From Patescibacteria group bacterium (lineage in GTDB: Bacteria; Patescibacteriota; Minisyncoccia; Phycocordibacterales; JBBTRF01), in NCBI GenBank assembly GCA_038065315.1, contig JBBTRF010000001.1, positions 1 through 33,641 on the forward strand: a stretch of 33,641 bases of DNA, written 5' to 3'. Position numbers and translations under genes: made by a program. How positions within the stretch are numbered: position 1 is the stretch's first letter; the number at the start of each line of letters is the position of its first letter. Shown here in pieces: positions 1 to 33,641 of this stretch. The notes beneath the pieces are model-generated. The model was not told where the DNA came from. It saw only the letters and a list, made by a program, of their open reading frames with translations, and made no database searches.

Positions 1-3
1 AAC

Positions 4-79
4 GCCACCTTAGCTCAGTTGGTAGAGCACCCGTTTTGTAAACGGGATCGCGTCAGTTCAAATCTGACAGGTGGCTCCA
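4..79 (+). tRNA. tRNA-Thr(UGU), CCA encoded
   Basis: Cloverleaf read by eye. The 7-bp acceptor stem GCCACCT/AGGTGGC is perfect, the D-arm contains AGCTCAGTTGGTAGAGC, the anticodon stem CCCGT/ACGGG encloses loop TTTGTAA with anticodon TGT, and the T-arm carries TTCAAAT. The discriminator is T76 and CCA follows at 77-79. It decodes ACA and, by wobble, other Thr codons. The U discriminator matters for the probable thrS T-box elsewhere in this window, because its UGGA would pair with UCCA. Only three bases precede it, so its promoter lies outside the window. Confidence 0.97.
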
Positions 80-84
80 CACAT

Positions 85-411
85 ATGCACTGGATCATTG
101 GTATCAGTCTGCTCATTGCTTTTGAGGTCGTCGCAGACATCTTTGCGAAGGAATATTCGCTCAAACAAACCGCACTATTTTGGTCGCTTGCACTTGTTTC
201 ATATATGGTTGCCAATATATTTTGGCTGTCCGCGATTAATAATGGGTCAGGTCTTACACGCGGGGCGATCCTTTTTTCGGTCGGCTCAGCTGTTGCTGCG
301 ACATTGGTTGGGTTGGTGATGTATGGTGAAAAGCTCAATTCTGTACAGATCGCCGGCGTGATTGTCGGCATCGTTGCCATTGCACTTATTTCGTTTGGGG
401 AGGAGATGTAG
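85..411 (+). CDS. Small multidrug resistance (EmrE-like) transporter
   Basis: The 108-residue product has four hydrophobic segments (about 3-20, 31-49, 58-76, 85-105), the usual SMR size and topology. The membrane-embedded glutamate that binds protons and cationic drugs in EmrE falls at exactly residue 14 (sequence FEVVAD in TM1). SMR proteins are antiparallel dimers in the inner membrane that exchange protons for lipophilic cations or guanidinium-type compounds; the substrate here cannot be told. The ATG at 85 is chosen because it gives a complete TM1. An in-frame start at 19 would run through the tRNA. The gene begins 5 nt after the tRNA CCA and may be cotranscribed with it. Confidence 0.8.
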   Translation: MHWIIGISLLIAFEVVADIFAKEYSLKQTALFWSLALVSYMVANIFWLSAINNGSGLTRGAILFSVGSAVAATLVGLVMYGEKLNSVQIAGVIVGIVAIALISFGEEM

Positions 412-566
412 TGGGCGGGCGAGTGCTGCTACGTGCGGTGGGTGTTGCCGTAAAAAAGAGTATCTGCGGATTCTTCATACAAAAGTATGAGAAAAGTATG
501 AAAAATCCGTGGGTACTCAAAAAGCCACGCCACCACCCTCACTGCCGATCAGCGATTTTCAAAAAG
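412..566 (+). other. Non-coding interval with alternative hairpins
   Basis: No convincing gene lies between the transporter and the pheS promoter. The sequence can form TCATAC/GTATGA with an AAAA loop (475-490). A competing fold joins CGGATT (467-472) plus TTCATAC to a second GTATGAA (496-502) and AATCCG (504-509). The two folds exclude each other. Whether this is a terminator, a processing site or a switch cannot be told, since no clear T-run follows. Confidence 0.35.
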
Positions 567-595
567 TTGTGTCGACCTCTTTTTCAGGCTAGAAT
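567..595 (+). promoter_or_regulatory. pheS promoter
   Basis: TTGTGT (567-572), a 17-nt spacer and TAGAAT (590-595). Only 9 nt separate the -10 box from the pheS ATG, so the transcript would be leaderless or almost so. Confidence 0.65.
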
Positions 596-604
596 TACCG
601 AACA

Positions 605-1354
605 ATGTCTGAAAGTGTAAAAACGTCCGTGAAAGAACAACAAAAAGGCCACCTCCATCCGCTCACCCAGGTGATTCGCGAGATCCAGACAATCTTCGCG
701 GAGATTGGTTTTGATGTGGCGGTGGGGCCGGAGCTTGAGACTGAGTTCTACAACTTTGACGCACTCAATGTGCCGAAAGATCATCCGGCGCGCGACATGC
801 AGGATACCTTTTGGCTGAAGCAGAAAAGTGCGAGCGGCGAGCGCTTGCTTTTGCGTACCCACGCGACCTCGGTGACGCTCCGCATGCTCGAGCAGCACAA
901 AGACGACCTGGCGAAAGTTGCACCGCTGCGCCTTATCGCTCCGGGTAAGGTATTTCGCAACGAAGCTACCGATGTCACCCACGAAGCGCAATTCTTTCAG
1001 CTCGATGGCGTGATGGTGGACAAGCAGGTGTCGCTGGCTGATCTCAAAAACACGCTGACGTATTTCTTCAAGCGCCTGCTTGGCGAAGATGTCGAGCTAC
1101 GCTTCCGTCCGAGCTTCTTTCCGTTCGTCGAGCCGGGCGTGGAGATCGATATTCGCTGGAAGGACAAGTGGCTCGAGGTGATGGGGGCGGGCCTCCTGCA
1201 CCCGAATGTGTTGACCGCCGCCGGCATCGACCCGCAGCAATGGTCGGGCTTCGCTTTCGGCGGCGGCATCGACCGCCTCGTCATGCTCCGCTACGGTATC
1301 GACGATATCCGCGCACTGTACACGGCGGATTTGCGGCTTGTGAATCAGTTCTAG
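605..1354 (+). CDS. pheS: Phenylalanyl-tRNA synthetase alpha subunit, short form
   Basis: PheS carries the catalytic core of the class II (alpha-beta)2 PheRS, charging tRNA-Phe in the cytoplasm. The 249 residues begin near HPLTQVIREIQTIFAEIGF and include the motif 2 region (GKVFRNEATDVTHEAQFFQLDG) and the C-terminal motif 3 (GFAFGGGIDRLVMLRYGI). Typical bacterial PheS is about 330-350 residues, so the N-terminal coiled-coil arm that touches the tRNA is missing, as is common in CPR. The ATG at 605 sits 9 nt after a -10 box. Its partner pheT lies 3.2 kb downstream, separated by the DGR, although the two are usually adjacent. Confidence 0.95.
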   Translation: MSESVKTSVKEQQKGHLHPLTQVIREIQTIFAEIGFDVAVGPELETEFYNFDALNVPKDHPARDMQDTFWLKQKSASGERLLLRTHATSVTLRMLEQHKDDLAKVAPLRLIAPGKVFRNEATDVTHEAQFFQLDGVMVDKQVSLADLKNTLTYFFKRLLGEDVELRFRPSFFPFVEPGVEIDIRWKDKWLEVMGAGLLHPNVLTAAGIDPQQWSGFAFGGGIDRLVMLRYGIDDIRALYTADLRLVNQF

Positions 1355-1380
1355 ATATCGCACCCAGTATGGCTAAGGAA

Positions 1381-1402
1381 GGCCCTAAATAGGGGTCTTT
1401 TT
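1381..1402 (+). terminator. Probable pheS terminator
   Basis: CCCT-AAAT-AGGG short stem followed by a T-rich tract (TCTTTTT). The stem is only 4-5 bp, so this is moderate evidence. It fits the end of pheS just before the strong DGR promoter. Confidence 0.45.
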
Positions 1403-1406
1403 GCTA

Positions 1407-1436
1407 TTGACAAAATAGCCTAAAATGGTGTATAAT
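1407..1436 (+). promoter_or_regulatory. Consensus sigma-70 promoter of DGR target 1
   Basis: Perfect TTGACA (1407-1412), an 18-nt spacer and perfect TATAAT (1431-1436). Transcription should start near 1443, giving a leader of about 220 nt before the ATG at 1661. This is the only promoter in the window with both hexamers perfect that feeds a long untranslated leader. Confidence 0.8.
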
Positions 1437-1442
1437 ATATCA

Positions 1443-1660
1443 AGTGCCGAATCTCGGTCTTTGACACGAAATTGCGAGTTTCGCCACAGCAAAGAGCGGC
1501 TTCAGTGTACGTCCGGCCAGCGGACACGACCACTGAGCCTTTCTCCGCTGTGGCGAACCGACTTCTTGTCGAGCGATCCCTTCCGTATTACAGATCCGTT
1601 TGGATCTGGTACGGTAGGACACTATTGATATGGGAAGACGCTGTAACCGCGCAAATACAC
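1443..1660 (+). promoter_or_regulatory. Long structured 5' leader of DGR target 1
   Basis: The leader contains an 11-bp perfect outer pairing, TTCGCCACAGC (1480-1490) with GCTGTGGCGAA (1547-1557). Nested inside are TCAGTG/CACTGA and GTCCG-GCCAG-CGGAC. A second hairpin follows: CAGATCC (1591-1597), loop GTTT, GGATCTG (1602-1608), extended by CCGTA/TACGG (1583-1614). No coding frame here is convincing. The GCTGTGGCG string recurs about 110 nt upstream of the second target gene, which suggests related leaders. A regulatory role is inference. Confidence 0.5.
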
Positions 1661-2395
1661 ATGAAGACATCGACCCAAAAGCAGCTGAACCAACTTCTGG
1701 CCCAGTTGCTGACTACCGTCAAGCCGGCCCAATTGAGTCACGAGCGCATCCAGGTTGCCATCAAGGATACCGACGGTCTCGCTGCTTGTTTCTGCGAGTT
1801 CGTGAACAACTACCCGGTCGCTACTCCGAAGGTGGTGCCTGCCGAACAATCTGCCACCCTCATCTCTGTCCGCAAAGGCATCCCCCTCGGCAACCACAAG
1901 GCCCGACCGATGTCGAAGTTGTTCCGGAACCGTGACGGCGTCATCTTCTACTACCGCGATGGCGATTTCGATAACTGGTTTGCCGAGAACTCTCCGGAGT
2001 GTTCAGCCGGCACTGCCGAACTCGTCGAGACTTCCTGTGTCATGAAGTTCAGGCAGATGACCCAATTGGCTACTGGTCTCGCTACCGAGTCCATTCCCGA
2101 TCTCACCCGTGCCATCACCGCGAAGAAGCTCGACATCACTCCAGCCCAATGGGATGACGCCATCGCTGCTTCCCAGAAGGGCGAGGACGTCCTCCTCACC
2201 GATGGCCGAGCTAACTTCGCTTTCGCGAGAAGCGGGAAAAAGTTAAAGGATGAGAAAGGCAAGGAATACGACGAGGTGGTGATGCTCTACGCCGGCCGCG
2301 ACGGCAGCGGCCGGTGGGTTGCCAACGTCTACAGGCTCTACAACGACGACGGGTGGAATGCCGGTGCTGGGCTGCTCCTTCGCAACTCGCCCTAG
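1661..2395 (+). CDS. DGR target (variable) protein 1
   Basis: The 244-residue product ends in the variable repeat, so its last ~40 residues are rewritten by the retroelement. By analogy with other DGR targets this C-terminus is expected to adopt a C-type lectin-like fold that displays the variable side chains on a ligand-binding surface; the fold is inferred. No signal peptide or membrane segment is visible. Residues ~70-200 resemble the second target in this window (shared: IPLG, YRDGDFD/HRDGDFD, ATESI, KKLKDE), so the two are paralogs. The ATG at 1661 is preferred; an in-frame TTG at 1472 lies inside the structured leader. The stop codon follows VR1 by about 10 nt. Ligand and cellular location are unknown. 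Confidence 0.85.
   Translation: MKTSTQKQLNQLLAQLLTTVKPAQLSHERIQVAIKDTDGLAACFCEFVNNYPVATPKVVPAEQSATLISVRKGIPLGNHKARPMSKLFRNRDGVIFYYRDGDFDNWFAENSPECSAGTAELVETSCVMKFRQMTQLATGLATESIPDLTRAITAKKLDITPAQWDDAIAASQKGEDVLLTDGRANFAFARSGKKLKDEKGKEYDEVVMLYAGRDGSGRWVANVYRLYNDDGWNAGAGLLLRNSP
2272..2383 (+). repeat. DGR variable repeat VR1
   Basis: A gapless 112-nt match to the TR at offset 381. It differs at 18 positions: 16 are at template adenines (half of the 32 A's; A to G, T or C) and only 2 at the 80 other positions (C to G at 2279, G to T at 2339). The last 14 nt, GGCTGCTCCTTCGC, are identical in TR and VR1 and contain no A; they fit the role of the initiation-of-mutagenic-homing (IMH) site. Confidence 0.95.
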
Positions 2396-2434
2396 GACCC
2401 TCGGACACTTTGTCCCTTCGGTTCTTTCACGCTT

Positions 2435-2468
2435 CCCCTGGCACTACGGTGTTAGGGGATTCTTTTTT
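2435..2468 (+). terminator. UACG-loop hairpin terminator after DGR target 1
   Basis: A 10-bp stem with two G-U pairs runs from CCCC (2435) to GGGG (2458). It is closed by a C(UACG)G tetraloop, a member of the very stable UNCG class, and is followed by ATTCTTTTTT. The same hairpin recurs after the second target. It starts 51 nt after VR1. Some DGRs need a hairpin or cruciform downstream of VR for target recognition, so a dual role is possible. Confidence 0.8.
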
Positions 2469-2494
2469 ACATTTTTATCCTTCTTTTATATACT
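2466..2494 (+). promoter_or_regulatory. Promoter of the TR RNA
   Basis: TTTACA (2466-2471), a 17-nt spacer and TATACT (2489-2494). The -35 overlaps the T-run of the preceding terminator, so target gene and TR RNA are compact but separate transcription units. Expected start near 2501. Confidence 0.7.
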
Positions 2495-2652
2495 TATCAT
2501 CAAGAATTTGCTGGCATGCTCGGCGCAAGCTTGGTGTGGCGAATTCTGCAACATTCAAAAAAAGAAATAGTTGGTGCCTCGCTCTGGCGAGAAATCGTCT
2601 CGGCATACAATTCAGCCCGGAGAGCATTCAATGGGCAGTGTCATGGATGGGG

Positions 2653-2764
2653 CGAGGTACAGATGCTCTACGCCAACCGCAACGACAACGGCCAGTGGAA
2701 TGCCAACGTCAACAGGCTCGACAACGACAACGAGTGGAATGCCGGTAATAGGCTGCTCCTTCGC
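2653..2764 (+). repeat. DGR template repeat TR
   Basis: A 112-nt template rich in AAC/AAT codons: read in the VR frame it would encode ten Asn. It has 32 adenines, and none in the last 14 nt, which form the IMH-like end. Adenine-directed differences to VR1 and VR2 identify it as the donor copy. Confidence 0.93.
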
Positions 2765-2777
2765 TATTCTTCCTTTT

Positions 2778-2801
2778 CTCCCGCTTACCGCGGGAGTTTT
2801 T
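2778..2801 (+). terminator. Terminator of the TR RNA
   Basis: CTCCCGC (2778-2784), loop TTACC, GCGGGAG (2790-2796) and TTTTT. The loop contains the stop codon of the opposite-strand avd-like gene. There is no T-run on the minus strand, so it acts on the plus strand only. Confidence 0.8.
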
Positions 2802-3165
2802 GTTTCACGGAACAGATCCAGCCGTACAGCATCTGGCTCTCCGCGACCAACTTTTCATTGAGCACGATAAATTTCTTGTCCTCGATAATTTTCATTTCCC
2901 ATCCGATATATAAAAAGAATTTTATAAGATCCAGGTGTTCTTGAGCCATGAGTATCCAGCGGATTTTTTCTTCCCCATGAGCGTAAGTGGCTCGATAAAT
3001 CGATTTCAAGGCCTCGGTAAAGGAATCTTCTATCTTTGCTCCGATGCCCAGTCGAACAGGCTTCGGAAGATTACTGCTATAGGAAAACCACAGAAAATAA
3101 CTCTCTTTTAGGTGTTGTAGCACTGGCAAAATTGTCGGGGGGGGTAGACTTTCTAGTATGCGCAT
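2785..3165 (-). CDS. avd: Avd-like DGR accessory protein (four-helix bundle)
   Basis: Avd is the pentameric four-helix-bundle partner of the DGR reverse transcriptase; it binds RT and RNA and is needed for mutagenic retrohoming. This 126-residue product matches the family length (about 125 residues). It also has its landmarks: an early LYxxW-like segment (SYFLWFSY), an FPKxxR-like turn (LPKPVRLGIGAKI, about residues 35-47), a long helix rich in A, Y and K, then DLIKFFLYIGWEM and a C-terminal GW segment (MLYGWICSVKQ). Basic residues are plentiful, fitting nucleic acid binding. The ATG at 3165 is the earliest possible start, since a stop codon precedes it directly. The opposite-strand placement, convergent with TR and head-to-head with RT, is unusual. 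Assignment is by pattern and context. Confidence 0.75.
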   Translation of the reverse strand: MRILESLPPPTILPVLQHLKESYFLWFSYSSNLPKPVRLGIGAKIEDSFTEALKSIYRATYAHGEEKIRWILMAQEHLDLIKFFLYIGWEMKIIEDKKFIVLNEKLVAESQMLYGWICSVKQKLPR

Positions 3166-4159
3166 TCAGTTGGTTCATGCCTACGAAGATATCACATCCC
3201 TCGAAAATCTGCTCCTTGCCTGGCGCGAATTTTCGAGGGATAAAAAACAGAAGAGAGACGTGCAGCTTTTCTCTCTTCAACTGATGGAAAATATCTTGAA
3301 CCTTCGGGCAGAGTTGGTTGCCAAAACATACGTTCACTCTCCCTACAAGGCATTCGCTATTACCGACCCGAAGCCGCGCAGTATTCATAAGGCGTTGGTG
3401 CGAGATCGCTTGTTGCACCACGCTCTGTGTCGAAAACTCTACCCATTTTTTGATCGAACGTTTATCAGCGATTCGTATTCTTGTCGAATTATGAAAGGCG
3501 TTCATCTGGCATTAGACCAATTTCGGACTTTTGGAAGAAAAGTCTCACTCAACCATACTCGCACCTGCTGGGTGTTGAAATGCGATGTTCGGAAATTCTT
3601 CGCTTCCATCGATCATTTCATCCTTATTGATATACTAAAAAAGTATATTGCCGACCCGGATGTTGTCTGGTTGATCGAAAGAGTGGTCGATGGTTTTCAG
3701 AGTACTGCGCCAGGCAAGGGGCTGCCGCTCGGCAATCTCACCTCGCAGCTTCTGGTGAATATTTATATGAATGAATTTGATCAATTTGTGAAGCATCGAC
3801 TCAAGGTAAAGTATTACATTCGATATGCGGATGATTTCGTCATCTTTCACGAACAGAAAAAAGTGCTTGAGCGCCAGTTGCGGGACATGTCTGATTTTTT
3901 GGAACATGAACTAAAGCTTTCGCTTCATCCAGGCAAGGTTTCAATCAAAACACTTGCGTCAGGTGTCGATTTTCTGGGTTGGGTGCATTTTCCGCACCAC
4001 AGAGTTTTGCGTTCGGTGACAAAACGGAGGATGTTCAAGCGCCTGGCCGCAGCAGATTCATTGGCGACAGTTCGGTCGTACTTGGGACTGTTGAGCCATG
4101 GCAACACTTACTACCTGTGCGAAAAAGTCGCACAGTATGAGCGGAATATGCTAAAATGA
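3158..4159 (+). CDS. DGR-type reverse transcriptase
   Basis: A 333-residue RNA-directed DNA polymerase, within the normal DGR-RT size. It starts with YEDITSLENLLLAWREFSRDKK, typical of this family. It carries fingers motifs (KPRSIHKALVRDRLLHHAL), motif A (LKCDVRKFFASIDH), the DGR/Abi-type motif 4 GLPLGNLTSQLLVN in place of the intron/retron QGxxxSP, and the catalytic box YIRYADDFVIF. FLGW follows in the thumb-proximal part. There is no maturase or endonuclease domain. Its expected role is error-prone copying of TR RNA at adenines. The ATG at 3158 overlaps the avd-like start on the other strand. GC content appears lower than in neighbouring housekeeping genes, which may indicate transfer. Confidence 0.93.
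   Translation: MRIQLVHAYEDITSLENLLLAWREFSRDKKQKRDVQLFSLQLMENILNLRAELVAKTYVHSPYKAFAITDPKPRSIHKALVRDRLLHHALCRKLYPFFDRTFISDSYSCRIMKGVHLALDQFRTFGRKVSLNHTRTCWVLKCDVRKFFASIDHFILIDILKKYIADPDVVWLIERVVDGFQSTAPGKGLPLGNLTSQLLVNIYMNEFDQFVKHRLKVKYYIRYADDFVIFHEQKKVLERQLRDMSDFLEHELKLSLHPGKVSIKTLASGVDFLGWVHFPHHRVLRSVTKRRMFKRLAAADSLATVRSYLGLLSHGNTYYLCEKVAQYERNMLK
4152..4157 (+). promoter_or_regulatory. -10 element of the DUF5069-pheT unit, inside the RT 3' end
   Basis: Extended -10 TGC-TAAAAT, ending 8 nt before the DUF5069 ATG; no good -35 is seen. Just upstream an inverted repeat CTGTGCG (4115-4121)/CGCACAG (4129-4135) lies within RT coding sequence and could be an operator. Confidence 0.45.
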
Positions 4160-4165
4160 CCCCCA

Positions 4166-4615
4166 ATGACCACCTCGTATAAAATCGACCTCGACCTCAC
4201 GAAAGAACCGCCCCGCAGCCCGCGCGTACGGCTCGGACATTTTGTCATTTTGGCGCGTTGTATCGACAAGTGTCGTGCGACGCTCGCAGGGAAGGCCGGC
4301 GAATACGAGTTTGATTGCGAGCTCGACCGATCGCTCCTCGACTGGAAGGGGATTACTGGCGACCAGCTCAAAGCCTACATTGCTGAAGGACATTCCGACG
4401 ACGAGATCGAAGCCTGGGTTCGCGCCAACGGTGGTTCAAAAAGCGACGCCGAGATCATGCAGTGGTCAGGGCGGGCGAGCATCAATGCCTACCTCGACAA
4501 TCCGGAAAATCGCGAGTGGCTCGAGGAGCAGTTTGCCCGCCTCAATCTCCCGAAGGAGACCTCAGTCCTTTTTGACCACCTTGATGCGGATGATAAGGTA
4601 AGTTTTAAGAAATAA
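4166..4615 (+). CDS. DUF5069 family protein
   Basis: A 149-residue protein with the DUF5069 opening: DLTKEPPRSPRVRLGHFVILARCIDK, followed by RATLAGKAGEYEFDCELDRSLLDWKGI. The family occurs widely in bacteria and has no established function that I can name. It ends 1 nt before the pheT start and is surely cotranslated with it. It begins 6 nt after the RT stop, but a -10 element between them suggests separate transcription. No membrane segment or catalytic motif is visible. Confidence 0.75.
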   Translation: MTTSYKIDLDLTKEPPRSPRVRLGHFVILARCIDKCRATLAGKAGEYEFDCELDRSLLDWKGITGDQLKAYIAEGHSDDEIEAWVRANGGSKSDAEIMQWSGRASINAYLDNPENREWLEEQFARLNLPKETSVLFDHLDADDKVSFKK

Positions 4616-4616
4616 T

Positions 4617-6599
4617 ATGTCAATGAAAGTCTCCCACAACTGGCTCCAATGCTATTTCGAAAAGCCGCTTCCGACAGCGGAAAAGCTTGCTGAGCTGTTC
4701 ACGTTCGGCGCTTTTGAGGTGGAGGGGATTGAGAAAGTGCTTGATGCGCAGGGAAAGCTCACCGACACCGTCATCGACGTAAAAGTCTTGCCCGACCGAG
4801 CTCATTACGCACTCTGTCATCGAGGGGCCTCGGGCGAAGTTTCTGCGCTTGCCGGCTTGGCGCGCAAGCCGCTCAACAGGCAGCCATTTGCCGAAACTTC
4901 GACTCGGAAAGTTGAGGTAAAGAATCTCGAGTCGAAGCTCTGCGCTCGATATGTCACCCGCTACGTCGAAAATATCACTGTCGGCAAGACGCCCGACTGG
5001 CCACGATTCTGGCTCGAAGCGATCGGCCAGCGCTCCATTAACACCGTCGTCGATGCGACCAACACGGTGATGTTCGACATGGGCCAGCCGCTCCACGCTT
5101 TTGATGCCGACAAAGTGAAGGGTCCGATCACGATTCGTCTTGCCAAGGCCAACGAAAAAATGACCACACTCGACGGCAGTGCCGGGGCGGGGAAGGAGAT
5201 TGAATTGTCTCCGGAGATGCTCGTGATCGCCGATGATGCCGGTGTGCTGGCGGTGGCTGGAGTGAAAGGCGGTTCGCGAGCCGCTGTCACCAGCGAGACA
5301 AAGAACCTCATCCTCGAGGCAGCGTGTTTTGATCCTGTGTCCGTGCGCAAGACCAGCACCAAGATCGGCATCCGCAATGAATCTTCGAGACGTTTTGAAA
5401 ATGAGATCACACCGCACCTCGCAGCCGACGCCATGTATTGGCTCACCGCGCTCATTTTGGAACAGTCAAAGAGTGCAAAAGTCGGACCGGTGACCGACAT
5501 TCACGGTGAGCTTCCCGAGCTGGTCAAAATGGAGGTTTCGGTCGAACAGATCAATGCGATGTTTGGCGTTGCCATTCCTACAGGCATAGTCGTCGACTTG
5601 CTCAATCGGCTTGAACTCAACGCTGTGATTTCTGGCGGCGCGAAAGGCGTAAAAGGTGACACATTCACCCTCACCATCCCGTATGAACGTCTCGACTTGC
5701 GGATTCCTGCCGATATCGCCGAAGAAGTCGGCCGCCTCTACGGCTACGACAAGATTCCGTACACCGCGCCAGCGAAGCGTCCGCTCGCAACTGCCAACAA
5801 GACTTTTTATTATTGCGAAAAGATAAAGAATGTACTCATCGCCCAAGGCTTCTCTGAGGTGTACGGCTATGCTCTGGCCGCCAAGGGTGATTTTGAGGTG
5901 GCAAAGTCGCTGGCTGCTGATAAAGGCAAGCTTCGCACCAATCTCGCCGACGGCATGGCGAAGTCGCTTGAGATGAATGTTCGCAACGCCGACTTGCTTG
6001 GCCTCGAGACAGTTGCTATTTTCGAAATCGGCACTGTTTTTAGCGCCGCCGCTGAAACCACCTCTCTCGGCCTCGCCGCACAAATGGTGAAGAAAGTGAA
6101 AGGGAAGAAGAGCGAGGATGTTTTGAATAATGCGCTTGAGGCGATTGCTGGTGGGCTCAGTATCACGCTCCCTGCGGCCAAAGTCCAGGTGGCTGCTACT
6201 GGCGGTGCGCTGCTCGAGCTGAATCTCACCTCGCTCATCACGACACTCCCTGCGCCAGCCTCCTACACCGACCTCGGCTTTACTCGCGCTATCGACACTA
6301 AATACAAGCCGTTCTCAGCGTATCCGTTCATCACACGCGATATCGCACTGTTTGTTCCGGCTGGTACGGATGAGGCGGCTGTTCGCACCGCCATCGCCGA
6401 CTTGCTCAAGAAGATCGCTGGTAACCTCGTGGTGAAAGGCCCTGACTGCTTCGATCGATTCGAAAAAGACGGCAAACTCTCGCTCGCGTACCGCATGATC
6501 TTCCAGTCATACGAAAAGACGCTCTCCGATGAAGAAGTGAACGCGCACATGACCGCGCTCCACGAAGCGGTGAAGGCGAATGGGTGGACGGTGCGGTAA
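4617..6599 (+). CDS. pheT: Phenylalanyl-tRNA synthetase beta subunit, short form
   Basis: PheT supplies the editing and tRNA-binding parts of PheRS. The 660-residue product starts directly with MKVSHNWLQCYF and carries the B3/B4 editing region (about 100-310: RSINTVVDATNTVMFDMGQPLHAFD), the B5 module (IAEEVGRLYGYDKIP, near 375) and a C-terminal ferredoxin-like anticodon-binding domain (TRDIALFVP ... SLAYRMIFQSYEKTLSDEEV). The roughly 100-residue EMAP/OB tRNA-binding module found in longer bacterial PheT is absent. ATGs at 4617 and 4623 are both possible; MKVSHNW at 4623 is the family-like start. DUF5069 lies directly upstream. pheS is separated from it by the DGR. Confidence 0.95.
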   Translation: MSMKVSHNWLQCYFEKPLPTAEKLAELFTFGAFEVEGIEKVLDAQGKLTDTVIDVKVLPDRAHYALCHRGASGEVSALAGLARKPLNRQPFAETSTRKVEVKNLESKLCARYVTRYVENITVGKTPDWPRFWLEAIGQRSINTVVDATNTVMFDMGQPLHAFDADKVKGPITIRLAKANEKMTTLDGSAGAGKEIELSPEMLVIADDAGVLAVAGVKGGSRAAVTSETKNLILEAACFDPVSVRKTSTKIGIRNESSRRFENEITPHLAADAMYWLTALILEQSKSAKVGPVTDIHGELPELVKMEVSVEQINAMFGVAIPTGIVVDLLNRLELNAVISGGAKGVKGDTFTLTIPYERLDLRIPADIAEEVGRLYGYDKIPYTAPAKRPLATANKTFYYCEKIKNVLIAQGFSEVYGYALAAKGDFEVAKSLAADKGKLRTNLADGMAKSLEMNVRNADLLGLETVAIFEIGTVFSAAAETTSLGLAAQMVKKVKGKKSEDVLNNALEAIAGGLSITLPAAKVQVAATGGALLELNLTSLITTLPAPASYTDLGFTRAIDTKYKPFSAYPFITRDIALFVPAGTDEAAVRTAIADLLKKIAGNLVVKGPDCFDRFEKDGKLSLAYRMIFQSYEKTLSDEEVNAHMTALHEAVKANGWTVR

Positions 6600-6697
6600 T
6601 TTTAGAACTTCTTCATTATTTCTTTACCGAAAATTAGGCATTTCTTGAACCTTTTTTAGTAGTTTCTCTATCGCTGGTTTTGTATATTTAGGGCAAC

Positions 6698-7323
6698 ATG
6701 TCCAAAGATATACCCAAGCAGGAAAATACGACCGGAAAGAGTTCGTTCAAAAACGTTCTTCTGAGAAAGTTGGTTCCACGAGAGAGAATGTTGTTGAAAA
6801 ACATCGATGATGTTCTAAAAGGGAAGAGTCGAGTGGAAAGTATCGCTGTGGTCCCTAGTTTTGTCTCGGTTGACCAAAAGCCTCGTTCGCTCTCTTTAGT
6901 CACGATATTGCAAATAAGATTATTAAAGACCACGGAACATTTTTGCCAGAAAATTTGCTCATTAACGCGAATGATTGGCGGTATGTGATGCGGAATGTGA
7001 GGGGCAACCGAGACAAGATCAATCTCATCTACCCGACCACAGACGAGGGCTTTCTGAGAATTGCTGCCAATCGTGACAATGGCTTCTATATAGTGACCCA
7101 CTACGAGAATATTGGAGGGAAGAGTCAAAAACTAAAAAACCTCCTTGAAAAAGGAGATTTTTTAGATAGGAATGGAAGGGCCCAAATGCCTTCATTTGCA
7201 ACTTCTCCCGAAGGAGCTGCAAGCCAGCCGGTAGGCGCGATGCTTTCTGGCGTCAAACCCGAGGCTTCAAATATAGCAAATAATAAAGATGGAAGCAAGG
7301 GCACAAAAACCCTTGGAAAATAA
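6698..7323 (+). pseudogene. Frameshifted ORF of unknown function
   Basis: Two overlapping frames read as one protein. The first starts at ATG 6698 and runs in good sequence to ...VSVDQK near 6880. The other frame then continues ASFALFSHDIANKIIKDHG and ends at 7323. One extra A in the AAAA run at 6876-6879 would restore a single ORF of about 208 residues. This may be a real mutation, a sequencing error or recoding; the local CAA-AAG is a poor -1 slip site. The C-terminal half (PENLLINANDW ... NGFYIVTHYEN) vaguely recalls small phage-type nuclease/toxin domains, but I cannot assign it. A TATATT box ends 9 nt before the ATG. Confidence 0.55.
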
Positions 7324-7329
7324 GGCTAT

Positions 7330-7338
7330 TTATCCACA
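7330..7338 (+). promoter_or_regulatory. Consensus DnaA box
   Basis: Perfect TTATCCACA 53 nt upstream of the gyrB -10 element. I found no cluster of further boxes, so this is at most a regulatory DnaA site rather than an origin. Confidence 0.35.
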
Positions 7339-7370
7339 GAAGACCACACTTTCGGGCGTTTTTTGGCTAG

Positions 7371-9599
<2,229 letters not shown>

Positions 9600-9600
9600 C

Positions 9601-9714
9601 AAGAGCACGCGAGGCCATTTCGAAGAACCTCTCGCAGCCACGACGGTGGCGAGAGGAGCCAAAATCTTAGCAAAGATTTATGGCGTGTTCTGAAAAATGG
9701 CCTCGCGTGCTCTT
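9601..9714 (+). repeat. Structured element, copy A (covarying pair with 10791-10906)
   Basis: It begins 1 nt after the gyrB stop. A perfect 20-bp terminal helix pairs 9601-9620 with 9695-9714. Inside are AGAAC/GTTCT, a hairpin CCTCTC [GCA] GCCAC-GACG-GTGGC GAGAGG, and GCC + AAATCTT-AGCA-AAGATTT + GGC. The core aligns with copy B over ~74 nt, while the terminal helix is unrelated in sequence yet fully paired in both copies. No T-run follows, so it is not a simple terminator. Either strand could be functional; strand is given as + by convention. Confidence 0.8.
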
Positions 9715-9899
9715 CCTGCTACCAATGTCGCACTCCGCGGATTTGACGAATTACGAGTATTTGTGGCAGTATTAAAAACAGGAGCTGTGGCGGACCATTT
9801 TATGGCGAGCAATGAACACGGCTTAGGTGCGGTATGCAAACAGTCTGTCGGCCCGATCGGTATCTGGGTTGAGACGGACACAAACGAAAGACAAATGTT
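9715..9899 (+). promoter_or_regulatory. Leader region of DGR target 2
   Basis: A possible -35 TTGACG lies at 9743-9748 with weak -10 candidates (CAGTAT or GTATTA) 18-20 nt on. The segment GCTGTGGCG-N-ACC...CGAGC-N-AT matches part of the target 1 leader, suggesting the leaders share ancestry. A 68-codon frame ends in an ATGA overlap with the next gene but starts inside element A and looks unlike a protein. Confidence 0.35.
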
Positions 9900-10658
9900 A
9901 TGACGACGCTTGTTGTCAAAAAGTCGAATACGAAAGGTGTGCCGAGTCTGGAAGAGGCATTGACATTCTTGAGTCGGCTCGCTGATTTGCAGCGAAGGTT
10001 GAAGGAAGGTTCGCTCAACCCTGGCCGTGTGAACAAGAGTCTCCAGTGGGTTTCGGAAGGGTGGGGGATTGTTGAGGGAGCAAAAGAGGTGACTGATCGA
10101 TCAGTCTTACCTTCTGTTACTGACTGCACCCTCCACTCCGACATCCCGCTCGGCGAACATGAACCTCATCGGATAGCGGACCTCTTCATTGACGGCCGTG
10201 GTGTGAAATACGGTCACCGTGATGGTGATTTCGACCGCTGCTTCACTGCATACTCATCAAGGTGTCCCGGCGATACCGCCCGCACTGTCGCGACCCCCAG
10301 GGTCATGACGTCCAAGCAAATGGCGCAGTGGGTGACAGGGAACGCTACCGAGTCCATCCACGACCTCTCCCGAGCCATCGTCGCCCAGAACCTTGACATC
10401 AATCCAGCTCAGTGGAACGATCAGATCATTGCGACCCAGAACGGCAAAGACATCCTCCTCGTGAACGGCTACGCCAGCTTTGCCTTCGCACGGACTGGCA
10501 AGAAGCTTAAAGATGAAAATAAACAGAAATACGACGAGGTTGTCGTGCTCTGCGCCGACCGCAGCAGCGACGGCCAGTGGGTTGCTGGCGTCCACGGGCT
10601 CGACAACGACCGCAAGTGGCATACCGACGACAGGCTCCTCCTCCGCAACTCGCCCTAG
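9900..10658 (+). CDS. DGR target (variable) protein 2, remote paralog
   Basis: A 252-residue paralog of the target protein at 1661-2395. Similarity runs from about residue 80 (DIPLGEHEPHRIADLF, YGHRDGDFDRCF) through ATESIHDLSRAIVAQNLDINPAQWND and FAFARTGKKLKDEN to the variable C-terminus ending LLLRNSP. The N-terminal ~75 residues are unrelated, so the partners or location may differ. The last ~40 residues lie in VR2, and the protein presumably binds ligands through that surface. It is 6.9 kb from the TR. It has its own copy of the UACG hairpin after the stop codon and is enclosed by elements A and B, which together look like a unit. No signal peptide is visible. Confidence 0.82.
   Translation: MTTLVVKKSNTKGVPSLEEALTFLSRLADLQRRLKEGSLNPGRVNKSLQWVSEGWGIVEGAKEVTDRSVLPSVTDCTLHSDIPLGEHEPHRIADLFIDGRGVKYGHRDGDFDRCFTAYSSRCPGDTARTVATPRVMTSKQMAQWVTGNATESIHDLSRAIVAQNLDINPAQWNDQIIATQNGKDILLVNGYASFAFARTGKKLKDENKQKYDEVVVLCADRSSDGQWVAGVHGLDNDRKWHTDDRLLLRNSP
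10535..10646 (+). repeat. DGR variable repeat VR2
   Basis: Gapless 112-nt alignment to the TR at offset 7882. Of 29 differences 18 are at template adenines (of 32) and 11 at the other 80 sites, including two in the IMH-like end (CTCCTCCTCCGC against CTGCTCCTTCGC). The adenine bias persists, but background divergence is much higher than in VR1. It is either an old target drifting away or one matched to a second TR outside the window. Confidence 0.85.
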
Positions 10659-10712
10659 GGCCCTTGGACACTTCGACTATTCGGACTTTAAGATCCTCGG
10701 TTCCCTCACGCT

Positions 10713-10748
10713 TCCCCTGGCACTACGGTGTTGGGGGATTCTTTTTGT
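10713..10748 (+). terminator. UACG-loop hairpin terminator after DGR target 2
   Basis: Nearly identical to the hairpin after target 1: a 10-bp stem with G-U pairs from 10713 to 10736, loop TACG, then ATTCTTTTTG. It begins 66 nt after VR2. Confidence 0.8.
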
Positions 10749-10790
10749 ATAGAAATGAGGGTTAAATCTGAGTTAACAAGATGTATACAA

Positions 10791-10906
10791 AAGAAAACCA
10801 CTCATCGTTTTGAAGGACCTCTGCGCAGACCTGTAGAGGTCGAGCAGGAGGGAAAATCTCAGAAGAGATTTATCCCGTGTCCTGAAAAACGATGAGTGGT
10901 TTTCTT
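10791..10906 (-). repeat. Structured element, copy B
   Basis: A perfect 21-bp terminal helix pairs 10791-10811 with 10886-10906. The core parallels copy A with compensatory changes: GGAC/GTCC for GAAC/GTTC, GGG/CCC for GCC/GGC, AAATCTC/GAGATTT for AAATCTT/AAGATTT, and GACCT-GTAG-AGGTC for GCCAC-GACG-GTGGC. It sits between convergent genes, and T-rich ends on both strands (GTGGTTTTCTT) could also let it terminate transcription. Strand is arbitrary. Confidence 0.8.
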
Positions 10907-10917
10907 CTGCTTACCTG

Positions 10918-11994
10918 TTAGTTGCTCAAATTCACGTAAATCTTCCCCTTGATGATATTGTTCGTCTTGTTGGTTTCCTGCACGCTGCCGATTGGGTCGA
11001 CGTTGATGATGAATTCGTTTTCGGCCTTCTTCAAAATACTGTCGAAGCCAAGAGTGAACTGCACACGGTCGCCAGGGTTCAAAGCCTGCTGCGTGTTGGA
11101 CTGGAAGATGTAGCCGGGGAAGGTAGGGAGGACAGCGGCGAAGGTCCAATCGGATGCGCGCTTGCTGCCGAGGTTAACGATTTCAAATCGAATCGCGGCT
11201 CGTTGGTCGGGCTTCACTTCTTTGGCTGCGACGAAAGCGAGAGTCGTGGTGTTGATGTAACCGGTTTCCAAAATAGTCGCGGTCAAGTCGATGTTGCCGT
11301 TTGGGTTGCTCACGCCATTCTGTGCGATGCCGCCGGTGCCTGGGATCTGGACGACCTGTGAGCCGCCGAGATTGCTTGCACCACTCGGTACATTGGTGTT
11401 GACTGGTGTTTCCGCAATTGGCTGTACTGGAGGCTTGATGGCGTCTGCACTCGTCTCACCGGTGATGGTGATCGTCACGTTTGCGCGAGTCGAAGGAGAA
11501 GACTCTTCGTTGCGAGTGAAATAGACGGTGATAGGGAGGTTGACGGTCGCGCCCTTGGTCGAAAAGCCAATGAGTGCGAGAGAGTTGTCGTTGTTGAGGA
11601 AATGGAAAACAGTGTTACAGAAAATAATATCGTTGGAGCCACGGCCTACGGCTTCGAGGTGGACGCCGTCAACACAAGGGTAGCTGATGGTGTATGAGCC
11701 GCCGACAGAAGCAGTGTTTGAGGTCTCGAGTGCCCACTTGAGAGTAAAGGTGTCACCAGAGTCAATTGTGTAGACATCGCTCACTGCGACGAGCTTCTCT
11801 GCAGGGATGAAGACAGATGAAAGAGAGACGGCCGCTGCTGCGATACCGCGGATAATCGCCGGGGTCGCTTTCACGAGACCGAAGCTGATGACTGCCAAAA
11901 TCGCGATGAGGCCAATGATCGACAAGCTCTTCATAGAAGACTCGTGGATCTGCTTGATCTTCGCGATTTTCGGGTGAATTTCCTTGTTTTCCAT
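10918..11994 (-). CDS. Membrane-anchored exported protein with CARDB-like domain
   Basis: The 358-residue product has a short basic cytoplasmic N-terminus and one membrane helix (about residues 24-44, SIIGLIAILAVISFGLV) with an extracytoplasmic remainder. A first beta-rich domain covers ~60-185. A linker rich in P, T and N follows (~195-235). The C-terminal ~115 residues resemble CARDB: IDLTATI, RFEIVNLGSKRASDW, LNPGDRVQFTLGFD, ETNKTNNI. CARDB domains serve adhesion or scaffolding on cell surfaces. The ATG at 11994 is chosen because an upstream in-frame ATG (12015) precedes a perfect -10 box. The promoter is divergent from the sortase gene, suggesting coordinated surface functions. The exact role is unknown. 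Confidence 0.7.
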   Translation of the reverse strand: MENKEIHPKIAKIKQIHESSMKSLSIIGLIAILAVISFGLVKATPAIIRGIAAAAVSLSSVFIPAEKLVAVSDVYTIDSGDTFTLKWALETSNTASVGGSYTISYPCVDGVHLEAVGRGSNDIIFCNTVFHFLNNDNSLALIGFSTKGATVNLPITVYFTRNEESSPSTRANVTITITGETSADAIKPPVQPIAETPVNTNVPSGASNLGGSQVVQIPGTGGIAQNGVSNPNGNIDLTATILETGYINTTTLAFVAAKEVKPDQRAAIRFEIVNLGSKRASDWTFAAVLPTFPGYIFQSNTQQALNPGDRVQFTLGFDSILKKAENEFIINVDPIGSVQETNKTNNIIKGKIYVNLSN

Positions 11995-12003
11995 AGTGGG
12001 GGC

Positions 12004-12054
12004 ATTATATATCATAGCTTGCTACTTGTCAAGTATCTCGATGTGCGCTAGAAT
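12004..12054. promoter_or_regulatory. Back-to-back promoters sharing one -35 region
   Basis: Minus strand: TTGACA (12032-12027), 17 nt, TATAAT (12009-12004), 9 nt before the CARDB-protein ATG. Plus strand: TTGTCA (12026-12031), 17 nt, TAGAAT (12049-12054), 9 nt before the sortase ATG. The two -35 hexamers overlap by five bases within the palindrome CTTGTCAAG, so RNA polymerase should be able to occupy only one at a time. Confidence 0.75.
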
Positions 12055-12063
12055 GGTCGGGCT

Positions 12064-12789
12064 ATGGCAAAAGAACAGATCTCTGTCGGCAAGCACTATC
12101 TCGCGATCAGCGTGGCTATTCTCTTTTTCTTCATTTTCGGCTCTATCTTGGGCGTTTTTGGCCTATTGCCGCACGATATCCAGCAGGCCGTACAGCCGAA
12201 TCCGATCGCTATCAACAGCCTATTTTCATTTTCGACAAGTACTACTTTGAGTACGTCCCCGATCACTTCTGTGCCTGTCGAGGCAGCACTGGTGACAAAA
12301 GAGGAGCCGGCGGTCCAGTACGACCGTGGTGTCGTGAAAGAGACGCCGCTGCATGTGTCGATCCCCAAAATTGGTGTGAGTGTGGTGGTGAAAAATCCGA
12401 CGAGCACCAATGTAGCCGTCCTCGACTCGGCGCTCATGGAGGGCGCAGTGCGGTATCCGACCTCGGGCCTGCTTGGTGAGTCGAAAAATGTCTTTTTGAT
12501 GGGTCACAGCGCGTATTCGCGAGTGATCAAGAATCGTGCGTACCATACCTTCGATGGCGTAGAGAAATTGGTAGAAGGGGACGAGGTGTATGTCGACAGC
12601 ACCGACGCGCGCTATGTCTACAAAGTCGTGCGCGTCTCCTTCCTGAAAGATTCCGAAGCGTACATCGATCTCGAGAGTGATGTCCGCATGCTCACCCTCG
12701 CGACCTGCAACGCTTTTGGTACAAAGGACGATCGAGTGGTGGTGCAGGCGCGATTTATCAAGAAAATGGCACTTCCGCCGCTAGACTAG
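12064..12789 (+). CDS. Sortase
   Basis: A membrane-anchored cysteine transpeptidase. The 241 residues comprise an N-terminal signal anchor (~14-37), a linker rich in S, T and P, and a sortase beta-barrel from ~95. The catalytic His lies in FLMGHSAYSRV, the Cys in LTLATCNAFG and the Arg in KDDRVVVQARF, so the triad is complete. Sortases cleave a C-terminal sorting motif and join the protein to a surface nucleophile. The next gene encodes a C-terminally anchored surface protein with VPYTG, its likely substrate. Class assignment (D/E-like) would need a tree. It starts 9 nt after the -10 box. Confidence 0.88.
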   Translation: MAKEQISVGKHYLAISVAILFFFIFGSILGVFGLLPHDIQQAVQPNPIAINSLFSFSTSTTLSTSPITSVPVEAALVTKEEPAVQYDRGVVKETPLHVSIPKIGVSVVVKNPTSTNVAVLDSALMEGAVRYPTSGLLGESKNVFLMGHSAYSRVIKNRAYHTFDGVEKLVEGDEVYVDSTDARYVYKVVRVSFLKDSEAYIDLESDVRMLTLATCNAFGTKDDRVVVQARFIKKMALPPLD

Positions 12790-12836
12790 ACAAGATATAG
12801 TATTCGTGGTAGGATACTGAAATACGAAATATTGTG

Positions 12837-14147
12837 ATGAAACCAACGGCTATCAATCATATGAATACTCTCCGAACACCCCGCACCCTTTTTAGCGCTT
12901 TTCTCGTGGCTATGCTGGCCATCCTCGTTTTTTCAGCTTCGCCAACAAAAGCGCAGGCCTTCGGGTTCGATAATGTGGTTGATTTTTTCAATCCATCCGG
13001 CTTTGGTGTGCCGACCTTTCCAGATCCAATCGATATTTTTGTAAACATCCCAATGGACCCAGTCGTCGAGACCAAGGGTTCAAGCGACATTACCCATGAG
13101 TCTGCACATATTCACGGCTACGTGAACCCAAACGGTTCTCCTGAGACGTGGTCATTTTTCGAATGGGGCCCAACTGCTGGTCTTGGTTTTACCACCGGTA
13201 CCTTGGCGATACCTGTGCCTTCTGATACTGATTTTACTTTGGTGAATCTTACTCCAAGCACCACTTACTACTACCGAACCGTCGGCAAGAATTCTATTTT
13301 TACTGAACGCGGACCAATCAACAGCTTCACCACGCTCGCGGCGCCTGTCGTCGTGCCTGCTGGCGGTCCGACACCGCTCGTTCTCGGCTCTTGTGCTTCT
13401 GCTCCCGCATCACCACTCACCGGCAATACTGTCACTTGGTCTATGAGTGCAGCTCCGACTGGTGGCACTGGCGCGTACACCTATGCATGGACCGGCACCG
13501 ACGGCCTCACTGGCACTGGCGCGACGGCTTCTATGGTCTACTCGATCGTCGGCTCAAAAGCCGCATCGGTCACTGTCACTTCTGGTGCACAGACACTCAC
13601 CGTCGCTTGTGCGGCAACGACTGTGGCCAACAACCCAAGCCCAGTTGCTTTGACCGCGACTATCGCCGCGAATCCTTCGAGCACCGGTATCGGCGGCACT
13701 ATTTCATGGACCGTCACTCCAGCTGGCGGCGTCGGCGGCTACGTCTATTCATGGTCCGGTACCGACAGCTTGTCCGGCACCACTCAGACCGTTTCTCATA
13801 CCTACTACACTCCAGGCACTGTTACTGGTACGGTGATCGTCACCTCCGGTGCGCAGACCGTGACGGTGAGTACGACTGCGACTATCACTAGTACTCCAGT
13901 CACCACTGGCGGCGGGGGAGGCGGATGTAGCGGCGGTTGCGGCGGTGGTGCGAATCCTCCAACAGTCGTCTTGTCTGATACCCGACAGGTGCCGTCCTCG
14001 ACCCTTGCTTCCGCTGCTTTTGTATACTTGAATCAGGTGCCATATACTGGCATCGAGGACTACATTGCCTCTATCCTCTTCTTGCTTGGCCTCGTCGCCG
14101 TATCTTTTGGCGGTTCGTGGTATTTCGTGTTTCGGAAGGCAAACTAA
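12837..14147 (+). CDS. Surface protein with sorting signal, probable sortase substrate
   Basis: Residues ~10-42 form a signal peptide ending near KAQAFG. Next come an Fn3-like domain (ESAHIHGYVNPNGS ... TPSTTYYYRTVG ... FTTL), then two PKD/Ig-like repeats of ~85 residues (TWSMSAAPTGGTGAYTYAW... and SWTVTPAGGVGGYVYSW...). A Gly/Cys-rich hinge (GGGGGGCSGGCGGG) follows. The last 40 residues have the architecture of a sorting signal: QVPYTG, a hydrophobic stretch and a basic end RKAN. VPYTG is a variant of LPXTG. The protein probably projects from the cell wall and binds other cells or matrix; the ligand is unknown. ATG 12837 is preferred to an adjacent GTG at 12834. Confidence 0.78.
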   Translation: MKPTAINHMNTLRTPRTLFSAFLVAMLAILVFSASPTKAQAFGFDNVVDFFNPSGFGVPTFPDPIDIFVNIPMDPVVETKGSSDITHESAHIHGYVNPNGSPETWSFFEWGPTAGLGFTTGTLAIPVPSDTDFTLVNLTPSTTYYYRTVGKNSIFTERGPINSFTTLAAPVVVPAGGPTPLVLGSCASAPASPLTGNTVTWSMSAAPTGGTGAYTYAWTGTDGLTGTGATASMVYSIVGSKAASVTVTSGAQTLTVACAATTVANNPSPVALTATIAANPSSTGIGGTISWTVTPAGGVGGYVYSWSGTDSLSGTTQTVSHTYYTPGTVTGTVIVTSGAQTVTVSTTATITSTPVTTGGGGGGCSGGCGGGANPPTVVLSDTRQVPSSTLASAAFVYLNQVPYTGIEDYIASILFLLGLVAVSFGGSWYFVFRKAN

Positions 14148-14170
14148 TTCTCGATCGCGTCACAAAAGGA

Positions 14171-15022
14171 CTATCTCCGGTCTTTTAGGTGTTGTGCATT
14201 AAACTGAATCGCATCGAGGAAGTCGTCCCGATGTGCTTCTCTTAGCTGGTCTGCGGTAATATTTTTTTCGGCAATAATCTTCTCGGCAATAGCAAGAGAG
14301 TGTCCATACACGTCGGCTAATTTTTGTTGCCCGACAGACGCTGCATACTCTCCGTACGCCTTGAGTTGGAGACGAATTTCCTCCAAAATCTTCACCTGAG
14401 CCGGATGTTCTGCCAGAGCCTTCCGATCCTTTTTTGTCCACGCCTTGATCATGCTGAACAAGGTCGGACGATCTACTGCGACTACGACATGCGGAACAAG
14501 ACTCTTTTCGCCCTTGAAGTTGCCGGCGTCTGTGGCGAAGTATTTTATTTTTGTAAGCTCCCCCGCATCGATCGATCCTTTGATATCCTTAAACTTATCG
14601 CCAAAGCGTCCGCTTACCGTGACGTCCATGGCGAGCGCTAGGTGGGAAGTGGCGGTCTCACTCTCTTCAATTTCTACGATGCAGTCTACGCCGTTCACAA
14701 AGTCGTCATAGTCTGCGGGTTGAATTGTCGTAGCATTTTCTCCAAGCCAATTACTTTGCTCGATCTGCTCGAACAGAATCGCCTCGAAAATCTTTCCAAG
14801 ATGCTGTGCTTCTCGCTCTGCCGCTGTCATGTTTCTATTCGCTACCTCGAATTGCTTTTTCAGGTACTCTACGTGTGCTTGATCTTTTTCCCAATCTCGG
14901 TAGTTGGGGAAATCCCGGAGCTGAATAGGCGAAGATAGTACTTTCAGGGCTTGTTGATACGCCAATTCAATCTCTCGCGGACTCATCAACTCTTCACCGT
15001 CGAATCTTTCAAATTGACTCAT
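14171..15022 (-). CDS. Conserved hypothetical protein, possible PD-(D/E)XK-like fold
   Basis: A soluble 283-residue protein with charged helices at both ends. The middle holds a possible PD-(D/E)XK arrangement: a helix with Glu (LGKIFEAILFEQIEQ), DYDDFVNGVDCIVEIEE, then LALAMDVTVSG and lysines. This is a weak pattern match, and the function is not known to me. It begins 13 nt after the thrS stop on the same strand, so it is probably cotranscribed with thrS and would fall under the same T-box control. The pairing may be accidental, or may hint at a tRNA- or translation-linked role. Confidence 0.55.
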   Translation of the reverse strand: MSQFERFDGEELMSPREIELAYQQALKVLSSPIQLRDFPNYRDWEKDQAHVEYLKKQFEVANRNMTAAEREAQHLGKIFEAILFEQIEQSNWLGENATTIQPADYDDFVNGVDCIVEIEESETATSHLALAMDVTVSGRFGDKFKDIKGSIDAGELTKIKYFATDAGNFKGEKSLVPHVVVAVDRPTLFSMIKAWTKKDRKALAEHPAQVKILEEIRLQLKAYGEYAASVGQQKLADVYGHSLAIAEKIIAEKNITADQLREAHRDDFLDAIQFNAQHLKDRR

Positions 15023-15035
15023 ATATTTTTGTGCG

Positions 15036-16898
15036 TTAGGCTTTCCTCTTAATCTCCTCCGCCAATTTCTTCACAACATCGGCGGTTTTCATCTGACCGA
15101 GATTGCCTTTGTCGCGGCTTTCGATCGTCACGGCGCCTGCGGCAAGGTCCTTGTCGCCGATGATGATGAAATACGGCACGCGCTCAGTCTTGGCTTGACG
15201 CACCTTTTTACCGAAACCTTCATTGCCCAGCGCGAGGTCGGAACGGATGCCTGCAGCTACGAGCGCTGCGTGTGTTTCGGCTGCTGCGGCATGGTGCCCA
15301 TCGCCGATCGGGATCACTTTCACCTGTGTTGGCGAAAGCCAAAGAGGGAAGCTGCCGGCGAAGTGTTCGATGAGTACGGAGAGATATCGTTCGATCGAGC
15401 CCATGATCGCGGCATGGATCATCACGATCTGTTCGCGCTCACCTTTTTCGTTGGTACATTCGAGTTCAAAACGCTCCGGCATGTTCATGTCGAGCTGGAT
15501 CGTGGCCACCTGCCACTCGCGTCCCAGAGAATCTTTGGCCATGAAGTCCACCTTTGGTCCGTAGAAAGCGGCTTCCCCGAGTGCTTCGTATGCAGTTGCA
15601 CCTTTTTGCTTCACGAGGTCGCGTAGTTCGTTTTCCGTCTTTGCCCATGTTGCTGCGGTGCCGAGATATTTCTCCATCTGTTTCGGGTCGTGGAGGGACA
15701 GGCGAGGCGTGAGTACGAAGCCGACCGCTCCGTAGAAGGTCTGAATGATATCCCAAATATTGCCCATTTCCTGCTTCACTTGCGAGCCTTGGCAGAACAC
15801 GTGTGCGTCGTCCTGAGTGATGCAACGCACGCGAGAGAGGCCAGAAAGTTCACCGGATTGTTCATCGCGGTACACTTTCGTTGTCGAGGCGTATCGCTGA
15901 GGGAGCTCGCGATAGCTCCAGGATTTGCGGGCGTAGATCTGGGTATGATGCGGACAGTTCATCGGCTTCATCACAAATTCATGGTGCTCACGAGTGTCTA
16001 TTTTGAACAGCTCATCTTTGAATTTTGCCCAATGGCCGCTTTTTTCATACAAATCTTTTTTAGTGATGTGTGGAATATCGACACGCTCGTAACCATATTT
16101 GCTGCGGAGTTCCCAGACGAAATTGTCGAGTGTGTCGCGGAGCATCGTACCTTTTGGTGTCCAAAGAGGCAGGCCGGCGCCGACAAGATCGGAAAAAGTG
16201 AAAAGGTCGAGCTCCTTGCCAAGCTTCTTGTGGTCACGCTTCTTCGCTTCCTCGAGCATGGTTTCGTAGTGATCAAGGGCTTCTTTGGTATCAAAAGCGT
16301 AGCCATAGATACGGGTGAGCATAGTGTTCTTCTCGCTCCCTCGCCAATAGGCGCCGGCGAGGTGTGTGAGTCGGAAGCTATTTACCGGAATTTCTTTCGA
16401 CGGATCTTCCGCATGGCCGCCGCGACAGAGGTCGGTGAACACGTATTTGCCGTGTTCGTCATCATTGCCGCTCTCGCCGCCGATGGCATCCTTCGGGCCG
16501 CAGGTATAGAGGGTGATCTTTTCTTTCTTGGCGACAATCTCCTCGATGAGCTCGAGTTTGTACGGATTATTGGCAAACACTTTTCGTGCGTCGGCGGGGG
16601 AGACTTCGATATGGGTGAAGGCTTCCCAATGTCCGAGGATTTCGCGCATCTTTTTTTCGATCTTCGGCAGATCTTTTTCGGAGACGACAGACTTGTCCTT
16701 ATGGATGAGTGTCGCTGGCGCTCCCTCACCGGCATTCGCCTTCGCGTGTTCTGGAATCTTTCCAAACTCGAAGTCGTAATAGAATCCGTTGTCGACTGCG
16801 GGGCCAATGGTGTTTTTGGTACCCGGGTAGAGCTGCTCCACTGCCGCGGCGAGCAGGTGGGCGATCGTGTGGCGCTTGTGTTCGAGGGAGGTTTTCAT
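15036..16898 (-). CDS. thrS: Threonyl-tRNA synthetase lacking the TGS domain
   Basis: A class II synthetase charging tRNA-Thr. The 620 residues begin at the editing domain (HTIAHLLAAAVEQLYP; TDLCRGGHAEDP with its zinc-type His/Cys). They continue with the catalytic core (motif 2 around YRDEQSGELSGLSRVRCITQDDAHVFC; zinc ligands NCPHH and later IHAAIMGSIERYLSVLIEHFAG) and the anticodon-binding domain (LSPTQVKVIPIGD...). The usual N-terminal TGS domain is absent, consistent with CPR reduction. A leader of about 245 nt with T-box features and an intrinsic terminator precedes it. There is no strong Shine-Dalgarno sequence before the ATG at 16898. Confidence 0.96.
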   Translation of the reverse strand: MKTSLEHKRHTIAHLLAAAVEQLYPGTKNTIGPAVDNGFYYDFEFGKIPEHAKANAGEGAPATLIHKDKSVVSEKDLPKIEKKMREILGHWEAFTHIEVSPADARKVFANNPYKLELIEEIVAKKEKITLYTCGPKDAIGGESGNDDEHGKYVFTDLCRGGHAEDPSKEIPVNSFRLTHLAGAYWRGSEKNTMLTRIYGYAFDTKEALDHYETMLEEAKKRDHKKLGKELDLFTFSDLVGAGLPLWTPKGTMLRDTLDNFVWELRSKYGYERVDIPHITKKDLYEKSGHWAKFKDELFKIDTREHHEFVMKPMNCPHHTQIYARKSWSYRELPQRYASTTKVYRDEQSGELSGLSRVRCITQDDAHVFCQGSQVKQEMGNIWDIIQTFYGAVGFVLTPRLSLHDPKQMEKYLGTAATWAKTENELRDLVKQKGATAYEALGEAAFYGPKVDFMAKDSLGREWQVATIQLDMNMPERFELECTNEKGEREQIVMIHAAIMGSIERYLSVLIEHFAGSFPLWLSPTQVKVIPIGDGHHAAAAETHAALVAAGIRSDLALGNEGFGKKVRQAKTERVPYFIIIGDKDLAAGAVTIESRDKGNLGQMKTADVVKKLAEEIKRKA

Positions 16899-17144
16899 AA
16901 AGAAATGATTAAGTGGTTAAACGATGACGCGGAACGGAAAACGCCCGAGCAAATGAACGAAAAAATCATTCATTTGCTCGGGCGGGGAAACTGGCTTATA
17001 CGCCGTGCGTTTTCCTCGTGGTTCCACCGGGCTTCCTGCGCTTTACTTGCGTTTGCACAGGCACTCTGGCTTTTGGGCCGACAGATTAGGGCTGCATGCC
17101 TTGCTTTTGGGCAATTGCGGTTGGTAGCCGCAACAATCTCTATG
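16899..17144 (-). promoter_or_regulatory. Probable T-box riboswitch of thrS
   Basis: The minus-strand leader carries GGTGGAACCACG (17028-17017), an exact fit to the T-box consensus GGUGGNACCRCG. Its UGGA can pair with the UCCA 3' end of tRNA-Thr (discriminator U, as at 76). A Stem III-like helix CCTGTGC/GCGCAGG lies just upstream. A base helix AGATT/AATCT encloses the 5' part, where hairpin TTGCGG-CTACCAA-CCGCAA shows ACC (Thr) in its loop followed by A, as expected for a specifier. The segment 17015-17007 pairs perfectly for 9 bp with 16944-16936, the 3' side and U-tract of the terminator, providing an antiterminator. Uncharged tRNA-Thr would then turn thrS on. The specifier assignment is inferred. 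Confidence 0.78.
16938..16984 (-). terminator. Regulated terminator of the thrS leader
   Basis: A 15-bp perfect stem pairs 16984-16970 with 16956-16942, followed by TTTT on the minus strand. It competes with the antiterminator pairing of the T-box. Confidence 0.85.
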
Positions 17145-17150
17145 GGTGAA

Positions 17151-17179
17151 AGTATACTACACCCATTCGTTGTTGGCAA
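17151..17179 (-). promoter_or_regulatory. thrS promoter
   Basis: On the minus strand TTGCCA (17179-17174), a 17-nt spacer and TATACT (17156-17151). Start near 17144. Confidence 0.7.
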
Positions 17180-17187
17180 AATCAATG

Positions 17188-17390
17188 AAAAAAGAGGGCA
17201 CCCTTGCGAGTGTCCCTCCCGTCTTTGTCCGTACTCGACGGACTCAGACTCCTTCATGGCTCGCGGCAAGCGCGAAGCGTCGCTGTCTTCCGGTCAAAAG
17301 GAAGGTGGCGACACCCTCTGAGCTGACCATGGCCTCTGCAAAGAGAGACCCAGGCATGAAGTGTGCCTTGCGGTTGCTTGATGCCCTTCG
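17188..17390 (-). ncRNA. Unassigned structured RNA, about 200 nt
   Basis: A minus-strand unit with its own promoter and terminator, and no credible ORF. Predicted hairpins in order: AGGCA/TGCCT; GGTCTCT-CTTTGC-AGAGGCC; GTCGC...CTTCC/GGAAG...GCGAC; GTCCGT-CGAGT-ACGGAC inside GTC/GAC; then a terminator GAGGG(A)CAC/GTGCCCTC with TTTTTT (17217-17188). I do not recognise it: SRP, 6S, RNase P and tmRNA signatures are absent. It lies directly upstream of the thrS promoter. Confidence 0.5.
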
Positions 17391-17396
17391 CTAGCT

Positions 17397-17426
17397 ACTA
17401 TAAGATATTTTGGGCTGTTTAGTCAA
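17397..17426 (-). promoter_or_regulatory. Promoter of the unassigned RNA
   Basis: On the minus strand TTGACT (17426-17421), an 18-nt spacer and TATAGT (17402-17397). Confidence 0.65.
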
Positions 17427-17444
17427 CTACTTTTGATGCTGACA

Positions 17445-17478
17445 AATAAAAACCGCGCCGGAGATGTCTCCGGCGCGG
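17445..17478 (-). terminator. Terminator of the sigma-DnaA gene
   Basis: A 12-bp GC-rich perfect stem (17478-17467 with 17464-17453) followed by TTTTTATTT on the minus strand. Confidence 0.85.
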
Positions 17479-17508
17479 TGCGTTGTTTTTGGTGCGGCTG
17501 ACCTCGGG

Positions 17509-19443
17509 TCAGCCTTTGGTCGGAACCTCGATCAGGGTTCGAATCGAAGCGAGGTCTGTAAGGATGTTTCCACCCCTGGTGACGTGTAGCGTGATCACCT
17601 TATGGCTATTGATGATCGTCGTATGGTCTCTTCCGCCAAGGAAGGCTCCGATTTCTGTCCAGTGCATTTTCAGATCTTCCCTGAGCAGGTAGGCGGCGAT
17701 GTGACGAGCCCAGGCGATCGTAGCTTTCCCCCTCCCCTCGGCTCTTATCTTCTCTGGGGTTGTTCCGTAAGCCTTACTGACTACCGCGAGGATCTTTTCC
17801 ATCCTCTCTATCGGCAACAGGACTTCTGCTTTTTGGATTATCGCCCGAGGGATGTTCGTCTCCATTTCGACAGACTCGACTTCTTCGGGGCCAAGAGGTT
17901 TGGTTGCTTCTTCGTGAGCCTGCCATGTGGCTAGTGCAGGTAGGTCGGCCAGGCTATTGAGGGGCATTTGTTCGCCGACGAGCTTGTCGAATTCGTCGAC
18001 TCGACTCACTGCGGCCATGATCTGTTCATCTCTCGCCTCAATTCCAACTTCTCGGAGCGCCTTTATTGTCTCGGCGATCCTAAAGCGAATCCTTTCTCTG
18101 CTGACGCCGTATCGCTGGCCGAGGTCCTCCAAGGTCACGCCTTCCGATGTGCCGTCGAGACCATAGTAGGCTATGAAAGACTCTCGATCTCGTATCGACA
18201 AAGGGAGTTGGTCGAGTGCTGTAAACAGCCGCTGAATTGAAGCTTGCGCTTCTTCTCGCGACTCCTTCATCTCCAGAAACATGTCCGGAGGAACGGCGCT
18301 TTCGTTTTTGAGAATGTCGCCAAACACTATTTCCCTTCCGCCTCTTGCAGAATTACCCACGACACTTTCAAGTGAGGCGATCGCCGAGGTGCCGGCGCTG
18401 ACAAGTTTCTGGACGTGTTTCGGAGCTAGGCCGGACTTCTCCGCGATCTCCTCGATGGTTGGGGTGCGGTGCAGTTCCGCGGTCAATGCCTCGATCGCTT
18501 TCCATACTTTTACTCTACCGTCCACCACATGTTGCGGTAGTCTGATCATCGGAGCTGTCTCCGTGGTGACTCTCGTTATGTAGTTCCGTATCCACCACGT
18601 AGCATAGGTAGAGAAGTGGTTGCCGCGACGGTAGTCGAATTTCTCGACGGCCCTCATTAGGCCGATATTGCCGGCTTGCACGAGATCGTCGAAGTCGACC
18701 CCTCGTCCTTGGTAGTGCGAGGCAATCTTGAGAACAAGTCTCATGTTGTGGCAGACCATGATTTCAAAGGCACCTTGGTCTTTCTCCTCCTGGAATTTTC
18801 GAGCGAATTCCAGCATCTCCTGATGGGGGATGAGCGGGTAAGATTCAACGGCTCTGTAGTAGGAGTTTCGTTCATCTTTGACGCCCTTGATCGGGACAGC
18901 CTCTTCGTCACCATCCATTTCAGACTCTTCGACCTCATCCAAGACAGCACCGTCGGGTTCCTGGTCTATCTCCTCTTCTCTCTCCAGCTCAGCGTTTTCT
19001 GTGGGAAGGTTGCCAAATTCCTCGTTTTTTCCGTGCGTCGGTCGGAGAACCATATCATTCGAACGGGTTTTCCGTTTTTTGACTGGCATGTCGCCGCTAA
19101 TGTCTGCCGGCAGTTTCAAGCCTAGCTTTGAGAGCAGTGAGTCGGGATTTTGTCCCTCATGGATGTGGGTGTGCACATGTTGGTGCACGTGGGTGTGGGT
19201 TACTGAGACTTCCACCTTGATATCGGCGCTCTTGAGGATCTCAATGAGTGCCGCGAAGGCCTGTGTGAATTTATCCCGATTCCTAAGGAAGGCAACCGGG
19301 AATAAGGAAGCGATTTCGGAAGGCGAGATTGAACCTCGCTGAGAAGCCTCACGAAGCGTCTGCTGTGCTCCGGAGCTGAATTGACAATCTTGCAAAGTGC
19401 CACCCCTCAAGAAAGGGGACACGGTTTCGTTGGGTGTTGCCAT
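17509..19443 (-). CDS. Sigma-70-like factor fused to DnaA domain IV
   Basis: The 644-residue protein has (positions from ATG 19443) a His-rich stretch THTHVHQHVHTHIH at ~82-95, an acidic low-complexity linker (~150-190), and sigma region 2 at ~230-300 (MRLVLKIASHYQGRGVDFDDLVQAGNIGLMRAVEKFDYRRG, then FSTYATWWIRNYITR). Region 3 lies at ~315-365 and region 4 at ~410-470 (VTLEDLGQRYGVSRERIRFR). The last ~90 residues are a DnaA C-terminal domain: YGTTPEKIRAEGRGKATIAWARHIAAYLL and the box-recognition signature GGRDHTTIINSHKVI. It has no AAA+ ATPase. It may direct RNA polymerase to promoters next to DnaA boxes, or link replication and transcription; that is inference. A TTG start at 19482 is possible. 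It is divergent from the helicase gene. Confidence 0.85.
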   Translation of the reverse strand: MATPNETVSPFLRGGTLQDCQFSSGAQQTLREASQRGSISPSEIASLFPVAFLRNRDKFTQAFAALIEILKSADIKVEVSVTHTHVHQHVHTHIHEGQNPDSLLSKLGLKLPADISGDMPVKKRKTRSNDMVLRPTHGKNEEFGNLPTENAELEREEEIDQEPDGAVLDEVEESEMDGDEEAVPIKGVKDERNSYYRAVESYPLIPHQEMLEFARKFQEEKDQGAFEIMVCHNMRLVLKIASHYQGRGVDFDDLVQAGNIGLMRAVEKFDYRRGNHFSTYATWWIRNYITRVTTETAPMIRLPQHVVDGRVKVWKAIEALTAELHRTPTIEEIAEKSGLAPKHVQKLVSAGTSAIASLESVVGNSARGGREIVFGDILKNESAVPPDMFLEMKESREEAQASIQRLFTALDQLPLSIRDRESFIAYYGLDGTSEGVTLEDLGQRYGVSRERIRFRIAETIKALREVGIEARDEQIMAAVSRVDEFDKLVGEQMPLNSLADLPALATWQAHEEATKPLGPEEVESVEMETNIPRAIIQKAEVLLPIERMEKILAVVSKAYGTTPEKIRAEGRGKATIAWARHIAAYLLREDLKMHWTEIGAFLGGRDHTTIINSHKVITLHVTRGGNILTDLASIRTLIEVPTKG

Positions 19444-19496
19444 ATGTTCAATTGGTAAAGGTCGCTGTTGTACTTTTTTCAAATTACCACAATAAT

Positions 19497-19542
19497 TTTA
19501 TATTGTCTAATATTTGACATGCATTGCCATAATGTGCTAAAA
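19497..19542. promoter_or_regulatory. Divergent promoters of the sigma-DnaA and helicase 1 genes
   Basis: Minus strand: TATAAA (19502-19497) with no clear -35, start near 19490. Plus strand: perfect TTGACA (19514-19519) followed after 18 nt by TAAAAA (19538-19543). The intergenic region is AT-rich. Confidence 0.5.
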
Positions 19543-19608
19543 AGTGAGCAGAGCTTTTTGTAAATTTCAGCCACATCATCAGAAGCTCCAACCAGAAAGG
19601 AACCCTCT

Positions 19609-21690
19609 ATGTTCTCGCCGTTCGAGTATCAGGCGGAGTGTTGCGGAAAGATTTCCGAAGCACGCGCTGCGGGGGCCAACAAAGCTCTCGTGGTAATGGC
19701 AAGCGGTCTCGGTAAGACTGTAACCTCGGCATTCGATGTCCAAAAATGGTTTGCCGATCAGGGACGCGGTCGCTTGTTATATCTCTGTCATCAAAACGAG
19801 ATTCTTCATCAGGCGAGTGCGACATTTCAAAGTGTCCTCGGTCCAGACTATCGCTTCGGTCTCTTCAATGGTCATGAAAAGAGGATTCATCAGGCAGACT
19901 GTGTCTTTGCATCGCTTCGGACAGTTCTAAAGCATGGCAGGGATGTGTTCAGGCCCAATGAGTTCGATTACGTAGTCGTCGATGAGAGCCATCATACTCC
20001 TGCGCCGACCTATCTCAGTGCTGTCCAGTTCTTCACGCCAAAATTTCTCTTGGGTCTGACAGCAACGCCAGATCGCCGTGACGGATTAAGTATTCGAAGT
20101 GTCTATGGTAACGAGGTCTATTACCTCCCTTTGGAAGAGGCGCTTAGCAGAGGCTTGCTCACCCCGGTCGATTATCGACTTGTGACGGATGATATTTCTG
20201 TCGGAGACGTAAAGACCAGGGACGGATTGACTGTCGACGATCTCGACGAGCAGGTATTCGTTCCCAAACAGGATAGGGAAGTCGCTTCCGTCATTCTTCG
20301 TCACGCGAAGGAACTTACGGAACCGAGGACGATCGTCTTTGCAAACTCGATAGCCCACGCCGACAGGATCTCCAAACTGCTGCCTGAAAGCGTAACCATC
20401 CACTCGAAGGTGTCTGCCAAGGAACGAATGGTGCGTCTCGAGCTCTTCCGTCTTGGTTTGGTTCAGACTGTGGTCACTGTCGACTGCTTCAACGAGGGTG
20501 TCGATATTCCACAGGCAAATCTGATCGTCTTCTTGCGCTCGACGGCATCGCTCACGATTTTCTTCCAGCAACTGGGAAGGGGACTTCGCCGCTACGAGGG
20601 CAAGGAAAAAGTCAGGGTGCTTGATTTCGTCGGCAACTGCAAACGGATCATGATGCTCAAGGAATTATCAGATGTCACTCAAAGACGTGAGAGGACCCGG
20701 CTGTCTAAGCCGTTGGGTCCGCGATCGGTCAAGGACATTGCAGGTGTCGAAAAGACGAACTTCGGTGGTCTCGGGATCTCCTTCGACGAGAAGACTCTCG
20801 AGGTTCTCGATATCGTGAAGCGTGTCCGTCCAAACCGGATCTCGGACAACGAACTCTTATTCAACGAATATTCGCCTCGCAACGCGTTGGCCGCATCCCA
20901 TCTCTCTGCCAAGACCTGGCGAGAAGTGTGGTGGGTCTGCGATGTCTGCAAACACGAATACAAGATGAGCGCAGCATTGCGTCTGTCTGGTAAGAGTTGC
21001 CCCGCCTGTGCAGACCGAGTCACGGAAGACAATAGTTTGCTGGTGTTGCAGCCGGCACTTGCTAGAGAGTATTCCATAAAGAACCCACTTGCTTCCTGGC
21101 AGATAAAGGCAACTTCGCCGGAAGTATTCTGGTGGCAGTGTCGGACCTGCCAGTTTGAATGGCGGGGCAGAGCCCGTAGTCGTGTGCATCGTGGTGATGG
21201 TTGCCCTGCTTGCGCAGGACAAATGCCGCAATACCAGAACAATCTGGCACTGAAGTTTCCTGAGATCGCTGCCGAATATTCCGACGTCAACATGTTGTCG
21301 CCTGAACACGTCGGTTGTCACAGTCGTCCGCTTCGGTGGTGGATCTGTGGATCTTGCGGGAAAAGCTGGCAGACAAGTGCTGACATGCGAACACGGTACG
21401 GCCTAAGGTGTGCAAACTGTGTGCCTAAGATCGTCTCGGTTGGTCAAGGTCAAAAACCTTCAGCACCGCAAACAAACATCATCATCGAACATCCTCATTT
21501 GGCAGAAGAGTATGCCTCTCGCAACCGTATTCCGGTCGAAGAAGCTTTGGTAAGATCGCCAGATCCGTTGTGGTGGCTTTGTTTTGATTGCGGCCGCTAC
21601 TGGCAAGCCAGTGTCCGACAACGCCTCGAAGGTGCTCGCTGCGTCCTTTGTCATCCGACCACCTCTGTTGAGGTGGAAGTAATCGTGTAA
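19609..21690 (+). CDS. SF2 helicase with C-terminal zinc-ribbon repeats
   Basis: The 693-residue protein has an SF2 (ResIII/DEAH-like) motor: Walker A ASGLGKT (~30-36), VVVDESHH (DExH, ~125), LTATP, and motif VI QQLGRGLRR (~325). From ~410 there are four repeats of ~60 residues, each with WWxC-x2-C and a second C-x2-C pair: CDVCKHE...CPAC, CRTCQFE...CPAC, CGSCGKS...CANC and CFDCGRY...CVLC. They resemble DUF4379/treble-clef zinc ribbons (HPxLAxEYsxxN...). The array is likely to bind nucleic acid or guide a nuclease; none is encoded here. AAAGGAA lies 6 nt before the ATG. The neighbour at 21837 is a paralog with a different array. Confidence 0.88.
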   Translation: MFSPFEYQAECCGKISEARAAGANKALVVMASGLGKTVTSAFDVQKWFADQGRGRLLYLCHQNEILHQASATFQSVLGPDYRFGLFNGHEKRIHQADCVFASLRTVLKHGRDVFRPNEFDYVVVDESHHTPAPTYLSAVQFFTPKFLLGLTATPDRRDGLSIRSVYGNEVYYLPLEEALSRGLLTPVDYRLVTDDISVGDVKTRDGLTVDDLDEQVFVPKQDREVASVILRHAKELTEPRTIVFANSIAHADRISKLLPESVTIHSKVSAKERMVRLELFRLGLVQTVVTVDCFNEGVDIPQANLIVFLRSTASLTIFFQQLGRGLRRYEGKEKVRVLDFVGNCKRIMMLKELSDVTQRRERTRLSKPLGPRSVKDIAGVEKTNFGGLGISFDEKTLEVLDIVKRVRPNRISDNELLFNEYSPRNALAASHLSAKTWREVWWVCDVCKHEYKMSAALRLSGKSCPACADRVTEDNSLLVLQPALAREYSIKNPLASWQIKATSPEVFWWQCRTCQFEWRGRARSRVHRGDGCPACAGQMPQYQNNLALKFPEIAAEYSDVNMLSPEHVGCHSRPLRWWICGSCGKSWQTSADMRTRYGLRCANCVPKIVSVGQGQKPSAPQTNIIIEHPHLAEEYASRNRIPVEEALVRSPDPLWWLCFDCGRYWQASVRQRLEGARCVLCHPTTSVEVEVIV

Positions 21691-21694
21691 CTCC

Positions 21695-21729
21695 AACCCC
21701 TTGCGGCTTCGTGCCGCAAGGGGTTCTTT
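21695..21729 (+). terminator. Terminator of helicase 1
   Basis: AACCCCTTGCGGC, loop TTCGT, GCCGCAAGGGGTT and CTTTATT: a 13-bp stem directly after the stop codon. Confidence 0.9.
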
Positions 21730-21742
21730 ATTGCCACAAACA

Positions 21743-21771
21743 TTGACATTATACATTTTTTATTTTACTAT
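21743..21771 (+). promoter_or_regulatory. Promoter of helicase 2
   Basis: TTGACA (21743-21748), a 17-nt spacer and TACTAT (21766-21771). Start near 21778, leader ~59 nt. The leader resembles that of helicase 1 (ATTTCAGCCA... and a purine-rich site before ATG), supporting duplication of the whole unit. Confidence 0.65.
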
Positions 21772-21836
21772 CGAATTTGGTTCAGCTATTTAACATTTCA
21801 GCCAACTCAATCAACCCTCAACCCAAGAGAGTCCCT

Positions 21837-23834
21837 ATGATCCAGCCCTATTGGTATCAGGAAGATGGCCTCAAAGCCATCCAGCGCGCTCGACAAAAAG
21901 GCGCTGTGGCAGCCCTCGTGGTCATGGCCAGCGGTCTCGGTAAAACTGTCACAGGAGCATTCGATTGTCTCCGCTTTCGGAAGATGCATCCTAAGGCCAG
22001 GGTGCTCTACCTCTGCCATCAGAACAACATTCTTCAGCAGGCTCGAACCACTTTCGAGGTGATTCACGGTAACGAATGCTCCTTTGGTTTCTATCATGGG
22101 ACGAAAAAAGACCTCGACAAAGTCGATTTCCTTTTCGCTTCACTACAGACGATGCGGAAGCAGAGAAAGAGCTTTCGTCCTGATGAGTTCGATTACGTCA
22201 TCATTGATGAAAGTCATCGGACCAGTGCCGACACGTATCTGGACGTCGTTGAGTATTGGAAGCCGAAATTCCTACTCGGAATGACAGCGACACCCAATCG
22301 CACCGACGGCCAGGATATTCGAAAAGTGTTTGGCCGGGAAGTCTTCTACTTACCTCTTGAAGAGGCGCTCGCTCAGGGATTGCTCGCTCCAGTCGATTAC
22401 CGACTTCTGACGGACGAGATTCAGCTCAAGCGGGTCATCGAAGCACCCGGCCACCGCCTCAGTTTGGCAATGCTCAACCGAAAGGTCTTTGTCGCTAAAC
22501 GTGACGAAGAGATCATTTCGCTGATTCAGAAACATATCCGAGCAGTCATCGATCCAAGATCGATTGTCTTCTGTGAGTCCATCGAGTATTGCGACCGCTT
22601 GTCCCGGCTCATGCCGAACAGTATAGCGATCCATTCGAAGGTGTCTTTCAGAGAGCGAGTCATTCGTCTCGAGATGTTTCGTCAAGGAGTGATTCCGACA
22701 TTATTGGTCGTTGATGTGTTTAACGAGGGCATCGATATTCCGAAAGCGAATGTCCTTGTGTTCCTGCGCTCTACGTCATCGCCGATTGTGCTGTTTCAAC
22801 AACTCGGCCGTGGCTTGCGGCTCAGCGAGGGAAAGACAGGTGTGCTGGTGCTCGACTTCGTCGGCAACTGCGAACGAGTGAAGACCATCTACACCCTTTG
22901 GCAGGATGTTGCGACTAGACGTCAACACTTCTTGGCAAGGCCGCCGACCGGTCCAAAAGCCGAGAAGCTAGCAGTGAGAAGGCAGACCGAACCGTTTCTG
23001 TTGAATGTGGACCATGTTCACTTCCAGGAAAAAGCAGTTCAGATTACCGAGCTTGTTCGTCGAATTACTGAAGGATACACACGAGACGAGATGGTCGCAC
23101 TGCTCAAGGGTTTCGCTGCGAAGCTCGGCCGCTCGCCGACACAGGTTGAAGTGCAGGGCAACAAAGAAATGCCGAGCGGTGCTGCGTTGAGTAACGAATT
23201 CGGTAATTTCTCTAATGCACTTCTGGCCGCGGGACTTGCCGTAAATCAGATGCTCAACGTGTCCGACGAAATCCTTCTTGAGCAATTACGAGTCTTGAGA
23301 GACGAGCTCGGCCGATCGCCGACTCAAAAGGATATCGCTGCTGGTTCAAAGGCCGGTAGGTGTTCGTGCGAACCGGTGTTCCGGAGTCATTTCGGTTCCC
23401 TAGGGGCCGCACTTGAGAAGATTGATGCAAAGCCAACAAAGTATGTCGGTTTAGGGAAGCCTGCACTCATTAAACAGCTTCAAGCCTTGCACACTGAGAA
23501 TGGAAGAACTCCATCCGTAGACGATGTTATACAAGCGTCCGCGGACCACAAAACAGCCAGCCCTAACGTCTTTCGCCAAGCCTTTGGTTCTTGGAGTCAT
23601 GCGCTCCTTGCAGCTGGTCTGGTAGAGAAGGCTAAAAAACCGAAACGGTATTCGGAAGCCGACCTTATCAGCCAGCTCCAGAAGGCTAAGATGATCTTGG
23701 GACGACGGCCTTCTTGCGGCGACATTGAGCGCTTACGCAAACAGGGTCAGTTGTCGGCAAGCGTAGGGGCCTTCTGTGGACGCTTCGGCTCCTTCACTGA
23801 GGCGCTTATAAGGCTTGCTCAGGCCGATGGTTGA
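21837..23834 (+). CDS. SF2 helicase with C-terminal HNH-associated repeats
   Basis: A paralog of the preceding gene with the same motor (Walker A ASGLGKT, VIIDESHR, MTATPNR, FQQLGRGLRLSEG), about 665 residues from ATG 21837. A TTG at 21777 precedes the transcription start and is rejected. The C-terminus is different: four ~55-residue repeats, each with LGRSPT/GRTPS/GRRPS and ending FGSxxxALxxAGL, from residue ~420 to the end. They match the homing-endonuclease-associated repeat pattern (HNH_repeat), which is thought to bind DNA. No HNH catalytic motif is seen. The shared motor with exchanged binding arrays suggests two helicases working on different DNA features, perhaps in defence or repair; this is inference. 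Confidence 0.87.
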   Translation: MIQPYWYQEDGLKAIQRARQKGAVAALVVMASGLGKTVTGAFDCLRFRKMHPKARVLYLCHQNNILQQARTTFEVIHGNECSFGFYHGTKKDLDKVDFLFASLQTMRKQRKSFRPDEFDYVIIDESHRTSADTYLDVVEYWKPKFLLGMTATPNRTDGQDIRKVFGREVFYLPLEEALAQGLLAPVDYRLLTDEIQLKRVIEAPGHRLSLAMLNRKVFVAKRDEEIISLIQKHIRAVIDPRSIVFCESIEYCDRLSRLMPNSIAIHSKVSFRERVIRLEMFRQGVIPTLLVVDVFNEGIDIPKANVLVFLRSTSSPIVLFQQLGRGLRLSEGKTGVLVLDFVGNCERVKTIYTLWQDVATRRQHFLARPPTGPKAEKLAVRRQTEPFLLNVDHVHFQEKAVQITELVRRITEGYTRDEMVALLKGFAAKLGRSPTQVEVQGNKEMPSGAALSNEFGNFSNALLAAGLAVNQMLNVSDEILLEQLRVLRDELGRSPTQKDIAAGSKAGRCSCEPVFRSHFGSLGAALEKIDAKPTKYVGLGKPALIKQLQALHTENGRTPSVDDVIQASADHKTASPNVFRQAFGSWSHALLAAGLVEKAKKPKRYSEADLISQLQKAKMILGRRPSCGDIERLRKQGQLSASVGAFCGRFGSFTEALIRLAQADG

Positions 23835-23868
23835 TGACACCGCATTGTTCTGAAGAAGACAGCTCGAT

Positions 23869-23903
23869 ACAGCTTGGCAGGTGACATGCCAAGCTGTTTT
23901 TTT
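23869..23903 (+). terminator. Terminator of helicase 2
   Basis: ACAGCTTGGCA (23869-23879), loop, TGCCAAGCTGT (23887-23897) and TTTTTT: an 11-bp stem. The minus strand has no T-run, so it does not serve dnaE. Confidence 0.88.
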
Positions 23904-23921
23904 ATATTTTTTTGCGGAGAT

Positions 23922-26900
23922 CTATACGAGGGCCTTCACCTTCTCCACTAGCAAGCTCACTTCGCCGTTGCGGTGAGAGACTTTTCCTTTGATCGCGATG
24001 CATTTTTCGAGCACGATGAGGGATTTGAATTCGATGAGCGTTCGGGGAAACACCACCGCCTCCATCGAGCCGGACAGGTCGGCGATCTTCATGAACACCA
24101 TTTGCTCGCCCTTCTTCGTGGCGATAGGGCGCATCTCTTCGATGATGCCCGCGACCACCACGATCGTGCCTTCTTTGCCTTCCTCGCGAATCTTTTTCAC
24201 ATTCACATCGCGCTTCTCGAGGATGTCGCGATATTTGTCGAGCGGGTGGCCGGAGACGTAGAGACCGAGAAGCTCTTTTTCCCACGCGAGGCGGTCGGTC
24301 ATGGGAGCGGCCGGCACGGGCGCGAGCTTCAGAGTGGCACCGCTGCCGGCCGCAGCACCCGAAAGGCCGCCAAACAGAGAGTCTTGGTTTGCCGACGCTT
24401 TCGCCAATTCTTTGTTGTACATGAGCAAGGTCTCAATGTTGGCGAGCATTACGCCGCGTTCGCCGAGCTCGTCGAGTGCTCCGGCCTTGATCAGCGCTTC
24501 GAGCGTTTTCTTGTTCACATTTTTGTCCTTCACACGCTCCAAAAAATTGCTGAGCGAAGTGAATCGGCCGGCACGCTTCCGCTCCTCGATGATCGCGGTC
24601 GCCGCGCCTTGGCCGAAATTTTTGATCGTCACCAACCCGAAACGGATGCGATCTTTTTCGCTTTTCTCTGCACCTTTCACAATGGTGAATTGGCTGAAGC
24701 TTTCATTCACCGACGGCGGCAACACAGGGATGCCCATACGTTTGCATTCGGTGATCGTTTCGCCGATTTTTTCAACGTCGCCGGAGTCGGCGGTGAGCAC
24801 GGCCGACATATAGATGGCGGGGAAATTGGCCTTCATGTATGCCGTTTGGTATGCGACACGGCCGTATGACGCTGCGTGCGAGTTGTGTACGATGATATCG
24901 TTCGCCACAAAATTGTGATGGACGGGCATACTGATGTCGTACGTCATTTCTTTTCCGGCAGGAAGGATCGACACGACCTCGTCCCAGTAGATATCCGATT
25001 GCGAGTGGTTCAGTATATCCGGAGAGGCTAGTACGTTACCCATCCGTGTCAACACTTCACGTTGGTAGCCGATCTTTTTTGCATCATATGAAAATAACCT
25101 CTCTGCAAGCCCTGTCTGATAAGCCGCTTCACGAACAGTTATCTTTTGTTCACACATGACAGACCTTACTAGATTCATCACTGCGGCCGGGATGACATCT
25201 TTCGTTCCGCGTGCAGCAATGGTTGCGATCAAATTGCATTGACGAAGCAGGTCGATAAGCAGTCGTTTCTTCTTGTCTATCAAATGTGTGCCGATCGTTT
25301 CTCCAAAGCGTGCCAGGTTTTCTCGATGACAGATTGTTACGTTATAACCTATTTTAATTCCGCCTCGATAGTTGAACTTTTTTCGATGAATAGTGCTCGT
25401 TATCTCAAAACGAACAAGAAGATGCTGCACGTCTCGGGCAAGTTGAATTGAGCTGGTGGAATAAAATACTTGCTGGTTTTGTGGGCTCACACAGCCATCT
25501 CCCTGCCACATTTTGCCAAGCAGGAGTGCTTGAGTTTCCTTTTTCCACCGGAAGACTTCTCTGGGAATTGACTTTTCGGTAGCTTTTTTCCCAGTCAGCT
25601 CGAGGCGGATAAGCCATTTTTGAAGAGAGTTCCCCAGTCTCTGATTCTTCTGCCCACAGTACACAGATGCTGCCGGTTTGCTTCGGTCAATCGTGAACTT
25701 GCTGTTCTCGAACTGTTGTGCATGAAAAATAAAATCGCTGATTTCATCTTCCTGCGTTGAGTAGTAGTAAGGTCCATGCGGATGACAAAGATTTCCTTCA
25801 GCGATAAGATAGCCAAGCGTCGCCGCTCGGTAAGCTGGGATCTCTAAGCCACTTTTAACTGATAGTTTCCTAGGTATCGCAATTCGCTCGCCAATCTCTA
25901 GTGTTCCTAGATTTTTCCATCCATTAAATGTCAAAAATGGGTGGTTGTCGGTTGCGCGAATGCTGCGGCCAGTGCGGGTCTTGAGTTCGAATATATTTTT
26001 GACACCGTTCTGTAGCACTGCTGATATTTTTTGAGGTACCAGTTTTTTGGTTTCATTCAAAGAATGGAGCGAGATGTGTTTGTCGCTCTCATATAATTCT
26101 TTCACGGTGAACATCGCACCACTTTTTGCGTCGGTAATTCGTGTGTCGCCTGTCACGCATTTGTTGAAACCGTAGGCGGCGAATGGTTCAATGAGGGTCC
26201 AGAGCTCCTTTGCTGTGTCCTCTTTCATCCCGTTTTTTACCAAACCCGCGATGAGTTTCCCCTTCTGCTCCTCCATTTCTTTCGGAATCTTTTTGCCCAT
26301 CGCCTTTCGGAGCTTATCGGCCTCGAGCCACGAGTAGCCACCGAGCTTGATCGCTGTGAGCATGACGTCGTCCTGGTAGGTGATCACACCGTACGAGCGG
26401 TCCAAAATATCTTTTAGGCGCGGGTCAAGGTATCGAATCTTTGAATGGTCGTGTTTGCGCTCGATATAGTCTGGAATTTTTTCCATCGGACCCGGTCGGT
26501 ACAAAGCCACCATCGCATTGATGTCGTGGATGGTCGAAGGCTTTAGATCTTTGAGGAAGCGCGTCATGCCGGAGCCGTTGAGCTGGAAGAGGCCGATGGT
26601 CTCGCCGCGGGCGAGCATTTCAAATGTTTTTTTGTTAGTGACGTCGACGTTCTCAATGTCGACAGTGACGCCTTCGATTTTTTTCACACGATCCACCGCA
26701 TCGGCGAGGATGGAAAGGTTTTTGATACCGAGGAAGTCGAATTTAAGCAGGCCCATACCATCTTCGCCGACGCCATGCATGTCGTATTGAGTGATGATTT
26801 TGTCTTCGCCCTTGGTATCGTACTGGAGGGGTACGTATTCAGTGAGGGGTTGCGGGCCGATCACCACGCCAGCAGCATGTACGGAGATGTGGCGGGCACA

Positions 26901-28460
26901 GCCTTCGATCTTTTTCGCCATCTCGATAATCTGCTTCGTGTCATCGTCTTCTTTGTACAGCTTTTTGAGCTCGGGCACTTCGTCGAGTGCGCGGTCGATG
27001 GTCATTGGGAAGCCTTGGGCGCCCATCGGGATGAGTTTGGAAATCTTGTCGCCGACTTCATAGCCGAAACCCATCGCACGGGCGACATCTCGTACTGCTC
27101 CGCGCGCCATCATTGTACCGAATGTGCCGATCTGTGCGACGTGATCTTTACCGTATTTTTTGCGGGCATATTCGATCACCTCGTCGCGACGGTTGTCGGC
27201 GTAGTCCATATCGATATCGGGCGCGGAGGGTCGCTCAGGGTTGAGGAATCGTTCGAAGGGGAGCTTGTATTCGAGCGGATCTACATTTGTGATGTGTGCG
27301 AGATAGGTCACGAGTGATCCTGCAACCGAACCTCGAATCGTGGTGAGAATATTGTTTTCATGCGCAAAACGGAGCAGATCGGACACCACGAGGAAATATT
27401 GTGCGTAGCCTTTGTCCTTGATGACCTTGAGTTCGTATTCGAGACGTTGGAACATCTCTGGTGTCTCAGCGATGTCGCGTGTCTTAATGCCTTCGTAGGC
27501 AAGGAACCTGAGCTCATCGTCGTATGAGCGCCCGCTCTCCACGATGTAGTTCGGGAACAGCCATTTGCCGAGGGTGAGGTCGAGGTTGCACATTGCTGCG
27601 ATCTTGGCGGTGTTGGCGAGCGCTTCGGCGCCAATCGCAGCATCTTTTTTGAACAACTTCTCCATCTTCTTGGTCGTCATGAAAGAGAAGTCGGTGTCGT
27701 CGGCGCCGAGGCCGCCATTGCCACCGCGATCGCCACCGTCACCGGAACTGTTTACCATCATCAAAGTGTTGCGCGCCTGTTTGTCGTCGGGAGAGATATA
27801 ATAAATATCGTGTGCGGCCACGAGTGGGGTGTTGGTCGCTTTGGCGATGGCGATGATGTGTTCCATCAGTGCCTCGTGTCCTTCAATACCGGTGTGGTGA
27901 GTGATTTCGAGGAAGACATTTTCTGCGCCGTAGGTGGTTTTGTAGAAAGCGATAATCTCGCGAGCTTTTTCCTGTGCCTCCGGTGCTTCTGGACCCGCCG
28001 CGCCGCGCAATGCCGCCGCCACTTCGCCTCCGAGGGACGGGATGATACACACCAGCCCGGCGGGGTATTGTGAGATGAGCTCGCGATCGAGCCGCGGCTT
28101 GTAATAGAAGCCGTCAAAGTGGGAGATAGTCACCAGCTTCACCAGGCTCTTGTAGCCGGCGTGGTCCTTCGCCAGGAGTATTAGGCGGGTGCGTCGATTG
28201 TCCACGCCGGCCTGCTTGTCTTTGCGCGAGCGCGCCGCAATGTACGCGTGCACTCCGATGATCGGCTTGATGCCGGCCTTTTTGCAATCTTTGTAAAATT
28301 CGATGGCACCATACAAGCTGCCATTGTCGGTGAGGGCGATCGCCGTCATACCGTCTTCCTTGGCTGCCTCGATGAGGTCCGGAATTTTTGGCAGCGCCGC
28401 CAATAGGGAATAGTGGCTGTGGACGTTTAGGTGGACAAAATTATTTGGCTGGGTGGACAT
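23922..28460 (-). CDS. dnaE: DNA polymerase III alpha subunit with in-frame intein
   Basis: The replicative polymerase, 1512 codons, of which 426 are an intein, leaving 1086 residues, a normal size. The N-terminal PHP domain starts HLNVHSHYSLLAALPKIPDLIEAA. The polymerase core has PDIDMDYADNRRDEVIEYARKKYG with the metal-binding aspartates. The intein interrupts the core at AYGFNK / SHAASYG, a highly conserved site. A helix-hairpin-helix region and a C-terminal OB domain follow (VVVAGIIEEMRPIATKKGEQMVFMKIADLSGSMEAVVFP). No separate proofreading exonuclease is encoded here. A start near 28500 gives a leader of ~40 nt. It is convergent with helicase 2. Confidence 0.96.
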   Translation of the reverse strand: MSTQPNNFVHLNVHSHYSLLAALPKIPDLIEAAKEDGMTAIALTDNGSLYGAIEFYKDCKKAGIKPIIGVHAYIAARSRKDKQAGVDNRRTRLILLAKDHAGYKSLVKLVTISHFDGFYYKPRLDRELISQYPAGLVCIIPSLGGEVAAALRGAAGPEAPEAQEKAREIIAFYKTTYGAENVFLEITHHTGIEGHEALMEHIIAIAKATNTPLVAAHDIYYISPDDKQARNTLMMVNSSGDGGDRGGNGGLGADDTDFSFMTTKKMEKLFKKDAAIGAEALANTAKIAAMCNLDLTLGKWLFPNYIVESGRSYDDELRFLAYEGIKTRDIAETPEMFQRLEYELKVIKDKGYAQYFLVVSDLLRFAHENNILTTIRGSVAGSLVTYLAHITNVDPLEYKLPFERFLNPERPSAPDIDMDYADNRRDEVIEYARKKYGKDHVAQIGTFGTMMARGAVRDVARAMGFGYEVGDKISKLIPMGAQGFPMTIDRALDEVPELKKLYKEDDDTKQIIEMAKKIEGCARHISVHAAGVVIGPQPLTEYVPLQYDTKGEDKIITQYDMHGVGEDGMGLLKFDFLGIKNLSILADAVDRVKKIEGVTVDIENVDVTNKKTFEMLARGETIGLFQLNGSGMTRFLKDLKPSTIHDINAMVALYRPGPMEKIPDYIERKHDHSKIRYLDPRLKDILDRSYGVITYQDDVMLTAIKLGGYSWLEADKLRKAMGKKIPKEMEEQKGKLIAGLVKNGMKEDTAKELWTLIEPFAAYGFNKCVTGDTRITDAKSGAMFTVKELYESDKHISLHSLNETKKLVPQKISAVLQNGVKNIFELKTRTGRSIRATDNHPFLTFNGWKNLGTLEIGERIAIPRKLSVKSGLEIPAYRAATLGYLIAEGNLCHPHGPYYYSTQEDEISDFIFHAQQFENSKFTIDRSKPAASVYCGQKNQRLGNSLQKWLIRLELTGKKATEKSIPREVFRWKKETQALLLGKMWQGDGCVSPQNQQVFYSTSSIQLARDVQHLLVRFEITSTIHRKKFNYRGGIKIGYNVTICHRENLARFGETIGTHLIDKKKRLLIDLLRQCNLIATIAARGTKDVIPAAVMNLVRSVMCEQKITVREAAYQTGLAERLFSYDAKKIGYQREVLTRMGNVLASPDILNHSQSDIYWDEVVSILPAGKEMTYDISMPVHHNFVANDIIVHNSHAASYGRVAYQTAYMKANFPAIYMSAVLTADSGDVEKIGETITECKRMGIPVLPPSVNESFSQFTIVKGAEKSEKDRIRFGLVTIKNFGQGAATAIIEERKRAGRFTSLSNFLERVKDKNVNKKTLEALIKAGALDELGERGVMLANIETLLMYNKELAKASANQDSLFGGLSGAAAGSGATLKLAPVPAAPMTDRLAWEKELLGLYVSGHPLDKYRDILEKRDVNVKKIREEGKEGTIVVVAGIIEEMRPIATKKGEQMVFMKIADLSGSMEAVVFPRTLIEFKSLIVLEKCIAIKGKVSHRNGEVSLLVEKVKALV
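24882..26159 (-). mobile_element. DnaE intein with LAGLIDADG endonuclease domain
   Basis: The 426-residue intein is residues 768-1193 of the precursor. It begins with Cys (CVTGDTRI), block B is TDNHPFLT-like (RATDNHPFLTFNGW), and it ends VHHNFVANDIIVHN followed by extein Ser, as needed for protein splicing. Two LAGLIDADG-type helices are visible: LGYLIAEGN and LGKMWQGDG. Both acidic residues are present (E, D), so the homing nuclease may be active. The C-extein +1 residue is Ser and the flanks are GFNK and SHAASYG. Confidence 0.93.
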
Positions 28461-28508
28461 ATGAATTGCCTGGTGGGGAGCGCAGGGTCGCTGTTTGATT
28501 GTACCGTC

Positions 28509-28538
28509 ATTATATACCCGCGTCGTTCAAAAAGCCAA
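28509..28538 (-). promoter_or_regulatory. dnaE promoter
   Basis: On the minus strand TTGGCT (28538-28533), an 18-nt spacer and perfect TATAAT (28514-28509). Confidence 0.65.
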
Positions 28539-28554
28539 AACAAAAACGTCAAAA

Positions 28555-28758
28555 CAAAAACGCCCCGAACGGGCGTCCTTGGGAACCGCAACCTTACCAA
28601 TACAGTAATGATAAACGATTTTACCGATTTCGGTCAAGTGCCCCTCTGGGCAGATTTTGATGGACCTGACGGGGATCGAACCCGCGTGCGCAATTGGTAA
28701 GGTTGCGATACCTGGAACCACCAGCAGGCCCACGACATGAAGTACCAATTCATGTTCG
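28555..28758 (-). ncRNA. tRNA-like RNA, about 200 nt, with own promoter and terminator
   Basis: On the minus strand a TACAAT box (28770-28765) precedes it and a hairpin ACGCCC/GGGCGT with TTTTT (28576-28556) ends it. The part 28731-28661 resembles a tRNA: acceptor GGGCCTG/CAGGTCC (one G-U), a T-arm GCGGG-TTCGATC-CCCGT and 3' A-TCA instead of CCA. The D-arm is non-canonical and the anticodon arm has a mismatch (loop CTTACCA). A 15-nt run in the anticodon region (CGCAACCTTACCAAT, 28707-28693) is perfectly complementary to 28601-28587 in the same transcript, so the tRNA fold could be replaced by a long-range helix. It may be a degenerate tRNA or a regulatory RNA; undecided. Confidence 0.55.
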
Positions 28759-28877
28759 CTCATAATTGTACAAAAGTGGTGATAGAGAAACTGCTAAAAA
28801 ACGATAAAGAAAGAGCTAATTTCCGTTAAAGATTAAATAAAATTTGTCATTAGCTTAAACCCCTTGCAAAATAAAGG

Positions 28878-28883
28878 TATAGT
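28878..28883 (+). promoter_or_regulatory. rnhB -10 element
   Basis: TATAGT ending 7 nt before the rnhB ATG, no clear -35. The mRNA is probably leaderless. Confidence 0.5.
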
Positions 28884-28890
28884 AGTAGGT

Positions 28891-29511
28891 ATGAAGCCTC
28901 GTGCGAACAATCGCTACGTCATCGGCATCGACGAAGTTGGTCGTGGACCGCTGGCTGGGCCGGTGGCGGTGGGTGCGCTCGTGCTAAAAAAAACGCTACC
29001 AAAAGAATTTCGCCGCAAAACCTTCGACTCCAAGCAGATAAAGCCCTCCGAACGGGCGATATGGTACGCTCGCATCCGCGCGGCGCAAAAAAGCGGTCAC
29101 CTCGATTTCAAAGTAACGTTCGTGAGCGAAAAAATCATTGATACCAAAGGACTTTCTTTTGCTATCCGCAAGGCGCTCGACACATCGCTACGTGCAGTGG
29201 TTCGCACAGCCAAGCTCGCGCCCGCCCAATGCGACATCCGTCTTGATGGAGGACTGAAAGCGCCCGCCAACTTCACGCGCCAAAAAACGATCATCAAGGG
29301 CGATACTTCCGAAGTCTCGATCGGCCTCGCCTCTATCGTCGCAAAGCATCTCCGCGACCAAAAGATGATCGCACTCCACAAAAAATACCCCCTCTACGGC
29401 TTCGATGTCCACAAGGGTTACGGTACCACCAAGCACCGGGCTGTCATCCGCAAGTACGGCCCCTGTCCACTGCATCGACGCGCCTTCTTGACAAAGCTCA
29501 CTCTTTCGTGA
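28891..29511 (+). CDS. rnhB: Ribonuclease HII
   Basis: RNase HII removes RNA primers and single ribonucleotides from DNA. The 206 residues carry the conserved sequence GIDEVGRGPLAGPVAVGALVL with the first acidic pair, RLDGG (third Asp) and VSIGLASIVAKHLRD (SIxAKxxRD motif with the last Asp), plus GYGTTKHRAVIRKYGP near the C-terminus. Length is usual. The ATG at 28891 follows a -10 box directly. Confidence 0.94.
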   Translation: MKPRANNRYVIGIDEVGRGPLAGPVAVGALVLKKTLPKEFRRKTFDSKQIKPSERAIWYARIRAAQKSGHLDFKVTFVSEKIIDTKGLSFAIRKALDTSLRAVVRTAKLAPAQCDIRLDGGLKAPANFTRQKTIIKGDTSEVSIGLASIVAKHLRDQKMIALHKKYPLYGFDVHKGYGTTKHRAVIRKYGPCPLHRRAFLTKLTLS

Positions 29512-29519
29512 TTAGATTG

Positions 29520-29590
29520 TCTCCAGTAGTCGCTTGGAAAAGCGACGATTCGAGGGAATGATCCCTCGGATATATAGAAAGACCTTAGAC
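29520..29590 (+). promoter_or_regulatory. Two-hairpin leader
   Basis: GTCGCTT-GGAA-AAGCGAC (29529-29546) and CGAGGGA-ATGA-TCCCTCG (29551-29568), each 7 bp with a 4-nt loop. A possible promoter (TTGACA 29488-29493, 19-nt spacer, TAGATT 29513-29518) would start transcription just before them. They may regulate or stabilise the mRNA of the next gene. Confidence 0.45.
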
Positions 29591-30088
29591 ATGACCACCT
29601 CTTTCAAAAAAGTCAAACTCGTCTTTGACGCTTACGACCTCGCCGCTCTTCGGACCGTCGAATTTACGCTCCGTTCCCTGGTGAATTTCACTACTCGCCC
29701 TCGCATCAATCAGATTGATTTGCTTGAACTGAAATCCCTTCCGGTAAAGACGACTGCTCGAGTGTATGACTTCGCTGTCCGGTTCTGTGTCAGTGGCGGC
29801 CGTGAGATTTGTAATCACGAACTTTCTCTCGGTTTCGAGATCGGTAATATCCATGGAGATTTGGTTCCTGTCGGTGATCTCTGCATCAAGCCAAGATTCA
29901 GACTTCGAGGTCTAGGTGTCATGAGGCCGGTGATCTACTTCAATGGCAGGACGATGCGGGGTTCAACACCAGAACTCACCTGCCTGAACTCTGGCGAGAT
30001 CCCGAAACTGAAGGCTCTCATAACCGCCCTCGGCTGGGAACCCGGCAAGGGCGTTTACCTCATGGAGCCGGTGAAGCCCCGCTGCTGA
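29591..30088 (+). CDS. Hypothetical protein
   Basis: 165 residues, beginning MTTSFKKVKLVFDAYDLAALRTVEFTL. It is soluble, with alternating beta-like strands and no motif I recognise. A TTG at 29534 would add 19 residues across the two hairpins of the leader and is rejected. An intrinsic terminator follows closely, so it is a single-gene unit. A C-terminal LGWEPGKGVYLMEPV segment is the only distinctive string. Confidence 0.6.
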   Translation: MTTSFKKVKLVFDAYDLAALRTVEFTLRSLVNFTTRPRINQIDLLELKSLPVKTTARVYDFAVRFCVSGGREICNHELSLGFEIGNIHGDLVPVGDLCIKPRFRLRGLGVMRPVIYFNGRTMRGSTPELTCLNSGEIPKLKALITALGWEPGKGVYLMEPVKPRC

Positions 30089-30117
30089 GTCGTCACCTCT
30101 TCCGTCTCTGTTCCCAA

Positions 30118-30156
30118 GCCCTCGCTCGCCATGTGCTAGTGAGGGCCTTCTTTTTT
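30118..30156 (+). terminator. Terminator
   Basis: GCCCTCGCT (30118-30126), an 11-nt loop, AGTGAGGGC (30138-30146), one G-U pair, then CTTCTTTTTT. Confidence 0.85.
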
Positions 30157-30160
30157 GTTA

Positions 30161-30166
30161 TATACT
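30161..30166 (+). promoter_or_regulatory. -10 element
   Basis: TATACT ending 7 nt before the ATG at 30174, another near-leaderless start. Confidence 0.5.
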
Positions 30167-30173
30167 TATTATC

Positions 30174-30812
30174 ATGCAACCAAACGAATCTCTCCGCTCG
30201 AATTCCACCCCTGACGCTCGATACGAAGTTTCTCCCGAAGCGAAGCAGTGGGCAGAGGAAACATTCGCAACTCTTCATTCTGGAGATGTTTCGCTTGGAT
30301 ATGACGAATGGTTGAGGCTTGACCGAGAGCGTCAGCATAAGATGGAGGGGGATAGTGAATGTAAGTTGGCATGGTTACGTCGAGAATCTCCAGGCGGTAG
30401 TTCAGAGATTGAAGATCTTGAAGAGGAATTGTTGAGAGAGCGGAAAAAGAAGGCCGCGGATGAAATCGAGAGGCAGCAGGAGAAAATGGAAAGCAAAATT
30501 CCGAAAAATCTTCTTACGCACTATGAAGATACCCTCAGGGCGATGAGCTATCTCGAAGGCGAAGGTTGGCTTTTGGGCGAGAAGGCGGAAGGTCAGACTG
30601 CAGCTTCTGCGCTGAAAGCAATTGAGTCTTGGAGTAAAGGAAAGACAGGAGAAGGCGCCCCAGTATCACTCTTTACGATATACGGTGCTCACGGATTCAA
30701 TCGATATTTTGTCTATTCCGACGGGTCCGTACTCTTTTCTGCTGGACATGCCTCAAAGAAGGATACCGAACGCGCCTCTCGGCTCGGTTTCGGCATTTCA
30801 GGTACTCGATAG
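30174..30812 (+). CDS. Hypothetical protein with coiled-coil middle
   Basis: 212 residues. The centre (~75-110: SSEIEDLEEELLRERKKKAADEIERQQEKMESK) is a strongly charged helix, probably coiled coil. The C-terminal ~70 residues look globular with an aromatic, glycine-rich region (LFTIYGAHGFNRYFVYSDGSVLFSAGHA). No signal peptide and no catalytic motif. Function unknown. It lies directly before rpmF, with an intervening promoter. Confidence 0.6.
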   Translation: MQPNESLRSNSTPDARYEVSPEAKQWAEETFATLHSGDVSLGYDEWLRLDRERQHKMEGDSECKLAWLRRESPGGSSEIEDLEEELLRERKKKAADEIERQQEKMESKIPKNLLTHYEDTLRAMSYLEGEGWLLGEKAEGQTAASALKAIESWSKGKTGEGAPVSLFTIYGAHGFNRYFVYSDGSVLFSAGHASKKDTERASRLGFGISGTR

Positions 30813-30833
30813 TCCCGATTGTCAGCTAGGTAG

Positions 30834-30861
30834 TTGCCAAAATACCCATATCGTGTATACT
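30834..30861 (+). promoter_or_regulatory. rpmF promoter
   Basis: TTGCCA (30834-30839), a 16-nt spacer and TATACT (30856-30861), 10 nt before the ATG. Confidence 0.6.
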
Positions 30862-30871
30862 ATTAGGCACT

Positions 30872-31102
30872 ATGGTAGTACGAATGCGCGCCAATCGGTC
30901 TCACACCGGCAATCGCCGATCCCATCACGCCCTCACGGGACCGCGGATTTCTATTGATGCAAAGACCGGTATTCCTCATCAGCGACACCGAGTGTGTCTC
31001 GAAACCGGCAATTACCGAGGGATGCAGATCCTCGACGTTGCGGGTACCGCGGTAAAGCAGGCAAAGAAGGTTCAGGCGAAGCAGCTTCCAGCCAAGAAAT
31101 AG
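30872..31102 (+). CDS. rpmF: 50S ribosomal protein L32
   Basis: The 76-residue basic protein fits L32: VRMRANRSHTGNRRSHHAL at the N-terminus and RHRVCLETGNYRGMQILD in the middle, with a ~20-residue extension rich in K, Q and A. The paired zinc-binding cysteines of some L32 proteins are absent; only one Cys is seen. It is followed 52 nt later by nusB. Confidence 0.85.
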   Translation: MVVRMRANRSHTGNRRSHHALTGPRISIDAKTGIPHQRHRVCLETGNYRGMQILDVAGTAVKQAKKVQAKQLPAKK

Positions 31103-31154
31103 GGTACAATAGGGAGGTCGTCGGTTCAGCTCTTAACACAAACCAAGCACACAA

Positions 31155-32078
31155 ATGGCAAACAGACATCTAGCTCGATCGGTAGTGATGCAAGCCCTCT
31201 TTGAATGGGATTTTGCTCATCGCCCTGACGCTGAGATTAAGGACATTCTCGTCCGCGATGCCAAAGAGTTTGCCCCTGGTTTGACTGACTATTCCTTTCT
31301 CACCGCGCTCGCGGAGAGTATTCTCAAGAAGCGTCCCGAGCTTGACGATATTATTCAGAAAGCTGCGCCCGAGTGGCCAATAGACAAGATTTCCATAGTC
31401 GACCGAAACATTCTTCGTCTCGGCCTCTATGAGCTTTTGTTTGCGGACCGCGAGGAAGTGCCGGCGAAAGTGGCGATCAACGAGTCGATCGAACTCGCGA
31501 AAACTTTCGGCGGCGAGAATAGCGGCAAATTCATCAACGGCGTGCTCGGTTCGGTATACAAGGAGCTCGGCGAGCCCGGCAAAGATAGCGCGCCAAAGGC
31601 CAAGAAGAAGGTTGTTGACCCAAAGGATTACCCAATTGAGAAGCTTGGCGGTGCAGTAGTGTATGCGCGTAAAGGTGACGAGATCTATCTCGCCATGGTG
31701 CACGACATCTTCGGCCGCTGGACCCTCTCGAAGGGTCATTACAAAGAAGGCGAGACCGACCAGCAGGCGATCAAGCGTGTGGCGATGGAGGAAATGACGC
31801 TCGAAGTGGAGATTCAGCAGGAATTGGGTCGCAACGAATACATCGCTTCCGATCCAGAGAAGGGCAAGCTTCGCAAACAGGTACTGTACTTCATGGCTGA
31901 GTCGCCGTTTGTGCCCGTGAAGCTCGCGAAGTCTGGCGGTCTCGACGATGCGCGATGGTTCCATCTCTCCGAGATTCTTGATCTCAATTTGTACAATGAT
32001 ATTTTGCCGATTGTCACCAAGGGGGTGAATTTGCTGATCGGCGCCGGTGCGACGAAAGAGGAAGTGAAGACGAAATAA
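31155..32078 (+). CDS. nusB: NusB fused to a NUDIX-like domain
   Basis: Residues 1-~140 are NusB (RHLARSVVMQALFEWDF; IDKISIVDRNILRLGLYELLF; VPAKVAINESIELAKTFGGENSGKFINGVLGSV), an antitermination factor of rRNA operons. After a linker rich in Lys, Pro and Ala, residues ~160-300 form a NUDIX hydrolase fold. Its box is GHYKEGETDQQAIKRVAMEEMTL: the spacing G-x5-E-x7-R and the EE pair are kept. The usual REU is RVA and the final glycine is Thr, so hydrolysis may be weakened or altered. The fusion suggests that nucleotide sensing or clean-up is tied to transcription. The gene precedes rnc, which processes rRNA; both fit a ribosomal RNA context. Confidence 0.9.
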   Translation: MANRHLARSVVMQALFEWDFAHRPDAEIKDILVRDAKEFAPGLTDYSFLTALAESILKKRPELDDIIQKAAPEWPIDKISIVDRNILRLGLYELLFADREEVPAKVAINESIELAKTFGGENSGKFINGVLGSVYKELGEPGKDSAPKAKKKVVDPKDYPIEKLGGAVVYARKGDEIYLAMVHDIFGRWTLSKGHYKEGETDQQAIKRVAMEEMTLEVEIQQELGRNEYIASDPEKGKLRKQVLYFMAESPFVPVKLAKSGGLDDARWFHLSEILDLNLYNDILPIVTKGVNLLIGAGATKEEVKTK

Positions 32079-32117
32079 AGAAACGATCAAGGAACACTAA
32101 ACGCAATTTTTACTAAA

Positions 32118-32804
32118 ATGGACTTCTCCGTATTTGAACACATCATTGGCGTCACTTTTACAGACAAAGCGCTTCTGCGCCAGGCTTTTGTGCATCGTTC
32201 TTTCATCAATGAGAACAAGGGGTCGCAGTCCGAGCACAATGAGCGCCTCGAATTTTTAGGCGACGCCGTGCTCGAGCTCATCTCCACCGTGTATTTGTAT
32301 AAAAAGTATCCGCAGAGCAACGAAGGCGAGCTCACTGCATATCGTTCATCACTTGTGAATGCGATCAATCTCGCCGATGTTGCCGCGAAGCTCCAGATGG
32401 AGAAGTTTTTGCTGTTGTCACATGGCGAGAGCAAGGACAAGGGTAAGGCGCGCCAGTATATTTTGGCCAATACCATCGAAGCGCTCATCGGCGCGATTTA
32501 TCTCGACCAAGGGTACGAAGTGACTGAGAAATTTTTGTCTAAGAACGTTTTGTATTTGATCGACGACATTGTTGAAAAGAAGGCGTGGATTGACGCGAAG
32601 AGTTTGTTCCAAGAGAAGGCGCAGGAGGTGGATGGTGTGACCCCGCTGTACAAAGTGATCCGCGAGGACGGTCCAGACCACGACAAGTCTTTCACTGTTG
32701 GCTTGTTCATCCGCGACAAAAAGATCGCACAAGGCGAAGGGAAGTCCAAGCAGGAAGCCGAGCAAGAAGCCGCGAAGGAGGGGGTGAAGGTGAGGGGGTG
32801 GTAG
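32118..32804 (+). CDS. rnc: Ribonuclease III
   Basis: RNase III cuts double-stranded RNA, including rRNA precursors. The 228 residues include the signature NERLEFLGDAVLEL (~40-53) and a second acidic cluster (ANTIEALIGAIYLDQG, ~115-130) with the catalytic residues. A C-terminal dsRNA-binding domain follows (DAKSLFQEKAQE ... GEGKSKQEAEQEAAKEG). Full length. It starts 39 nt after nusB-nudix, the same operon. Confidence 0.96.
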   Translation: MDFSVFEHIIGVTFTDKALLRQAFVHRSFINENKGSQSEHNERLEFLGDAVLELISTVYLYKKYPQSNEGELTAYRSSLVNAINLADVAAKLQMEKFLLLSHGESKDKGKARQYILANTIEALIGAIYLDQGYEVTEKFLSKNVLYLIDDIVEKKAWIDAKSLFQEKAQEVDGVTPLYKVIREDGPDHDKSFTVGLFIRDKKIAQGEGKSKQEAEQEAAKEGVKVRGW

Positions 32805-32889
32805 CTCAGGTCCTTGCCTACTTTGACATAAGTGTTATCTGCGTGGTAAGGTTTTGCCAGAGTCGGAAAACCATCTACCCAGAAACAAC

Positions 32890-33564
32890 ATGAAGAAAAA
32901 AGTCGTTGACACATCGAAACCCTTTCGTTTGACGAAGGCGGTGGCGAAGGACATCATTGACAGGACCACACCCGTCCTGCAGCCGTCCACCGCCGACTAC
33001 CTGCTCGGCGCGAAACAGGTGCCAGTCATGAAACTGAGTCCGAAGACCGTGGCCAAGGTTGCTTTCGAGCTGGCCCGCGAGTTCTCGCTGCAGTTCGACC
33101 GTTTTCAGCCGATGCTGCCAGCCCGGACTCCGAAAGTGAGCCACATCTTGTTGAAAAGATTTCCCTCGCTGGCTCAGTCAACGGATTTATTCCACGCCGA
33201 TGATCCGCTGACTGGGATGGAAGTTTTGATCCCCGCTCATGACGGCTATCATCATGGAGCCGAGAGTTTTTCGCCGATTGCTTGTCTGGTCTTCGGTCAC
33301 GACGGAACATTTACTTTCGTTGAGCAGCTCGCACCGGTAAATCCGCACGGCGGTGGGGAGCGTTTGCACATGCAGGGGTTGACCCAGGCCGGGTTGACGA
33401 AGGTGGTCAAGCGCTTCCCAGATCTCGGCTGGGTCCTGGTCTGTCGGTTCTTTCCGCACATGATTCAGCACGCCGCAAACGAAATCAAGTTCGTGTGCAA
33501 GCATTTCGAACGCGTCGAGGTCTTGGCTGGGGGCGTCATGATGAAATGCGCATTTCGCGGCTAA
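32890..33564 (+). CDS. Hypothetical protein
   Basis: 224 residues beginning MKKKVVDTSKPFRLTKAVAKDIIDRTTPVLQP. No transmembrane segments. His-rich passages occur (PAHDGYHHGAESFS, NPHGGGERLHMQ, FFPHMIQHAA), but no known metal motif is clear. Function unknown. It is a single-gene unit with its own terminator. A TTGACA (32823-32828) lies upstream with a weak -10 (TAAGGT, 18-nt spacer). Confidence 0.6.
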   Translation: MKKKVVDTSKPFRLTKAVAKDIIDRTTPVLQPSTADYLLGAKQVPVMKLSPKTVAKVAFELAREFSLQFDRFQPMLPARTPKVSHILLKRFPSLAQSTDLFHADDPLTGMEVLIPAHDGYHHGAESFSPIACLVFGHDGTFTFVEQLAPVNPHGGGERLHMQGLTQAGLTKVVKRFPDLGWVLVCRFFPHMIQHAANEIKFVCKHFERVEVLAGGVMMKCAFRG

Positions 33565-33583
33565 GCGTCGCGCTCGGTTCGCG

Positions 33584-33618
33584 CCGCAGTTTCCAGGGGT
33601 CTGGAGCTGCGGTTTTTT
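33584..33618 (+). terminator. Terminator
   Basis: CCGCAG (33584-33589)/CTGCGG (33607-33612) with inner TCCA/TGGA, followed by TTTTTT. Confidence 0.88.
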
Positions 33619-33641
33619 ACTGCCTTTTGCCGCTTAATCCA

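Follow-up and report, generated by a model that had tools for sequence, protein, structure and literature searches.

A putative phase-variation switch in the avd gene of a patescibacterial diversity-generating retroelement

The Patescibacteria genome studied here (assembly GCA_038065315.1) amounts to 794 kb in three contigs and is 96% complete. The window, that is, the whole stretch of DNA analysed, consists of 33,641 nt of contig JBBTRF010000001.1. Its segment from 1661 to 4159 is, judged by its sequence, a complete diversity-generating retroelement (DGR) with a target gene, a template repeat (TR), an accessory variability determinant gene (avd) and a reverse transcriptase (RT). The genome carries three RVT_1 genes, each of which lies within a complete DGR of this composition, and thus encodes two further elements of the kind; the possession of several DGRs and several variable repeats (VRs) is known for Patescibacteria and for DGRs generally.(PMC10907252, PMC6642488) An Rfam search of the locus with E-values up to 1 returned no match. 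A prior sequence-only reading had already recognized a complete DGR, and the A-biased TR/VR pair, DGR-type RT, Avd and initiation of mutagenic homing (IMH) element that it named are all found; the A-biased pair recurs in 173 of 176 related loci. It placed the start of the element at 1407, for which the ATG at 1661, the likely start of the target gene, is to be substituted. That reading lacked the second target, both sister DGRs, the minus-strand position of avd and the repeat tract within it.

Target gene 1 (1661–2395, plus strand) is an open reading frame of 244 amino acid residues, the 3′-end of which, encoding the C-terminus, contains VR1 (2272–2383, plus strand). An ungapped alignment of the TR (2653–2764, plus strand) with VR1 spans 112 nt; 16 differences fall on the 32 template adenines and two on the 80 remaining positions, and the 14-nt A-free, IMH-like end of VR1 (GGCTGCTCCTTCGC; 2370–2383, plus strand) is identical in the TR (2751–2764). 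These values, first given by the sequence-only reading, were recomputed and are exact. Beyond the 14-nt end the flanks of VR1 and TR diverge, as between IMH and IMH*. The A-bias is significant over a 114-nt window (Fisher p = 5e-8) and fixes the direction of copying: since it concerns the adenines of the TR alone, the template is the plus-strand copy adjoining avd.

A second match to the TR, VR2 (10535–10646, plus strand), is located within target gene 2 (9900–10658, plus strand; 252 residues), 7.5 kb away past pheT and gyrB. Here the differences number 18 at the 32 A sites and 11 at the 80 others, two of them falling in the IMH (GGCTCCTCCTCCGC). Both VRs finish immediately 5′ of the stop codons of their targets, which share 44% identity, and 52% over residues 59–244. 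Because VR1 differs from the TR at two non-A positions and VR2 at 11, we surmise that VR1 was rewritten later than VR2. The earlier proposal that VR1 was rewritten recently is thereby weakly favored, with this relative order added to it, and the VR2 target looks like an older or now disused one from its substitutions. Target homologues occur in many patescibacterial DGR loci. The AlphaFold model of the target (pLDDT 75.6) gave no match at E < 0.001 in PDB or BFVD, where a C-type lectin fold was sought. Downstream of target gene 1, a hairpin read in the sequence (CCCCTGGCAC-TACG-GTGTTAGGGG) is followed by a T-rich stretch (2427–2470, plus strand), and it is conserved past VR2 at about 10714–10747; it may represent a terminator and/or a DGR target hairpin. 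In the 176 related loci surveyed, 2892 of 5471 A sites differ between TR and VR and 229 of 16009 other sites; the bias is present in 173 of these pairs. In the A-biased loci the TR is always positioned between VR and avd, and across related loci its end precedes that of the avd reading frame by a median of 17 nt.

The RT (3158–4159, plus strand; 333 residues) contains the motif GNLTSQ, which agrees with the GxxxSQ of DGR-type enzymes. Its best solved relative is the RT complex of the BPP-1 DGR (8ub7, 3.8e-41), group II and other RTs scoring 2e-19 or weaker, and it matches PHROG 1423 at 8e-108; its assignment to the DGR type in the sequence-only reading is upheld. It presumably belongs to DGR clade 2 of Roux et al. 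2021, a Patescibacteria-restricted clade with which it shares the host group and which comprises cellular, aquatic DGRs; that paper mentions neither avd nor orientation or strand.(PMC8144416) Taken together, the sequence features describe what is probably a working-type DGR of a patescibacterial clade, for which retrohoming in vivo is putative.

The avd gene (2785–3178, minus strand) has its stop near 2785 and, read from the ATG at 3165, encodes 126 residues at the present tract length. It was matched by the NCBIfam (1.4e-7) and PHROG (6.5e-9) models of Avd, both below the curated cut-offs for single sequences, and the Avd model is matched by all 65 aligned relatives. A profile search of PDB sequences with Avd found nothing relevant; the fold search found BPP-1 Avd (4dwl), to which the AlphaFold model (pLDDT 93.5) is related with TM scores of 0.78/0.89. 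The gene had been called Avd-like beforehand, and that identification is sound. It is convergent with the TR and divergent from the RT gene, the starts of avd and RT overlapping head to head. All three DGRs of the genome have avd opposite to the TR and RT strand, and so do 189 of 193 patescibacterial RT hits accompanied by an avd, upstream of the RT (some of the 193 being loci counted from both collections). Of the viral and phage controls in which avd could be detected, 25 have the gene in same-strand orientation; the eight exceptions are contigs whose RTs are 47–62% identical to the RT described here.

The BPP-1 DGR (mtd, avd, TR, brt; NC_005357, 8ub7/4dwl) resembles the present locus in its VR-bearing target, A-specific differences and IMH, and in having a common Avd fold and RT family. 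It differs in that its avd lies on the same strand upstream of the TR and starts without a repeat, whereas the gene here stands in reverse orientation between TR and RT. Immediately 3′ of the TR, the BPP-1 RNA forms a free spacer to which RT and Avd bind and from which cDNA synthesis is primed,(PMC12875486) whereas the corresponding RNA of the present locus would, from the gene order, be antisense to avd.

The most interesting feature of the locus is a repeat tract among the early codons of avd, a C8 run on the minus strand (G8 on the plus strand; 3137–3144) that constitutes a putative switch for slipped-strand phase variation. The tracts of the sister DGRs at the equivalent spot are G9 and G10; the whole genome contains only five G/C runs of at least 8 nt, and three of these are the avd tracts. 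The collection of unique opposite-strand loci numbers 169, of which seven are on viral contigs and 162 are patescibacterial. A short tandem repeat occupies the 5′-end of avd in 159 of the latter: 142 have C6–C14 (including locus L215, the tract of which was read by eye), 15 have a dinucleotide repeat ((CT)n, (GA)n or (CA)n) and two have tetranucleotide repeats, (GTCA)8 and (AACC)10. The remaining three consist of one locus with CCG codons and two lacking a repeat. A phylum-wide sample of 32 further loci revealed repeats in 22, including (CAAT)7, (CT)18 and (GA)23; most of its repeat-less loci have more distant RTs. No such tract is present in canonical same-strand avd genes, that of BPP-1 included. 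A hairpin following the repeat, with a stem of at least 7 bp, is observed in 16 of 161 loci versus 0.75% in shuffled sequences, and is a minority feature.

The concentration of repeats at the junction of avd and RT is marked. In the first 80 loci, 68 junctions have G runs of at least 8 nt, versus five such G/C runs in 895 kb elsewhere. Long perfect repeats, here those that run on for at least 10 positions past their first unit, number 51 in 19.7 kb of junction DNA, all with units of 1, 2 or 4 nt; 1.2 Mb of flanking DNA has 25, not one of them with a 1- or 2-nt unit. The avd tract is a perfect short tandem repeat, the unit of which is not a multiple of three, situated 5′ in the reading frame. 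Related loci can have tracts of different length, or even of a different unit: L209 with (GTCA)8 and L250 with (AACC)10 are unrelated in their repeats at 79% avd identity, while L074 has C13 and L086 has C9 at 85%. Two candidate roles for the tract were rejected. Conservation of Pro-Pro-Pro is ruled out as its cause, because CT, GA, CA, GTCA and AACC units substitute for C and the frame is not kept, and a general Shine-Dalgarno role is ruled out because some of the repeats lack any run of purines on the RT strand.

The first in-frame start of the RT lies exactly 13 nt past the tract in 34 loci, this being the commonest distance. The spacing would suit a DGR of ordinary type, its G tract serving as the ribosome-binding site of the RT, or as another element of its 5′-UTR, with the RT start about 13 nt downstream; the G tracts and (AG)n repeats are indeed purine-rich on the RT strand. 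Other loci, however, display (TC)n, (TG)n, (TGAC)n, (GGTT)n or (ATTG)n on that strand, most of which are unable to pair with the anti-Shine-Dalgarno sequence, and a ribosome-binding site needs neither a perfect repeat nor the avoidance of three-nucleotide units. We consider this explanation improbable. About 25 loci possess no ATG, GTG or TTG between the repeat and the RT domain, and in these the repeat may also affect the output or frame of the RT.

The position of the avd start relative to the remainder of the gene was assessed using the first upstream stop-free ATG, the ATGATA/T of the RT antisense being left out; the start codons are predicted ones. In 141 patescibacterial homopolymer loci the start is in frame in 32, displaced by one nucleotide in 65 and by two in 44, a mild yet significant excess of out-of-frame starts (p = 0.003). 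If every stop-free ATG up to 60 nt away is admitted, still only 41 of 143 loci are open. Loci L030 and L093 (CCG codons), which are without a slippery repeat, are both in frame. Repeat length differs between related genomes, shifting the avd start in or out of frame. In the gene described here, the ATG at 3165 is open to avd at G8, which is the present state, and at G11; the homologous start, the ATG at 3178, is in frame at G7 and G10; and neither is open at G6, G9 or G12. The tract thus leaves avd open in two phases, which differ in the N-terminus encoded, and closed in a third, and avd, being open from its second ATG at G8, is not simply off in this genome. An in-frame TTG or GTG past the tract could yield a constitutive, shorter Avd.

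Despite the mixed frames, avd is under purifying selection, dN/dS ranging from 0.06 to 0.16 in 14 related pairs, many with out-of-frame members. This bears on the view that the out-of-frame starts are assembly errors or mark avd genes decaying into pseudogenes. The genomes are mostly metagenome assemblies and homopolymers are error-prone; assembled homopolymer lengths may err by one, from which the tetranucleotide repeats are exempt. The only pair at 99% identity has an assembly gap in the tract. That the assembly of L248 breaks within the tract itself, and that of L294 at the junction, we count in favor of phase variation. Neither error nor decay, however, would keep a repeat at one place in most loci, account for the di- and tetranucleotide repeats, leave avd open with a dN/dS of about 0.1, or give tracts of different length in the three DGRs of one genome, so that we regard this as very improbable.

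Out-of-frame starts might also be tolerated if programmed ribosomal frameshifting or slippage of RNA polymerase made some Avd at any tract length, making DNA switching unnecessary. Selection for slippage would keep a frame-blind tract of 8–12 nt, and a subset of loci has a hairpin directly after the repeat. Against this, the shift that would be required varies between loci (0, +1 or −1) and has no fixed direction, tetranucleotide repeats are poor substrates for slippage by polymerase or ribosome, and the hairpin is missing from most loci; recoding is, in our judgment, unlikely. Each of these three explanations fails to account for at least one of the main observations.

We therefore favor slipped-strand phase variation of avd within the DGR, by which cells would alternate at random between ON and OFF states for hypermutation, and assign this reading a probability of roughly 85%. 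The combination of a repeat, a near-random frame and purifying selection is, at the level of sequence, the signature of a phase-variable contingency locus. In the proposed scheme plus-strand TR RNA would be copied by the RT together with Avd, with errors at A, and the resulting cDNA would replace VR1, and formerly VR2 too, in the target genes. Slippage during replication at a repeat of 1-, 2- or 4-nt units would shift the avd start in or out of frame. In the ON state Avd would be made and hypermutation possible; in the OFF state Avd would be absent and the target frozen. The scheme implies that tract length changes within populations, that the OFF frame probably yields no Avd, and that retrohoming would cease in its absence. 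The last point is by analogy with BPP-1, the system for which dependence on Avd is established: nonsense mutations in its avd reduce DGR activity in E. coli to background, about 1e-9.(PMC12875486) Since Avd is essential for BPP-1 retrohoming, slippage in avd should switch targeted hypermutation on and off.

The poly-G/C contingency loci of Campylobacter and Neisseria share with avd a 5′ tract or short repeat and frames that are mixed between genomes.(PMC8355987, PMC3786947) Phase variation of this kind acts mainly on genes for surface structures, glycans or restriction, whereas the gene that would be switched here encodes the accessory factor of a hypermutation machine. Taken singly, DGRs, a DGR clade confined to Patescibacteria and phase variation are already known; among the titles and abstracts consulted, no report combines a DGR with a slippage repeat, and an earlier mention of the reversed avd may exist. 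To our knowledge, the regulation of DGRs is largely uncharted. A wider reading, which we offer tentatively and consider rather doubtful, is that across much of the Patescibacteria hypermutation is a bet-hedged, phase-variable trait, in which the shared head-to-head repeat sets both the avd frame and the output of the RT, with the TR-RT transcript running antisense to avd, making a two-sided mutator switch. The repeat would then act on the RT through its 5′ leader or, in the approximately 25 loci mentioned above, through its frame.

If phase variation of avd is real, tract-length heterogeneity is predicted in deep metagenomes of Patescibacteria, and avd would appear short, frameshifted or absent in annotations. 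The arrangement would also be a naturally occurring design for targeted mutagenesis that can be tuned. Hypermutating a useful protein all the time is costly. Phase variation and a DGR joined in one circuit would constitute a switchable mutator, with which most cells of a clone would retain a good variant (OFF) and a small minority would explore (ON).

The DGR lies between pheS (605-1354), on its 5′ side, and pheT (4617-6599), on its 3′ side. Within the interval 605-6599 it separates the two members of the usual pheST pair, and a hypermutating element is bordered on both sides by essential genes. Further downstream, two neighboring and mutually related helicases (ResIII/Helicase_C) occupy positions 19609-23834, the first of which carries four DUF4379 treble-clef zinc fingers. 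The gene for the alpha subunit of DNA polymerase III (DnaE; 23922-28460, minus strand) is split by an intein, the N-terminal splicing region of which comprises residues 768-844.

The AlphaFold model of target 1, the gene with VR1 at its 3′-end (1661-2395, plus strand), reaches pLDDT values of approximately 90 in parts of the C-terminal half. The hypervariable residues map, in this model, to a beta-rich C-terminal region, and a fold search of PDB and BFVD with the model gave no match at E<0.001. The modeled region may possess a fold other than that of C-type lectins.

The short tandem repeat in the first codons of avd, the DGR accessory gene, varies in type and surroundings among the related loci. 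Two of these (L053 and L251) possess compound repeats at the avd start, in which a C run adjoins (TC)n; the juxtaposition suggests conversion of one repeat type into another. The contig of L040 carries a second, different DGR with avd and RT on the same strand; here a G10 run (8896-8905) is found in the avd leader, 12 nt upstream of the ATG and outside the coding part. On the RT side, at L012, L020, L048, L070, L075, L091, and about 20 other loci, either the RT frame is open across the repeat or the stretch separating the repeat from the RT domain contains no ATG, GTG, or TTG. On the avd strand, the DNA directly 3′ of the repeat carries perfect hairpins with stems of 9-11 bp at, for example, L046, L052, L074, L086, L204, and L219. 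Such hairpins are present in a subset of loci only and differ in sequence between them; stems of at least 7 bp occur at 16 of 161 loci, versus 0.75% in shuffled sequences.

Apart from the avd tracts, the source genome (G000) contains only two G/C runs of 8, at G000:C1:62843 (position 2344 of L012) and G000:C1:419636; the third DGR has its avd tract approximately 4 kb downstream of the former. At L248 an assembly gap (N) falls exactly within the avd repeat, and at L294 one is found at the avd junction. Gaps at these positions are expected if the length of the repeat varies among cells.

Follow-up and report, generated by a model that had tools for sequence, protein, structure and literature searches.

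Sigma factors are normally aimed by promoter sequence alone. Two described bacterial systems involve sigma factors in other settings: nuclease-dead Cas12f works with a partner sigma factor in RNA-guided transcription, and the MZA defense system (sigma factor MzaA) combines a sigma-70 gene with a helicase-type ATPase in a defense context. Among motors, TFIIH, with its XPB translocase, acts at RNA polymerase II promoters, and RadD (YejH) is a DNA repair helicase for which we know of no repeat array or sigma link. SauUSI is a type IV restriction enzyme with a PLD nuclease at its N-terminus and an SRA domain as its reader (PDB 7CLG; PMC7913695). Here we compare these systems with a locus in a 33,641-nucleotide stretch of a Patescibacteria contig (hereafter, the window), where two tandem helicase genes lie beside a divergent sigma factor gene.

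Both helicases join one kind of motor to different repeat arrays. Helicase A (19609–21690, forward strand) has an SF2 motor at about residues 1–403 followed by four DUF4379 treble-clef repeats, and helicase B (21837–23834, forward strand) has an SF2 motor at about residues 1–407 followed by four HNH_repeat units; the positions of both reading frames are those of the first-pass annotation. The listed TTG start of B at 21777 is probably too early because homologue alignments begin at the ATG at 21837 (MIQPYWYQ), which lies 3′ of the leader. As that annotation proposed, the motor is common to A and B (50% identity across 412 aa, E = 1e-136), with ResIII and Helicase_C in each by Pfam and with intact GxGKT, DESH, TATP, and QQLGRGLR helicase motifs in alignment. 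The four repeat stretches it had read in each protein likewise score far above the Pfam cut-off (DUF4379 in A, E = 6.4e-38; HNH_repeat in B, E = 3.9e-44), and each HNH_repeat unit of B is modeled as a short-helix bundle.

The motor is closest to that of SauUSI (7CLG, E = 1.4e-54), which is also the top Foldseek match for both models. Like SauUSI, A and B have an SF2 helicase-like translocase motor of the same subgroup with the target reader C-terminal to it, and mREase_IV matches their motors only (1.8e-54 and 5e-57). Unlike SauUSI, A and B have no nuclease, a repeat array serves as their reader, and a sigma factor is the N-terminal or neighboring partner. The claim that neither gene encodes a nuclease holds: Pfam finds no nuclease family in either protein, including PLD, and the C-termini consist of DUF4379 or HNH_repeat arrays with no SRA domain. 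Similarity to the type I restriction subunit HsdR is low (102.3 and 117.3 vs. 550 bits for the EcoAI model), again with no nuclease family. RadD shares the SF2 core (mostly 23–27% identity over ~365–384 aligned columns), whereas A and B fall far under the RadD equivalog cut-off (NF053632; 101.2 and 93.1 vs. 720 bits). XPB/TFIIH shares the motor fold and is a helpful parallel for a translocase linked to promoters, but A and B are remote from it in sequence, lack TFIIH partners, and sit with sigma-based transcription.

Arrays have been exchanged repeatedly on this motor. The arrays of related motors are of DUF4379, HNH_repeat, INT_rpt, or mixed type, and the motor tree (L131 omitted) implies at least five changes of array type; INT_rpt repeats were counted by motif, with fewer stretches significant by Pfam, and the G034 array is called INT_rpt from one unit (motif and alignment) with no Pfam listing. 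The tandem pair also occurs in a second genome (locus L004), whose A and B motors group with window A and window B, respectively, yet its B array is INT_rpt where window B has HNH_repeat, an exchange in an orthologous slot. Between the orthologues of G218 and G263, which belong to a single genus, motor identity is 87% but array identity only 45–53%, with five vs. three repeats, while 9/10 other matched genes are 88–98% identical and the remaining one 60% (excluding a 35% match to a sigma paralogue). Modular target recognition, raised in the first-pass annotation, is thus well supported by array changes and by arrays that diverge far faster than motors, and we infer that the arrays bind DNA sequence-specifically. 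DUF4379 relatives with solved structures are kinetoplastid mitoribosome proteins, so by analogy RNA binding by these arrays is also possible.

The names HNH_repeat and INT_rpt derive from homing endonucleases and integrases, which fits a selfish or mobile-element remnant in which the arrays originate from such enzymes and a cassette lacking any host function spreads by hitchhiking. Presence is patchy, a sister genome has an empty site (below), and an rve integrase core gene adjoins the G034 fusion, all in keeping with such an origin. However, Pfam finds neither an integrase domain nor an HNH, GIY-YIG, or LAGLIDADG endonuclease domain in A or B, motors with intact motifs are conserved across distant classes, and the sigma partner is kept, which makes a remnant quite improbable. 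Phage or plasmid origin was rejected, with phage and plasmid records below 60% identity; at ≥80% coverage there were no phage records for A, no plasmid records for B, and neither for the G586 fusion. The closest viral-contig motor among the best 80 listed is 37% identical, and none of those 80 adjoins or is fused to a sigma factor.

The divergent neighbor (17509–19482, reverse strand) is, as first annotated, a sigma-70 factor with a C-terminal DnaA domain IV (Pfam: Sigma70_r2, 1.9e-20; r3, 1.3e-8; r4, 2.4e-8; Bac_DnaA_C, 7.3e-18). It belongs to the sigma-70 family by regions 2, 3, and 4, by region 2.2 with the melting aromatics, and by retained core motifs of regions 2.2, 2.3, and 4. In resemblance to MZA, a sigma-70 gene is associated here with a helicase-type ATPase, but the window sigma scores 193.5 bits against an MzaA equivalog cut-off of 800, so its similarity is generic, and other MZA genes were not seen next door. 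Across linked sigmas, the RNA polymerase-binding region 2.2 and the melting aromatics are mostly retained (the sigma of G621 is atypical in region 2.2), and the −10 reader positions vary in several; in the sigma tree they sit on very long branches with weak grouping. A search from the sigma side (E 1e-45) found 2/197 genomes of the order, both with the motor, but we give this co-occurrence little weight, as the scores of housekeeping sigmas are just below that level.

The association between motor and sigma factor recurs across genomes. A sigma-70 gene is linked to the motor in 8/13 genomes with usable context (6 adjoining, 2 fused), including two rpoD-adjacent cases; adjacency is expected by chance at roughly 1%, and random placement would give 8/13 with a probability of ~3e-14, or 6e-10 for the 6 genomes with a dedicated sigma, in counts that treat lineages as independent although the three divergent pairs in G000, G173, and G200 all fall within one clade. 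Divergent, co-directional, and fused pairs recur in distant lineages, as the proposed protein-array-guided transcription module would predict. In G034 and G586, sigma and motor are fused with a gap-free junction; in G621, the two proteins share a 67-aa domain at their C-termini (60% identity, E = 6e-22); and at L004, a region-4 protein sits between the tandem twins. In G218/G263 and G673 the motor adjoins the housekeeping rpoD, which may reflect chance or an insertion site. Sigma and motor have also been gained or lost as a two-gene cassette within one genus: in G381, the flanking genes abut exactly at the position of motor and sigma in its congener G200, where the locus lies among core genes. 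The 13 genomes count G218 and G263 once (same genus and arrangement) and leave out the more distant motors and four loci at contig ends, namely L004 and those of G522 (L024), G645 (L131), and G885 (L135), the last three with no sigma in the single readable flank. There is no immediate sigma neighbor in the other 5/13 (G156, G022, G494, G822, and G548, where one gene separates motor from sigma) or beside any of the four more distant motors with flanks (G008, G808, G771, and G739; L022, L132, L133, and L134). By eye, a candidate ECF sigma reading frame can be read ~1.8 kb from the G771 motor.

The early suspicion that the sigma gene matters is supported, more strongly than the first-pass annotation could have known, by linkage, fusion, recurrent arrangements, and absence of the cassette as a unit in relatives. 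The first-pass annotation had also held that homologues scattered singly and with no association would point to ordinary repair helicases. Most homologues do occur without a twin, and the family has a patchy distribution (6/197 order, 7/383 class, and 11/379 phylum genomes), but the sigma link runs counter to a lack of association. That these are RadD- or XPB-like repair enzymes with decorative tails and coincidental sigma neighbors draws on RadD and XPB being among the nearest solved relatives and on the several members with no sigma neighbor. Low RadD scores and the sigma link lead us to reject it as the best reading, and with sigma fusions and cassette-like gain and loss also against it, we regard it as highly unlikely.

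A nuclease-free defense module is the stronger competitor, though still an unlikely one. Here, the array-motor would recognize and translocate on invading DNA, either to block replication or to bring in other enzymes, while the sigma would only regulate expression. Restriction enzymes supply the nearest motors, arrays change fast as specificity subunits do, distribution is patchy, an AIPR gene lies near the G494 motor, and divergent arrangements are common for regulators. However, mere control of expression is hard to square with sigma and motor in one polypeptide, the loci of the window (flanked by thrS and dnaE, not by a defense island) and of G200 lie among core genes, and PADLOC returns motor- or sigma-level matches only, with no whole-protein match.

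The 126-bp region between the divergent sigma and A genes (19483–19608) holds TTGACA at −95 of the A start codon and the TTTCAGCCA leader. An intrinsic terminator with a 13-bp stem (21695–21725, forward strand) separates A from B, followed by a promoter-like TTGACA-17-TACTAT and the leader of B (21743–21836, forward strand), with TTGACA at −94. The similarity between leaders noted earlier is real but only modest, a local match of ~50 bp in which TTTCAGCCA lies near −40 relative to each ATG (equal or higher score in 14/2000 Markov resamples and 0/297 other window segments); the motif occurs twice in the whole window, both times in these leaders. Separate promoter-like sites for the individual genes count against our preferred reading of a sigma-linked module as regards operonic co-expression. 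Two further candidates were rejected: a special promoter common to the linked genes, since the sites seen are of the ordinary TTGACA type, and a DnaA-box target beside them (TTWTNCACA, 3 in the window vs. 1.7 expected, none at the locus).

Open-access literature yielded no paper on a sigma factor-helicase fusion in Patescibacteria and nothing on a sigma factor fused to a helicase domain, on a CPR sigma factor with a DnaA domain, or on the "homing endonuclease associated repeat"; Sigma70_r2 with ResIII gave nothing relevant, and DUF4379 with helicase turned up, in the available parts of the sources, only group II introns in phages.

We judge it about as likely as not that the locus encodes an accessory sigma-linked array-motor module working with RNA polymerase through the sigma factor. 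Each helicase would be an ATP-driven translocase of the SauUSI/HsdR/RadD/XPB type, probably on double-stranded DNA, whose C-terminal array would read a DNA target and dock the motor there for ATP-driven movement or remodeling. In place of the SauUSI nuclease, the effector would be sigma, and hence RNA polymerase, brought or retargeted so that transcription of the targeted DNA is switched; we infer both a physical interaction of the motor with RNA polymerase and the sense of this effect. Here the different arrays of the two motors would provide a single sigma-DnaA with two targets, and the DnaA domain of that sigma may contribute binding to DnaA boxes. Conceptually, this resembles nuclease-dead Cas12f in that a DNA-targeting module delivers sigma, with protein repeat arrays and an ATP motor in place of the guide RNA. 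A fuller version, a protein-programmed transcription (or anti-element) machine in which swappable arrays pick the site, a restriction-enzyme-like translocase acts, and a dedicated or fused sigma recruits RNA polymerase, is more tentative, and we lean somewhat against it.

Sigma-linked motors with interchangeable arrays suggest a novel type of module for DNA-targeted gene control or defense. An array translocase paired with or fused to sigma would be a new way of aiming transcription and, if true, the bacterial equivalent of a promoter-opening motor guided by DNA, with specificity altered by array exchange. The arrays may be reprogrammable, and the poorly studied DUF4379, HNH_repeat, and INT_rpt would share a role that can be put to the test, that of exchangeable target readers on a single motor.

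Two tandem genes of the window, helicase A (19609-21690, +; 693 aa) and helicase B (21837-23834, +; 665 aa counted from ATG 21837), carry a common SF2 motor followed by four-repeat arrays of different kinds, as the first-pass annotation had described them. The motors are 50% identical across 412 aa and an alignment shows the complete set of helicase motifs preserved in each, while the C-termini have no sequence relationship, being four DUF4379 repeats in A and four HNH_repeat units in B. AlphaFold models of A (mean pLDDT 77, 7-sequence alignment) and B (79, 9-sequence alignment) both run from a helicase core through a linker of low confidence to four repeated units, which are helical in B and small beta/helix, zinc-ribbon-like folds in A. 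Both models match SauUSI first and RadD, HsdR and XPB/TFIIH next, and SauUSI is also the closest solved relative of helicase B by sequence (7clg, E 1.4e-54). A and B are the only strong motor homologues in the 794-kb, three-contig source genome, whose size and gene content suggest that it is Patescibacteria-like (CPR). Core genes flank the locus: a class II aminoacyl-tRNA synthetase gene, which we take from its sequence to be thrS, and dnaE (23922-28460, -), whose 1512-aa product bears an intein with Intein_splicing and LAGLIDADG_3 domains. Divergent from helicase A lies a gene for a sigma-70 factor with a C-terminal DnaA domain IV (17509-19482, -). Its product retains a GGRDHTTI stretch similar to the DnaA-box-binding signature, so its sigma activity may be directed to DnaA boxes; no link between this protein and DnaA boxes was found within the window.

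Proximity to a sigma factor is a recurrent feature of this motor. Among 13 genomes with usable context, chosen through the motor alone, a sigma-70 gene adjoins or is fused to the motor gene in 8. The two genes are divergent in the window (126 bp between), G173 and G200; sigma lies downstream and co-directional in G621; sigma, motor and array form one protein in G034 (796 aa) and G586 (1026 aa); and the motor adjoins rpoD in G673 and in G218 (counted once with G263). In G548 a single RNase III gene separates motor and sigma. No sigma gene was present in the flanks read for G156, G022, G494 and G822, nor in the single readable flank of each of G522, G645 and G885; adding these three partial contexts gives 8/16. 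With 2–6 sigma genes per genome and about one gene per kb, expected chance adjacency is ~0.9% per genome. The chance of at least 8/13 is then 3e-14, and that of at least 6/13, for dedicated sigmas alone, 6e-10; both take the lineages to be independent, an assumption that holds only in part (the window's genome, G173 and G200 fall in one clade). The two fusions occupy separate parts of the motor tree, and their junctions lie in contiguous sequence without gaps. Among the best 80 viral-contig loci listed with a related motor, 4 have a sigma-like ORF anywhere in the flank and none has one adjoining or fused to the motor.

Several neighborhoods bear on whether sigma and motor work together. In G381, from the genus of G200, the genes bordering the motor and sigma of G200 abut directly (88–92% identical), and the pair is also missing from G332 (same genus) and G229 (same family). 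In G621, sigma and motor end in a common 67-aa domain (60% identity, E 6e-22). At L004 (JAUYPY010000047.1), a second tandem twin locus, the gene separating the twins has a C-terminal sigma region 4, which scores 18.2 bits with Pfam (under the cut-off of 24.1) and 27.7 bits with a profile of the sigmas gathered here. The G548 neighborhood holds the same parts as the window, namely two SF2 motors, a sigma and a DnaA domain IV, the last two fused in the window and separate in G548. Together, the empty site, the common domain and the L004 and G548 neighborhoods support sigma and motor as a probable functional pair. The G548 locus (L026, 7211-15081) comprises an INT_rpt motor, the RNase III gene, a sigma without a Pfam region-4 match, a second SF2 helicase with a C-terminal repeat of another kind and a 169-aa DnaA domain IV protein. 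In sigma factors, region 2.2 binds RNA polymerase, aromatic residues serve melting and other positions read the -10 element. Region 2.2 and the melting aromatics are kept in most linked sigmas, with a departure in G621; the -10-reading positions are unlike RpoD in the sigmas of the window, G173 and G548, whereas the fused sigmas and that of G200 retain them fully or nearly.

The arrays have been exchanged repeatedly on one motor clade. DUF4379 arrays occur in window A, the first L004 motor, G022, G200, G673 and G885; HNH_repeat arrays in window B, G156, G586, G621 and G822; and INT_rpt arrays in the second L004 motor, G173, G548, G218, G263 and, assigned by motif, G034. One protein, in G494, mixes INT_rpt and DUF4379. 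For the 17 entries with a single array type, the motor tree requires at least five changes of type. The first L004 motor is sister to window A (100/99), both with DUF4379, and the second is sister to window B (100/97), with INT_rpt in L004 and HNH_repeat in the window. On the simplest reading of these placements, the tandem pair already existed when the two genomes diverged, and the B slot has had its array replaced. At finer scale, G218 and G263 share one genus and one locus: their motors are 86.7% identical (406 aa) and ten further matched genes 60–98% (nine at 88% or above, setting aside a paralogous sigma match at 35%), whereas their arrays, of five and three units, align at 45–53% only. 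Such divergence against a conserved motor is typical of specificity domains.

The motor family is patchily distributed, occurring in 6/197 genomes of the order and 7/383 of the class (E 1e-60) and in 11/379 of the phylum (profile, E 1e-90), in overlapping samples that each count the window's genome. Additional samples (1/3, 1/10 and 1/16 positive) each returned an already known genome alone. Remoter motors in G808 (L132), G771 (L133) and a viral contig (L047) likewise have HTH-like or HNH_repeat-like arrays at the C-terminus but lack a sigma neighbor, so array-bearing SF2 motors extend beyond the sigma-linked clade. Two cassettes, L018 (G173) and L023 (G200), lie between alaS and mnmA regions in opposite orientations relative to them, which points to insertion at a common spot or to an inversion (alaS of G173 was identified by Pfam; the remaining names were assigned from the sequence). 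In G621, a 401-aa gene without a Pfam family (L128, 13467-14672) lies after the motor–sigma pair in the same direction and is a possible third component. Close to the mixed-array motor of G494 (L025) are an AIPR gene and what we take, by eye, to be a serine recombinase gene, a possible defense or mobile setting.

The component parts are known families; their combination was not described in the literature searched. In the description available (PMC7913695), SauUSI has the order nuclease, SF2 translocase, reader. The present proteins retain the translocase but exchange the reader for a repeat array, and a sigma factor, fused or adjoining, takes the place of the nuclease. From this correspondence we propose, with moderate confidence, target-directed translocation that would be coupled via sigma to RNA polymerase. 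The outcome may be a host regulon, or invading DNA may be silenced or made to misfire; the turnover of the arrays points to antagonism, the core genes around the locus to a resident function.
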